Part shown: in pieces, positions 1-45,695 of the stretch
How positions within the stretch are numbered: the first letter of the stretch is position 1
How the letters are laid out: the number at the start of each line of letters is the position of its first letter
Assembly (NCBI RefSeq): GCF_001441535.1
Contig: NZ_LMAU01000008.1
Coordinates: 1 to 45,695, forward strand
DNA from: Tsuneonella troitsensis
GTDB taxonomy: Bacteria; Pseudomonadota; Alphaproteobacteria; Sphingomonadales; Sphingomonadaceae
Reading direction: 5' to 3'
Length of the DNA stretch: 45,695 bases
Notes under the pieces: generated by a model
Database searches by the model: none
The model's input: the letters and a program-made list of their open reading frames with translations, nothing else
Told to the model about the DNA's origin: nothing
Position numbers and translations under genes: made by a program

Positions 1-932
1 GGCAGGGCATTCAATATCCTGGCGTTGTCCGCGACGAGGCAACCGGGATCGCCGGCGCGGCGCGGCTCGATCACGCGCGAGATATTGCCGCCGCTCACCC
101 GGTCGACCGCATCGAGAACCTCCAGCACCGAGAAGCCCCGCCCGTATCCGCAATTCATCTGTAGAGAATGGGACGGCTGCGCGACCAGCGCCTCGAGCGC
201 GTGAACGTGGGCTGCGGCAAGGTCCGACACATGGATGTAGTCGCGCACGCCCGTGCCGTCGGGTGTTTCGTAATCGGTGCCGAACACCGCCACGCCGTCT
301 CGCTTGCCGAGCGCGGCCTCGACCGCGACCTTGATCAGATGCGTCGCCCCAGCGGTCGACTGTCCGCTGCGACCCAGCGGATCGGCTCCGGCGACGTTGA
401 AATAGCGCAGCGCGCAATAGTTCATCGCGTGCGCCGCTGCCGTATCGGCGAGCATCCGCTCGGTCATCAGCTTGGACCAGCCATAGGGGTTGATCGGCAC
501 CTGAGGACAGTCTTCCGGAACGCGTTCGATACCGGGCACGCCATAGGTTGCGGCCGTGCTCGAGAAGATGAAGTGGGGCACGCCTGCCTCCACCGTCGCC
601 TCGATCAGGGCGCGGCTCTTTGAGGTGTTGTTGTGATAATAGCTCAGCGGCTTCGCCACCGATTCCGGCACGACGACCGAACCGGCGAAGTGCATGACCG
701 CGCGCGTGCCTTGCGACTTGAATATCCGCGCAAGCAGTTCCGCGTCCTCGATGTCGCCGTGAAAGAAAGGAACGTCGTCAGGCACGGCGAAACGGAATCC
801 CGTCGCCAGGTTGTCGATCACCGCGACCGGATATCCTGCATCCCGCAGGGCCAGCACCGCGTGACTGCCGATGTAACCGGCGCCCCCGGTCACGAGCACG
901 GGATAGGCGAGCTTGCTTTGGGTCGGGACCAT
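1..932 (-). CDS. galE: UDP-glucose 4-epimerase (partial, C-terminus beyond window)
   Basis: Translating the minus strand from the ATG at 932 gives an open frame that runs off the left edge (about 310 residues visible). It begins MVPTQSKLAYPVLVTGGAGYIGS, the Rossmann NAD-binding TGGAGYIG signature of extended short-chain dehydrogenases. Further on are the catalytic Ser-Ser-Thr (FSSTAATYG), the Tyr-x3-Lys pair in NPYGWSKL, and GalE-typical segments LRYFNVAGADP and DGTGVRDYIHV. The enzyme interconverts UDP-glucose and UDP-galactose in the cytosol and supplies surface polysaccharide synthesis. The ManA/GMP pair at 18.7-20.5 kb would feed similar pathways, though it is far away. Only the last 30 or so residues should be missing. 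Nothing suggests a broken gene; the truncation is the window boundary. Confidence 0.95.
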   Translation of the reverse strand, partial: MVPTQSKLAYPVLVTGGAGYIGSHAVLALRDAGYPVAVIDNLATGFRFAVPDDVPFFHGDIEDAELLARIFKSQGTRAVMHFAGSVVVPESVAKPLSYYHNNTSKSRALIEATVEAGVPHFIFSSTAATYGVPGIERVPEDCPQVPINPYGWSKLMTERMLADTAAAHAMNYCALRYFNVAGADPLGRSGQSTAGATHLIKVAVEAALGKRDGVAVFGTDYETPDGTGVRDYIHVSDLAAAHVHALEALVAQPSHSLQMNCGYGRGFSVLEVLDAVDRVSGGNISRVIEPRRAGDPGCLVADNARILNAL

Positions 933-1058
933 CCGCCCGGACTAGGCGCGGCATGGTAAACAAAGCGTAAGCTCTCCGCCTCCGCTCCATTCATCGACCG
1001 GCCATGCGCCCTGCGCTATGGCTTGGAAATTATTGGGGCAATTTCGAAGAGACACGCG

Positions 1059-1661
1059 ATGATGAAGGCAATTCTACCGCTGGCCGTGCTCGCGCTGGCC
1101 GTTCCGGCTGCCGCGACCAACGTGGCCGTTACGCGCTTCCACACGGCTGAATCCCTCGGTTCCGCAGCGCCCGGACCGATCGCGGTGCGCGCCGGCGCGG
1201 GGCTGGAAGCGGGCACGTTGCAATCGCAGATCTGGCTCGATGCGGTCGCCGCGGCGCTGGTGCGCCAGGGCTTCACGATCGTGCCCGATGCCGCGCGCGT
1301 CGCCGAAGTCACCCTGGACCAGGAAGTCATCCGCAGCGAAGCCGCGCGCTCGCGCAGCGGCGTCAACATCGGCGTCGGTGCGGGCTCGGGCGGCGGGTGG
1401 TACGGCAGGAGCAGCGGGATCGGCCTGGGGGTCGGCGTTGGCTTCAACCTGGGCGGCAAGCGCTCGGGCGAGGTCCTCGACAGTCGCCTCGCCGTGACGA
1501 TCGTCGGTCCCGACGGCAAGCACGCATGGGAAGGCCGCGCCGATGCGAGCCCCCGCGCCACCTCCAAGGACGCGGAAAGCCGGCCACTCGCGACGGAAAT
1601 GGCCGACAAGCTTTTCTCCGGCTTCCCAGGCGAATCGGGAGCGACTATCGGGGCGCGATGA
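1059..1661 (+). CDS. Exported DUF4136-like protein
   Basis: A 200-residue protein starting [24 protein letters not shown], a clean Sec signal peptide with an AxA-type cleavage site. The frame is open from 1023, but the ATG pair at 1059/1062 has GAAGAG at 1046-1051 in front and puts the signal peptide at the N-terminus. The mature part has alternating beta-strand pattern, a glycine-rich stretch (about residues 105-135, many Gly and Ser) and a closing helix with [11 protein letters not shown]. This layout matches DUF4136-type periplasmic proteins of unknown function; the assignment is by overall pattern, not a signature motif. The stop overlaps the start of the M14 peptidase by ATGA (1658-1661), so the two are probably co-translated. 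Confidence 0.7.
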
Positions 1662-2818
1662 TTGCACCCGAAACCGGTTCCGCCTCCATCCGCATCGACG
1701 CGCAGTTCGACAGCGGGAACATCGAAGTCCTGGAGATAGACAGCGCCTCCGCGTGCCTTGCCATCCCGGCGGACCACAAGTCCGAATTCCGACAGTGGTT
1801 TCACTTCCGCGTGACCGGTGCGGCGGGCCGCGAACTCGTACTGCGGATCGTGGGCCTGGAAACCTCGGCTTATCCGCAGGGCTGGCCGGGCTACAACGCC
1901 TGCGTCAGCGAGGACCGCGATTTTTGGGGCCGCGCTGATTCGTTCTACGACAGGAATGCCGACGGCGGCACGCTGACCATTCGCTACACGCCGATGAGCG
2001 ACATCGCGTGGTTCGCCTATTTCGCACCCTATTCGATGGAGCGGCATCACGACCTCGTGAGCGAGGCTGCGGCGAGCGAGGGCGTGACCTATCGGCACCT
2101 CGGTCACACGCTTGACGGGCAGCCGATCGACTGCCTGGAAATGGGTGAAGGCGAAACGCAGGTATGGCTCTACGCGCGCCAGCATCCCGGCGAATCGATG
2201 GCCGAATGGTGGGCCGAAGGCGCGCTCGAATGCCTGACCGATCCCGCCGATCCGGTCGCCCGCGCGCTGCGACAGAAGTGCCGGTTCCACGTCGTGCCCA
2301 ACATGAACCCCGACGGCAGCCGCCGGGGCCACCTGCGCACCAACGCCGCCGGCGTGAACCTCAACCGCGAATGGCACGAACCCAGCCCCGACAAATCGCC
2401 CGAAGTCCTCGCGGTCCGCAATGCGATGGACGAAACCGGCGTCGATTTCGCGATGGACGTGCACGGCGACGAGGCGATCGCCGCGGTGTTCCTGGCCGGG
2501 TTCGAAGGCATCCCGTCGTGGACCGACACGCTGGGCGACAAGTACTATCGCTTCCAGCGCATCCTCGCGCGGCGCACGCCCGATTTCCAGACGGCGAAGG
2601 GCTATGCCGTGTCGAAGCCCGGCACCGCCAACCTGTCGATGAGCACCAACCAGCTCGCCGAGCGGTTCGGCGCCTGCGCGATGACGCTGGAAATGCCGTT
2701 CAAGGACAACGACGACCTGCCCGATGCCGCGCAGGGCTGGAGTCCGGAACGCTGCAAGCTGCTCGCCCGCGATTGCCTGGCGAGCCTGCTCGAATGGCTG
2801 GATGAGGAAGCCGAATAG
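1658..2818 (+). CDS. M14 cytosolic-type zinc carboxypeptidase
   Basis: 386 residues from the ATG at 1658, which overlaps the upstream stop (ATGA). Residues about 1-125 look like the beta-sandwich N-domain of cytosolic carboxypeptidases ([25 protein letters not shown]). The peptidase domain has the Zn-binding HPGES (His and Glu), the substrate-binding NPDG and NLNREW (Arg), the third Zn ligand His in DVHGDE, and the catalytic Glu in TLEMPFK. All key residues are therefore present. There is no signal peptide, so it acts in the cytosol. Family relatives trim C-terminal residues from peptides or proteins (the AGBL/Nna1 clade in eukaryotes); the bacterial substrate is not known. The frame stays open upstream to 1397, but that stretch overlaps the real upstream gene. 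Confidence 0.9.
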
Positions 2819-2894
2819 CTTCGACGATTCGTCGTCCATGAATGATCGGCAAACCATCAGGTCGTCATCATGGTCAAGCATCGCCACAGATGAG

Positions 2895-2928
2895 ATCGCA
2901 CCCTCTGTTGACTGACGGAGGGTGCGAT
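2895..2928 (+). promoter_or_regulatory. Hairpin covering SD and start codon of the lipoprotein gene
   Basis: A perfect 11-bp inverted repeat: ATCGCACCCTC (2895-2905) pairs with GAGGGTGCGAT (2918-2928). The pairing continues inward through T-G, G-C, T-A and T-G to leave a GACT loop (2910-2913). The right arm contains the Shine-Dalgarno GGAGGG (2917-2922) and the first two bases of the start codon at 2927. In mRNA this would hide the ribosome site; in DNA it could also be an operator. Confidence 0.7.
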
Positions 2929-3862
2929 GAAATCTGCGCGGATGATCACATGGAAGGCCGGTGCTGCGGCCGCCGGACTTGCGCTGTTGCTGGCATCCTG
3001 CGGCGGCGAGGATTCGACCGGCTCGCCCCCTGCGGCAAGTGCCCCGACCCCCGCCCCCAGTCCCACGCCGTCTCCAACACCAAGCGCGCCGGCCACACCG
3101 GTGCCCCCGCCCGCCACCTCCGAACTGCCGCCCGGACCCTTCGGGATAACGGGCGACACCACCTTCGCTCTTCTGGGTTGGCAGAATCGCTCGAACGGAG
3201 CGGACGCCCCGCCGACTTTCAACCTGGCTGAAGAGAAAGGCTCGCTAGCCTGGTCGGCGAGCCTCAAGACCTATCGGATCGACCTGGCGGATCTCGCCAG
3301 CGGCAGGCTGGTCTATACGTTCGGATCGTCGCGCAACAACCTTGCCTTCTCGATCGTGCGTCCTGACGGATCGGTGGCGCTGGCCTATGTCAGCCTCATC
3401 GTAAGATCGGCCAATATGGGCGAGATATACTGGCAGACCGCCGACCTGGTGCAGCCGTTCATCTCCGCCCGGGCACTGTTCGGCATACCCGTACCCGCGG
3501 GCACTCTGCCGACCTCCGGCACAAGAAACTTCGTCACCGACCCCGTCGTCAAAAGCGAGATCGAGGTCGATTTCGCAGCCCGCAAGATCGGCGGCACCCT
3601 CACCACGTTTTTTCAGGACGCCTGGAGCGAAGGGCCGGTGGAGACCGCGACCCTGACGCCCGCGGACATCCAGCCCGACGGCACGTTCGTTGCCGAGATC
3701 GCCATCGCCGGCTCGGATCGGAAAGGCGAATTGCGCGGACGATTGTTCGGGGCTTCAGCCAGCGAGCTTGGGCTGTTCTTCAGCGCATCCCTGCGCGACG
3801 GCTATGGCGGTCGAACCGAATACCAGACCGTGTTGCGCTACGATGCCTGCACCACCTGCTGA
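2927..3862 (+). CDS. Putative lipoprotein with Pro-rich linker and beta-barrel-like C-domain
   Basis: 311 residues. The N-terminus has basic residues, a hydrophobic core and a lipobox LLASC, so lipidation at Cys24 is expected. Residues about 30-65 are a Pro/Ala/Ser/Thr linker (repeated TPSPTP, PAPSP) that would hold the domain off the membrane. The remainder is beta-rich. Its end (GELRGRLFGASASELGLFF) resembles the C-terminal beta-barrel of transferrin-binding-protein-B-like or Slam-dependent surface lipoproteins, where a G.LRG.F.G..A.E.GG.F pattern is typical; this is a resemblance, not proof. It ends DACTTC with a Cys pair. Start at 2927 follows GGAGGG by 4 bases, and that site lies inside a strong inverted repeat. 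It is transcribed alone and converges with ldcA four bases downstream. Confidence 0.75.
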   Translation: MKSARMITWKAGAAAAGLALLLASCGGEDSTGSPPAASAPTPAPSPTPSPTPSAPATPVPPPATSELPPGPFGITGDTTFALLGWQNRSNGADAPPTFNLAEEKGSLAWSASLKTYRIDLADLASGRLVYTFGSSRNNLAFSIVRPDGSVALAYVSLIVRSANMGEIYWQTADLVQPFISARALFGIPVPAGTLPTSGTRNFVTDPVVKSEIEVDFAARKIGGTLTTFFQDAWSEGPVETATLTPADIQPDGTFVAEIAIAGSDRKGELRGRLFGASASELGLFFSASLRDGYGGRTEYQTVLRYDACTTC

Positions 3863-3866
3863 GCGG

Positions 3867-4883
3867 TCAGCCGACGATCGGCGCCAGCAGCCTGATCGTC
3901 CGCGCGTCGGCGTCGATTTCCACCTCGGCGCCCGAGGGCAGGCTGAGCTGGTTCGCCACATGGCCCACGTTCGCCCCGGTGAATGCGGGCACGCCGAGCG
4001 GCGCGAGATACTGGTCGACGACCTGGTCCACCGTGAACCCGCCATAGTCGGGTTCGGTCGATGCGCAGCGGGTACACTGGCCGAATATCACGCCCGAAAG
4101 CCGGTCGAGCACGCCGGCGAGCCGTAGCTGCTGGAACATGCGGTCGACGCGGTATTCCGCCTCGTTCACGTCTTCGAGGAACAGCACCGCGCCGTTCATG
4201 TCGGGCACCCACGGCGTCCCCATCAGGGTCGAGAGGATCGTGAAGTTTCCGCCGAGCAGCCGCCCGCGCGCCCTGCCGCCGGTGATCGTCCGCCCCGCGC
4301 GGCCCGATTGCGCCTCCGCCTCGCCGCCGCCCAGCACCGCGGCCTCGCCCCCGAAGGCCAGCCGCCACAGGCTTTCCCAGCTCTGCCGGTACCACCCGCT
4401 AGTGGCATTCCCGCCGTGGATCGTCGCGTATCCCGCGCGCACCGCGAACGCGAGGTGGAGCGCGGTGACGTCGCTGTAACCGATCAGCAGCTTGGGGTTC
4501 GCGCGGATCACGTCCCAGTCGAGCAGGGGAAGGATGCGCGCCGCGCCCCAGCCGCCGCGGGTCGCGAAGACCGCCTTGACCTGCGGATCGGCATAAGCGG
4601 CGTTGAGGTCGGCTGCGCGGGCCTCGTCGGTCCCCGCCAGATAGCCGTGCCGGTCGCCGGCGTGCGGGCCGAACTTCGGCACCAGGCCCATTCCCTTGAG
4701 CCACCATTCGGCCCGGTCGAGGCCGTCGTCCGATCCCACCGCGCTGGCGGGTGAGACGACCGCGACGGTATCGCCCGGATTGAGGAAGGGCGGCTTGCCG
4801 GCGGGGCGCTCAGCGGCGCCCGCCGCATATGGGGCGGCGGCGAGCGCGCCGATCCCGCCGATCGCTCCCCTGCGATCGATCAC
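3867..4883 (-). CDS. ldcA: LD-carboxypeptidase (peptidase S66)
   Basis: 338 residues starting from GTG at 4883, whose first bases form a GTGA overlap with the cdd stop. The N-terminus IDRRGAIGGIGALAAAPYAAGAA looks like a Tat-type export signal (RR followed by a hydrophobic stretch), which is unusual because many LdcA proteins are cytosolic. The body carries VAVVSPAS, the nucleophile Ser in GYSDVTALH, a catalytic Glu region FLEDVNE and the catalytic His in ANVGHV, giving the Ser-Glu-His triad of S66. The family removes the terminal D-Ala from murein tetrapeptides during recycling. The Tat-like leader suggests a periplasmic form. Confidence 0.9.
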   Translation of the reverse strand: MIDRRGAIGGIGALAAAPYAAGAAERPAGKPPFLNPGDTVAVVSPASAVGSDDGLDRAEWWLKGMGLVPKFGPHAGDRHGYLAGTDEARAADLNAAYADPQVKAVFATRGGWGAARILPLLDWDVIRANPKLLIGYSDVTALHLAFAVRAGYATIHGGNATSGWYRQSWESLWRLAFGGEAAVLGGGEAEAQSGRAGRTITGGRARGRLLGGNFTILSTLMGTPWVPDMNGAVLFLEDVNEAEYRVDRMFQQLRLAGVLDRLSGVIFGQCTRCASTEPDYGGFTVDQVVDQYLAPLGVPAFTGANVGHVANQLSLPSGAEVEIDADARTIRLLAPIVG

Positions 4884-5299
4884 GAAAGGCTGGCCGGACC
4901 GAACGCGTCGGGCAGCAGCGCGGACATGGTGGTTCGGCGCACCTCATTGGGTCCGACGCAGAGTATTTCGGGGTCCGTCCCGCCGAGCTGGGCCAGTTCG
5001 TTGAGCACCTGGCGGCACCGCCCGCACGGCGTGATCGGGTCGCCGCCCCCTCGATCGTCGGGGCCGGTCACGGCGACCTTGACGAGGCCGCCGCGCACCC
5101 CGTCGGCCATCGCCTTCGATACCGCGACAGTCTCCGCACAGAGCGCCAGGCCATAGCTTGCGTTCTCGATATTGGTGCCGGTCACCACCGATCCGTCGGC
5201 GAACAGCAGCGCGGCGCCGACCGGAAACTGCGAATAGGGCGAATAGGACTGCGCTGCGGCGGAACGGGCAGCGGCGATCAGGTCGTCGTCGGTCATCAT
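4880..5299 (-). CDS. cdd: Cytidine deaminase
   Basis: 139 residues, the usual size of the homotetrameric small Cdd. The zinc site is complete: CAE in GLALCAETVA and PCGRC in ITPCGRCRQVL. The N-terminal YSPYSQFPVGAALL and NIENASYG are family signatures for substrate binding. It deaminates cytidine and deoxycytidine to uridine forms in pyrimidine salvage. Two ATGs in tandem (5299, 5296) follow GAGGG at about 5 and 8 bases; either could be used. The gene overlaps ldcA downstream (GTGA), so they form an operon although their pathways differ. Confidence 0.95.
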   Translation of the reverse strand: MMTDDDLIAAARSAAAQSYSPYSQFPVGAALLFADGSVVTGTNIENASYGLALCAETVAVSKAMADGVRGGLVKVAVTGPDDRGGGDPITPCGRCRQVLNELAQLGGTDPEILCVGPNEVRRTTMSALLPDAFGPASLS

Positions 5300-5385
5300 T
5301 CCGGCCCTCTATCCCGCCCCGCCCCGTCTTGTCGAACGGCCATCGTTGCCCGCGTCATGCCTCGGGCGAATGGGCCATGGGCAGC

Positions 5386-6084
5386 CTACTTGCGGACGAC
5401 CACCCAGCGCAGCGGTTCCTCGGCCGCGTCGGTCCACAAGGCTTCGTTCGCGGTCCACATGAGCCATGGCCGCGCGGCGTATGTCGGCTGGCGCCAGGTC
5501 CCAACCACCCACAAGTGCCGTTCGAGGCGCGAGGCGAGGCCGTAACGGTCCTCGAACGCCTGCGACACCTGCAGGATCGCGGGCTTGCCGGAGTGCGCCT
5601 CGATCTGGTTGATCAGCGTCATCAGTTCGCTCTCGACCTCGGCCTCGCCGACCGGTGCGGGGCATTCGTCGGCAATCCTGTCGAGCGCGATCGTGGGCGG
5701 CAGCAGGTCGCCGCCCCGCGGAACGATGACCACGAACCGCGCGCTCTGCCCGTCGGCCATGATGCACGGATCGAAGCGGTGGACCGCCCCCACCTTCAAG
5801 CCCGCCTCGCGCGCCGCCGAGAGATTGGCTGCGAACGCAGGGTCCCGGCGGTCGCCTTGGCTTGCCTCGAGGTACACGAACTGCGCGCCGAGCGCCTTCA
5901 GGGTCTTGAAATGGACTGCGCCGTCGCCGGTCGAAACCTCGGCCCCCTGGTCCGGATAGGACGCGAGATCGGGCGTCCAGTGGCGCAATTGCCACCAGCC
6001 CCACGCGCCGCCGAGCATCGCAGCGAGCGCCAGCACGCCGAGCGCACGCGCGCGCCAGCCGATGGTTTTCCGCTTCCTGCCCAC
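5386..6084 (-). CDS. GH25 lysozyme-like protein with degenerate active site
   Basis: 232 residues from GTG at 6084. A basic N-terminus and one hydrophobic segment (ALGVLALAAMLGGAWGWWQL) act as signal anchor, placing the domain in the periplasm. The fold pattern is GH25: VYLEASQGDRRDPAFAANL corresponds to the usual Y(I/L)KATEG...D..F..N, GLKVGAVHRF to G.YHF, and LPPTIALD to LPP.LD.E. The residues expected to act are altered: the first-strand IDVS is AEVS, and the catalytic D-x-E after LPP reads ALD. I infer a binding or structural muramidase relative, not an active lysozyme. The C-terminus (WLMWTANEALW...RWVVVRK) is intact, so this is divergence and not truncation. Confidence 0.75.
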   Translation of the reverse strand: MGRKRKTIGWRARALGVLALAAMLGGAWGWWQLRHWTPDLASYPDQGAEVSTGDGAVHFKTLKALGAQFVYLEASQGDRRDPAFAANLSAAREAGLKVGAVHRFDPCIMADGQSARFVVIVPRGGDLLPPTIALDRIADECPAPVGEAEVESELMTLINQIEAHSGKPAILQVSQAFEDRYGLASRLERHLWVVGTWRQPTYAARPWLMWTANEALWTDAAEEPLRWVVVRK

Positions 6085-6115
6085 GAATCGCGACCCCCGA
6101 AAATTCCAGCCCTGC

Positions 6116-6610
6116 CTAGCCCTTGATATGGAGCACGCAGATCAGGGTGAACAAGCGCCGTGCGGTGGGATGATCGGTTTCGACCTTTCCCTCGAGCCGT
6201 TCGAGCAAGAGGTCGGCCGCATCGTTGTGGATGGCCCGCCGGGCCATGTCGATTGTCTCGATCTCCGCCGGGGTCGCCTTGCGGATGGCCTGGTAATAGC
6301 TGTCGCAGATCGCGAAATAGTCGCGGATCGGGCGGCGGAAGCGGGCGAGGCCCAACACCAGCGTTTCCAGTTCGGTCCCATCGAGCGTGGCGATCGCCAG
6401 CGCCAGCCGCCCGTCCTGCACCGCAAGCCGCAGGTCGTACGGCCCGTCGTGCCCGGCCGCGACCGCGCGGACCGGCTTGAACACGTTCTCCTCGATCAGG
6501 TCGTAGATCGCGACCCGGCGTTCCTGTTCGACATCGGCGTTGCGCCAGAGGATCGTATCCTCGTCGAGCGCGATCTTCGCGATCCGCCAACTGTCTTTGT
6601 ACGCGGTCAT
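6116..6610 (-). CDS. UPF0262 family protein
   Basis: 164 residues from the ATG at 6610, preceded by GAAGG. The frame extends to 6649, but the extra 13 residues are not typical of the family. It contains the conserved segments ERRVAIYDLIEENVF, LRLAVQDGRLALAI and FRRPIRDYFAICDSYYQAIR, followed by the C-terminal HPTARRLFTLICVLHIKG. UPF0262 proteins are widespread in alphaproteobacteria and their function is unknown. No signal peptide or membrane segment is visible. It is divergent from dnaB, 117 bases apart. Confidence 0.88.
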   Translation of the reverse strand: MTAYKDSWRIAKIALDEDTILWRNADVEQERRVAIYDLIEENVFKPVRAVAAGHDGPYDLRLAVQDGRLALAIATLDGTELETLVLGLARFRRPIRDYFAICDSYYQAIRKATPAEIETIDMARRAIHNDAADLLLERLEGKVETDHPTARRLFTLICVLHIKG

Positions 6611-6652
6611 GGCCCGGCTGCCTTCGCAGATGCGGCAGGGGCGCGGCAAGGG

Positions 6653-6661
6653 GTATCCACA
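6653..6661 (+). promoter_or_regulatory. DnaA-box-like 9-mer upstream of dnaB
   Basis: GTATCCACA matches the consensus TTATCCACA at 8 of 9 positions. It lies between the UPF0262 start (6610) and the dnaB start (6728), in the shared divergent promoter region. A single box is weak evidence; it could link helicase expression to DnaA. Confidence 0.35.
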
Positions 6662-6727
6662 GCCTGTCCGCGTGACTTTTGCGCCAAGCTGCTTTCACCG
6701 CATCGCCGCTTCGCCCATGAGTGCGCC

Positions 6728-8248
6728 ATGGCCGACACCAACCTTCTCCTCCGCCCGGAGGCCGCTTCCGATTCGCCCGTCATCCGCACGCTGCCCGCCA
6801 ATATCGAGGCCGAGGCCGCGTTCCTCGGCGCCGTGCTGATCGACAATCGCGTGCTGGAGGACATGGCGACGCCGCTGCGCGCCCAGCACTTCTTCGAGCC
6901 GGTGCACCAGCGCGTGTTCGACCGGATCGTGACGCTGCTGGATCGCAACGCGCACGTCTCGCCCGTCACGCTGAAGCCCTATTTCGAGGCGGACGAGGCG
7001 CTGAAGGAGCTGGGGGGCATCACCTACCTTGCGCGGCTGACCGCCGACGGACAGGGCCTGCTCGCCCCGCGCGAGCTGGCCGAGCAGATCTACGATCTTG
7101 CCCTGCTGCGCGAACTCGTCAGCGTGGGCCGCACCCTGGTCGAGAACGCGCTCGACACCTCCGAATCGGTCGCCCCGATGGAGCAGATCGAAGCGGCCGA
7201 GGCCGCGTTGTTCGAAGTGGCCGAGGGCGCCGCGAGCAATTCGGAAGCCTCCACGTTCGGGATGGCGACCACCAAGGCGCTGCGGCAGATCGAAAAGGCG
7301 ATCGGATCGGGCGGCCACATCGCGGGCACCACGACCGGGTTCGTATCGATCAACGACAAGATCGGCGGCCTGCACGATTCCGACCTCGTGATCCTTGCCG
7401 GGCGTCCCGGCATGGGCAAGACTTCGCTCGCCACCAACATCGCGTTCAACTGCGCCGAGCGGTTGCTGCGCGACACCCGCGACGGGATCGCTGACAAGGA
7501 TTCGGTCGGCGCAGGCGTCGCGTTCTTCAGCCTGGAAATGAGCGCCGACCAGCTCGCCACACGCATCCTAGCGGAAACGGCAGGCATCTCGTCTTCCGCG
7601 CTGCGCATGGGCAAACTCTCGCGCGAGGAGTTCCAGCAGCTCTCGTTTGCCAGCCAGAAGCTCGCCGAACTGCCGCTCTACATCGACGACACCCCGGCGC
7701 TCACGATCGCGGCGCTGCGCACCCGCGCACGGCGCCTCAAGCGCAAGCACGACATCGGGCTGATCGTAGTCGATTACCTCCAGCTGCTTCAGGGGTCGGG
7801 GCGCGCGAACGACAACCGGGTGAACGAGATTTCCGAGATCAGCCGCGGTCTCAAGACCCTCGCCAAGGAACTCGAGCTTCCGGTTATCGCGCTGTCCCAG
7901 CTCAGCCGTGCGGTCGAACAGCGCGAGGACAAGCGACCGATGCTGTCCGACCTGCGCGAATCGGGATCGATCGAGCAGGACGCCGACATGGTCTGGTTCG
8001 TCTATCGCGAGGATTATTACGTCGCCGCGCGCGAACCCAAGGTGCCGCAGGCGGACGACGACCCCAAGACGCACGATGCGCACAGCGCCTGGGCGGCCGA
8101 GATGGAGCGGGTCCACGGCCTGGCCGAACTGATCATCGCCAAGCAGCGCCACGGCTCGACCGGCAAGGTGCGGCTGAAGTTCGAGCCCAAGATCACCCGC
8201 TTCTCCGACCTGGCCGACGACGGGCGCGGGTACGGCGGGTACGACTGA
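6728..8248 (+). CDS. dnaB: Replicative DNA helicase DnaB
   Basis: 506 residues from ATG 6728; the frame stays open to 6062 but the upstream part is antisense to UPF0262 and GH25. The N-terminal domain begins RTLPANIEAEAAFLGAVLIDN, the usual DnaB opening, followed by the linker and RecA-like C-domain. Walker A is ILAGRPGMGKTSLA, H1a is VAFFSLEMSADQLATRI, Walker B is LIVVDYLQL, then the H3 region VIALSQLSRAVEQR, SDLRESGSIEQDAD and the Arg-finger segment AKQRHGSTG. It unwinds DNA at the replication fork as a hexamer in the cytosol. An insertion (REPKVPQADDDPKTHDAHSAW) before H4 is common in sphingomonads. The length is normal. Confidence 0.97.
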   Translation: MADTNLLLRPEAASDSPVIRTLPANIEAEAAFLGAVLIDNRVLEDMATPLRAQHFFEPVHQRVFDRIVTLLDRNAHVSPVTLKPYFEADEALKELGGITYLARLTADGQGLLAPRELAEQIYDLALLRELVSVGRTLVENALDTSESVAPMEQIEAAEAALFEVAEGAASNSEASTFGMATTKALRQIEKAIGSGGHIAGTTTGFVSINDKIGGLHDSDLVILAGRPGMGKTSLATNIAFNCAERLLRDTRDGIADKDSVGAGVAFFSLEMSADQLATRILAETAGISSSALRMGKLSREEFQQLSFASQKLAELPLYIDDTPALTIAALRTRARRLKRKHDIGLIVVDYLQLLQGSGRANDNRVNEISEISRGLKTLAKELELPVIALSQLSRAVEQREDKRPMLSDLRESGSIEQDADMVWFVYREDYYVAAREPKVPQADDDPKTHDAHSAWAAEMERVHGLAELIIAKQRHGSTGKVRLKFEPKITRFSDLADDGRGYGGYD

Positions 8249-8249
8249 G

Positions 8250-9401
8250 TCAGAGCCCGAGGTTGAGCCTGCGGCTGACCGTGTAATCGACCACCGCGAC
8301 GAGGAACCACGAGGCGTTCCAGCGGATGCGGTTGAGCAGTCCGGCGCGTTTCTTGTGCAGCGCCGGGGTGATGTGGGTCGATCCGGCCAGATGATCGTCG
8401 ATGTGGCGGGACAGCCGCTCGGCGAGCGCGGCGTCCTCGATCCGGAGCATGACTTCGAGATTGAGGAACAGGCTCCGCATGTCGAAGTTGGCGCTGCCGA
8501 TGTAGCTTTTGTCGTCTATGACGATCAGCTTGGTATGCAGCTTGGTCGCGGCGAATTCCCAGATCTTCGCACGCCGCTTGAGCAGGTAGTCATAGAGCGA
8601 TCGGGTCGCGCCGATCGTCGCCCCGTTGTCGCTTTTGCCCGCGAGCACGAGCCGCACCCCGCCGCGCCGCGCCACGGTGCCGATCGCGCGCAGCGAGCGA
8701 TTAGCTGGCGAGAAATAGGCCATGATCATGTCGAGCTTCTTCGCACCCGTCAGGTCGGTCCGGACGCATCGTGCCCAGCTTGACAGGCCGCGCGTCGGCC
8801 CGCCGATCAGCACCCGCACCGGGCCGCTGCCCGGGTCCCACTCGCGCACCATCCGGCGAACTTCGCGCCAGCTGTGCCGCTTGCCGTGTACCCAGGCGTC
8901 CAGCCGGTCGTACCAGCGCGACAGATCGCTCACCGCAGATCCTTCGAGCACCACGCCAAGGTCGACCCAGCCGTTCTCCTTCGGCGAGGCGAAATAGCTG
9001 TCCTCGACATTGAAACCGCCGATCATCGCCACGCGGTCGTCGACCACCACGATTTTCTGGTGGTTGCGGATGAGGTAGCGCTGGCTCCACTTGGCCGAAA
9101 AGCACGAGTAGCGGCCCCCGGCCTCGCACATCGGGGCGAAGAAATCCTCGCCCGCATCGGCGCCGAACCCGTCGAGCAGCAAGTCCACTGCCACGCCGCG
9201 CCGGGCCGCATCCGAAAGGGCATCGCGCACGGCGGCCCCGCTGACGTCCTTGGCGAAAATATAGAAGCACATCCGGATCGAGGTCTTCGCCGAGGCGATC
9301 AGGCCGAGCAGGGCCGCCAGCCGGTCGCGACCGGCCGGGTAGAACGTCAACGTATGGCCCTGTGCCTCGACGGTGAACGGCGGCGGTTCGGTGAATTCCA
9401 T
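8250..9401 (-). CDS. Phospholipase D-like / cardiolipin synthase family protein
   Basis: 383 residues from ATG 9401. The frame is open to 9458, but that would overlap the rpoZ promoter. Two complete HKD motifs are visible: NHQKIVVVDDRVAMIGGFN in the first half and LHTKLIVIDDKSYIGSANFD in the second, as in cardiolipin synthases of the ClsB type. There is no long N-terminal transmembrane hairpin as in ClsA; the C-terminus has a hydrophobic WFLVAVVDY segment that may contact the membrane. Likely reaction is phosphatidyl transfer between phospholipids. It ends two bases after dnaB on the opposite strand, so the two genes converge. Confidence 0.88.
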   Translation of the reverse strand: MEFTEPPPFTVEAQGHTLTFYPAGRDRLAALLGLIASAKTSIRMCFYIFAKDVSGAAVRDALSDAARRGVAVDLLLDGFGADAGEDFFAPMCEAGGRYSCFSAKWSQRYLIRNHQKIVVVDDRVAMIGGFNVEDSYFASPKENGWVDLGVVLEGSAVSDLSRWYDRLDAWVHGKRHSWREVRRMVREWDPGSGPVRVLIGGPTRGLSSWARCVRTDLTGAKKLDMIMAYFSPANRSLRAIGTVARRGGVRLVLAGKSDNGATIGATRSLYDYLLKRRAKIWEFAATKLHTKLIVIDDKSYIGSANFDMRSLFLNLEVMLRIEDAALAERLSRHIDDHLAGSTHITPALHKKRAGLLNRIRWNASWFLVAVVDYTVSRRLNLGL

Positions 9402-9425
9402 CGTGTCGGGCCTAGTGGCATTTTC

Positions 9426-9454
9426 TTGACTTGGCGACAGCCTGCCCCTAGTTG
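9426..9454 (+). promoter_or_regulatory. Candidate rpoZ promoter
   Basis: TTGACT (9426-9431), a 17-base spacer, then TAGTTG (9449-9454), about 40 bases ahead of the rpoZ start. The -35 is near consensus; the -10 is weak, which is common for alphaproteobacterial sigma-70 promoters. Confidence 0.4.
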
Positions 9455-9493
9455 CCACGCTTTCCCGACACCCACGAATTACCGGAGTGCCAC

Positions 9494-9838
9494 ATGGCGC
9501 GCGTTACCGTCGAAGATTGCGTCGACAAGGTTCCCAACCGTTTCGACCTCGTCCTGCTTGCCGCGCAGCGCGCGCGCGAGATCTCGGGCGGCGCCGAGCT
9601 GACCATCGATCGCGACCGCGACAAGAACCCGGTCGTCGCCCTGCGCGAGATCGCCGAGCAGACCGTGGTTCCCAAGGAACTGCACGAATCGGTCGTGGTC
9701 GGCCTCCAGAAGATCCTGCCCGACGACGAGGACGAGGCGGACGAAATCGGCAGCCTCAGCCAGTCGGCCGAAGCGCTGCGGATCACCGCTGCGGCGCCCG
9801 CCCGCCAGACCTCCGTCGGCGGCGACTACGAAGGCTGA
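9494..9838 (+). CDS. rpoZ: RNA polymerase omega subunit
   Basis: 114 residues from ATG 9494, with GGAG at 9484-9487. It opens [33 protein letters not shown], the defining RpoZ sequence, and continues with [13 protein letters not shown]. The acidic DDEDEADE stretch and a short tail complete it, as in other alphaproteobacteria. Omega binds the beta-prime subunit and helps assemble RNA polymerase. The gene has its own likely promoter and a strong terminator, so it is probably monocistronic, unlike the spoT-linked rpoZ of enterics. Confidence 0.96.
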
Positions 9839-9867
9839 TCGCTTTCCTCTTCAGCGCAAGCAATCGA

Positions 9868-9893
9868 GGCCGCCCCACGGGGCGGCCTTTTTT
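9868..9893 (+). terminator. Rho-independent terminator of rpoZ
   Basis: GGCCGCCCC (9868-9876) and GGGGCGGCC (9879-9887) form a GC-only stem, followed directly by six T (9888-9893), 30 bases after the rpoZ stop. Confidence 0.92.
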
Positions 9894-9955
9894 GTTCGTG
9901 ACGTGACCGGAACGCGACCCTGCGGCGACACCCCTTCCCGCTTCGGCATCGAGAT

Positions 9956-9982
9956 GCGACATACCGTCCTGCGGAATGTCGC
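9956..9982. promoter_or_regulatory. Inverted repeat just upstream of the ParA-like gene
   Basis: GCGACAT (9956-9962) and ATGTCGC (9976-9982) with a 13-base spacer, ending one base before the GGGAG ribosome site (9983-9987). The position suits an operator or a leader hairpin; which protein would bind is unknown. Confidence 0.4.
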
Positions 9983-9991
9983 GGGAGCGAA

Positions 9992-10723
9992 ATGGCGGTC
10001 ATTGCAATCTACAGCGTGAAAGGCGGTGTCGGGAAGACGACGCTGGCGGCCAACCTTGCGTGGTGTTCGGCGACGATCAGTTGCCGCCGCACCCTGCTGT
10101 GGGACCTCGACGCCGCGGGGGGAGCCGGCTTCCTCCTCGGCATCGAGCCGCACGCCAGGCGCTCTGCCGGCGCTGTGATCGCCAAGGCGACCGATCCGGC
10201 CCGACTCATCCGCAAGACCGGCTTCGCCAATCTCGACCTCCTGCCGACCGACGAATCCATCCGGGCGATCGAGGCCCAGCTCACCACGCTGGGCAAGCGC
10301 AAGCGAATCGCCAAGCTCGCCGCGCAGCTCGGCAAGGATTACGAGCGAATCGTCATCGATTGCCCGCCGGTGCTCGGCGAGACGAGTGCGCAGGTCATGC
10401 GCGCGGCCGATGTCGTCATTGTGCCGCTGCCGCCCTCGCCGCTGTCGGCACGCGCTTTCGACCTGGTGGCCAGGGAGGTGAAGGCAAACGCCGATCCACA
10501 CCCTCCGATCCTGCCGGTGCTTTCGATGCTCGACCTGCGCCGATCACTGCACAAGGCCGCGCGCGATGCCAATCCCGACTGGCCGGTGATCCCCTACAGT
10601 AGCGCGGCAGAGCAGTGCGCGGTGCAACGTCAGCCGGTGGGGGCGTTCGCTCCCGGAACCCCGGCCGCCCAGGCCTTTGCCCGGCTGTGGACGGCGATCG
10701 AGCGCAAGCTCGCGAAGCGGTAG
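9992..10723 (+). CDS. ParA/MinD-like P-loop ATPase (orphan)
   Basis: 243 residues, ATG at 9992 with GGGAG 4 bases upstream. It carries the deviant Walker A KGGVGKTTLAANLAW with the signature Lys, the A-prime region RTLLWDLDAAGGAGFLLG and Walker B RIVIDCPPVLGETS. This is the ParA/MinD/BcsQ class that switches between ATP dimer and ADP monomer to position cargo. There is no parB, minC/E, plasmid replication or cellulose gene nearby, so the cargo is unknown. The chromosomal parA would be expected beside parB near the origin, so this is probably an additional family member. Replaced residues between Walker A' and B make assignment to a subfamily unsafe. Confidence 0.85.
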   Translation: MAVIAIYSVKGGVGKTTLAANLAWCSATISCRRTLLWDLDAAGGAGFLLGIEPHARRSAGAVIAKATDPARLIRKTGFANLDLLPTDESIRAIEAQLTTLGKRKRIAKLAAQLGKDYERIVIDCPPVLGETSAQVMRAADVVIVPLPPSPLSARAFDLVAREVKANADPHPPILPVLSMLDLRRSLHKAARDANPDWPVIPYSSAAEQCAVQRQPVGAFAPGTPAAQAFARLWTAIERKLAKR

Positions 10724-10755
10724 TCCGCGCCGCGCGGTGGCGCTATGATCCGGCG

Positions 10756-11826
10756 ATGGCAGGGGAACTGACGGACTTCGCAGAGGGCGCGGGCGACGCC
10801 GGCACCGGCGCGGTCGTTGCGGGGGCGATCGAGCACGAGCGCGCAGGCACCGACGCCGGCGGGCATACGGCCGAAGGCGCTTGCCTCAACTGCTCGACCA
10901 CACTGGTCGGCCCGCATTGCCACGTATGCGGACAGCGCGCGCACGTGCACCGGACGCTGGGTGCGTTCTTTCACGACCTGCTCCACGGCGTGCTGCATTT
11001 CGAGGGCAAGACCTGGCGCACGGTCCCGCTGCTCGTCTGGCAGCCGGGCAAGCTCACCCGCGAATACATCGACGGCAGGCGCGCACGCTACGTCAGTCCG
11101 ATCGCGCTGTTCCTGTTCGTCGTTTTCCTCAGCTTTGCGCTGTTCAACGCCCTGGGCGGATCGCTCGGTCGCAACGTGCGGGGCCTCGATGAAGCGAAGG
11201 CCGCTTATGCCGAGAACGAGGCGCGCATCGGGGATCTGAAGGAAGAGCAGGCGAACGCGCCGCCGGGTCGCAAAGAAGGTATCGAGGCGGAGATCGCCGC
11301 GCTCGAGGACGATCAGGAGAAGCTGAGTGCGGTGATCGGCGTCGTCCAGGCCGATGTCGAGGATGGCCTGGAGCAAGGCTTCAGCGAAAACCCGATCCCC
11401 AGGGAAAGCGCGCTGGGAAGGGTCGTCGAGCAAGTGCGGGACAACCCCCAACTGGCGATCTACAAGGCGCAGACCAGCGCCTACAAGTACAGCTGGATGC
11501 TGATCCCGCTCAGCGTGCCGTTCGTGTGGCTGCTGTTTCCGTTCAGCCGACGGTTTCGCGGATATGACCACACCGTGTTCGTCACTTACTCGATCGCGTT
11601 CATGATCGCGCTGGCGGCAGTGGCCAGCGTCCTGTTCTGGGCCAACGCGCCGTCGGCGGGCGGACTGGTGCTGCTTTACGCACCGTTTCATATGTATCGA
11701 CAGCTTCGCGGGACCTATTCCCTCACCCGGTTCGGAGCGATCTGGCGGACGCTGATCCTCGGCACGCTCGCGTGGGTCGCGATAGGCCTGTTCGCCGCGA
11801 TCATCAGCTGGATGGCGGGCTCATGA
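10756..11826 (+). CDS. DUF3667 membrane protein with N-terminal zinc ribbon
   Basis: 356 residues from ATG 10756. The N-terminal cytosolic part has four Cys in CLNCSTTLVGPHCHVCGQ, a zinc-ribbon-like knuckle typical of DUF3667, then HRTLGAFFHDLLHGVLHFEGKTWRTVPLLVWQPGKLTREYIDGRRARYVSPI, the family core. The first membrane helix (ALFLFVVFLSFALFNAL) is followed by a long charged coiled-coil-like stretch (about residues 150-225, rich in Glu/Lys/Ala) and three or four further helices near the C-terminus. Function is unknown in the family. It starts 32 bases after the ParA-like stop and may share its transcript. Confidence 0.85.
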   Translation: MAGELTDFAEGAGDAGTGAVVAGAIEHERAGTDAGGHTAEGACLNCSTTLVGPHCHVCGQRAHVHRTLGAFFHDLLHGVLHFEGKTWRTVPLLVWQPGKLTREYIDGRRARYVSPIALFLFVVFLSFALFNALGGSLGRNVRGLDEAKAAYAENEARIGDLKEEQANAPPGRKEGIEAEIAALEDDQEKLSAVIGVVQADVEDGLEQGFSENPIPRESALGRVVEQVRDNPQLAIYKAQTSAYKYSWMLIPLSVPFVWLLFPFSRRFRGYDHTVFVTYSIAFMIALAAVASVLFWANAPSAGGLVLLYAPFHMYRQLRGTYSLTRFGAIWRTLILGTLAWVAIGLFAAIISWMAGS

Positions 11827-11952
11827 TCCGCCGCCACGGTATGCCCGATTGTTAGCCGATCGCGCGCCTGCGACCTTCCCGAACCGCCCGAGCGCAATTG
11901 CGGGATCGCTGCGGGACTGTAAGGTAGCGCGAGAGGACGGGAGGACTGGCAA

Positions 11953-12837
11953 TTGGCGATCGGCAAGGGCGGGATCATCGCGGCGGGCGCACTTGTGCTC
12001 GCCAGCGGGGCAATTGGCTATCGCCTGACGACCGGAGACGGAGCACCTGCGGAAAGTGCGGTTGCCGCCGATCCGTTTGCGATACTCGAGCAGGCGACCC
12101 GGGACAGCCCCTACGATGCCGGCGCATGGCAGCGCCTGGGCGTCGCCTACTACGATGCCGGCCGCTTCGCCGATGCCGCGCATGCCTATGGCCGAGCAAG
12201 CGAGGCGGACCCGAAAAACGCCGCCTTGTGGTCGAGCCTGGGTGAAGCGCTGGTCATGGGCAGCGAGCGCGAATCGATGCCGGACCCCGCGCGCGCGGCC
12301 TTTGCCAAGGCGATCGCGCTCGACCCCCTGGATCCGCGCGCGCGATATTTCTCGGCCATGGGCAAGGACCTCGATGGCGATCACGAGGGCGCGCTCGACG
12401 ACTGGATCGCCTTGCTGGCCGACACGCCCCAAGGCGCGCCGTGGGAAACCGACCTTGTCCGAACGATCGACCAGGTCGGCAAGATCAACGGCATCGAAGT
12501 CGCATCGCGTATGGCCGCGACAATGGGCAAACGTCCCGCCCCGGCATCCGCCGGGTCGGTGGCCATACCCGGCCCTTCCAACGAGCAACTCGCTGCGGCT
12601 GGCAGCATCCCGCCGGGCGAGCAGCGCGCGATGGCCGAAGGAATGGTCGCCAAACTCGAAGCGCGGCTGGAAACCGATCCCTCCAACATCGACGGCTGGA
12701 TGATGCTGATCCGCAGCCGCAAGACGCTGGGCCAAGATGCGGCCGCGGCCAGCGCGCTGACCGCCGCGATCGCCGCCAATCCTTCCCGCAAGTCCGAGCT
12801 GGAGGCCGCGGGCCGCCAGCTCGGGATCAGTCGCTAG
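11953..12837 (+). CDS. TPR protein, CcmH/CycH C-terminal type, with TTG start
   Basis: 294 residues. The only well-placed start is TTG at 11953, supported by GGGAGG at 11939-11944, eight bases upstream. A single N-terminal hydrophobic helix (GGIIAAGALVLASGAIGY) would anchor it facing the periplasm. TPR units follow: PYDAGAWQRLGVAYYDAGRFADAAHAYGRASEADP, AALWSSLGEALV, ARAAFAKAIALDPLDPRARYF, and a later separate pair after a linker (PSNIDGWMMLIRSRKTLG, AALTAAIAANP). The layout resembles the TPR half of cytochrome c maturation factor CcmI/CycH, but no other ccm gene is present here, so I call it only by fold. It converges with ftsH 15 bases away. Confidence 0.8.
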   Translation: MAIGKGGIIAAGALVLASGAIGYRLTTGDGAPAESAVAADPFAILEQATRDSPYDAGAWQRLGVAYYDAGRFADAAHAYGRASEADPKNAALWSSLGEALVMGSERESMPDPARAAFAKAIALDPLDPRARYFSAMGKDLDGDHEGALDDWIALLADTPQGAPWETDLVRTIDQVGKINGIEVASRMAATMGKRPAPASAGSVAIPGPSNEQLAAAGSIPPGEQRAMAEGMVAKLEARLETDPSNIDGWMMLIRSRKTLGQDAAAASALTAAIAANPSRKSELEAAGRQLGISR

Positions 12838-12852
12838 CCAAGCACAAGTCGC

Positions 12853-14802
<1,950 letters not shown>

Positions 14803-14872
14803 GTCGATGAACCGTCCTTTCCTCCATGCAAATGTAGGCGCACGGGGGTGAATGGCAAGATAACCGACCGCG

Positions 14873-15856
14873 CTAAACGACGATCCGGTCGATCAGCCAG
14901 TACGATGCGGTTATCCCGATGGCATAGGCGGCGACCCGGACGGCCGGTTCGACCATCCGCGCGGCAATGCGGGATGCCAGCGCGAGAACCGCGATCACGA
15001 CTGCCACGACGAAGAGCTGGCCCGCCTCCACCCCAAGGTTGAAGGCGAGCAGCGCGGCAGGCACTTCGCCGTCCGGCAGGCCGATCTCGGCCAGCGCACC
15101 GGCAAAGCCGAACCCGTGGAACAGGCCGAACGCGAAGGCGATCGCCCACGGAAATCGCAGCGTCAGGCTTGGCCGATCGCGACCGCGGACGAGTTCGACC
15201 GCGAGGAAGACGATCGAAAGTGCGATCACCGCTTCGACAGGGCGCGGCGGCAGGCCCACGAGACCCAGCGTCACCCCGGCGAGCGTCAGCGAATGCGCCA
15301 CGGTGAACGCGGTCACCGCTCCCGCGACGGCCCAGCCCCTTCGCACGAGCAGGACGAGCGCGATCACGAACAGCAGGTGGTCCCAGCCCATCAGGATGTG
15401 TTCGACCCCGATCAGGCCGTAAGTCCGCCACACCTGACCCGGCGCGGCCTCGGCCTCAAGCTCCACGATGGATGCGGAAGGTGTGAGCCGGTAGCTTTGG
15501 ACTCCGCCCGTAATGGGCGCCACGCGCAGCAGCACGTCGCCGCCGCCCACGATGTCCTCGAAGCCGGCGGTGCCGCCGGCAATCGGACCGTTACAGGCAA
15601 GCTCCGCATTGCCGACCAGCGCCAGCGCCGCGACCCGCCGGTGCGGCCCGTCGACGATGCGGCAGTTGTCCGGCACCTTCGGCATCACCAGCTGCGGTTC
15701 GCCCGCGCGGACTAGCGGCTGCTTCCATCCGAGAGTCCAGGTTACCGCGTCGCGCTGGCGCAGTTCGACGTATCCCGGGCGCAGTTCGTCGGCCGATGCT
15801 CGTCCGCCGCCCGCCGCCGCAAGCACCAGCACGAGCAGACAGACGAGCCACCTCAC
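14873..15856 (-). CDS. HupE/UreJ-like membrane protein
   Basis: 327 residues starting at GTG 15856, which overlaps the stop of the upstream gene (GTGA). A signal peptide ([19 protein letters not shown]) leads to a periplasmic beta domain of about 120 residues. Some six membrane helices follow, carrying conserved metal-type motifs: [15 protein letters not shown] (HxxxxDH), [20 protein letters not shown] and [10 protein letters not shown]. These are signatures of the HupE/UreJ_2 family; HupE and UreJ proteins are linked to nickel or cobalt uptake, but this branch has no assigned substrate. It is the last gene of the DUF3604-PpiC-HupE operon. No hydrogenase or urease gene is in the window, so a role with those enzymes is not supported. 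Confidence 0.85.
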
Positions 15857-16668
15857 CTGGCGACCTTCACCGTGTAGGCATCACGCAGGACCTTGTAGGC
15901 CGCATCGGTGCGCGAGCGGGCGGTTTCGGCGCGCCAGTCGCCTTCTACGCGATTCCGGATGGCCGCGAGCGGCGGCAGCGTTCCGGCCTCGCGCGCGGTC
16001 AGCCGGACCAGGTGCCAGCCGAGCGCGCTTTCCACCGGCCCCTGCCACTGCGGCCCGACGGGCACCCGCCCGATCGCGCGTGCGAAATCGTCGCCAAACT
16101 CCCCTGCTACCACCGCTTGCGAGGCGGTGCGAAAATTCGCCGGAAGCGAAACGGGATCGCCCACGCGCGTCCAGTCCGCGCCTCCGCCCAGCAGCGTCTT
16201 GCCGACCACGGCGCGGCTGCGATCGGTGAAGTAGATATGCTCGAACGTCAGCGTCATGTCCTGCGCGAAGCGTTCGGGATGGTCCTGCAGCCATTTCTGC
16301 AGCGCCGCGTCATCGGGGCTTTCCGCGTCGGCGGCGCTCGCGGCCAGCGTATCCATCTTCTGCGCGAGCCGCTTGCGGATCACCGCATCGCCGTCGTCGA
16401 GCCCGAGTTTCAGCGCCTCGCGGTATAACACTTCTTCCCGCACCCAGTTGGCGATTACCCCGTCGAGTTCGGCATCGGTCGGCGGGCGCCCCATCACGTC
16501 GGCGAAACCCGAAGCGAGGCGCGCTTGGTCCTCGCGGGTGAGCGATATCGTCCGGCTCGACGGATCGTCGGCCGCCCCTTGCCAGCCGAGCACCACGAAG
16601 ATCGCCGCGCCGGCCAGCAGGAAATGGACGAGCGGCTCTCGCGCCCAGCGCTTCCAGTCGAATTTCAA
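15853..16668 (-). CDS. Membrane-anchored PpiC-type peptidyl-prolyl isomerase-like foldase
   Basis: 271 residues. The start is TTG at 16668, sharing TTGA with the stop of the DUF3604 gene; no ATG offers an alternative before the membrane helix. It opens with basic residues and one helix (LVHFLLAGAAIFVVLGW), so the rest is periplasmic. A SurA/PpiC-like helical chaperone arm follows (DAELDGVIANWVREEVLYREALKLGLD, VIRKRLAQKM), then a parvulin-like region (MTLTFEHIYFTD, GPVESALGWHLVRLTAREAG). GWHLV matches the end of parvulin domains; the catalytic core is short and may be inactive. Its place between a periplasmic lipoprotein and a permease suggests it folds one or both. Confidence 0.8.
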   Translation of the reverse strand: MKFDWKRWAREPLVHFLLAGAAIFVVLGWQGAADDPSSRTISLTREDQARLASGFADVMGRPPTDAELDGVIANWVREEVLYREALKLGLDDGDAVIRKRLAQKMDTLAASAADAESPDDAALQKWLQDHPERFAQDMTLTFEHIYFTDRSRAVVGKTLLGGGADWTRVGDPVSLPANFRTASQAVVAGEFGDDFARAIGRVPVGPQWQGPVESALGWHLVRLTAREAGTLPPLAAIRNRVEGDWRAETARSRTDAAYKVLRDAYTVKVAR

Positions 16669-18587
16669 GTTCGGTTCTTCCCCACCAGCCAGATGGGCGA
16701 GCTGTAAGCGCGTTCCTGCGAAACCGAGTTGTTCATAATTTCCTTGGGGAGGGTGAGCTTATAGCGCAGCGCATCGAACAGCACCCAGCGCGGCGTGGGA
16801 ATTTCGATCACGCGCACATAATAGAACGCGTTCTGCCCGGCCCGGTACTCCGGGTCGGTCCACCGCACGCGCAATTGCCGGACGCCGATCGTGTTGGTGT
16901 AGGTCGCCTTCGCCCGGTCGACGGTATCGCCGACCGGCGGCACACGACCGCCCGCAAGGCGCCGGGTGGCCGGATCGGACCAGGCCACCTCGAACACCTT
17001 TTCCTGCGTGGTGCCGCTGGCATCGATCCAGCCCTTGACCACCTGCACCCGGTCGAGGTTGGCGCCCTTGGGGTCCTTGAGCGCCTCGATCATGAACACC
17101 GGCGGTTTGCCCTCGTCGACCAACTCGCCGCCCATCGGCACGCCGCGACGATAACCGTTCGCGACCCAGCCGCGCGCATCGAAGTCCTCCTCGCTGAAGT
17201 CGAAGCCGCCGAACATCCGTACCGTCATCCGCGGGCCGGTCGTGGCATAGACCTCGCGCCGCATCATCGCGTCGAAAATTTCGGCACGGGTGTTTGCCCG
17301 CGCCCAGACGCCGGCATATCCGCTCGCAAGGTATTGCCATCCGAACCGGCCTTCGCGCGTGCCCAGGTTCTGCGCCTCCGCCGCCCGGCCCGCGCGCGGT
17401 TCGTTGCCGGTATGCTTGCCGTAGAAGTTGTCCTCGTCCCCGGTGGCGAGCGCGGTATGGCTGTCGGTCGATCCGATCAGGCCGAAGCGATAGGGGTTGG
17501 CGCCGGTCTGCGCCTCGATCGTCAGTCCGCGCTTCAGCGCCTCGCGCACATAATTGCCGCCGAACATGTCGGGGGTCGCCCGGCGCGTGAGGGGGAGGTT
17601 GCCCAGCTCCCAGCCCGCCACGCCGTAGCTGGCGAACTCGTCGTTGGGAGACAGCAATCGGTGCGCTTCGCTGTCGCCCTTGATCTGGGTCACCTCGACC
17701 ACCGGCTCCCACCGCGCGCGCTTGCGGGCGTACTCCGCGGTCATCGGACCGCCGCCCGGCATCGTCAGTTCGAACATCAGTCCGTTCGACACGTTCGAGT
17801 TGTGGGGGATCGCCAGCGCCCGCCCCCCGGTCTTCTTCTCGTATGCCGCCATGTAGTCCCACAGACCGTCTACCCCGCCGCTCAGGCCGGGATAGGGGCG
17901 GACCTGCTTGGTCCGGGCGCTGCCGTCGCGAAACATGACGACGCGGTGCAGGTTGTTGCCGTCGGGCATCAGCGTGTATTCGAACCCTGCGAGCGCGGTG
18001 AACTTGCCCGGCTCGTTGAAGCGATCGATCGTATCGAGGTGGCGGGTCCAGATTTCCTCGGTCGCCTTCGCCTGGTTCTCCGGATCGCGCATCGCCTCGG
18101 GGAGCTCACCGTTAGAGGCGGCGGTGATCAGTTCGGCGATCGCCCGCTGCGACTGGCGCGGCCCCTCGTGCATCATGTCGTGCCAGCGGCGCAGCGTCGC
18201 GTCGCGGATCAGCAGCCGCGGTGCGTCGTAGAGGCGCCTGGTCGAGCCGAGCCCGTCGGAGTGATCGGCGATCAGCAGGAAATCGAGTGGCCGGTCGAGC
18301 TGGGCCGGCACCCCCGTCGTCGCGGTGATCTTTTCCCCGCGCGCGAAACGCAGCGCCTGCTCGGGCCCGAGGCGAACGCCGAAGCCGAACGCGTCGATCG
18401 AATTGTCCGTGTGCAGGTGGGTGTCGCCCCAGAACACGCGCTCGGGATATTCGGCGAGCGGCACCGTTCCCGTCCCGTCACCCCTCGCCGCTTCGCTCGC
18501 GCTCCCGGCACCGGTCACGGTCATGTCGCAGGCCGACAGCGACAGAAGCAGTCCTGCCGCCGACAGCGTCCGTATCGATCCCCCCAT
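16665..18587 (-). CDS. DUF3604 lipoprotein (PHP-like hydrolase fold)
   Basis: 640 residues, ATG 18587. Lipobox LSLSAC near residue 20 predicts a lipoprotein in the outer membrane or periplasm. DUF3604 proteins have a PHP-like metal site; here possible ligands are HLHTDNS (GDTHLHTDNSIDAF), DHSDG (LLIADHSDGLG), the mid-protein ALAIPHNSN and the late GSTDSHTAL. The sequence is long and uninterrupted. The substrate is unknown; PHP relatives are phosphoesterases or amidohydrolases using Mn, Fe or Zn. It is the first gene in an operon whose next two members are a foldase and a HupE-like permease, joined by TTGA and GTGA overlaps. No promoter stands out in the 90 bases before 18587. Confidence 0.88.
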   Translation of the reverse strand: MGGSIRTLSAAGLLLSLSACDMTVTGAGSASEAARGDGTGTVPLAEYPERVFWGDTHLHTDNSIDAFGFGVRLGPEQALRFARGEKITATTGVPAQLDRPLDFLLIADHSDGLGSTRRLYDAPRLLIRDATLRRWHDMMHEGPRQSQRAIAELITAASNGELPEAMRDPENQAKATEEIWTRHLDTIDRFNEPGKFTALAGFEYTLMPDGNNLHRVVMFRDGSARTKQVRPYPGLSGGVDGLWDYMAAYEKKTGGRALAIPHNSNVSNGLMFELTMPGGGPMTAEYARKRARWEPVVEVTQIKGDSEAHRLLSPNDEFASYGVAGWELGNLPLTRRATPDMFGGNYVREALKRGLTIEAQTGANPYRFGLIGSTDSHTALATGDEDNFYGKHTGNEPRAGRAAEAQNLGTREGRFGWQYLASGYAGVWARANTRAEIFDAMMRREVYATTGPRMTVRMFGGFDFSEEDFDARGWVANGYRRGVPMGGELVDEGKPPVFMIEALKDPKGANLDRVQVVKGWIDASGTTQEKVFEVAWSDPATRRLAGGRVPPVGDTVDRAKATYTNTIGVRQLRVRWTDPEYRAGQNAFYYVRVIEIPTPRWVLFDALRYKLTLPKEIMNNSVSQERAYSSPIWLVGKNRT

Positions 18588-18679
18588 GACTATCCCCCAA
18601 TTCCCGCACCCGGTTGCAAGGTGCCACGGAATGGTTGGGGGTCAAGTGTTGGCCGGCACAGGCACCGAATAGCCCGAGG

Positions 18680-19486
18680 TCAGACCGGCTGCGCGATCAA
18701 GGCCTTGGCGCCCGGGGCCAGCCGCACGTCGCCGAGAGAGGGTAGAATCGCGCACGTCCCTGCGGCGAAAGTGTGACCCTCGGCGATCACCGCACCGTCC
18801 AATGGAACGACCAGCAACGGCCCTCCGGAATAGCGTTCGGCGATGTCGGAATCCGGTTGTCCATCCAGTCGGTCGAGCCTGAAATGCGGACCTTCGACCA
18901 ATCGAACGTGCCCGGTCGCGGGCAGCGACCGGCGCAGAGCGGGTTCATGTGGAGCACCGCAGGCCACGGCAATCGCCGCGCCCAGGTGCAGCTCCCTTGG
19001 GCGCCCATAATCGTACAACCGGTAAGTCACATCCGAATTTTGCTGGATTTCGACCAGGGACACACCCGCGCCGATCGCGTGCACCGTACCGGCGGGCAGA
19101 TAGACGAAATCACCCGGTGAGACGGTCCGCCACGCAAGCAGGCTCTCGATCGTACCGTCCGAGGCGGCCGAACGGATCGCTTCGGGCGAGACATCGCGCG
19201 CAAACCCGACCGCCAGTTGCGCATTCGGCTCTGCCGCCATCACCAGCCAGCATTCGTCCTTGCCGCGGCATCCTTCGGGCGCATCGCTGTCGGAAGGGTG
19301 CACCTGCACCGAAAGCTTTTCGTTCGTGAAAAGGTATTTCACCAGCAGTTCGGGCAGTTCGGGCGGCGGCTCGAACCAGACTTCGCCTATGCGCTTGCCT
19401 GCGGGAGCCACGAACGGCGGCGGTAGGGTGTCGCGCCCCCAGACTTTTTCGACGACGCGCGTTTCAAGCGTCCTGACCACCGTCAT
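18680..19486 (-). CDS. manA: Mannose-6-phosphate isomerase, class I (short form)
   Basis: 268 residues, ATG 19486 overlapping the upstream stop (ATGA). Zinc ligands and core are visible: VQVHPSD (Gln/His), KDECW (Glu) and the cupin segment PAGTVHAIGAGVSLVEIQQNSDVTYRLYDYGR. It interconverts fructose-6-phosphate and mannose-6-phosphate, feeding GDP-mannose synthesis together with the enzyme encoded immediately upstream. It is shorter than the 390-residue enteric ManA and lacks the extra helical domain, as is usual for the small class I form. No phosphomannomutase gene is in the window. Confidence 0.92.
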   Translation of the reverse strand: MTVVRTLETRVVEKVWGRDTLPPPFVAPAGKRIGEVWFEPPPELPELLVKYLFTNEKLSVQVHPSDSDAPEGCRGKDECWLVMAAEPNAQLAVGFARDVSPEAIRSAASDGTIESLLAWRTVSPGDFVYLPAGTVHAIGAGVSLVEIQQNSDVTYRLYDYGRPRELHLGAAIAVACGAPHEPALRRSLPATGHVRLVEGPHFRLDRLDGQPDSDIAERYSGGPLLVVPLDGAVIAEGHTFAAGTCAILPSLGDVRLAPGAKALIAQPV

Positions 19487-20514
19487 TGGTTCGCCGCTCC
19501 GGGAAGCTTGCCCACGAGCTGCGCTCCGTGCGCGCTGGTCACCAGTATTTCATCCCCGTCGACCACGACGATCACGTCGTCGAGGCCCACGACCGAGACG
19601 CGCGGGCCGTCCGTATCGATGAGCACGTTGCGGCAATCGAGCACATCGGCACGCCCGCGCACCCGGTTGCCATTCGAATCACCCGTCCGCGCATCGCGCA
19701 GCGCTTCCCAGTTGCCGACATCGGACCATCCCATGTCCACCGGCACCACAGCTGCGCGCGCGGCATTCTCCATGACCGCGTAATCGACCGATTCGCCTGC
19801 GATCGCACCGAATGCGTCGGCACCGGGGTGGAAGTGCGCTCCGTCGCGCATGCCCTCGTCGACGGCGCGGAGGATCAGGGCCGCCATTTCGGGCCGGTGC
19901 GTGCGCAGTTCGTCGAGAAACGCCCCAGCTCGAAACGCGAAGATGCCCCCGTTCCAGGCATATCCGCCTTCCGTCAGGAATCGTTCGGCGAGCGACCGAT
20001 CGGGCTTCTCGACGAAACGATCGATCCGGTATCCCTCCGCAAGAGGTTCTCCGATGCGGATGTACCCGAAACCGGTTTCCGGACGGTTGGGCGCGATTCC
20101 GAAGGCGACCATCCAGTCGTCCACCGCAAGTCCCGCGGCGGCCACGGCAGCTGCAGCGAAAGCGGCACTATCGGCGATGTGGTGATCGCTGGGACAGACC
20201 AGCATGATCGCATCTGCCGGCAAGAGCCCCGCAGCGAGTGCGATCGCTGGTGCGGTGTTTTTGGCCGAAGGTTCGACGACGATCTGCACGTTTTTGCCGG
20301 CCTGCGCGACGATGGCGGGGACATGCGCGGCCCCCGCGACGATGATCGGTTGGCCGAACGGATGCCCCCCGACCCGGTCCAGCGTGGCCTCGAACAAGGT
20401 GCGTTCCCCCACCAGCGGCAGGAACGGCTTGGGCATGGCTTTGCGGCTGCGCGGCCACAGGCGCGTGCCGCTACCGCCGCAAAGAACCACCGGAATGATC
20501 GGATTATCGTGCAT
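19483..20514 (-). CDS. manC: Mannose-1-phosphate guanylyltransferase
   Basis: 343 residues from ATG 20514 (the frame reaches 20538, but the first 8 residues are not typical). It contains the nucleotidyltransferase loop VVLCGGSGTRLWPRSRKAMPKPFLPL, the metal region LVCPSDHHI, FVEKPD, WNGGIFAFRA and VDMGWSDVGNWEAL, all diagnostic of GDP-mannose pyrophosphorylase. It makes GDP-mannose from mannose-1-phosphate and GTP for exopolysaccharide, glycolipid or O-antigen. Many bacteria carry a fused GMP-PMI protein; here the two activities are separate proteins linked by an ATGA overlap. A TAGCAT-GCAA-ATGCTA hairpin (20529-20544) lies in its leader. Confidence 0.93.
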   Translation of the reverse strand: MHDNPIIPVVLCGGSGTRLWPRSRKAMPKPFLPLVGERTLFEATLDRVGGHPFGQPIIVAGAAHVPAIVAQAGKNVQIVVEPSAKNTAPAIALAAGLLPADAIMLVCPSDHHIADSAAFAAAAVAAAGLAVDDWMVAFGIAPNRPETGFGYIRIGEPLAEGYRIDRFVEKPDRSLAERFLTEGGYAWNGGIFAFRAGAFLDELRTHRPEMAALILRAVDEGMRDGAHFHPGADAFGAIAGESVDYAVMENAARAAVVPVDMGWSDVGNWEALRDARTGDSNGNRVRGRADVLDCRNVLIDTDGPRVSVVGLDDVIVVVDGDEILVTSAHGAQLVGKLPGAANQ

Positions 20515-20528
20515 CAGGCGCAGGCACT

Positions 20529-20544
20529 TAGCATGCAAATGCTA
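20529..20544 (-). other. Short leader hairpin before manC
   Basis: TAGCAT and ATGCTA (6-bp perfect stem) around GCAA on the plus strand; on the transcript strand the loop is TTGC. It sits between the tonB stop and the manC start. No T-run follows on the transcribed strand, so it is not a terminator; the role is open. Confidence 0.4.
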
Positions 20545-20560
20545 CCGGCGAGCAAAAACC

Positions 20561-21295
20561 TCAGAACCAGCGCTGCCGCCAGTAAAACGGCGCGGCGACC
20601 GGGTTTCCGGCACTGTCGGTCGCAGGCCGGAAACGCAGCCGTTCGACGACGAGGCGGCAAGTGATGCGGTCGGCTTCCGCGTCGGGGCTTGGCCGGAACA
20701 CGCTACAGTTGCTGGCACGGCCGTCCGTTCCGACGGTCACATGAACGATCACTTCGGTCCCGACCCGCGCCTGGCGCCCGCCCGGCGGCGTGGGGTAGTC
20801 GCGGGCGTTGTTGATCCCGCCGCCGACGTGAACCGGCTGGGTGGCGATACCGCCGCCCTGCCCGCTTCCTTCGTTGCCGCTGCCCGTCCCGGTGCCCGTG
20901 CCGCCCGCACCGGTCCCGGTTCCGGCATCGCTGGCGCCCGACGTGTCTGCGGTTCCAGTGGAACTGGCCTTGGGCGCAGGGGGATTCGGCCGGATCGCAA
21001 TCTTTGGCTCCGGCGCGGAAGTCGGCTTGGGGACCGCTTCGACCCCCTCCTCTCCCGAAGCCCCCGCGTCGGGCTCAGGTTCCGGGGGCGGGACATACTG
21101 CTTCGTTTCGACCGTCACGGTGAAGGTCGAGAGCACCGCCCTCTCCACCGATGCGGTCGCGTTCGGCGCGAATGCCTTGGCGAGGCCGTAGAGCGCGGCG
21201 ACGTGCAGGAGGAGGATGAGCACCAGCGTGCCCGGCTTGGGGCGGCGGCGCGCGCTCGCAAAGTTGTCGTTCGTCGCAGATCGAAGGTCCGCCAT
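20561..21295 (-). CDS. TonB family energy transducer
   Basis: 244 residues from ATG 21295 (the frame extends to 21343). An N-terminal membrane helix (GTLVLILLLHVAALYGLAKAF) is followed by a periplasm-spanning region, first Pro/Glu-rich (YVPPPEPEPD, PKPTSAPEP), then a Gly/Thr-rich stretch, and a TonB C-terminal domain (VGTEVIVHVTVGTDGRASNCSVFRPS, LRFRPATDSAGNPV). TonB passes energy from ExbB/ExbD to outer-membrane receptors. No exbBD is in the window. It lies 107 bases after the Oar-like receptor gene on the same strand, which suggests a dedicated pair, although a hairpin separates them. Confidence 0.88.
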   Translation of the reverse strand: MADLRSATNDNFASARRRPKPGTLVLILLLHVAALYGLAKAFAPNATASVERAVLSTFTVTVETKQYVPPPEPEPDAGASGEEGVEAVPKPTSAPEPKIAIRPNPPAPKASSTGTADTSGASDAGTGTGAGGTGTGTGSGNEGSGQGGGIATQPVHVGGGINNARDYPTPPGGRQARVGTEVIVHVTVGTDGRASNCSVFRPSPDAEADRITCRLVVERLRFRPATDSAGNPVAAPFYWRQRWF

Positions 21296-21346
21296 GGCGG
21301 GATCAACGCTGCCCCCGCAAGCCGCGTTCCGCAAGCCCCCCAAACG

Positions 21347-21383
21347 AACGGCGGCGCCCCCGCGAAGGAGCGCCGCCGCCGTT
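21347..21383 (-). terminator. Possible terminator or attenuator between the Oar-like receptor and tonB
   Basis: AACGGCGGCGC (21347-21357) and GCGCCGCCGCCGTT (21370-21383) pair strongly with one three-base slip. On the minus strand only a short T-run (CGTTTG) follows, so termination would be partial, which would let some transcripts reach tonB. Confidence 0.5.
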
Positions 21384-21402
21384 TGTCAGTGCGATCGTGC
21401 GA

Positions 21403-24400
21403 TCAGAAGTCGTAGCTGACGCCGACCTTCAGACGCCACACCGACGACGACAGGTTGATACCGTTGTCGTCGGCAATGCTCTGCGCTCCGTTGAAGCCGG
21501 TGATGATGTACCGGCCCTGCGAATCGACCCCGCTAGTGGTGGCGACATCCTGCAGACCCGCGAAGTTGCGGCGGCGCTGGACGTTCCAGTCGTTGTCGAG
21601 GAAGTTGAGGAAGTTATCCATCGTGGCATAGAGCTTGATGCGGTCGTCGCGACCGAAGAAGCGGCCCGGTCCCGGAAGCTCCTGCGAGAACGACAGGTCC
21701 ATGTCGTAGTACCAGTCGTTCGAGCAGGTGTTGCGCAAGATAGAGCTGCCGGCGAAGTCCTTTGCACAACCGATGCTCGACGCCCAGGCAGCGAGGTCGG
21801 CCACCGCAGTCTGGTTCGAGAGCGGCGACACGTTGGGATCGCTCACGCCCGTCGGGATATACGCCAGCGCGTTATCGCGCCCCGAAGCGGTGTCGTTGAA
21901 CACGCCGTCACCGCCGAAGGTCAGGCTGTAAGGCCGGCCCGACCGGGCGACGAACGTCATCGCGAAGCGCGTGGACAGATCCTCGAAGAACTCCTCACGG
22001 AAAGCGAGGCGCGTCGAGATATTGTGCTTGCTCGAATAGAACCCGCGCGATGCGGCGGGGTTCTGACGGTCGAACGCGGCCGTGAGGTCGTAGTTCGAGC
22101 CGGCGGTGGAGTTGTACAGGTTCCGGCGGTCCTGGGCGTCGGTGTAGGCATAGCCGAGGTTGAAATCGACGTTGCCGCCTTCGGTGAACAACCCGCCGTC
22201 GAAGGTCTTCGACAGGATGATCGACGCGTTGTGGCTTTCGAAGCCCGCCGAGTTGGTCAGCTGCAGCTCGTCGTCACGACCCGTGTTGAAGCAGACCGCG
22301 TTAACATTGGTATAGACCGGACCGGGGTTGGCGTCGACCAGACGAGCCGTACAACCGGCCACGGTGGGATCGATGGCGCGATAGATCGGGCGACCGTCGA
22401 TCGCGAAGCCGTTGAGACCAAGGGCCGGGTTCACCGTCTGGGCGAGGTCGACCAGCGTGAGCGGATTGCGGTACTTGCTGTAGATGTAGTCGAGCGTCAG
22501 GCTCCATCTGCTGAAGAACCCGGTCGGCGCGAAGTCCATGCCGGCCGTAAAGCCGACATTGGCGCGCAGCACCGACGGCTGCTTGATGTCCGGAGCGATC
22601 GACTGGGTGTCGCCCAGGCCACGAGCAGCCGATGCCGATGCCGACTGCTGAAAGCAGGTGGGAACACCGGTGAACTGGCCGCCCGTGACCACGTCGATCC
22701 GTGCGGTACCGCATGCGGCGTCCTGCGTGGTGCCCTGCGCGAAACCCCGACCATCGTTCTGAAACGCGTTGCCGAACCACACCAGCGGGTCACCGCCCGA
22801 GAACACGCCGACGCCGACCCGCAGCGACGGACGCGTGAAGACCGCGAAGTCGTTCATGTCGTAGGTCAATCCGAGGCGCGGCATGATCAGCGGCTCGAGA
22901 TTGCTGAAGCCAGTGGTGTTCGAGTAGCCGTAGCGGCGGACGAACTCCGAGTTCAGCGCCGGCTGGCCGCCATCGTACCAGTCGACGCGGACGCCCGCGA
23001 CCGCGGTAAGCTGGTCGCTGACGCTCCATTCGTCCTGCGCGAAGACGGAGTAGATCGTCCGGGTGAACGCGGCTGCCGCATCGGCCACATCGCCGGTAGC
23101 CGAGAAATTGCCGAACGCGCCGAACGTACAGCCATTAACGACATTGAGTGGCGTTGTGGAGGTTGTGGGCGTGCAGATATTCGCTGTGTTCGCCGCGTTA
23201 CGCACGGTGCGGCCCCTAGAGAGCAAGCCCTCCCGCAGATCGTTGATGTTCTCGAAAACCAGCGTGCCGGTGGCGTTCTGGACGAACAGGTTGAACAGAT
23301 CGGCGTGGTTCATTTCCGCGCCGATCTTGATCCGGTGCGCGCCCGCCTCGAGGTTGGCGGCGATCCGGTACTGATCGATGTTGGTGCGCAGGTCGTTCGC
23401 CGAACGCGAGTTGCCCGGACCGGCAAGCACGGCGCCTTCATCGCCTGGAGTCGGGCTGTTCGCAATGCCGACGATAATGCGTGGGATCGGATTGTCCGAC
23501 TGTGCCTCGCCGCCGCCGAGCGGGTCCTGCCGGTCGCGCACTTCGGCGCGCGAGTAGCGCAGTTCGGTCGAGAAGTTGCCGCTCCACTGCGAGTAGAGGC
23601 GACCCGAGTAGTAGTTCGACTTGGTGCCGCTGGCGTAGAACGTGTTCTGGCCGATCGCCTGGGGCGACGTACCGGTGAACAGGTCGTCGGCGCGGGTCGA
23701 TGCTTCCTCGAGCCGCTGGTAGGTGGCTTCGAGACGGTGGTTGTCGGTGATCTGGAGATCGCCGCGCACGAAGTAGCGGTCGTTCGAGAACGGACGGCTG
23801 GTGACCAGCGGACCGGTTTCGATGCCGTAGACCGAGCTCAGGACGTCGCTGATCTCGTTGAACTGGGCGACAGAAATATTGGCCTGCTCGTTCGGGTAAC
23901 CGGCGCCGGTCGGGCCTTCGTCCTGCGACTGGCCGGCTTCCTGGTGCTCGTAGGCGCCGAAGATGAACAGGCGATCCTTGATGATCGGGCCGCTGAGATA
24001 GGCGCCCCAGCGCTTTTCGGGCTCGATCGGGGCGACGTTGATGCCGTCGGCGATCGTCTTGCCGCGCAGGCCGTTGTCCGAATACTCGAAGAACCCGCCG
24101 AACTTGATCTCGTTCGAACCCGACTTCGTCACGATGTTGATCGCGCAGCCGGTGAAGTTGCCGTAATCGACGTCGAACGGTGCGAACTGGACCTGGGTCT
24201 CGCGCGTTGCGTCATAGGGCAGCGGGGTCGACGAACGCGACGAAAAGCCGGTGTCGTTCAGGCCGTACACGTCGCCCTGGCTGATGCCGTCGACCGTGAA
24301 GGCGTTGCCGCGATCGTTGCCGCCAAGGCAGCTGATGCGGTCCTGACCCGAGCCACCATCGTCGCGGTCGAGGCTGACGCGCGGGTCGAGGCGGATGATG

Positions 24401-24870
24401 TCGCGAACGTCGCGGTTGAAGCTGGGCGCGCTTTCCAGGACTTCGGTGGTGAAGCTGGTGCCCGGACCGACCGCGAGCTGGGTGACCTGCACCCGCGAAC
24501 CGGTGACGACGATCTCGCCGCCGCCTGCCGAAAGGGCGAAGGTGAGCGAGGTGTTGCCCTGCAGGGTCGTCTGGATACCCTCGACCGTCTGGCCTTCGAA
24601 GCCATCGGCATTGGCGGCGACCGTGTAGGGTCCGCCCGTCACGAGGCCGGTTGCCGCGAACGAACCGCCGGTGCCGGTCGTGATCGTGCGGGTCGCGCCG
24701 GTGCGGGTGTCGGTGATGGTAACAGTCGCGCCGGCAACCGGGTTGCCGTCAGCGTCGTTGACCGTCCCCTCGATGCCCGAGGTGATCTGCTGCGCCATCA
24801 CGGGCGCGGGCAGGATGGCGGCGGCGGAAAGGCTTACGACGCTCGCAGCCAACAGATACTTGAGCTTCAT
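21403..24870 (-). CDS. Oar-like TonB-dependent receptor with carboxypeptidase-regulatory plug extension
   Basis: 1155 residues from ATG 24870; the frame reaches 24891, but the signal peptide starts at 24870 (MKLKYLLAASVVSLSAAAILPAPVMAQQ). After the signal comes an Ig-like CarboxypepD_reg domain (ITSGIEGTVNDADGNPVAGATVTITDT), then the plug (GGGEIVVTGSRVQV, ESAPSFNRDVRDIIRLDPRV, SCLGGNDRGNAFTVDGI) and a very long beta-barrel ending LKVGVSYDF, a proper terminal Phe. Oar-type receptors take up large or proteinaceous material; the ligand here is unknown. The upstream region has a promoter with an adjacent inverted repeat and a leader of roughly 140 bases with two hairpins. The downstream tonB may be its partner. 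Confidence 0.93.
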   Translation of the reverse strand: MKLKYLLAASVVSLSAAAILPAPVMAQQITSGIEGTVNDADGNPVAGATVTITDTRTGATRTITTGTGGSFAATGLVTGGPYTVAANADGFEGQTVEGIQTTLQGNTSLTFALSAGGGEIVVTGSRVQVTQLAVGPGTSFTTEVLESAPSFNRDVRDIIRLDPRVSLDRDDGGSGQDRISCLGGNDRGNAFTVDGISQGDVYGLNDTGFSSRSSTPLPYDATRETQVQFAPFDVDYGNFTGCAINIVTKSGSNEIKFGGFFEYSDNGLRGKTIADGINVAPIEPEKRWGAYLSGPIIKDRLFIFGAYEHQEAGQSQDEGPTGAGYPNEQANISVAQFNEISDVLSSVYGIETGPLVTSRPFSNDRYFVRGDLQITDNHRLEATYQRLEEASTRADDLFTGTSPQAIGQNTFYASGTKSNYYSGRLYSQWSGNFSTELRYSRAEVRDRQDPLGGGEAQSDNPIPRIIVGIANSPTPGDEGAVLAGPGNSRSANDLRTNIDQYRIAANLEAGAHRIKIGAEMNHADLFNLFVQNATGTLVFENINDLREGLLSRGRTVRNAANTANICTPTTSTTPLNVVNGCTFGAFGNFSATGDVADAAAAFTRTIYSVFAQDEWSVSDQLTAVAGVRVDWYDGGQPALNSEFVRRYGYSNTTGFSNLEPLIMPRLGLTYDMNDFAVFTRPSLRVGVGVFSGGDPLVWFGNAFQNDGRGFAQGTTQDAACGTARIDVVTGGQFTGVPTCFQQSASASAARGLGDTQSIAPDIKQPSVLRANVGFTAGMDFAPTGFFSRWSLTLDYIYSKYRNPLTLVDLAQTVNPALGLNGFAIDGRPIYRAIDPTVAGCTARLVDANPGPVYTNVNAVCFNTGRDDELQLTNSAGFESHNASIILSKTFDGGLFTEGGNVDFNLGYAYTDAQDRRNLYNSTAGSNYDLTAAFDRQNPAASRGFYSSKHNISTRLAFREEFFEDLSTRFAMTFVARSGRPYSLTFGGDGVFNDTASGRDNALAYIPTGVSDPNVSPLSNQTAVADLAAWASSIGCAKDFAGSSILRNTCSNDWYYDMDLSFSQELPGPGRFFGRDDRIKLYATMDNFLNFLDNDWNVQRRRNFAGLQDVATTSGVDSQGRYIITGFNGAQSIADDNGINLSSSVWRLKVGVSYDF

Positions 24871-24935
24871 GGAATGACGGTCCCTATGCATTCGATGAGG
24901 AGATTCGGGTGACGATGGAGCCAGCGGTTAGGCGG

Positions 24936-24967
24936 CTTGCACGGCTGCAAGAAGTAACTTCTGTTAC
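24936..24967 (-). other. Two tandem leader hairpins of the Oar-like receptor gene
   Basis: CTTGCA-CGGC-TGCAAG (24936-24951) is followed two bases later by GTAAC-TTCT-GTTAC (24954-24967). Both are perfect stems within the untranslated leader, about 66-97 bases ahead of the start. Confidence 0.5.
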
Positions 24968-24992
24968 GGCTCCATGACAATCGCCGCGGGAG

Positions 24993-25001
24993 TTATCCAC
25001 A
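24993..25001 (+). promoter_or_regulatory. Perfect DnaA box in the Oar-like receptor leader
   Basis: TTATCCACA, an exact match to the DnaA consensus, in non-coding DNA just downstream of the predicted -10. One box alone does not make an origin. Confidence 0.45.
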
Positions 25002-25014
25002 CGCGCCCAGTCTG

Positions 25015-25042
25015 CATATAAGCTTTTGAAATAACGCAACAA
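25015..25042 (-). promoter_or_regulatory. Candidate promoter of the Oar-like receptor
   Basis: On the minus strand TTGTTG (25042-25037), a 16-base spacer, then TATATG (25020-25015). The region is AT-rich against a GC-rich background. Transcription would start near 25008, leaving a leader of nearly 140 bases. Confidence 0.5.
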
Positions 25043-25044
25043 TC

Positions 25045-25068
25045 GGATGTTGCCGCAATGCAACATCC
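25045..25068. promoter_or_regulatory. Inverted repeat (candidate operator) next to the -35 of the Oar-like receptor
   Basis: GGATGTTGC (25045-25053) and GCAACATCC (25060-25068), a perfect 9-bp repeat with spacer CGCAAT, lying two bases upstream of the candidate -35. It is not followed by T on either strand in the right orientation, so a protein site is more likely than a terminator. Confidence 0.6.
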
Positions 25069-25116
25069 AGATAAAAAAGTCACCGGTCGCGTGCCATGCA
25101 CGCCTTGCGGCGCGAA

Positions 25117-26046
25117 TCAGGCCAGATTTATCTCGCGCAGGCGCTGCTGAAGGAACGCGTGGCTCGAAATCGGCTCGGGGTGATCGTCCGGTCGTTCGGG
25201 ATCGATGCAGCTGTCCAAAGTGACGATGTCGAAATCGGGACGGAAGTGCAGGAAGAAGGGCATCGAATAGCGGCTGCGGTAGGCGGCCGCGCCCTTTGGA
25301 TTGACGACCCGGTGCTGCGTCGACTTGAGCCGGTGGTTGGTCAATCGGTCGAGCATGTCGCCGATGTTGACCACCAGCGCGCCATCGGGCGTGTCGATCG
25401 CCTTCCACTCGCCCTGCGCAGTCAGCAGTTCGAGGCCGGCTTCTTCGGCGCCAAGAAGCAGGGTGATCGTGTTGATGTCGCCGTGCGCGGCGGCGCGGAT
25501 TGCGCCCTCGGCGTGCGGCCCGTCGAGCGGCGGGTAGTGCAGCAGACGCATGACCGAATTGCCGTCCTCGACCGTGGCGGCGAACCAATCGCGCGGGAGG
25601 CCCAGGTGAAGCGCGATCGCCTCGAGCACGCGGCCACCGGCCTTCTCGAAAGCAGCATACAGCTCGCCGAAGGTTTCGCGGAAGCCATCGACTTCGCTCG
25701 GCCAGACGTTCGGTGCCATGTATTCGGCCAGCGGATGGCCGGCCGGCAGTTCACGGCCGACGTGCCAGAATTCCTTGAGGTCGTGGACCTCGGCGTCCTT
25801 GGCCCGCTCGACGCCGAAGGGGGTGTACCCGCGCGCGCCGCCGCCGCCTTCGATTTTGTAGGCCTTCTTCACCTCGTCTGGCAGCGCGAAGAACGCCTTC
25901 GACATGGCCTCGGCCCGCGCGATCAGGTCGGCGGGGATGCCGTGGTCGCGAATGACCGCGAAGCCGTATTCACGGAACGAACGGCCGAGTTCGTCGGCGA
26001 CTTCGTCAAGCGGGCGGGCGATCGATACGGAGGCTATTTCGGACAT
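25117..26046 (-). CDS. Isopenicillin N synthase-family 2-oxoglutarate/Fe(II) oxygenase
   Basis: 309 residues. The N-terminal DIOX_N region (LGRSFREYGFAVIRDHGIPADLIARAEAMSKAFFALPDEVKKAY) and the catalytic cupin are complete: HxD in AAHGDINTITLLL, the distal His in LKSTQHRVVNP and the cosubstrate Arg-x-Ser in YRSRYSMPFFLHF. The substrate is not evident from sequence. The gene begins 11 bases after the stop of a nucleoside transporter, so nucleosides or nucleobases are plausible substrates; fungal pyrimidine deoxynucleoside dioxygenases and XanA are precedents in the broader superfamily. Penicillin synthesis is not implied. Confidence 0.88.
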   Translation of the reverse strand: MSEIASVSIARPLDEVADELGRSFREYGFAVIRDHGIPADLIARAEAMSKAFFALPDEVKKAYKIEGGGGARGYTPFGVERAKDAEVHDLKEFWHVGRELPAGHPLAEYMAPNVWPSEVDGFRETFGELYAAFEKAGGRVLEAIALHLGLPRDWFAATVEDGNSVMRLLHYPPLDGPHAEGAIRAAAHGDINTITLLLGAEEAGLELLTAQGEWKAIDTPDGALVVNIGDMLDRLTNHRLKSTQHRVVNPKGAAAYRSRYSMPFFLHFRPDFDIVTLDSCIDPERPDDHPEPISSHAFLQQRLREINLA

Positions 26047-26057
26047 GGGCTACGACT

Positions 26058-27377
26058 CTAGTAGGGAAGGAAAAGGCCGGCCAGCGCGGCGCTCATGAGG
26101 TTGGACAGCGATCCGGCGGCGAGCGCCTTCAGCCCCAGCTTGGCGATCACCGGGCGCTGGTTCGGGGCAAGGCCACCGGTCACGGCCATCTGGATCGCGA
26201 TCGACGAGAAATTGGCGAAACCGCACAGCGCGAACGTCACGATCGCGCGGCTGCGTTCGGACAGGACCGAGGCTTCCATCTGGCCCAGATCGATGAACGC
26301 CACGAATTCGTTGAGGACCACCTTGGTGCCGAACAGGCCGCCGGCGACAGGCGCCTGGTCCCACGGCACGCCGATGAGGAACATGACAGGTGCGAACAAG
26401 GCCCCGAGCGCTGCCTGGAAACTCCAGCCGGTGAAACCGAGCATGTTGCCGATTCCGCCGAGAATGCCGTTGGCGAGCGCCACCAGCGCGACGAACGCCA
26501 GCACCATCGCACCCACGGCGACCGCGAGTTTGACCCCGGTCTGCGCGCCCTGGGCGGCCGCCTCGATCACGTTGGCGGGCTTCTGCCCTTCCTCGAAAGT
26601 CTCGGCCAATTCGACCTCGTGCGCCTTGCCGCCCTCGACCAGGGCCGCAGGCCCTTCGGCGCTGATGCGCGCTTCGGGGAGCAAGATCTTGCCTTCGGCG
26701 GCGATCGCGGCGCCGTCGCCTTCGTCGTCCGGCATGATGATCTTGGCCATCAGGATGCCGCCGGGCGCCGACATGAAGGCGGCGGCAAGAAGGTAGGGCA
26801 GGTATTCCTCGCCCAGCAGGCCCGCATAGGCAGCGAGAATCGTTCCGGCGACACCGGCCATGCCGACGGTCATCAGGGTGAACAGCCGGCTGGGGCTGAG
26901 CGCCGCCAGGTAGGGCCGCACCACGAGCGGGCTTTCGGACTGGCCGACGAAGATGTTCGCCGCCGATCCCAGCGCTTCCACCCGGCTGACTCCGGTGACC
27001 CAGCCGATCGCCCCACCCAGCCAGCGCACCAGCTTCTGCATGATGCCCAGGTGATAGAGGATGGATACGAGGGCGGCGAAGAACACGATCACCGGCAGCG
27101 CGCCGAGAGCAAACGTGTTGGCAAGCGGATTGTCCTGCCCGAACAGGAATGCGGTCCCTTCGTTGGCGTAGCTCAGCAGCGCGGCCACGCCATCGGACAT
27201 GCGCTGGATGCCGGCGACGCCCCACGGCGTCCGCAGCACGAGGAACGCCAGCAGGGCCTGCAGAGCAAAAGATGAGCCGACGATCCGGAGGCTGATCCGA
27301 CGCTTTCCGTTGGACAGGACGAAAGCGATGGCAAGGATCGCGACGATCCCCAATAGGCTGGCGACGATTGGCGGCAT
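26058..27377 (-). CDS. Concentrative nucleoside transporter (CNT family)
   Basis: 439 residues from ATG 27377 (GGGGGA in front; the frame reaches 27428). The N-terminal helices carry LSNGKRRISLRIV, then the core motifs ALGALPVIVFFAALVSILYHLGIMQ, ANIFVGQSESPLVVRPYL (the G-Q-S-E-x-P substrate loop), GLFGTKVVLNEFVAFIDL and FALCGFANFSSIAIQMA, all diagnostic of CNT/NupC. It imports nucleosides with H+ or Na+ across the inner membrane. A cytosolic loop of about 80 residues (DDEGDGAAIAAEGKILLPEARIS...) is inserted before the second half. It is co-transcribed with the downstream oxygenase. Confidence 0.94.
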   Translation of the reverse strand: MPPIVASLLGIVAILAIAFVLSNGKRRISLRIVGSSFALQALLAFLVLRTPWGVAGIQRMSDGVAALLSYANEGTAFLFGQDNPLANTFALGALPVIVFFAALVSILYHLGIMQKLVRWLGGAIGWVTGVSRVEALGSAANIFVGQSESPLVVRPYLAALSPSRLFTLMTVGMAGVAGTILAAYAGLLGEEYLPYLLAAAFMSAPGGILMAKIIMPDDEGDGAAIAAEGKILLPEARISAEGPAALVEGGKAHEVELAETFEEGQKPANVIEAAAQGAQTGVKLAVAVGAMVLAFVALVALANGILGGIGNMLGFTGWSFQAALGALFAPVMFLIGVPWDQAPVAGGLFGTKVVLNEFVAFIDLGQMEASVLSERSRAIVTFALCGFANFSSIAIQMAVTGGLAPNQRPVIAKLGLKALAAGSLSNLMSAALAGLFLPY

Positions 27378-27526
27378 GGGTCCCCCGCATAGTGATCTCC
27401 GGTTGCGATTGAAACCGGATTTCCGCACTCCCTGCGCGGCAGGCCCTTTTGGGTCTCCACAGGCAATCGCGCAAGCACGAGAGGCGCGCGCTTTCCTTTT
27501 ATGAACCGCGCTGGCAAATGCCCGCC
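27378..27526. other. Divergent intergenic region (CNT transporter / YhhQ)
   Basis: 149 bases with a TCCGGTT...AACCGGA repeat (27398-27404 and 27413-27419, 8-base loop) and a second weak stem around GGCCCTTTTGGGTC. I looked for a preQ1 riboswitch, expected in front of some queuosine-precursor transporters, and did not find its core. Confidence 0.5.
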
Positions 27527-28219
27527 ATGAGTGAACCCGCCCCCGCTGCGACCCCGGCAGCCGCCACTTACACCATCCCCCGCGCGCTTTTCGTGTATCT
27601 GCTGCTATACGGCGGCATGACGGTGGTTGCGGGCGTCATGGCCTACAAGCAGGTCGCCTTGTGGCCGACGTCGCTCGCGGTCGAGTCCGGCATCTTCGCC
27701 TTCCTGATCCTGGTGGTCATCTCCAGCACCGTGGCCCAGCTTTATGGTGACGCGATAGCGCGCAAGATCGTGTGGTGGGGATTCCTCCCGTTGCTGGTGT
27801 CGTCGCTGCTGATGCAGCTCGTCCTCAACCTGCCCGCCTCGGTGGAAATGGTCGAGTTCCGCGCCGACGATCTTGCCGCTTTCGAACGGGTGCATTCACA
27901 GCTCTGGCGGGTGTGGATGGCCGGACCCGCCGCCTACATCGTCTCGCTGCTGCTCAACGTGTGGATATTTTCCAAGCTGCGGGGCAGCGGAGAAGGCACC
28001 ACGCTTGGCATCATGGCGCGCGGCGCGATCGCCTCGGCCTTGAGCCAGGCGATCGACTCGGTGATCTTCATCACCCTGGCGTTTTACGGCGAATTCGCCA
28101 TCGAGAGCCTGCTGATCGGGCAGGTCCTGGCCAAGGTAGCGCTGTCGATCGTCCTCGTGCCGCCGCTCATTGCGCTAGGCGTGGGCCTCGCGCGCAAGCT
28201 CGATTCCAAGCCGCTCTAG
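27527..28219 (+). CDS. Queuosine precursor transporter, YhhQ/VUT family
   Basis: 230 residues from ATG 27527 (27518 is also possible; neither has a strong ribosome site). Six or so membrane helices: LFVYLLLYGGMTVVAGVMA, SLAVESGIFAFLILVVISSTVAQLYG, WWGFLPLLVSSLLMQLV, then a cytosolic segment and MAGPAAYIVSLLLNVWIF, RGAIASALSQAIDSVIFITLAFYG, LLIGQVLAKVALSIVLVPPLIAL. The ASALSQAIDSVIF motif is a YhhQ hallmark. The family imports preQ0/preQ1 for tRNA queuosine. Its stop shares CTAG with the convergent RibB-like gene (28216-28219). Confidence 0.88.
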   Translation: MSEPAPAATPAAATYTIPRALFVYLLLYGGMTVVAGVMAYKQVALWPTSLAVESGIFAFLILVVISSTVAQLYGDAIARKIVWWGFLPLLVSSLLMQLVLNLPASVEMVEFRADDLAAFERVHSQLWRVWMAGPAAYIVSLLLNVWIFSKLRGSGEGTTLGIMARGAIASALSQAIDSVIFITLAFYGEFAIESLLIGQVLAKVALSIVLVPPLIALGVGLARKLDSKPL

Positions 28220-28806
28220 CCGAGCAGGTCGCCGATATCGGCGACGGGAATCGAATGGCGCGCCAGGAAGCCGGCCATGTCGTCGATCCGGGCCATCTCC
28301 CCGTCGTCGCGCATGATCGAGCAGATGACCGCCGCGTCGCCCGCGCCCGCGCGGCGGCACAGCTCGATCGCCGCCTCGGCGGCTGCGGGGCGTTCGGCAA
28401 CGCCACCTTCGGCCGTGATCAGCGGAAACACGTGACCCGGCGAAACGATGTCGCTCGCGGTCGCGCCGTCCGCCACCGCGACCGCGATCGTGTGCGCCCT
28501 GTCCGCAGCCGAGATGCCGGTCGACACGCCGCTCGCCGCCTCGATAGATCGACCGTGCGGCCGGCCCGACTGGTTCTCACGCCCCGGATTGATCAGTTCG
28601 ATGCCGAGTCGCACCGCGCGCGCCGGAGTCAGCGCGAGGCACACGAGGCCGCGCCCGTGCGTGGCGAGGAAGTTCACCGCGTCTGCGCTGACATGGCGCG
28701 CCGCCACGCAGAAATCGATGTCCCCGCCGCGCAGCCGGTCCCCGGTGATAACGATGATGCGTCCCTCGGCCAGGGCATCGAGAGCCGATTGCAGCGCCCC
28801 GCTCAT
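28216..28806 (-). CDS. RibB-like protein (DHBP synthase fold) lacking catalytic residues
   Basis: 196 residues from ATG 28806, overlapping the reductase stop (ATGA). The fold is that of 3,4-dihydroxy-2-butanone 4-phosphate synthase: GRGLVCLALTP, GVSTGISAADRAHTIAVAVADGA, SPGHVFPLITAEGGV and DDGEMARIDDM line up well with RibB. The active site is gone: the canonical RENEGD becomes RLRGGD (both Glu lost), GHTEA becomes AAAEA (metal-ligand His lost), and the CEL Glu is Ser (CSI). I infer a pseudoenzyme or altered enzyme, not riboflavin synthesis. Being last in a flavin-monooxygenase operon, it may bind a sugar phosphate or flavin precursor. Confidence 0.85.
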   Translation of the reverse strand: MSGALQSALDALAEGRIIVITGDRLRGGDIDFCVAARHVSADAVNFLATHGRGLVCLALTPARAVRLGIELINPGRENQSGRPHGRSIEAASGVSTGISAADRAHTIAVAVADGATASDIVSPGHVFPLITAEGGVAERPAAAEAAIELCRRAGAGDAAVICSIMRDDGEMARIDDMAGFLARHSIPVADIGDLLG

Positions 28807-29378
28807 TGATTGCACTCCCCCTGCGACAAGGCGCAGGCGCCGCGATAGGTCTGCTGGCCGACGAGCTCGATCTGCATCCGGGCACGGTCTTCCAGGCATT
28901 CGCCGTCGGGCGAGAACAACCCGTGATACACCCGCACGGTGGCGCCCATCGGGGTCGGCCAGCCGCGCAGCGCGTGAACGACGGAGCGCAGCGTCTGCAG
29001 CGTGCTCATCGTCGCCTGGTCGCCATAGGCGGTGGCGATCAGCCCGACCGCACGGCCGTCGAGATAGGGGCGCTCGTCCTTGGCCAGGTCCTCGAGGTAA
29101 TCGAGTGCGTTCTTGACGAGGCCCGAGATGCTGCCGTGATATCCGGGCGCGGAGATGATGAGGCCGTCGGCCTGCCGCACCGCCTCGACGAATTCGGCGC
29201 CGTCCTGAATGCCGTAACCCTCGCCGCGATAGTGCGGCAGGCCGCGCAGGTAATCGCCGCCGAAGATCGTCACTTCGGCGCCGGCGGCTTCGGCCGCGGC
29301 GGCGGCGAGGCGCATGGCCTGTTCGGTCGAACTGCCGGTGTTCACGGTGCCGCCGATGCCGACGATACGGGTGGTCAT
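28803..29378 (-). CDS. NAD(P)H-dependent FMN reductase (SmoA-like)
   Basis: 191 residues from ATG 29378; the same frame continues to 30626 but that is a shadow of glpD. A flavodoxin-like fold with the phosphate-binding loop GIGGTVNTGSSTEQAMR, the flavin contact SAPGYHGSISGLVKNALDYLEDL (typical of SsuE/ChrR-type reductases), and AVGLIATAYGDQATMSTLQTLRSVVHAL. It gives FMNH2 to a partner monooxygenase in the cytosol. Its likely partner is the LLM oxygenase encoded two genes upstream. ATGA overlaps join it to glpD before and to the RibB-like gene after. In the Agrobacterium smo system the equivalent is SmoA. Confidence 0.9.
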   Translation of the reverse strand: MTTRIVGIGGTVNTGSSTEQAMRLAAAAAEAAGAEVTIFGGDYLRGLPHYRGEGYGIQDGAEFVEAVRQADGLIISAPGYHGSISGLVKNALDYLEDLAKDERPYLDGRAVGLIATAYGDQATMSTLQTLRSVVHALRGWPTPMGATVRVYHGLFSPDGECLEDRARMQIELVGQQTYRGACALSQGECNQ

Positions 29379-30886
29379 TGGGGGCACTCCTGCTTGATGA
29401 ATTCGTCGAGGCTGGCGGCTTCTTCGGGGCCGAAGCGAAGGCCGAGCTTGGTGCGGCGCCATAGCACGTCCTCGGCCGTGCGCGCCCATTCCCGTGTGAT
29501 CAGGTGGCGCACCTCCTGCTCCGTCAGTCCGTGGCCGAAATCGCGTCCACAGTCGGCAAGGCACGAAGCGCCATCGAAAATGGGCAGCGCGGTCGTCCCG
29601 TAGGCGCGCACGATGCGGTGCGACGCGCCGGACAGGAAGGGGAATCGGTGCACGAACTCGGCCTCGAGCGCGGCCACGCCGTCGACGGCGAAATCGCCGC
29701 CGGGCAGCGGCTTCTCGCCGGTCCAGTCGTCGCCCCGCAGCACCGGCAGTCTTGCGCCGAGCGTTTCGACCGCCTCTGCCGCCAGATGGCGATAGGTCGT
29801 GATCTTGCCGCCATAGATCGACAGCAGCGGCGCGCCTTCGTCGGCATCGGACAGGTCGAGGTCGTAGCCCCGCGTCGCCGCCTCGGGCCGGCCCGATCCG
29901 TCGTCGATCAGCGGACGCACGCCGGAGTACGTCCACACGACATCGTCCGGTGTCACAGGCTGGCGGAAGAACCGGCTGGCGCCCTCGCAAAGATACGCGA
30001 TTTCCTCGGCGCTGGCTTCGATCGGGCCGCTGTCGTGATCGACGTCGGTGGTGCCGATCAGGGTGAAATCCTGCTCGTAAGGAATCCCGAAGAAGATCCG
30101 TCCGTCGGGGAGCTGGAAGAAATACGAGAACGGATGATCGAACAGCTTGCGCACCACGATGTGCGAGCCGCGCACCAAACGCATCGCCTTGTCCGGCTGG
30201 AGCCCGCTTCCGGTCAGCAGGTCGATGACGCCCGGCCCCGCCGCATTGACCACGGCCCGCACGCGGAAGGTCTCGCCGCCGGCCTCGATCCGCCATCGCT
30301 CGCCATCGCGGCGCATCGCGGTCACCCGGCTCCGGGTTCGCACCTCCGCGCCGCGATCGGCCGCGTCGCGCGCGTTGAGCACGACGAGGCGCGCATCGTC
30401 GACCCAGCAATCGGAATAGACGAAGGCCGTGGTGAATTCCGGCTTGAGCGATGCGCCCGCCGGATGGCTGGCGAGCGATACCGTCTCGGTCGCCGGCAGG
30501 CGTTTGCGACCTCCGATATGGTCGTAGAGGAACAGCCCTGTCCGCACCAGCCAGCGAGGCCGCAGGCCGGGCACGTGCGGCAACACGAAGCGCATCGGCC
30601 AGGCGATGTGCGGCGCGATGCCCCACAGCCGCTCGCGCTCCGATAGGCTCTCGCGCACCAGTCCGAACTCGTAATGCTCGAGGTAGCGCAGGCCGCCGTG
30701 AATGAGCTTGGTCGACGCCGACGACGTTCCACAGGCCAGATCGTCCGCTTCGAGCAACAGCACCTTGGCGCCCCTGCCCGCGGCGTCGCGGGCGATCCCG
30801 CAGCCGTTCACCCCGCCGCCGATCACGGCAAGGTCGTAGAGGGTGTCCGCTTCGCTCACCGGATCAGTCGAACTTGAGCGGACCAT
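29375..30886 (-). CDS. glpD: FAD-dependent glycerol-3-phosphate dehydrogenase
   Basis: 503 residues as drawn from ATG 30886; a GTG at 30859 (four bases past the monooxygenase stop) would remove nine atypical residues, and neither has a clear ribosome site. Motifs include the Rossmann DLAVIGGGVNGCGIARDAAGRG, LLEADDLACGTSSASTKLIHGGLRYLEHYEFGLVRESL (the GlpD FAD/substrate region), IVVRKLFDHPFSYFFQLPDGRIFFGIPYEQDFTLIGTTDVD, and the C-terminal domain. It oxidises sn-glycerol-3-phosphate to DHAP at the inner membrane, feeding quinone. No glpF, glpK or glpR is nearby; its place in the sulfoquinovose cluster fits removal of glycerol freed from sulfoquinovosyl glycerol. Confidence 0.93.
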   Translation of the reverse strand: MVRSSSTDPVSEADTLYDLAVIGGGVNGCGIARDAAGRGAKVLLLEADDLACGTSSASTKLIHGGLRYLEHYEFGLVRESLSERERLWGIAPHIAWPMRFVLPHVPGLRPRWLVRTGLFLYDHIGGRKRLPATETVSLASHPAGASLKPEFTTAFVYSDCWVDDARLVVLNARDAADRGAEVRTRSRVTAMRRDGERWRIEAGGETFRVRAVVNAAGPGVIDLLTGSGLQPDKAMRLVRGSHIVVRKLFDHPFSYFFQLPDGRIFFGIPYEQDFTLIGTTDVDHDSGPIEASAEEIAYLCEGASRFFRQPVTPDDVVWTYSGVRPLIDDGSGRPEAATRGYDLDLSDADEGAPLLSIYGGKITTYRHLAAEAVETLGARLPVLRGDDWTGEKPLPGGDFAVDGVAALEAEFVHRFPFLSGASHRIVRAYGTTALPIFDGASCLADCGRDFGHGLTEQEVRHLITREWARTAEDVLWRRTKLGLRFGPEEAASLDEFIKQECPQ

Positions 30887-31958
30887 GCTCGATATGCGGC
30901 AGCACGTAGCGTGCGAACATGTCGCACTCGTTCACGTGAGGATAGCCCGAGAGGATGAACGCCTCGATCCCTTCCGCCTGGTAGGCGCGCAGCTTCGCGA
31001 GCACCTGGTCGGGCGTGCCGACGATCGCGGCGCCGCAGCCAGAGCGGGCCCGGCCGATACCGGTCCACAGGTTTTCCTCGACGAAGCCGTCCCCGTCCGC
31101 CGCGCCGCGCAGTTCGGCCTGCCGCTGCACGCCGTAGTTCTTCGCGTCGAGCGAGGCTTCGCGGATCGCGCGGCCCTTCTCGTCGTCGAGCTTGGACAGA
31201 AGCCGGTCGGCATAGGCCCGCGCCTCGTCTTCGGTCTCGCGCACGATGACGTGCACGCGGTATCCGAACTTGAGCGTGCGGCCATACTTCGCGGCGCGCT
31301 GCGTCAGGTCGGCGATGTTCTCGCGCACCTTGTCCATCGTATCGGGCCACATGAGGTACACGTCGCACGCTTCGGCCGCGCACTCGCGCGCCTCGTGGGA
31401 CAGGCCGCCGAAGTAGAACGGCGGGCACTTGCCGCTGATCGTCGTCACGCGCGGCGGGTCGAGCGTGAGCTGATAGTGCTCGCCTTGGTGGTCGATGCTC
31501 TCGCCGTTCAAAAGCGCACGGACGATCTTCATCACCTCGGTGGCGCGGCCATAGCGCGGACCGCCCGGCATCGACTGGCCCGGCATGTCGGACGAGATGA
31601 TGTTCACGTTGAGGCGCCCGGCTGTGCCGGCGGCATTGGGGCCGAGAATCCGGTCGAGCGTCGCGATCCTGCGCGCAAGCTGCGGCGGCCAGTCCTCGCC
31701 GATGCGGGTCGCCCACAGCAGCTTCATGCGCTGGAGCATCGGCGCCATCGCTGCGGCGAACACGGTCGTATCGAGGCCGAGCTGATAGCCCGACGGCAGC
31801 AGGATATTGTCGAACCCGCCCTCTTCGGCGCGCAGCACGATGTTGCGGCAGTGCTCCCAGCTCGACTGGAGCTGCGGATCGGGGACACCGAGGAACTCGT
31901 AGTCGTCATCGCACAGCGCGGAAAACCACGCGATCTCGCATTGTTGGGCCTGGGTCAT
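30864..31958 (-). CDS. LLM-class flavin-dependent monooxygenase (SsuD/SmoC-like)
   Basis: 364 residues from ATG 31958, overlapping the AKR stop (ATGA). A bacterial-luciferase TIM barrel close to alkanesulfonate monooxygenase: EIAWFSALCDD, RAEEGGFDNILLPSGYQLGLDTTVFAAAMAP, LNVNIISSDMPGQSMPGG (phosphate region), YFGGLSHEARECAAEACDVYLMWPDTMDKVRENI, and FVEENLWTGIGRARSGCGAAIVGTPDQVLAKLRAYQAEGIEAFILSGYPH. This class uses FMNH2 and O2 to break a C-S bond, releasing sulfite and an aldehyde. With the sulfoquinovosidase and FMN reductase in the same operon, sulfoquinovose is the likely substrate, as for SmoC; simple alkanesulfonates are the alternative. Confidence 0.88.
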   Translation of the reverse strand: MTQAQQCEIAWFSALCDDDYEFLGVPDPQLQSSWEHCRNIVLRAEEGGFDNILLPSGYQLGLDTTVFAAAMAPMLQRMKLLWATRIGEDWPPQLARRIATLDRILGPNAAGTAGRLNVNIISSDMPGQSMPGGPRYGRATEVMKIVRALLNGESIDHQGEHYQLTLDPPRVTTISGKCPPFYFGGLSHEARECAAEACDVYLMWPDTMDKVRENIADLTQRAAKYGRTLKFGYRVHVIVRETEDEARAYADRLLSKLDDEKGRAIREASLDAKNYGVQRQAELRGAADGDGFVEENLWTGIGRARSGCGAAIVGTPDQVLAKLRAYQAEGIEAFILSGYPHVNECDMFARYVLPHIEHGPLKFD

Positions 31959-32869
31959 GGCAACCTCTCTCCTCGCGCGGCGACGAGCACCGCGTACCAA
32001 TCCTGCCGCGTCCAGCGCATGGCGAGCGCCCGCGCCGCCTCGGCAATGCGGTCCGCGCTCTGCGATCCGACGATGGGAACGATCCCGGCGGGGTGCGCAA
32101 TCAACCAGCCGTAGGCCGCGACGCTGCGGCCGACGCCCTGCTCCTGCGCCACACGGTCGAGCTCGGCCGCGACCGCCTTGTCGCGCGGGGTTTGGGGCGA
32201 CAGCAGCCGACCTCCGCCAAGCGGAGACCATGCCAGCGGAGTCATGCCCATCCGCATCGCCTGGTCGAGTTCGCCGTTCTCGAACGGCTCGATCCGCAGC
32301 GGGCTGATCTCGGGCTGGGTCGTCGCGATCGGCTGGCCGAGGAAATGGCTCAGCGCTTCGGTCTGCGCTTGCGTGAAGTTGGACACGCCCAGCGCGCGAA
32401 CCTTGCCGGTCGACACCGCGTTTTCGAGCGCGCGGGCCACTTCCTGGGGATGGGCGAGAATGTCGGGACGATGGACCTGCCACAGGTCGATCGTGTCCAC
32501 CCGGAGGCGTCGCAACGAATCGTCGATCGCCTGCGCGATGTATTCGGGCGACTGGTCATATGGCAGCGGCGGACGGATGCCGCCCTTGGTCGCCAGGACC
32601 ATGCGGCCGCGCAGTCCCGGTTCGGCCGCCAGGACCTCTCCCAGCAATGCCTCGGCATCGCCGAAGCCGGCTTGCCCGTCGAAGCCGTAGATGTCGGCGG
32701 TGTCGAGCAGGGTGATCCCGGCATCGAGCGCCGCATGGACGAGGCGCGCCGCTTCGCCCGCGCTGCGCCCGCCCTCGGCAAGCCGCCACATCCCCCAGGC
32801 GATCGGCGATATCCCGATCCCGCTCGACCCGAGCGAACGGGTGACAGGAGGGGCGGTCAAAAGGCTCAT
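31955..32869 (-). CDS. Aldo/keto reductase (SmoB-like candidate)
   Basis: 304 residues, ATG 32869 overlapping the LacI stop (ATGA). The tetrad is present: Asp and Tyr in LLDTADIYGF, Lys in VLATKGGIRPP, His in LWQVHRPDIL. GVSNFTQAQ, the substrate loop and PIVGSQSADRIAEAARAL (NADP binding) follow the AKR pattern, nearest to the YdhF-type. In the sulfo-SMO pathway SmoB reduces 6-oxo-glucose to glucose; position directly before the monooxygenase gene supports that role. By sequence alone it could reduce other aldehydes or ketones. Length is standard and no signal peptide is present. Confidence 0.9.
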   Translation of the reverse strand: MSLLTAPPVTRSLGSSGIGISPIAWGMWRLAEGGRSAGEAARLVHAALDAGITLLDTADIYGFDGQAGFGDAEALLGEVLAAEPGLRGRMVLATKGGIRPPLPYDQSPEYIAQAIDDSLRRLRVDTIDLWQVHRPDILAHPQEVARALENAVSTGKVRALGVSNFTQAQTEALSHFLGQPIATTQPEISPLRIEPFENGELDQAMRMGMTPLAWSPLGGGRLLSPQTPRDKAVAAELDRVAQEQGVGRSVAAYGWLIAHPAGIVPIVGSQSADRIAEAARALAMRWTRQDWYAVLVAARGERLP

Positions 32870-33876
32870 GCAGGTCTCCGGAAGGGCGGCGCGACCGATG
32901 CGCGCTCGATGAGTTGGTGCGGCAGGCGGCGGTGGCTGATCTCGCCGCCCGCGATGAGGATTTCCGCAGCCGTGTGCGCCAGTTCGGCCATCGGCTGGTG
33001 GATCGTGGTCAGCGGCGGCCAGACGGTCCGCGCCAGAGTGGTATCGTCGAACCCTGCGACCGAGAGCCTGGACGGCACGTCGATCCCCCGCGTGTGCGCT
33101 TCGGCCAGTACGCCGGCGGCCATGTCGTCGTTCGAGGCAAAGATCGCGGTGGGCGGTTCGGGCATGTCGAGCAGCGCTGCGGCCGCACGCACCCCGCTGT
33201 CAAAATCGAACTCGCCGTCGATCACCAGCGCCGGCTCGAAGCCGATGCCCACGCGGTCGAGCGCCTTGCGATAGCCGTAGAGCCGCTCCTCGCTCGCCAT
33301 GTGGCTGGGGTGCCCTTTCACGAAGCCAATCCGGCGGTGGCCCTGGTTCACGAGGTGCGTCGTCATGTCGTCGCCCGCCTGGACGTCGTCCATGAACACC
33401 GAACTGGTCAGCGCGTGGTTGGTCCCCGGCGAAATGCGCACGAACGGAATGTCGAGCGTATCGAGCACCGCCAGCACGGCGGCGCAGTCGGTCACCGGGG
33501 ATGACAAGATGATCCCGTCGACGTGGGTTTCCGAGATCAGCCCGCGCACTTCGGCCCCGACCGCCGGATCGTCGACGTCGACCGGCTGCGCGAGCAAGCG
33601 GATGCCCTTCGCGTGGCAATAGTCCCAGCAGCCCTTCTGGATCTGGAAGGTATAATAAGGGCTGTGGTTGTCGTAGATCAGCGCGACCTGGTTCGATTTC
33701 GCGCCCGACAGGATGCGCGCCGCGACGCTGGGTCGGAAATCGAGGTCGGCCATCGCAGCCTCGACCCGCTGACGCGTCGCCTCGCTGACGTAGGGATGAC
33801 CGTTCAGCACCCGGCTGACAGTTTTGACCGCCACTCCGGCGCGCGCGGCCACATCGCGAATGTTCGATCGGCTCAT
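32866..33876 (-). CDS. LacI-family transcriptional regulator of the sulfoquinovose operon
   Basis: 336 residues from ATG 33876 (frame open to 34017). The N-terminal HTH reads SNIRDVAARAGVAVKTVSRVLNGHPYVSEATRQRVEAAMADLDFRPS, with the hinge helix ARILSGAKS, followed by a periplasmic-binding-type domain (QVALIYDNHSPYYTFQIQKGCWDYCHAKGIRLL, SSVFMDDVQAGDDMTTHLVNQGHRRIGFVKGHPSHMASEERLYGYRKAL, IFASNDDMAAGVLAEAHTRGIDVPSRLSVAGFDD). It is the second gene of the operon, joined by ATGA at both ends, so it would control its own synthesis. The likely inducer is sulfoquinovose or a product. A candidate operator lies at 35929-35957. Confidence 0.92.
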   Translation of the reverse strand: MSRSNIRDVAARAGVAVKTVSRVLNGHPYVSEATRQRVEAAMADLDFRPSVAARILSGAKSNQVALIYDNHSPYYTFQIQKGCWDYCHAKGIRLLAQPVDVDDPAVGAEVRGLISETHVDGIILSSPVTDCAAVLAVLDTLDIPFVRISPGTNHALTSSVFMDDVQAGDDMTTHLVNQGHRRIGFVKGHPSHMASEERLYGYRKALDRVGIGFEPALVIDGEFDFDSGVRAAAALLDMPEPPTAIFASNDDMAAGVLAEAHTRGIDVPSRLSVAGFDDTTLARTVWPPLTTIHQPMAELAHTAAEILIAGGEISHRRLPHQLIERASVAPPFRRPA

Positions 33877-35930
33877 CCTGCGAGCGCCCCCGGCAGCCGT
33901 GCGAAGACCGGCGCGAATGCGCTGCCTTCCCGATAGAACACCGGCGGAAAGCCGATCGGCGCGTCGACGGTGTGAGTGCCGGGCATATACCTTTCGCCCG
34001 ACCATACATGGATCCACGGCCCGCTGCCGGGCAGGATCACCTTACGCTGGCTGGCACCTTCCTCGATCACGGGAGCGACGATCATGTCCGCCCCGTAAAG
34101 ATACTGGTCCTGCACCGCAAACAGCGCGGGGTCGTCGGGATATTCGAGGAACAGGGGGCGCTGGAGCGGAAGGCCGGTCGCGGCGGCCTCGTCGCTCAAC
34201 GCGCGGACATAAGGCGTCAGCGCGGCATGGACCCGGCTCCAGCGCGCGAAGCAGGCCAGCAGTTCGGGCGTGCTGTCGTATTGCAGGTTTTCGTCCGGCC
34301 GATTGCCTTCGTGGCTGCGCATGACCGGCGCGAATGCGGCGAGTTCGCACCACCGCTGCAGCAGCTCCTCGCTCCGCACGTTTCCTAGCAGCGAGGTGTA
34401 GCCGCCGCAGTCGGAATGGCTGTAGGCGTTGCCGACAAGACCCGCCGACAGCGCCCCGGTGACGACGGTGCCGATCCCGTCGTGGCGGGTGAAATCGACG
34501 CTCTGGTCGCCCGCCCACAGCAACGGGCAATGCGCCTGCACGCCCGAGAAACCGGCGCGCATGAAGAATACCGCATCGCCGGTCTTGCCGCGACTTTCGA
34601 GAGCCATCGCGTTGACCTCGGCCCAGAGCACGGGCCATCTGTTGTGCATCTCCATCGGGTCGCTGCCGTCGGCCAGGCGCAGATCGGTGGGGAGATACTC
34701 GCCGAAATCGGCCATCCAGCCCATGATCCCGCGATCGAGCATTTCGCGCCCCAGAATGCGCTCGGCGAACCAGACCTTGGTCTCTTCGCGGGTAAAATCG
34801 ACCACGCCGCAATCGAACTCACCGAAATCGACAAGGTACGGTTCGTCGCTTTCGAGACCGAGGCAGAAGTGCCCCCCTTCGAGAGCCTCTGCATAGAGGT
34901 CCGCATCGACCGACAGGTACGGATTGGCATAGGCCATGAACCGTATGCCGCGGTCCGCCAACGCGGCGATCCGCGCCTCCAGATCGGGATACCGTGCGGC
35001 GCTGCGCGCGCCGACCTGCCAGTCCCAGAACAGGCGGCGGCCGAAGCTCGTTTCGCGGATACCCGCCCAGTCCTCGCACCAAAGGCCCGCGATCGCCGCG
35101 CCGGCATCGACGAAATTTTCCAGCCGGTCGAAGCTCGATGCACCGGACTTGAGGCCCACGATCGCCCCGCCGATCGCCCAGTCGGGCAGCGGAGGCTGGC
35201 GGCCGAAGCGGTCGGCAAGCTGGCCGACCAGCCCCTTCGGCCCATCGGCGGCAAACAGTTCAAACCGCGCCGTGCCGGACCACACTTCGACCGCGTGCGC
35301 TTTCGAGTCAGTGAAATCGAGGACGCTGTAGCACGTCTCGTCGAGGTGGACCGCGATCCAGCGCGAGGTCAGGAACGTCGGCTGCGGGTAGTTCGTGTGA
35401 TAGTAATCGCCACCCGCCATTCCGGCTTCGTCCATCGCGCGGGTCAATTCGGTCGACTTGTCGCGCCCCACGCCCGGCTCGCTGGTCCACATCGGGAAAC
35501 GGCGGCCATTGAGCGCGAAGTAGCTCATCTGCTCGCCGCCGCCCCAGACGGACTCTTCGAGCTCGGCGTGGAAGCGGAAGTACATGCGGTCGAACGATGG
35601 ATCGTCGCACGTGACCGTCAGCGCAGGGCCGTCCCACTCGATGCGCGCGCCATCGAAGCGCACGCCGCCATCGAACGCGTCCCACGCCGCCAGTTCGCGA
35701 CGGCCCTGCGGCGCATCGTCGATCCGGAAGTTGCCCCGCACCATCTCGATATCGGGCCTTCCGCGGGCAATGGCCAGCGCAGGACAATCCAGGGCATGGC
35801 GCAGCACGGTCCGGCCACCGAAAAGCAGCTCGAAACCGTCTTCCACGGCCTTGAACTCGATCGACTGCGCCAAATTCTCCCCCGTAGCGACCGTACGCCC
35901 ACCTTCAAGCAGGCACCAGGCATGCGCCAT
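33873..35930 (-). CDS. Sulfoquinovosidase (GH31, YihQ/SmoI-like)
   Basis: 685 residues from ATG 35930 (frame open to 35978; a TTG at 35873 after GGGGGAG is also possible, since YihQ aligns only from about there). Close to E. coli YihQ throughout: EMVRGNFRIDD, GGGEQMSYFALNGRRFPMWTSEPGVGR, SFGRRLFWDW. Catalytic nucleophile Asp408 (GWMADFGEYLPTD) and acid Asp475 (LWAGDQSVDF) correspond to D405/D472. Sulfonate-recognition residues are kept: Arg299 and Trp302 (RLFW), Tyr511 (HSDCGGYTS), with Lys251 (GLKSG) and Glu286 (LWCEDW) instead of two Gln, that is, the KERWY form I recall from the Agrobacterium enzyme. It would cleave sulfoquinovosyl glycerol to sulfoquinovose and glycerol. No signal peptide, so cytosolic. 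Confidence 0.92.
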   Translation of the reverse strand: MAHAWCLLEGGRTVATGENLAQSIEFKAVEDGFELLFGGRTVLRHALDCPALAIARGRPDIEMVRGNFRIDDAPQGRRELAAWDAFDGGVRFDGARIEWDGPALTVTCDDPSFDRMYFRFHAELEESVWGGGEQMSYFALNGRRFPMWTSEPGVGRDKSTELTRAMDEAGMAGGDYYHTNYPQPTFLTSRWIAVHLDETCYSVLDFTDSKAHAVEVWSGTARFELFAADGPKGLVGQLADRFGRQPPLPDWAIGGAIVGLKSGASSFDRLENFVDAGAAIAGLWCEDWAGIRETSFGRRLFWDWQVGARSAARYPDLEARIAALADRGIRFMAYANPYLSVDADLYAEALEGGHFCLGLESDEPYLVDFGEFDCGVVDFTREETKVWFAERILGREMLDRGIMGWMADFGEYLPTDLRLADGSDPMEMHNRWPVLWAEVNAMALESRGKTGDAVFFMRAGFSGVQAHCPLLWAGDQSVDFTRHDGIGTVVTGALSAGLVGNAYSHSDCGGYTSLLGNVRSEELLQRWCELAAFAPVMRSHEGNRPDENLQYDSTPELLACFARWSRVHAALTPYVRALSDEAAATGLPLQRPLFLEYPDDPALFAVQDQYLYGADMIVAPVIEEGASQRKVILPGSGPWIHVWSGERYMPGTHTVDAPIGFPPVFYREGSAFAPVFARLPGALAG

Positions 35931-35957
35931 ATGACACCGCTTGACACATCGGGTCAA
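35929..35957. promoter_or_regulatory. Candidate LacI operator and divergent promoter elements
   Basis: TTGACACATCGGGTCAA (35941-35957) is an interrupted palindrome with TTGAC/GTCAA arms. Its left arm gives a perfect -35 TTGACA for the receptor gene and its right arm gives TTGACC for the opposite direction. Adjacent at 35929-35940 is the 12-mer ATATGACACCGC, repeated at the YeiH start. A bound LacI protein would block both promoters. Confidence 0.5.
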
Positions 35958-36005
35958 TGGGCGCATTTCCCGGGCCAACGAAAGTGTTTCTCAGGGAGGG
36001 GTTTC

Positions 36006-38342
36006 ATGTTCCGCACGGGTTTCCGTTCGCGCGCGCTTGCGCTGTCGGGCAGCATCATCGCAATCGCCGCGGCCAATCCGGCCTTTGCGCAGGACGCCGC
36101 CGAGCCCGTCGATGACGGCGGCATCGAAGAGATCATCGTCACCGCCAACAAGGTCGCCGAGAACGTCCAGGACGTGCCGATCGCGATTACCGCGCTGACC
36201 TCGGATCGCCTCGAAGCCGCGGGCACCACCAGCCTCGAAGGCATTACTCAACTCGTTCCCTCGGTCACCTTCCGCAAGGGTACAACGAGCGCGAACAGCG
36301 CGATCGTGATGCGCGGCGTGGGCACGATCACCTTCTCGATCGCTGCCGAGCCGAGCGTGTCGACCGTGGTCGACGGAATCGTCCTCAGCCGTTCGGGCCA
36401 GGCGTTCATGGACCTCGTCGATGCGGAGCGCCTCGAAGTCCTGCGCGGGCCGCAGGGTACCCTGTTCGGCAAGAACGCCAGCGCCGGCCTCGTGAACATC
36501 GTCTCCAAGGGTGGCACCGACAGCCTCGAGGTCGAAGCGCGCGCCGAATATTACGAAGGCGACGAATACCGCCTGCGCGCTTCGCTGTCCGGGCCCTTGG
36601 GCGATGATGTCAGCGCACGCGTTACCGGGTTCTACGGCAACTACGACGGCAACATTACCAATATCTTCGGCGGGACCGACAACCAGGTCAACGGATACGA
36701 GCACTACGGCGTCCGCGGCATTCTGGACTACAACGGCCCGGCGGCGCGCGTGCGCTTGATTGCCGACTATTTCCGCGCGAACGATGATTGCTGCGCCGAC
36801 ATAACCACCGTCAGCCGCGGCGCCGTGCTGGACGCGGAACTCGGGTTGCCGGGCGGTGTCGCTCAGGGCCTGGACCAGCGCTACGTGAACCACAATCTCG
36901 TCACACAGACGAAGGACACCCAGATCAGCTTCACCGCCAGCGCGGATGTCGACCTGACCGACACGCATACGTTGAGCGTTGTCACCGGGTATCGCAATTG
37001 GAAGAATCGCGAGCTTCGCGAGGGCGACTTCCTGCCACGCGCCATCGTCGGTACTAACGAGCTTCACGACGAAGGTCTGGTCACCACCGACCAGCTTTCA
37101 TTCGAGGCGCGTATCGCGTCCGACACCGCGATGCCGTTCTCGTATCAGGTCGGAGCATTCGCATGGCATTCGGACAACACCCAAATCTTCACTCGTGAGG
37201 ATATCGTCTGCGCCACCTCGACCTTGCCGGTCGCGCCGAGCGGCGCACGGCCATGCAACCTGCTCGATACGGTCAACACGCTGTTCCCCACGGCTACGTC
37301 GGAAAGCGACGTCAGTTCGTCCAACTTCGCGGTCTTCGGACAGGGAACGTTCCGCTTCAGTGATCTGCTCGCGCTCACCGGTGGCCTGCGATACACGTGG
37401 GACGATCTTTCGTTCATCCACATCCGCGCGCCGGGCGTAAACGCGACCACCGGGCTTCCCGCGACCGGACCAGGCATTTCGGGCGCCCCGGCAGGCGGAA
37501 CAATCGCCAGCGGCGGGAACGGCACCAACATTTCGCGCGGCAGCAGCACCAACGGCAACCTGTCCGGCAAGGCCGTGCTGCAGATCACCCCGTCGGACGA
37601 CGTGATGCTCTACGGCAGCTACACGCGCGGCTACAAGGGGCCCGCGTTCAACGTCTTCTTCAACCACACCGCGCCGACCAACGCGATCCCGATCGACGAA
37701 GAGACCTCCGACGCGTTCGAGATCGGCGCGAAGACGCAGTTCTTCGACAACCGGGTTCAGCTGAACGTCGCCGGCTTCATGGTCGAGTATGACGGCTTCC
37801 AGGCGAACAACTTCGTCCTGCTGAATGGAGCGGTGGTGAGCAACCTGACCAATGCCGGCACGGTCAAGTCGCAGGGCTTCGAGGTCGACCTGCAGGCCGT
37901 TCCGGTCGACGGACTGACGCTGCGCGCAAGCGCGGCCTATGCCGATGCCTTCGTCAAGGAATTCAACCCGAACCCGCAGACCAACGCCCCCGACGCGCGC
38001 AACGGCACGCAGCTTCCGCTGGCGCCGAAGTTCGTCTACACGCTGGGCGCGGGTTACGAGGGCGACCTCGGTGGGATGAAGCTCTACCTCGACACCGACT
38101 ATCGCCACGTCAGCAAGCAGTTCTCCGACCTCGGCGAGAGCGGGCCGATCGATCCCTACGGCATCTGGAATGCCTCGATCGGGTTCTCGGACGCCGAGGA
38201 CCGCTATCGCCTGACCCTGCACGCCCGCAACATCACCGACGAGAGCTACGCCCTGCTCAACGTCAGCAATGGCCAGCGCTTGCAGATTCCGCGCGACGCG
38301 GACCGCTATTTCGGCGTCAGCCTGCGTGCACGCATCCGGTAA
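36006..38342 (+). CDS. TonB-dependent receptor, likely for sulfoquinovosyl glycerol or sulfolipid sugars
   Basis: 778 residues from ATG 36006, strong ribosome site AGGGAGGGG at 35993-36001; the frame runs far upstream but is antisense to the sulfoquinovosidase gene. Signal peptide (SRALALSGSIIAIAAANPAFA), TonB box GIEEIIVTANKV, plug (QDVPIAITALTSDRLEAAG, RGVGTITFSIAAEPSVSTVVDG, DVERLEVLRGPQGTLFGKN-like) and a 22-strand barrel ending FGVSLRARIR. A CC pair in an extracellular loop (NDDCCADIT) may form a disulfide. It is divergent from the sulfoquinovosidase gene over 75 bases with shared candidate control sites, so the substrate is probably a sulfoquinovose glycoside. The match by sequence is only to the general receptor family. 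Confidence 0.92.
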   Translation: MFRTGFRSRALALSGSIIAIAAANPAFAQDAAEPVDDGGIEEIIVTANKVAENVQDVPIAITALTSDRLEAAGTTSLEGITQLVPSVTFRKGTTSANSAIVMRGVGTITFSIAAEPSVSTVVDGIVLSRSGQAFMDLVDAERLEVLRGPQGTLFGKNASAGLVNIVSKGGTDSLEVEARAEYYEGDEYRLRASLSGPLGDDVSARVTGFYGNYDGNITNIFGGTDNQVNGYEHYGVRGILDYNGPAARVRLIADYFRANDDCCADITTVSRGAVLDAELGLPGGVAQGLDQRYVNHNLVTQTKDTQISFTASADVDLTDTHTLSVVTGYRNWKNRELREGDFLPRAIVGTNELHDEGLVTTDQLSFEARIASDTAMPFSYQVGAFAWHSDNTQIFTREDIVCATSTLPVAPSGARPCNLLDTVNTLFPTATSESDVSSSNFAVFGQGTFRFSDLLALTGGLRYTWDDLSFIHIRAPGVNATTGLPATGPGISGAPAGGTIASGGNGTNISRGSSTNGNLSGKAVLQITPSDDVMLYGSYTRGYKGPAFNVFFNHTAPTNAIPIDEETSDAFEIGAKTQFFDNRVQLNVAGFMVEYDGFQANNFVLLNGAVVSNLTNAGTVKSQGFEVDLQAVPVDGLTLRASAAYADAFVKEFNPNPQTNAPDARNGTQLPLAPKFVYTLGAGYEGDLGGMKLYLDTDYRHVSKQFSDLGESGPIDPYGIWNASIGFSDAEDRYRLTLHARNITDESYALLNVSNGQRLQIPRDADRYFGVSLRARIR

Positions 38343-38369
38343 CGAGTAGGCTGACTGACGGCACTATCG

Positions 38370-38399
38370 ACGGCCGCGGAGGGAAACTTCCGCGGCCGT
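38370..38399. terminator. Hairpin between converging TonB receptor and csaA
   Basis: ACGGCCGCGGA (38370-38380) and TCCGCGGCCGT (38389-38399), continuing inward through G-T and G-C pairs to a GAAA tetraloop (38383-38386). T-runs are weak on both sides, but the position between convergent genes favours two-way termination. Confidence 0.7.
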
Positions 38400-38407
38400 T
38401 CGATTGC

Positions 38408-38779
38408 CTAGAACAGGCGCGAACCCAGCGGGACGTCGTGGTCGGGTTCGAACAACACGACCTCTCCGTCCCCATCCGCAAATCCGACCGTCAGCACTTC
38501 GGACATGAATTTGCCGATCTGACGCGGCGGAAAATTCACGACGGCAGCGACCAGGCGACCTGGCAGGTCCTCGATGCCGTAGCGCGCGCAGATCTGCGCC
38601 GAAGATTTGCAGATACCCACGCCCGGACCGAGATCGATCACGAGCTTGTAGGCAGGCTTGCGCGCCTCCGGAAACTCCTCTGCCGAAACGATCCGGCCCA
38701 CGCGGATATCGACGCACAGGAAGTCGTCGAAGGCGATGGTCTCAGCGGGCGGATCGGCGGGGTCGTGGTTCACGTGCAT
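38408..38779 (-). CDS. csaA: tRNA-binding / CsaA-like chaperone protein
   Basis: 123 residues, ATG 38779. The full OB-fold signature is visible: ETIAFDDFLCVDIRVGRIVSAEEFPEARKPAYKLVIDLGPGVGICKSSAQICARYGIEDLPGRLVAAVVNFPPRQIGKFMSEVLTVGF. CsaA dimers bind tRNA and have been tied to protein export in Bacillus. It ends near the terminator hairpin and starts 51 bases after the MFS gene on the same strand, so it may be read from the MFS promoter. No evident tie to sulfoquinovose use. Confidence 0.93.
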   Translation of the reverse strand: MHVNHDPADPPAETIAFDDFLCVDIRVGRIVSAEEFPEARKPAYKLVIDLGPGVGICKSSAQICARYGIEDLPGRLVAAVVNFPPRQIGKFMSEVLTVGFADGDGEVVLFEPDHDVPLGSRLF

Positions 38780-38830
38780 CCACGATGCACTAGCGCATAC
38801 GCGCGAGCCCGTGGAGACCTCGGGTGGCGC

Positions 38831-40123
38831 CTACTGTCCCTCGTCCTCGGCCACGATCTTGGGCACCAGCAGATGGATCCACGCCAGCGCCGTGAGGTAG
38901 GCGACCGCAGCCGCCCAGAACAGCGGGGCATAGCCGATCCCGGACGTCAGCAGCGCGCCGGTCGCCTCCTGGATGCCGAACCCGGCGACGTTGCCGGCGA
39001 TAGCGCCGATCGCCATCACGGTCGCCACGCGGCGCGCCGGGATCGCATCGGCGGCAAAGCCGAAGATGTTGGTCGAGAAACCCTGGTGCGCGAACAGGCC
39101 CAGCCCGATGATCGCCGCCGCGGTCCACGCACTGTCGACCGTCAGCGCGAGCGGGATCGGCAGGATGATCAGGCCGTACAACAGCATGCTGGTCTTGCGC
39201 GCTGCGTTGACCGACCGGCCCTTGCCCAGCAGCACCCCGAACAGCTTGCCCGCCGTCAGGGCGCCCACGGCGGCCATCGAGAACGCAAGTGCAGTCGGAC
39301 CCACGAGCTCGGTCTGCGACAGGTTGAACACCTTGTTGAACAGGTCGGGCAGCCAGAAGGTGAAGAACCACCAGAACATGTCGGTGATCGCCTTCGCGCC
39401 GGCGATGGCCCAGGTTTTCCGGTCGGCGAACGCTTCGCTGTAGGACGATCGCACCGGCGTGCCCTCGGGCCGGGCCGCGCGCGGCAGCGGCCGCAGGTCG
39501 CGGGTGCCCCAGATCCACGCCGCGAGCCACACGAAGCCCAACAGGCCGGTGACGATGAACGCCGCCTTCCAGCCATAGATCACCGCGAACGGCACCACCG
39601 TCAGCGGCGCGAGGATATTGCCGATGTTGGGCGCCGTGTTGACGATCCCCATGCCCATCGTGCGCTGGCGGATCGGCAGGTATTCCGCCGCCGCCTTGAC
39701 CGCTGCAGGCGTGTTCACCGCCTCGAACGCCACGAGCGCAACGCGCGCAGTCACGAACTGCGATACGGTTGCCGCCACCGCGTGCGCCATTCCGGCGACC
39801 GACCACAGGGCGACCGCCGCGCCATAGGCGAGCTTCACCCCGAACCGGTCGATGATCCAGCCGACGAACAGCAGCGCGCCGGCCGCGGCGAGCTGGCTGG
39901 CGGATGCGAAGTGGGCGAACTCCGCGTCGCCCCAGCCGTATTCGGCCGAGATCGTCGGCTTGAGCAGCGAGAGGACCTGGCGGTCCACGTAGTTGATGAT
40001 CGTCCCGAAAAAGAGCAATGCGATGAGCCAGTTGCGGGTCCGCGCGATGGCGCGTTCGTCCGCCTCGCTCGCCGCCTGGACGCCGCCCGCGAGCGCGCCG
40101 CTCGCGTTATCCCCGTCGGTCAT
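38831..40123 (-). CDS. MFS transporter, ExuT-like (candidate sulfoquinovose or glycoside importer)
   Basis: 430 residues from ATG 40123 with the strong ribosome site GGGAGAGG. Twelve helices; the first has INYVDRQVLSLLKPTIS, the hallmark of the anion:cation symporter family that moves hexuronates and related organic anions. The loop WIIDRFGVKLAYG and the 6/7 loop GTRDLRPLPRAARPEGTPV follow family form. No ABC importer is in the region, so this is the candidate inner-membrane step for the negatively charged sulfosugar. It is divergent from YeiH over 76 bases. Function is inferred from family and place only. Confidence 0.85.
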   Translation of the reverse strand: MTDGDNASGALAGGVQAASEADERAIARTRNWLIALLFFGTIINYVDRQVLSLLKPTISAEYGWGDAEFAHFASASQLAAAGALLFVGWIIDRFGVKLAYGAAVALWSVAGMAHAVAATVSQFVTARVALVAFEAVNTPAAVKAAAEYLPIRQRTMGMGIVNTAPNIGNILAPLTVVPFAVIYGWKAAFIVTGLLGFVWLAAWIWGTRDLRPLPRAARPEGTPVRSSYSEAFADRKTWAIAGAKAITDMFWWFFTFWLPDLFNKVFNLSQTELVGPTALAFSMAAVGALTAGKLFGVLLGKGRSVNAARKTSMLLYGLIILPIPLALTVDSAWTAAAIIGLGLFAHQGFSTNIFGFAADAIPARRVATVMAIGAIAGNVAGFGIQEATGALLTSGIGYAPLFWAAAVAYLTALAWIHLLVPKIVAEDEGQ

Positions 40124-40197
40124 CGTGCCTCTCCCGCCACGCCCTTGCGGCGCGTCCGGCTTGCACGATACCCATTCGCGAGCGTAAGGGAAGAATA

Positions 40198-40209
40198 ATA
40201 TGACACCGC
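40198..40209 (+). promoter_or_regulatory. Repeat of the 12-mer ATATGACACCGC at the YeiH start
   Basis: Identical to 35929-35940, covering the ATG of the YeiH gene at 40200 just as the first copy covers the start of the sulfoquinovosidase gene. It is a candidate shared operator half-site. Confidence 0.4.
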
Positions 40210-41312
40210 CGGACAATCGCGGTCGCCAGGGGCCGATAGACTGGGACACGCTGCCCTATGGCGGCGATCTGTTCGGTGAAATCTATCTGGCGGAAACCGC
40301 GCCGGCCGAAGCCCCCCCGCGAAAGCCACTGTCGCGCTTCCTGCCGGGACTCGCGGTCGTCGGTGTGGCCGCCGGAACCTCTGCCTGGCTTGCCGAGCAC
40401 TATGGCTTCCCGATCATCCTCCTGGGGTTGCTGATCGGTCTCGCACTCAATTTCGTCGCCCCCGAAGAGGCGACTCATCCAGGTCTCGACCTCGCCAGCC
40501 GGACCTGCTTGCGCTGGGGAATCGTAGCCCTCGGATTCCAGGTGACGATCGCGCAGGTGCTCGACCTTGGACCTTGGCCTTTCGCGGCGCTGGTCGCGAT
40601 CATGCTCACCGCGTTCTTCGCCGGGGTCGGCGGTGCGGCGATATCCGGGCAGTCCCGCTATGCCGGCATCCTGGCGGGCGGCGCGACGGCAATCTGCGGC
40701 GCCAGCGCGGCGCTAGCGCTCTATGGCGTGATCGGGCGCGACCGCTTGAGCCAGGCGCAGTTCGCCCTCACGCTGGTCGGCGTCAGCCTTGCCAGTGCGC
40801 TGGCCATGTCGCTCTATCCCGTGATCGCCGCCGAGATGGGGCTCACTGACAGCCAAGCCGGATTCCTGATCGGCGCATCGATCCACGACGTCGCGCAGGC
40901 GATCGGCGGGGGCTTCACCTACTCCGACGCGGCCGGCGCGGAGGCGACGATCATCAAGCTCTCGCGCGTCGCCCTGCTCGGACCGGTCATGATCCTCGTC
41001 GCGCTGTGGATCGGCAATTCGGCGGCGGACTCGCGCCAGCCGCTCTGGCGCCGGATCACGCTGCCGTGGTTCATCCTGGGCTTCATCGCGTTGGTAGTGG
41101 TGAACAGCACGGGCGTCGTGCCTGCCGCCGCGCAGGACGCGATGATGACCGCATCCAAGGCGCTGCTCCTGTTCGCCGTGATCGCGACCGCGATGCGTTC
41201 GGACATGGCGCTGATCATGCGCCTGGGATGGCGCGCGGCCACTCCGGTCGCGTGCGCCACGCTCGCCAGTTTCCTTGCGGCAGCCGCCGCGATCTGGCTG
41301 GGCGCGGCGTGA
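40200..41312 (+). CDS. YeiH-family putative sulfate/sulfite exporter
   Basis: 370 residues, ATG 40200, with AAGGGAAG about 7 bases before. After a cytosolic start come some ten helices, with the family (UPF0324) motifs GIVALGFQVTIAQVL, AGILAGGATAICGASAALAL, GFLIGASIHDVAQAIGGGF and KLSRVALLGPVMI. Relatives are named putative sulfate exporters and often sit beside genes that release sulfite, such as taurine or sulfonate degradation. Here it would remove sulfite or sulfate made by the SmoC-like step. No sulfite dehydrogenase gene is visible, so which anion is moved is open. Divergent from the MFS gene. Confidence 0.88.
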   Translation: MTPPDNRGRQGPIDWDTLPYGGDLFGEIYLAETAPAEAPPRKPLSRFLPGLAVVGVAAGTSAWLAEHYGFPIILLGLLIGLALNFVAPEEATHPGLDLASRTCLRWGIVALGFQVTIAQVLDLGPWPFAALVAIMLTAFFAGVGGAAISGQSRYAGILAGGATAICGASAALALYGVIGRDRLSQAQFALTLVGVSLASALAMSLYPVIAAEMGLTDSQAGFLIGASIHDVAQAIGGGFTYSDAAGAEATIIKLSRVALLGPVMILVALWIGNSAADSRQPLWRRITLPWFILGFIALVVVNSTGVVPAAAQDAMMTASKALLLFAVIATAMRSDMALIMRLGWRAATPVACATLASFLAAAAAIWLGAA

Positions 41313-41407
41313 GTTCCGCCTTTCTCCCGCACCTTCGGCTTGGTGCGATGCGGTCTTGCGGTTCTCAGGTTGGGATTATGCGCGTCGCCTGCTAGGGGCG
41401 CGCCGCA

Positions 41408-43267
41408 ATGATTACCCTGAACAACATCACGGTGCGGCTTGGCGGCCGGACGATCATCGACGGCGCATCCGCCTCGATTCCCCCTGGCGGCCGGATCGGC
41501 TTGATCGGGCGCAACGGCGCGGGCAAGTCCACCTTGATGAAGGTGCTCGTGGGCCAGCTCGACCCAGACGACGGTTCGGTCGAGATGCCGCGCCGCGCCC
41601 GGCTGGGCTATATCGCGCAGGAAGCGCCGAGCGGCTCGATCTCGCCGTTCGATGCGGTCCTAGCGGGCGATGTCGAGCGGACCCTCCTGCTCGAGGAGGC
41701 GGAGACTTGCACCGACGCTGACCGGCTGGGCGACATTCACGACCGTCTTCTGGCGATCGACGCCTATTCGGCCCCGTCGCGCGCGGCGATCATCCTCACC
41801 GGGCTCGGTTTCGACGAGACGATGCAGGCGCAGCCGCTCGACAGCTTCTCGGGCGGGTGGAAGATGCGCGTCGCGCTGGGCGCGTTGCTGTTTTCCGCGC
41901 CCGACGTCCTGCTGCTCGACGAACCGTCGAACCACCTCGACCTCGAAGCGACGCTGTGGCTCGAGAGCTTTCTGAAGGGGTACGCCGGCACGCTGATCGT
42001 CATCAGCCACGAACGCGACCTGCTGAACAACGTGGTCAACGCGATCCTCCATCTCCAGGACGGCAAGCTGACGCTGTATCCGGGCGGCTACGACGCGTTC
42101 GAGGTCCAGCGCGCGGAGCGGGCGGCCCAGCTCGCCGCAGCGAAGGCCGCACAGGACGCGCAGCGGGCGCGGCTTCAGGACTATGTGGCCCGCAATAGCG
42201 CCCGCGCATCGACCGCCAAGCAGGCGCAATCGCGCGCCAAGATGCTCGCCAAGATGCAGCCGATCGCGGCGCTGATCGAGGATCCCAGCCTCAGCTTCGA
42301 CTTCCCCAGCCCCGAGGAAATGCGCCCGCCGCTGATCACGCTCGACCTGGCGGCGGTGGGATACGGCGACACGCCCGTCCTGCAGCGGCTGAACCTGCGG
42401 ATCGATCCGGACGATCGCATCGCGCTGCTCGGCCGCAACGGCAACGGCAAGACCACCCTCGCTCGCCTGCTGGCCGCGCAGTTGCCGCCGATGGACGGCG
42501 CGATGCAGGCGTCCGGCCGGATGAAGGTGGGCTATTTCACGCAGTACCAGGTGGAAGAGCTCGCGTCCGATGGAACCCCGCTGGAGCACATGACCCGCGC
42601 GATGGAGGGCAAGACCCCCGGCGCCGTGCGCGCGCAGCTTGGCCGCTTCGGCTTTTCCGGCCACCGCGCGACGACGAAGGTCGGCAAGCTCTCGGGCGGG
42701 GAACGCGCGCGGCTGGCCCTGGCGCTCATCACGCGCGATGCGCCGCATCTCCTCATCCTCGACGAGCCGACGAACCACCTCGACGTCGACGCCCGCGAGG
42801 CGCTGGTTCAGGCGCTCAACGACTATGACGGCGCGGTCATCCTGATCAGCCACGACCGCCACATGGTCGAGCTGACCGCCGACCGCCTCGTCCTCGTCGA
42901 TGACGGGACGGCCACCGAGTACGCCGGCAGTATCGAGGATTACATCGACTTCGTGCTGGGCCGGAACCAGCCGAAGGAAGGTCGCGGCGCCAAGGCTGGC
43001 AAGGGCAAGGCGAGCGCCAAGGACCGCGAGGACGCGCGGCTGGCTCGCAGCGCGGTCACCGCGACGGAAAAGGCGATCGCGCGCCTTCAGGCCCAGATCG
43101 CCGCGATCGATGCGGCGCTGATCGATCCCGGTGCGGCCCCCGCCAATCTCGCCAGCAAGTCTGCCGGCGACCTGCTGCAACGGCGCGCTTCGCTCGCAAC
43201 CGAATTGGAGCAGGCCGAGAGCGACTGGCTCGAGGCGACCGAAAGCCTCGAGCGCAAGGTCGCCTGA
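41408..43267 (+). CDS. ABC-F family ATPase (YheS/Uup-like)
   Basis: 619 residues, ATG 41408. Two ATPase domains without membrane segments: Walker A GLIGRNGAGKSTLMK and ALLGRNGNGKTTLAR; signature SFSGGWKMRVAL and LSGGERARLAL; Walker B VLLLDEPSNHLDLEATLWLE and LLILDEPTNHLDVDAREAL. The linker between them is charged and helical, as in ABC-F proteins that enter the ribosomal E-site. The C-terminal extension (about 90 residues, many Lys/Ala, coiled-coil-like) resembles the Uup/YheS tail. ABC-F proteins relieve ribosome stalling or give antibiotic protection; this one looks like a housekeeping copy. Downstream small ORF and rsu-type genes may share its transcript. Confidence 0.94.
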   Translation: MITLNNITVRLGGRTIIDGASASIPPGGRIGLIGRNGAGKSTLMKVLVGQLDPDDGSVEMPRRARLGYIAQEAPSGSISPFDAVLAGDVERTLLLEEAETCTDADRLGDIHDRLLAIDAYSAPSRAAIILTGLGFDETMQAQPLDSFSGGWKMRVALGALLFSAPDVLLLDEPSNHLDLEATLWLESFLKGYAGTLIVISHERDLLNNVVNAILHLQDGKLTLYPGGYDAFEVQRAERAAQLAAAKAAQDAQRARLQDYVARNSARASTAKQAQSRAKMLAKMQPIAALIEDPSLSFDFPSPEEMRPPLITLDLAAVGYGDTPVLQRLNLRIDPDDRIALLGRNGNGKTTLARLLAAQLPPMDGAMQASGRMKVGYFTQYQVEELASDGTPLEHMTRAMEGKTPGAVRAQLGRFGFSGHRATTKVGKLSGGERARLALALITRDAPHLLILDEPTNHLDVDAREALVQALNDYDGAVILISHDRHMVELTADRLVLVDDGTATEYAGSIEDYIDFVLGRNQPKEGRGAKAGKGKASAKDREDARLARSAVTATEKAIARLQAQIAAIDAALIDPGAAPANLASKSAGDLLQRRASLATELEQAESDWLEATESLERKVA

Positions 43268-43268
43268 C

Positions 43269-43451
43269 CTGCGCACCCGCCTCAGCATCTGTCGGCGCAA
43301 GGCCCGCTACGTTTCGCCGGACGACGCCATAGCGGCTGCGGGCCTTACGGGACTGACGCTTCGCCACTACCGCTGCGACCGCTGCGGCCAGTTTCACCTG
43401 ACGAGCCGGACCAAGGGCAAACGCATCCCGCGACCCGTCCGGGCGGGCTAA
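43269..43451 (+). CDS. Small CxxC/H basic protein, probable CTG or other non-standard start
   Basis: A 60-codon reading frame ending TAA at 43451. The key part is [19 protein letters not shown], a CxxC plus His half zinc-knuckle with a basic tail, as in small ribosome- or nucleic-acid-associated proteins. No ATG, GTG or TTG lies in frame after the ABC-F stop. The first possible start is CTG at 43269, one base after that stop, with AAGG about 10 bases upstream. An ATG far inside the ABC-F gene (43131) is the only standard choice but would add 46 residues of poor character. The high content of Arg and the intact motif suggest a real gene; there is no known function. Confidence 0.55.
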
Positions 43452-43456
43452 TCGGC

Positions 43457-44020
43457 GTGGCGCGGCTCATCCTCTTCAACAAGCCTTACGGCGTCCTGTC
43501 CCAGTTCACCGACGAGCGCACCGGCCCGCCGCGCCCGACACTGGCCCAGTTCATCGACCTTCCGGGCGTCTATCCGGCCGGCCGGCTCGACCACGACAGC
43601 GAAGGCCTGCTGGTCCTGTGCGACGACGGGCGATTGCAGGCGCGGATCGCCGACCCGCGCTTCAAGCTTGCCAAGACCTACCTGGTGCAGGTCGAGGGCG
43701 AGCCCGGCGAAGCCGCACTCGCCAGCCTGCGAACGGGCGTGAAGCTGAAGGACGGCGTCACCCGGCCGGCCGATGTCGAGCGCATAGCGCCGCCGACGCT
43801 GTGGCCACGCGACCCGCCGATCCGTGTCCGCAAGGCCATTCCCGACAGTTGGCTGCGGTTGACCATCCGCGAAGGCCGCAACCGGCAGGTCCGCCGGATG
43901 ACCGCCGCGGTCGGCTATCCCACCCTGCGACTGGTGCGCTGGTCGATCGGCGGCTGGTCGCTCCACGGACTGCGGCCGGGCGAATGGCGGGAGGTCCCGC
44001 CCATCCTGCCGAGCCGCTGA
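43457..44020 (+). CDS. rluE: RluE-like 23S rRNA pseudouridine synthase
   Basis: 187 residues from GTG 43457, five bases after the preceding stop. The catalytic motif [17 protein letters not shown] carries the Asp; other family segments are [23 protein letters not shown] and [28 protein letters not shown]. It lacks the S4 domain found in RluB/RluF, like E. coli RluE that modifies U2457 of 23S rRNA. The N-terminal valine codon is translated as Met. Its tight position behind the ABC-F and small ORF suggests a translation-related operon. Confidence 0.93.
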
Positions 44021-44027
44021 GGCTGCG

Positions 44028-45182
44028 TCAGCCGTCGTCTTCGAACGCGACGCTGCCGGCATTGAGCAGGTCGAGAACCAGTCGCATCGCATCGTCCGAA
44101 CCGAGCATCCCGTCATCGACAGGAACTCGATCGCCGCCGCACAACCGCTCCGCGAAGCCGACCGACGGCCCAAGGCAATCGTGGGCTATCCCGTCGACAA
44201 ACAGCGTGAGGTCGCTCGGTCCGTTGCGGACGAACGAAAACCGGCTGGCGGGATTGCGAACGAGGAGAAGCCCGCGCCCGGCGGCGGCATGCACGTCCTG
44301 CGCCGAGAGCGGCTCTTCGGGCTGCCAGTCGAGTTCGTGGTTCTTCGGTTCGGTGGTGTATTCCCCGAACCACCGCGCAAAAGCCTCCCGATCGAGCAAC
44401 GCATCCGACACCATTGCATGGAGCGTAGCCAGGGCGTGCGGCGCGATCTCGCCAGGGTTGTCCTGAAGGGCCAGCCCAATATCACCGTAGCGATCGTCGT
44501 CGTCGAGCGCTTCGAGCACATGCTCGGTCCAACCGGCGATCAGTTCGCTGCGCGACGGTGCGCGGAACCCGATAGAGTAGGTCATGCAGTCGTCGCCGAC
44601 CGCAACCCCGTTGTGCCCGAAACCCGGCGGCACGTAGAGCATGTCGCCGGGTTCGAGGACCCACTCGTCGGTCGGCTCGAAATGCGCGAGCCGGCGCAGG
44701 TCGTCGCAGGGAAGCAGCGGCGTCGCATCGTCGCAGCGCGCGCCAACCTGCCACCGACGGCGGCCCAGTCCCTGGATCAGGAACACGTCGTACTGGTCGA
44801 AATGCGCACCCACGCCGCCGCCGTCAGCCGCGTAGCTCACCATGACGTCGTCGAGCCGCCAATTGGGAATGAACCGGAACGGCTCGAGCAGCTCGGCCAC
44901 CTCGGGGACATGGTGGTCGACCGACTGGACCAGCAGCGTCCAGCCTGGTCGGTCGATCTCGGCAAAGCGCGTTTCCGGCAAGGGTCCGTGCTCGAGCTGC
45001 CAACGGTCGGGCGCCTGCGTGACCAGCCGCGATTCCACCCCCGGCTCGCACGCGAGGCCCGCCAGTTCGTCGGGCGCGATGGGGTTCGACCATTCGCGCC
45101 ACGGATTGCGGATCAGCAAGGGGCGCTGCTGCCAGTAATCGCGCAGGAACGCGGCCGCATCGAAATCGAGCAGGGAGGGCAT
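44028..45182 (-). CDS. roxA: RoxA-like JmjC ribosomal protein oxygenase
   Basis: 384 residues, ATG 45182 in a TGATG overlap with the upstream small gene. Opening QQRPLLIRNPWREW resembles the family start (WQK.P.L.R.A). The JmjC core has HxD in VGAHFDQYDVFLIQGLGRRRWQVG and the distal His in PPGFGHNGVAVGDDCMTYSIGFRAPS. The C-terminal winged-helix-like dimer domain follows. E. coli RoxA (YcfD) hydroxylates an arginine of ribosomal protein uL16. The same role is likely here; the neighbour on the other side is also a ribosome modifier. No signal peptide; cytosolic. Confidence 0.92.
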   Translation of the reverse strand: MPSLLDFDAAAFLRDYWQQRPLLIRNPWREWSNPIAPDELAGLACEPGVESRLVTQAPDRWQLEHGPLPETRFAEIDRPGWTLLVQSVDHHVPEVAELLEPFRFIPNWRLDDVMVSYAADGGGVGAHFDQYDVFLIQGLGRRRWQVGARCDDATPLLPCDDLRRLAHFEPTDEWVLEPGDMLYVPPGFGHNGVAVGDDCMTYSIGFRAPSRSELIAGWTEHVLEALDDDDRYGDIGLALQDNPGEIAPHALATLHAMVSDALLDREAFARWFGEYTTEPKNHELDWQPEEPLSAQDVHAAAGRGLLLVRNPASRFSFVRNGPSDLTLFVDGIAHDCLGPSVGFAERLCGGDRVPVDDGMLGSDDAMRLVLDLLNAGSVAFEDDG

Positions 45183-45451
45183 CAGCCGCCCTCGTCCGGC
45201 TCGTTCGCCGCAAGCAGGTCCATGAAATTGCGCGCGGCATCGCGGTCGGCAGGATCCGGGAACGCCACGTCGAGCGCCGGCGCCTCATCGAGCATGTAAA
45301 GCAGCGACCACAGCGCGAACCGCGCTCCCCGGTCGCGCTCCAGGCCCAGATCCACCAGCATCCGCTCCACCCCGGCAGCCCGCGCCTCCGCCGGAACCGA
45401 GGCAAGGTCATGGGCCGCGAAATAGCGCATCAGCAGATCGTCGAGGTGCAT
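45182..45451 (-). CDS. Small acidic protein upstream of roxA, function unknown
   Basis: 89 residues, ATG 45451. Contains LDDLLMRYFAAHDLASVPAEARAAGVERMLVDLGLERDRGARFALWSLLYMLDEAPALDVAFPDP; helical, acidic, without Cys or metal motif. The stop and the roxA start share TGATG, so roxA translation is probably coupled to it. I recognise no family. Promoter elements upstream (45452-45550) are not clear. Confidence 0.75.
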   Translation of the reverse strand: MHLDDLLMRYFAAHDLASVPAEARAAGVERMLVDLGLERDRGARFALWSLLYMLDEAPALDVAFPDPADRDAARNFMDLLAANEPDEGG

Positions 45452-45556
45452 CCCCCGGCGCTAGCGCACGCAGGCGCCAAAGGCCAACGCCGGTCGATTA
45501 CGAAGCGAGAATATGGTGAATGACGCAGTTGCGAGCGAACCGGTCTCTACGCTGTT
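45452..45556. other. Intergenic stretch without recognised features
   Basis: About 105 bases upstream of the small gene at 45182-45451. It would hold its promoter. I see no convincing -35/-10 pair and no coding frame. Confidence 0.5.
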
Positions 45557-45687
45557 TTCCCTGATTTACAGGGAATCTACTGGGAATTTGCAATTCTTTT
45601 GGCTGTCCCAGCCAACGTGGACGCCCTGAAACCCGCAGAATTCCGCCATTTCCTGATGCCAATTCCCTGCGCCCGGAACAGGGAATT
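45557..45687. repeat. Paired TTCCCTG/CAGGGAA inverted repeats at window end
   Basis: First copy: TTCCCTG (45557-45563), loop ATTTA, CAGGGAA (45569-45575), then CTGGGAA at 45580. Second copy: AATTCCCTG (45661-45669), 9-base spacer, CAGGGAATT (45679-45687). The region is AT-rich compared with its surroundings and non-coding. It looks like the edge of a repetitive or mobile-element-linked sequence that continues past the window. Confidence 0.6.
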
Positions 45688-45695
45688 CACCCACC

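What the first reader, a model, noticed from the sequence alone, without database searches (positions are those of the whole stretch)
28216..41312. Sphingomonad-type sulfoquinovose oxidative desulfurisation locus with receptor, MFS and exporter
Seen: a minus-strand run of seven genes (GH31 with sulfoquinovosidase residues, LacI, aldo/keto reductase, SsuD-like monooxygenase, GlpD, FMN reductase, RibB-like) with ATGA overlaps at five of six junctions, a divergent TonB receptor, then MFS and YeiH. Known: the Agrobacterium sulfo-SMO pathway uses a sulfoquinovosidase, an FMN reductase, an SQ monooxygenase and a 6-oxo-glucose reductase, with an ABC importer. Inference: this is the same chemistry with an outer-membrane receptor plus MFS instead of the ABC importer, and with added GlpD and RibB-like parts. 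The architecture may not be described as a unit.
Basis: partly seen in the sequence, partly recalled or inferred. Interest (0 to 1): 0.9.

Follow-up and report, generated by a model that had tools for sequence, protein, structure and literature searches.

The report
Sulfolipid-sugar operon with degenerate RibB
This stretch of a sphingomonad genome looks like a kit for eating the sulfur-containing sugar of plant membranes, a pathway already known in related bacteria, but it comes with a strongly conserved candidate control switch and a look-alike of a vitamin-B2 enzyme that has lost key catalytic residues and whose new job is unknown.

Summary
In detail: seven minus-strand genes with ATGA overlaps at five of six junctions, a divergent TonB receptor, then MFS and YeiH. 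By sequence the chemistry is the known sulfo-SMO (sulfo-ASMO) pathway of sulfoquinovose (SQ) breakdown, already characterised in Novosphingobium aromaticivorans, so the core is not new. Comparative work adds three things. (1) The layout recurs in sphingomonads: hits for TonB receptor in 70, MFS 66, GlpD 58 and YeiH 52 of 80 named loci. (2) A 15-bp element between GH31 and the receptor is present (at most one mismatch) in 84 of 88 distinct loci with this LacI and GH31 and in 0 of 53 others; a related site sits at the MFS/YeiH promoter, and these two are the only matches to the shared motif in the genome: a predicted two-promoter regulon. (3) The 'RibB-like' protein keeps the DHBP-synthase fold but has lost H153 and E174 in 45 of 45 orthologues and E38 in 43 of 44; it is under purifying selection, sits beside the FMN reductase, and in a sample of 397 genomes occurs only in monooxygenase-bearing ones (31 of 31). 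GlpD is the genome's only copy and fits use of the glycerol half of SQ-glycerol. All functions are inferred.

The parts
28216..28806 (-). RibB-like protein, DHBP-synthase fold without key catalytic residues
   Evidence: PF00926 190 bits; residue table over 45 orthologues; model pLDDT 92.4, TM 0.91-0.93 to its ten best solved matches, all DHBP synthases; dN/dS 0.07-0.16
28803..29378 (-). FMN reductase (PF03358), candidate electron source for the monooxygenase
   Evidence: PF03358 92 bits; about 31 bits to SsuE/MsuE models, far below their cut-offs
29375..30886 (-). GlpD, FAD glycerol-3-phosphate dehydrogenase; only GlpD of the genome
   Evidence: PRK13369 700 bits; own-genome search gives only one further, 25-bit partial hit
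30864..31958 (-). SQ monooxygenase (SmoC/SquD type)
   Evidence: best solved relatives 7olf 376 bits and 7oh2 365 bits, against 212 (7jv3) and 196 (1nqk, 1m41)
31955..32869 (-). aldo/keto reductase (SmoB/SquF type), proposed 6-oxo-glucose reductase
   Evidence: best solved relatives 7bbz/7bby 180/178 bits, against 156 for the next
32866..33876 (-). LacI-family regulator, predicted to bind the 15-bp element
   Evidence: PF00356 and Peripla_BP_3; element in 84 of 88 distinct loci with LacI of at least 60% identity and GH31, 0 of 53 others
33873..35930 (-). GH31 sulfoquinovosidase (start codon uncertain)
   Evidence: PRK10426 861 bits; 831 bits to 5ohy; seven functional positions invariant in 68 of 68
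35932..35946 (-). operator-like element TGTCAAGCGGTGTCA in the GH31/receptor divergent promoter
   Evidence: only exact copy in the 2.9-Mb genome; exact upstream of GH31 in 77 of 92 distinct loci, one mismatch in 7 more
36006..38342 (+). TonB-dependent outer-membrane receptor
   Evidence: PF07715 and PF00593; a receptor hit in 70 of 80 named loci
38831..40123 (-). MFS transporter, candidate inner-membrane importer
   Evidence: PF07690 146 bits; TIGR00893 galactonate-type 120 bits, below cut-off 395
40201..40215 (-). second operator-like site (2 mismatches) in the MFS/YeiH divergent promoter, overlapping the YeiH start codon
   Evidence: TGTCNNNCGGTGTCA occurs twice in the genome, here and at 35932; reversed-pattern control 0; motif near YeiH in 53 of 71 distinct loci, in 41 of these it cannot be YeiH coding sequence
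40200..41312 (+). YeiH-family transporter, candidate sulfite/sulfate exporter
   Evidence: PF03601 171 bits; TIGR00698 103 bits, below cut-off 232.6
38408..38779 (-). CsaA/tRNA-binding-like ORF between receptor and MFS, probably a bystander
   Evidence: PRK10089.1-4 167 bits; in 1 of 80 named loci and 1 of 60 further loci

Best explanation
A sphingomonad sulfo-SMO operon. SQ-glycerol (deacylated plant sulfolipid) or SQ is taken up by the TonB receptor and the MFS carrier (inferred). GH31 cuts it into SQ and glycerol (inferred from strong homology and conserved residues). FMN reductase supplies FMNH2; the monooxygenase with O2 splits the C-S bond into sulfite and 6-oxo-glucose; the AKR reduces this to glucose (inferred from nearest solved relatives). 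Glycerol goes through GlpK, encoded elsewhere, and GlpD to DHAP (inferred). YeiH exports sulfite or sulfate (inferred). The LacI protein controls both divergent promoters through a 15-bp operator and a second, related site (the conserved DNA elements are shown; binding is inferred). The RibB-like protein is not a working DHBP synthase (residue loss shown; loss of activity inferred); most likely it has become a ligand-binding partner of the flavin step, possibly binding FMN through its ribityl phosphate (speculative).
For: GH31. SMO and AKR nearest solved relatives. Synteny in 80 named loci and in 60 more, 58 of them distinct from the 80. Operator; in a sample of 397 Sphingomonadaceae the exact 15-mer is in 34 genomes, 33 of them SMO-positive. 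GlpD sole copy; one FGGY kinase on contig C7 whose reading frame looks by eye like glycerol kinase; GlpK in the fetched stretch of 20 of 80 named loci and directly after GlpD in N. pentaromativorans. A gene annotated 'putative sulfate exporter' also in a Rhizobium SMO-AKR-flavin-reductase-TRAP cluster. RibB-like. Pathway known in N. aromaticivorans (passages of PMC9594981, PMC12890257).
Against: No experiment on any of these genes. The AKR margin over other reductases is modest (180 v 156 bits). A 68%-identical monooxygenase in Rhizobium sp. WSM4643 lies beside an ABC importer and arabinonate genes, with no AKR, GH31 or close LacI match in the 19 kb fetched, so close homologues may have other substrates. 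57 of 80 named loci show no such FMN reductase in the stretch held (some truncated), so it is not a fixed part. GlpD and FMN reductase also sit together in three SMO-negative genomes of the window's genus, so they are not SQ-specific. In many loci the best MFS hit is only 36-41% identical and in others the best receptor hit about 42%, so the substrate of either is unproven. YeiH falls below its NCBIfam cut-off. In the window alone a scan with up to 3 mismatches finds 2 sites where shuffles give 0.99 on average, so the second site rests on the comparison across loci and on the stricter genome pattern, not on that scan. In 12 of 53 loci, the window included, the second site could be YeiH coding sequence.
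Confidence: 0.82

Rival explanations
1. The operon degrades a different sulfonated sugar or glycoside (not SQ) with the same kind of enzymes.
For: A close monooxygenase homologue (68%) lies in a pentonate/ABC context in Rhizobium; 39 of the 60 further SMO loci show no hit to this GH31 (some truncated).
Against: GH31 matches sulfoquinovosidases with all checked positions invariant in 68 of 68; 34 of those 60 loci carry a Gfo/Idh protein, the type of the NAD-dependent GH188 SQases that PMC10755693 reports in sulfo-SMO clusters (passages).
Confidence: 0.1
2. The RibB-like gene is a working DHBP synthase that boosts flavin supply for the FMN-dependent monooxygenase.
For: DHBP-synthase fold; gene beside the FMN reductase in 30 of 30 loci tested; a second FMN reductase of T. 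litorea lies next to a canonical RibBA (L258).
Against: E38, H153 and E174 are replaced in 43 of 44, 45 of 45 and 45 of 45 rows with a residue, against E 30 of 30, H 29 of 30 and E 30 of 30 in canonical RibB. The genome has a separate RibBA with canonical residues.
Confidence: 0.07
3. The RibB-like gene is a decaying duplicate without function.
For: Catalytic residues lost; not found in 58 of 80 named loci (some truncated).
Against: dN/dS 0.07-0.16, within the range of its neighbours; 66% mean column identity and 44 invariant columns over 45 orthologues, among them R82 (T in 28 of 30 canonical, R in none) and R166 (N in 27 of 30, R in 1).
Confidence: 0.05
4. The conserved 15-mer is a promoter element (TTGACA -35 box of the receptor gene), not an operator.
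For: On the receptor strand it contains TTGACA, with further conserved bases about 17 bp on (read by eye).
Against: Conservation spans 15 bp plus a flanking T and A; it tracks the LacI gene, 84 of 88 against 0 of 53; a related copy lies at a second divergent promoter.
Confidence: 0.15

Closest known systems
Sulfo-ASMO (sulfo-SMO) pathway of Novosphingobium aromaticivorans DSM 12444 (SquD, SquF)
   Same: Same order of bacteria, SQ monooxygenase and aldo/keto reductase, found through sulfoquinovosidase-containing clusters; said to lack SsuE (passages of PMC9594981).
   Different: Here an FMN reductase plus RibB-like pair is present. In the two reviews the words TonB, YeiH, GlpD, RibB, LacI and operator do not occur in the main text (word searches); the original paper is not held, so its own cluster drawing was not seen.
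Agrobacterium sulfo-SMO operon (SmoA, SmoB, SmoC, SQase, ABC importer)
   Same: Closest solved relatives of GH31, SMO and AKR (that 7olf, 7oh2, 7bbz and 7bby are the SQ-pathway enzymes is recalled).
   Different: No ABC importer among the genes of the locus; flavin reductase of the PF03358 family. A Rhizobium cluster's 'flavin reductase family protein' has no hit in the 80 named loci and one in the 60 further ones (E 1e-15, half the length).
[quoted passage not shown]
   Same: Fold, TM 0.91-0.93 to the ten best; R37 kept in 44 of 45 and D42 in 43 of 45.
   Different: E38, H153, E174 lost; invariant R82 and R166 in place of the usual T and N.
GH188 NAD-dependent sulfoquinovosidase clusters (PMC10755693)
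   Same: Alternative glycosidase in sulfo-SMO clusters; a figure legend lists a Sphingomonas strain.
   Different: The window uses GH31; Gfo/Idh homologues are in 34 of 60 further loci and 0 of 80 named ones.

Membership tests
sulfo-SMO (sulfo-ASMO) pathway | SQ monooxygenase (SmoC/SquD) | tested here: met
   376/365 bits to 7olf/7oh2, 212 to the next; SsuD model TIGR03565 248 bits, cut-off 518. Sequence only.
sulfo-SMO (sulfo-ASMO) pathway | 6-oxo-glucose reductase (SmoB/SquF), PF00248 | tested here: met
   best solved relatives 7bbz/7bby, modest margin. Sequence only.
sulfo-SMO (sulfo-ASMO) pathway | flavin reductase (SmoA/SsuE) | tested here: inconclusive
   an FMN reductase is present but scores about 31 bits against SsuE/MsuE-type cut-offs of 164-225; SmoA itself was not compared
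sulfo-SMO (sulfo-ASMO) pathway | SQ to glucose plus sulfite | not testable with these tools
   needs growth or enzyme assay
GH31 sulfoquinovosidase (YihQ) | sulfonate-site residues K/E/R/W/Y and two catalytic Asp (roles recalled) | tested here: met
   invariant in 68 of 68 sequences (window plus named-locus GH31 over 50% identity and 600 aa; the rest dropped); aligned to 5ohy; PRK10426 861 over 553
RibB (DHBP synthase) | fold | tested here: met
RibB (DHBP synthase) | metal and acid-base residues E38, H153, E174 (roles partly recalled) | tested here: not met
   H153 lost 45 of 45, E174 lost 45 of 45, E38 lost 43 of 44 rows with a residue; TIGR00506 161 below cut-off 177
GlpD | curated model | tested here: met
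   PRK13369 700 over 352
YeiH putative sulfate exporter (TIGR00698) | curated model | tested here: not met
   103 of 232.6 bits; PF03601 is met, so a relative only
LacI repressor of this operon | binds the 15-mer and responds to SQ | not testable with these tools
   co-occurrence only

The most novel reading that the evidence does not exclude
A catalytically dead RibB has been recruited as a dedicated component of a two-component flavin monooxygenase system: it keeps part of the Ru5P site (R37, D42), has gained invariant arginines (R82, R166), and binds FMN or FMNH2 (whose ribityl 5'-phosphate resembles Ru5P) or the sulfosugar, acting as a flavin carrier, partner or sensor for the FMN reductase and SQ monooxygenase.
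Probability: 0.25. Interest if true: 0.8.

Novelty: new variant of a known kind. Interest (0 to 1): 0.55.

Why it matters
SQ is described as one of the most abundant organosulfur compounds (PMC12890257 abstract and passages), and Novosphingobium dominated SQ assimilation in mangrove incubations (PMC13372026 abstract). The locus gives sphingomonads a candidate import, cleavage, glycerol-use and sulfite-export kit with a predicted two-promoter regulon that can be tested at once. The RibB-like protein would be a clear case of a vitamin-biosynthesis enzyme turned pseudoenzyme in a catabolic operon, and may show how reduced flavin is handled in these systems.

Tried and rejected
Generic LacI palindrome TGWNANCGNTNWCA in the window: one off-site match, at chance level. 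Palindrome and half-site counts in promoters gave no motif; it appeared only when the promoter sequences were read side by side. Hits of the 15-mer with up to 2 mismatches genome-wide are at chance level (5 against 4 for the reversed pattern), and with up to 3 in the window too (2 against 0.99 expected), so the claim rests on exact sites, the stricter pattern and the comparison across loci. A working RibB for flavin supply was rejected on residues. A RibB-like protein outside the family: none seen in 385 class genomes (only five of them of the window's family); own 345 bits, next 240, and the 29 best others inspected keep E38, T154 and E174 (H153 is H in 28 or more); lower-ranked hits were not inspected. 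RibB-like orthologues were counted at E 1e-55 or better, so more diverged ones would be missed. The one SMO-negative genome with an exact 15-mer (G305) shows none of the locus genes in the 15 kb fetched (L266). In one search the genome's RibBA was read on the wrong strand; corrected. Scripts (in part) and 68 stopped on an error; redone, whose random background contains some true sites. The motif names QQRWY/KERWY gave no paper and are recalled. The original Agrobacterium and N. aromaticivorans papers are not held.
Full report
What is there. The genes stated are open, in the stated order and orientation, and five of six junctions are ATGA overlaps by coordinate. Family scans give GH31 (PRK10426/YihQ model, 861 bits over a cut-off of 553), a LacI regulator, an aldo/keto reductase, an SsuD-like luciferase-type monooxygenase (248 bits to the SsuD model, cut-off 518, so not SsuD itself), GlpD (700 over 352), an FMN reductase of PF03358, a DHBP-synthase-like protein, a TonB receptor, an MFS carrier and a YeiH relative. 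The window is a whole 45,695-base contig of a 2.9-Mb genome estimated 100% complete; the best named match of its monooxygenase is in Tsuneonella litorea (96%).

Which pathway. The nearest solved relatives are 5ohy/5ohs for GH31 (831/829 bits), 7olf/7oh2 for the monooxygenase (376/365 bits, next 212) and 7bbz/7bby for the reductase (180/178, next 156). That these entries are the Agrobacterium and Rhizobium SQ enzymes is recalled; the tool shows deposited names only. Seven GH31 positions (sulfonate site and two catalytic Asp; roles recalled, aligned to 5ohy) are invariant in 68 of 68 sequences. This fits oxidative SQ cleavage to sulfite and glucose. The pathway is published for Agrobacterium and for Novosphingobium aromaticivorans, whose cluster is said to lack SsuE (passages of PMC9594981 and PMC12890257), and Novosphingobium assimilated 13C-SQ (abstract and passages of PMC13372026). 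So the core is known.

How general the layout is. In 80 named loci (the best 80 of 192 found; several cut by contig ends) hits of at least 60 bits covering at least 30% of a query, at any identity, were: SMO 80, AKR 80, LacI 77, GH31 73, receptor 70, MFS 66, GlpD 58, YeiH 52, FMN reductase 23, RibB-like 22, CsaA 1. Over the 60: SMO 60, AKR 57, receptor 52, MFS 38 (hits under 33% left out), LacI 30, GH31 21, YeiH 19, GlpD 7, FMN reductase 6, RibB-like 4, CsaA 1. A Gfo/Idh protein, the type of the GH188 sulfoquinovosidases, is in 34 of these 60 and in 0 of the 80. In a sample of 397 Sphingomonadaceae, 104 carry the monooxygenase at E 1e-60. A Rhizobium plasmid cluster has SMO, AKR, a 'flavin reductase family protein', a TRAP transporter and a 'putative sulfate exporter', so the exporter link is wider than sphingomonads. 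Against a simple reading, a 68%-identical monooxygenase in another Rhizobium lies among ABC importer and arabinonate genes with no AKR or GH31 match in 19 kb and only a 25%-identical LacI.

Glycerol half. The operon GlpD is the genome's only one (the second hit is a 25-bit partial match); one FGGY kinase lies on another contig. GlpK is in the fetched stretch of 20 of 80 named loci and follows GlpD in N. pentaromativorans plasmid pLA3, in the order receptor(-), GH31, LacI, AKR, SMO, GlpD, GlpK. The likely reading is use of both halves of SQ-glycerol. GlpD and FMN reductase, twice with YeiH, also stand together in three SMO-negative genomes of the window's genus, so this group is separable.

The operator. 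Reading GH31 upstream regions side by side showed one nearly fixed stretch; the consensus of 87 sites is TATGTCAAGCGGTGTCANA. After removal of two duplicate contigs, the exact 15-mer is upstream of GH31 in 77 of 92 loci and with one mismatch in 7 more; over 141 distinct loci it is present (at most one mismatch) in 84 of 88 with LacI of at least 60% identity and GH31, and in 0 of 53 others, some of which are truncated (86 of 90 before removal). In the family sample the exact 15-mer is in 34 of 397 genomes, 33 of them SMO-positive; the reversed control hits 2 of 397. In the window genome the exact 15-mer is unique, and TGTCNNNCGGTGTCA occurs exactly twice, here and at the MFS/YeiH promoter, with no control hit. 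Looser scans of the window or genome are at chance level. The second motif is near YeiH in 53 of 71 distinct loci; in 30 it is out of the YeiH frame and in 11 in frame but with a stop, so in 41 coding constraint cannot explain it; in 12, the window included, it could be coding. Up to three mismatches upstream of YeiH: 54 of 71, against under one expected in random stretches; for MFS 41 of 98, against about one. I infer one LacI regulon of two divergent promoters. Binding is not shown. One search for such a regulator in print (sulfoquinovose, LacI, operator) listed no sphingomonad paper among the ten shown of 2,278.

The RibB-like protein. It aligns without gaps to the three solved DHBP synthases shown, and its model (pLDDT 92.4) matches its ten best solved structures, all DHBP synthases, at TM 0.91-0.93. 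Over 45 orthologues E38 is replaced in 43 of 44 rows with a residue, H153 in 45 of 45 (A 39, T 6) and E174 in 45 of 45 (S 35, A 10), while R37 (44 of 45) and D42 (43 of 45) are kept. In 30 canonical alphaproteobacterial proteins, the genome's own RibBA among them, E38 and E174 are kept in 30 and H153 in 29 (numbers by alignment, roles partly from PMC5228156, Results part 1, and recall). R82 and R166 are invariant in the 45; the canonical 30 have T in 28 and no R at the first and N in 27 and R in 1 at the second. dN/dS against three relatives is 0.07-0.16, within the range of its neighbours. It is next to the FMN reductase on the same strand in 30 of 30 genome loci (coordinates show the same for the 31st, G235), and all 31 genomes with it at E 1e-55 are among the 104 SMO-positive of 397 (hypergeometric 2e-20, not corrected for kinship). 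The FMN reductase family itself is broader (112 of 397 genomes, 54 of them SMO-positive). I conclude a conserved pseudoenzyme tied to the flavin step of this pathway. Its ligand is unknown; FMN, whose ribityl phosphate resembles Ru5P, is my first guess.

Verdict. The core is a known pathway. The sphingomonad regulon and the RibB-derived pseudoenzyme were not found described in the held library by the searches (listings) and the word searches in three papers (PMC9594981, PMC12890257, PMC13372026). The original pathway papers are not held, so earlier description of the layout cannot be excluded.

Noticed in passing
window 38408-38779 (-): CsaA/tRNA-binding-like ORF between receptor and MFS, seen in only 1 of 80 named and 1 of 60 further SMO loci.
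   Followed up: partly
window 27521-28216 (+): Queuosine precursor transporter (TIGR00697) on the other strand, meeting the 3' end of the RibB-like gene.
   Followed up: no
   Followed up: partly
L246, L247, L248 (SMO-negative genomes of the window's genus): GlpD next to FMN reductase, twice with divergent YeiH, without a hit to the SQ genes in the 12 kb fetched: a separable group or what is left after loss.
   Followed up: partly
L268 (Rhizobium sp. WSM4643 plasmid): A 68%-identical monooxygenase beside a LacI gene, an ABC importer and arabinonate dehydratase, without AKR or GH31 match: perhaps another sulfonated sugar.
   Followed up: partly
L269 (Emticicia oligotrophica plasmid pEMTOL05): 45%-identical monooxygenase in Bacteroidota next to a sodium/solute symporter and a GH95 protein.
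   Followed up: no
L244 (G184) receptor: Receptor only 46% identical to the window's while the other shared genes compared are 73% or more: receptor exchange at a conserved operon.
   Followed up: no
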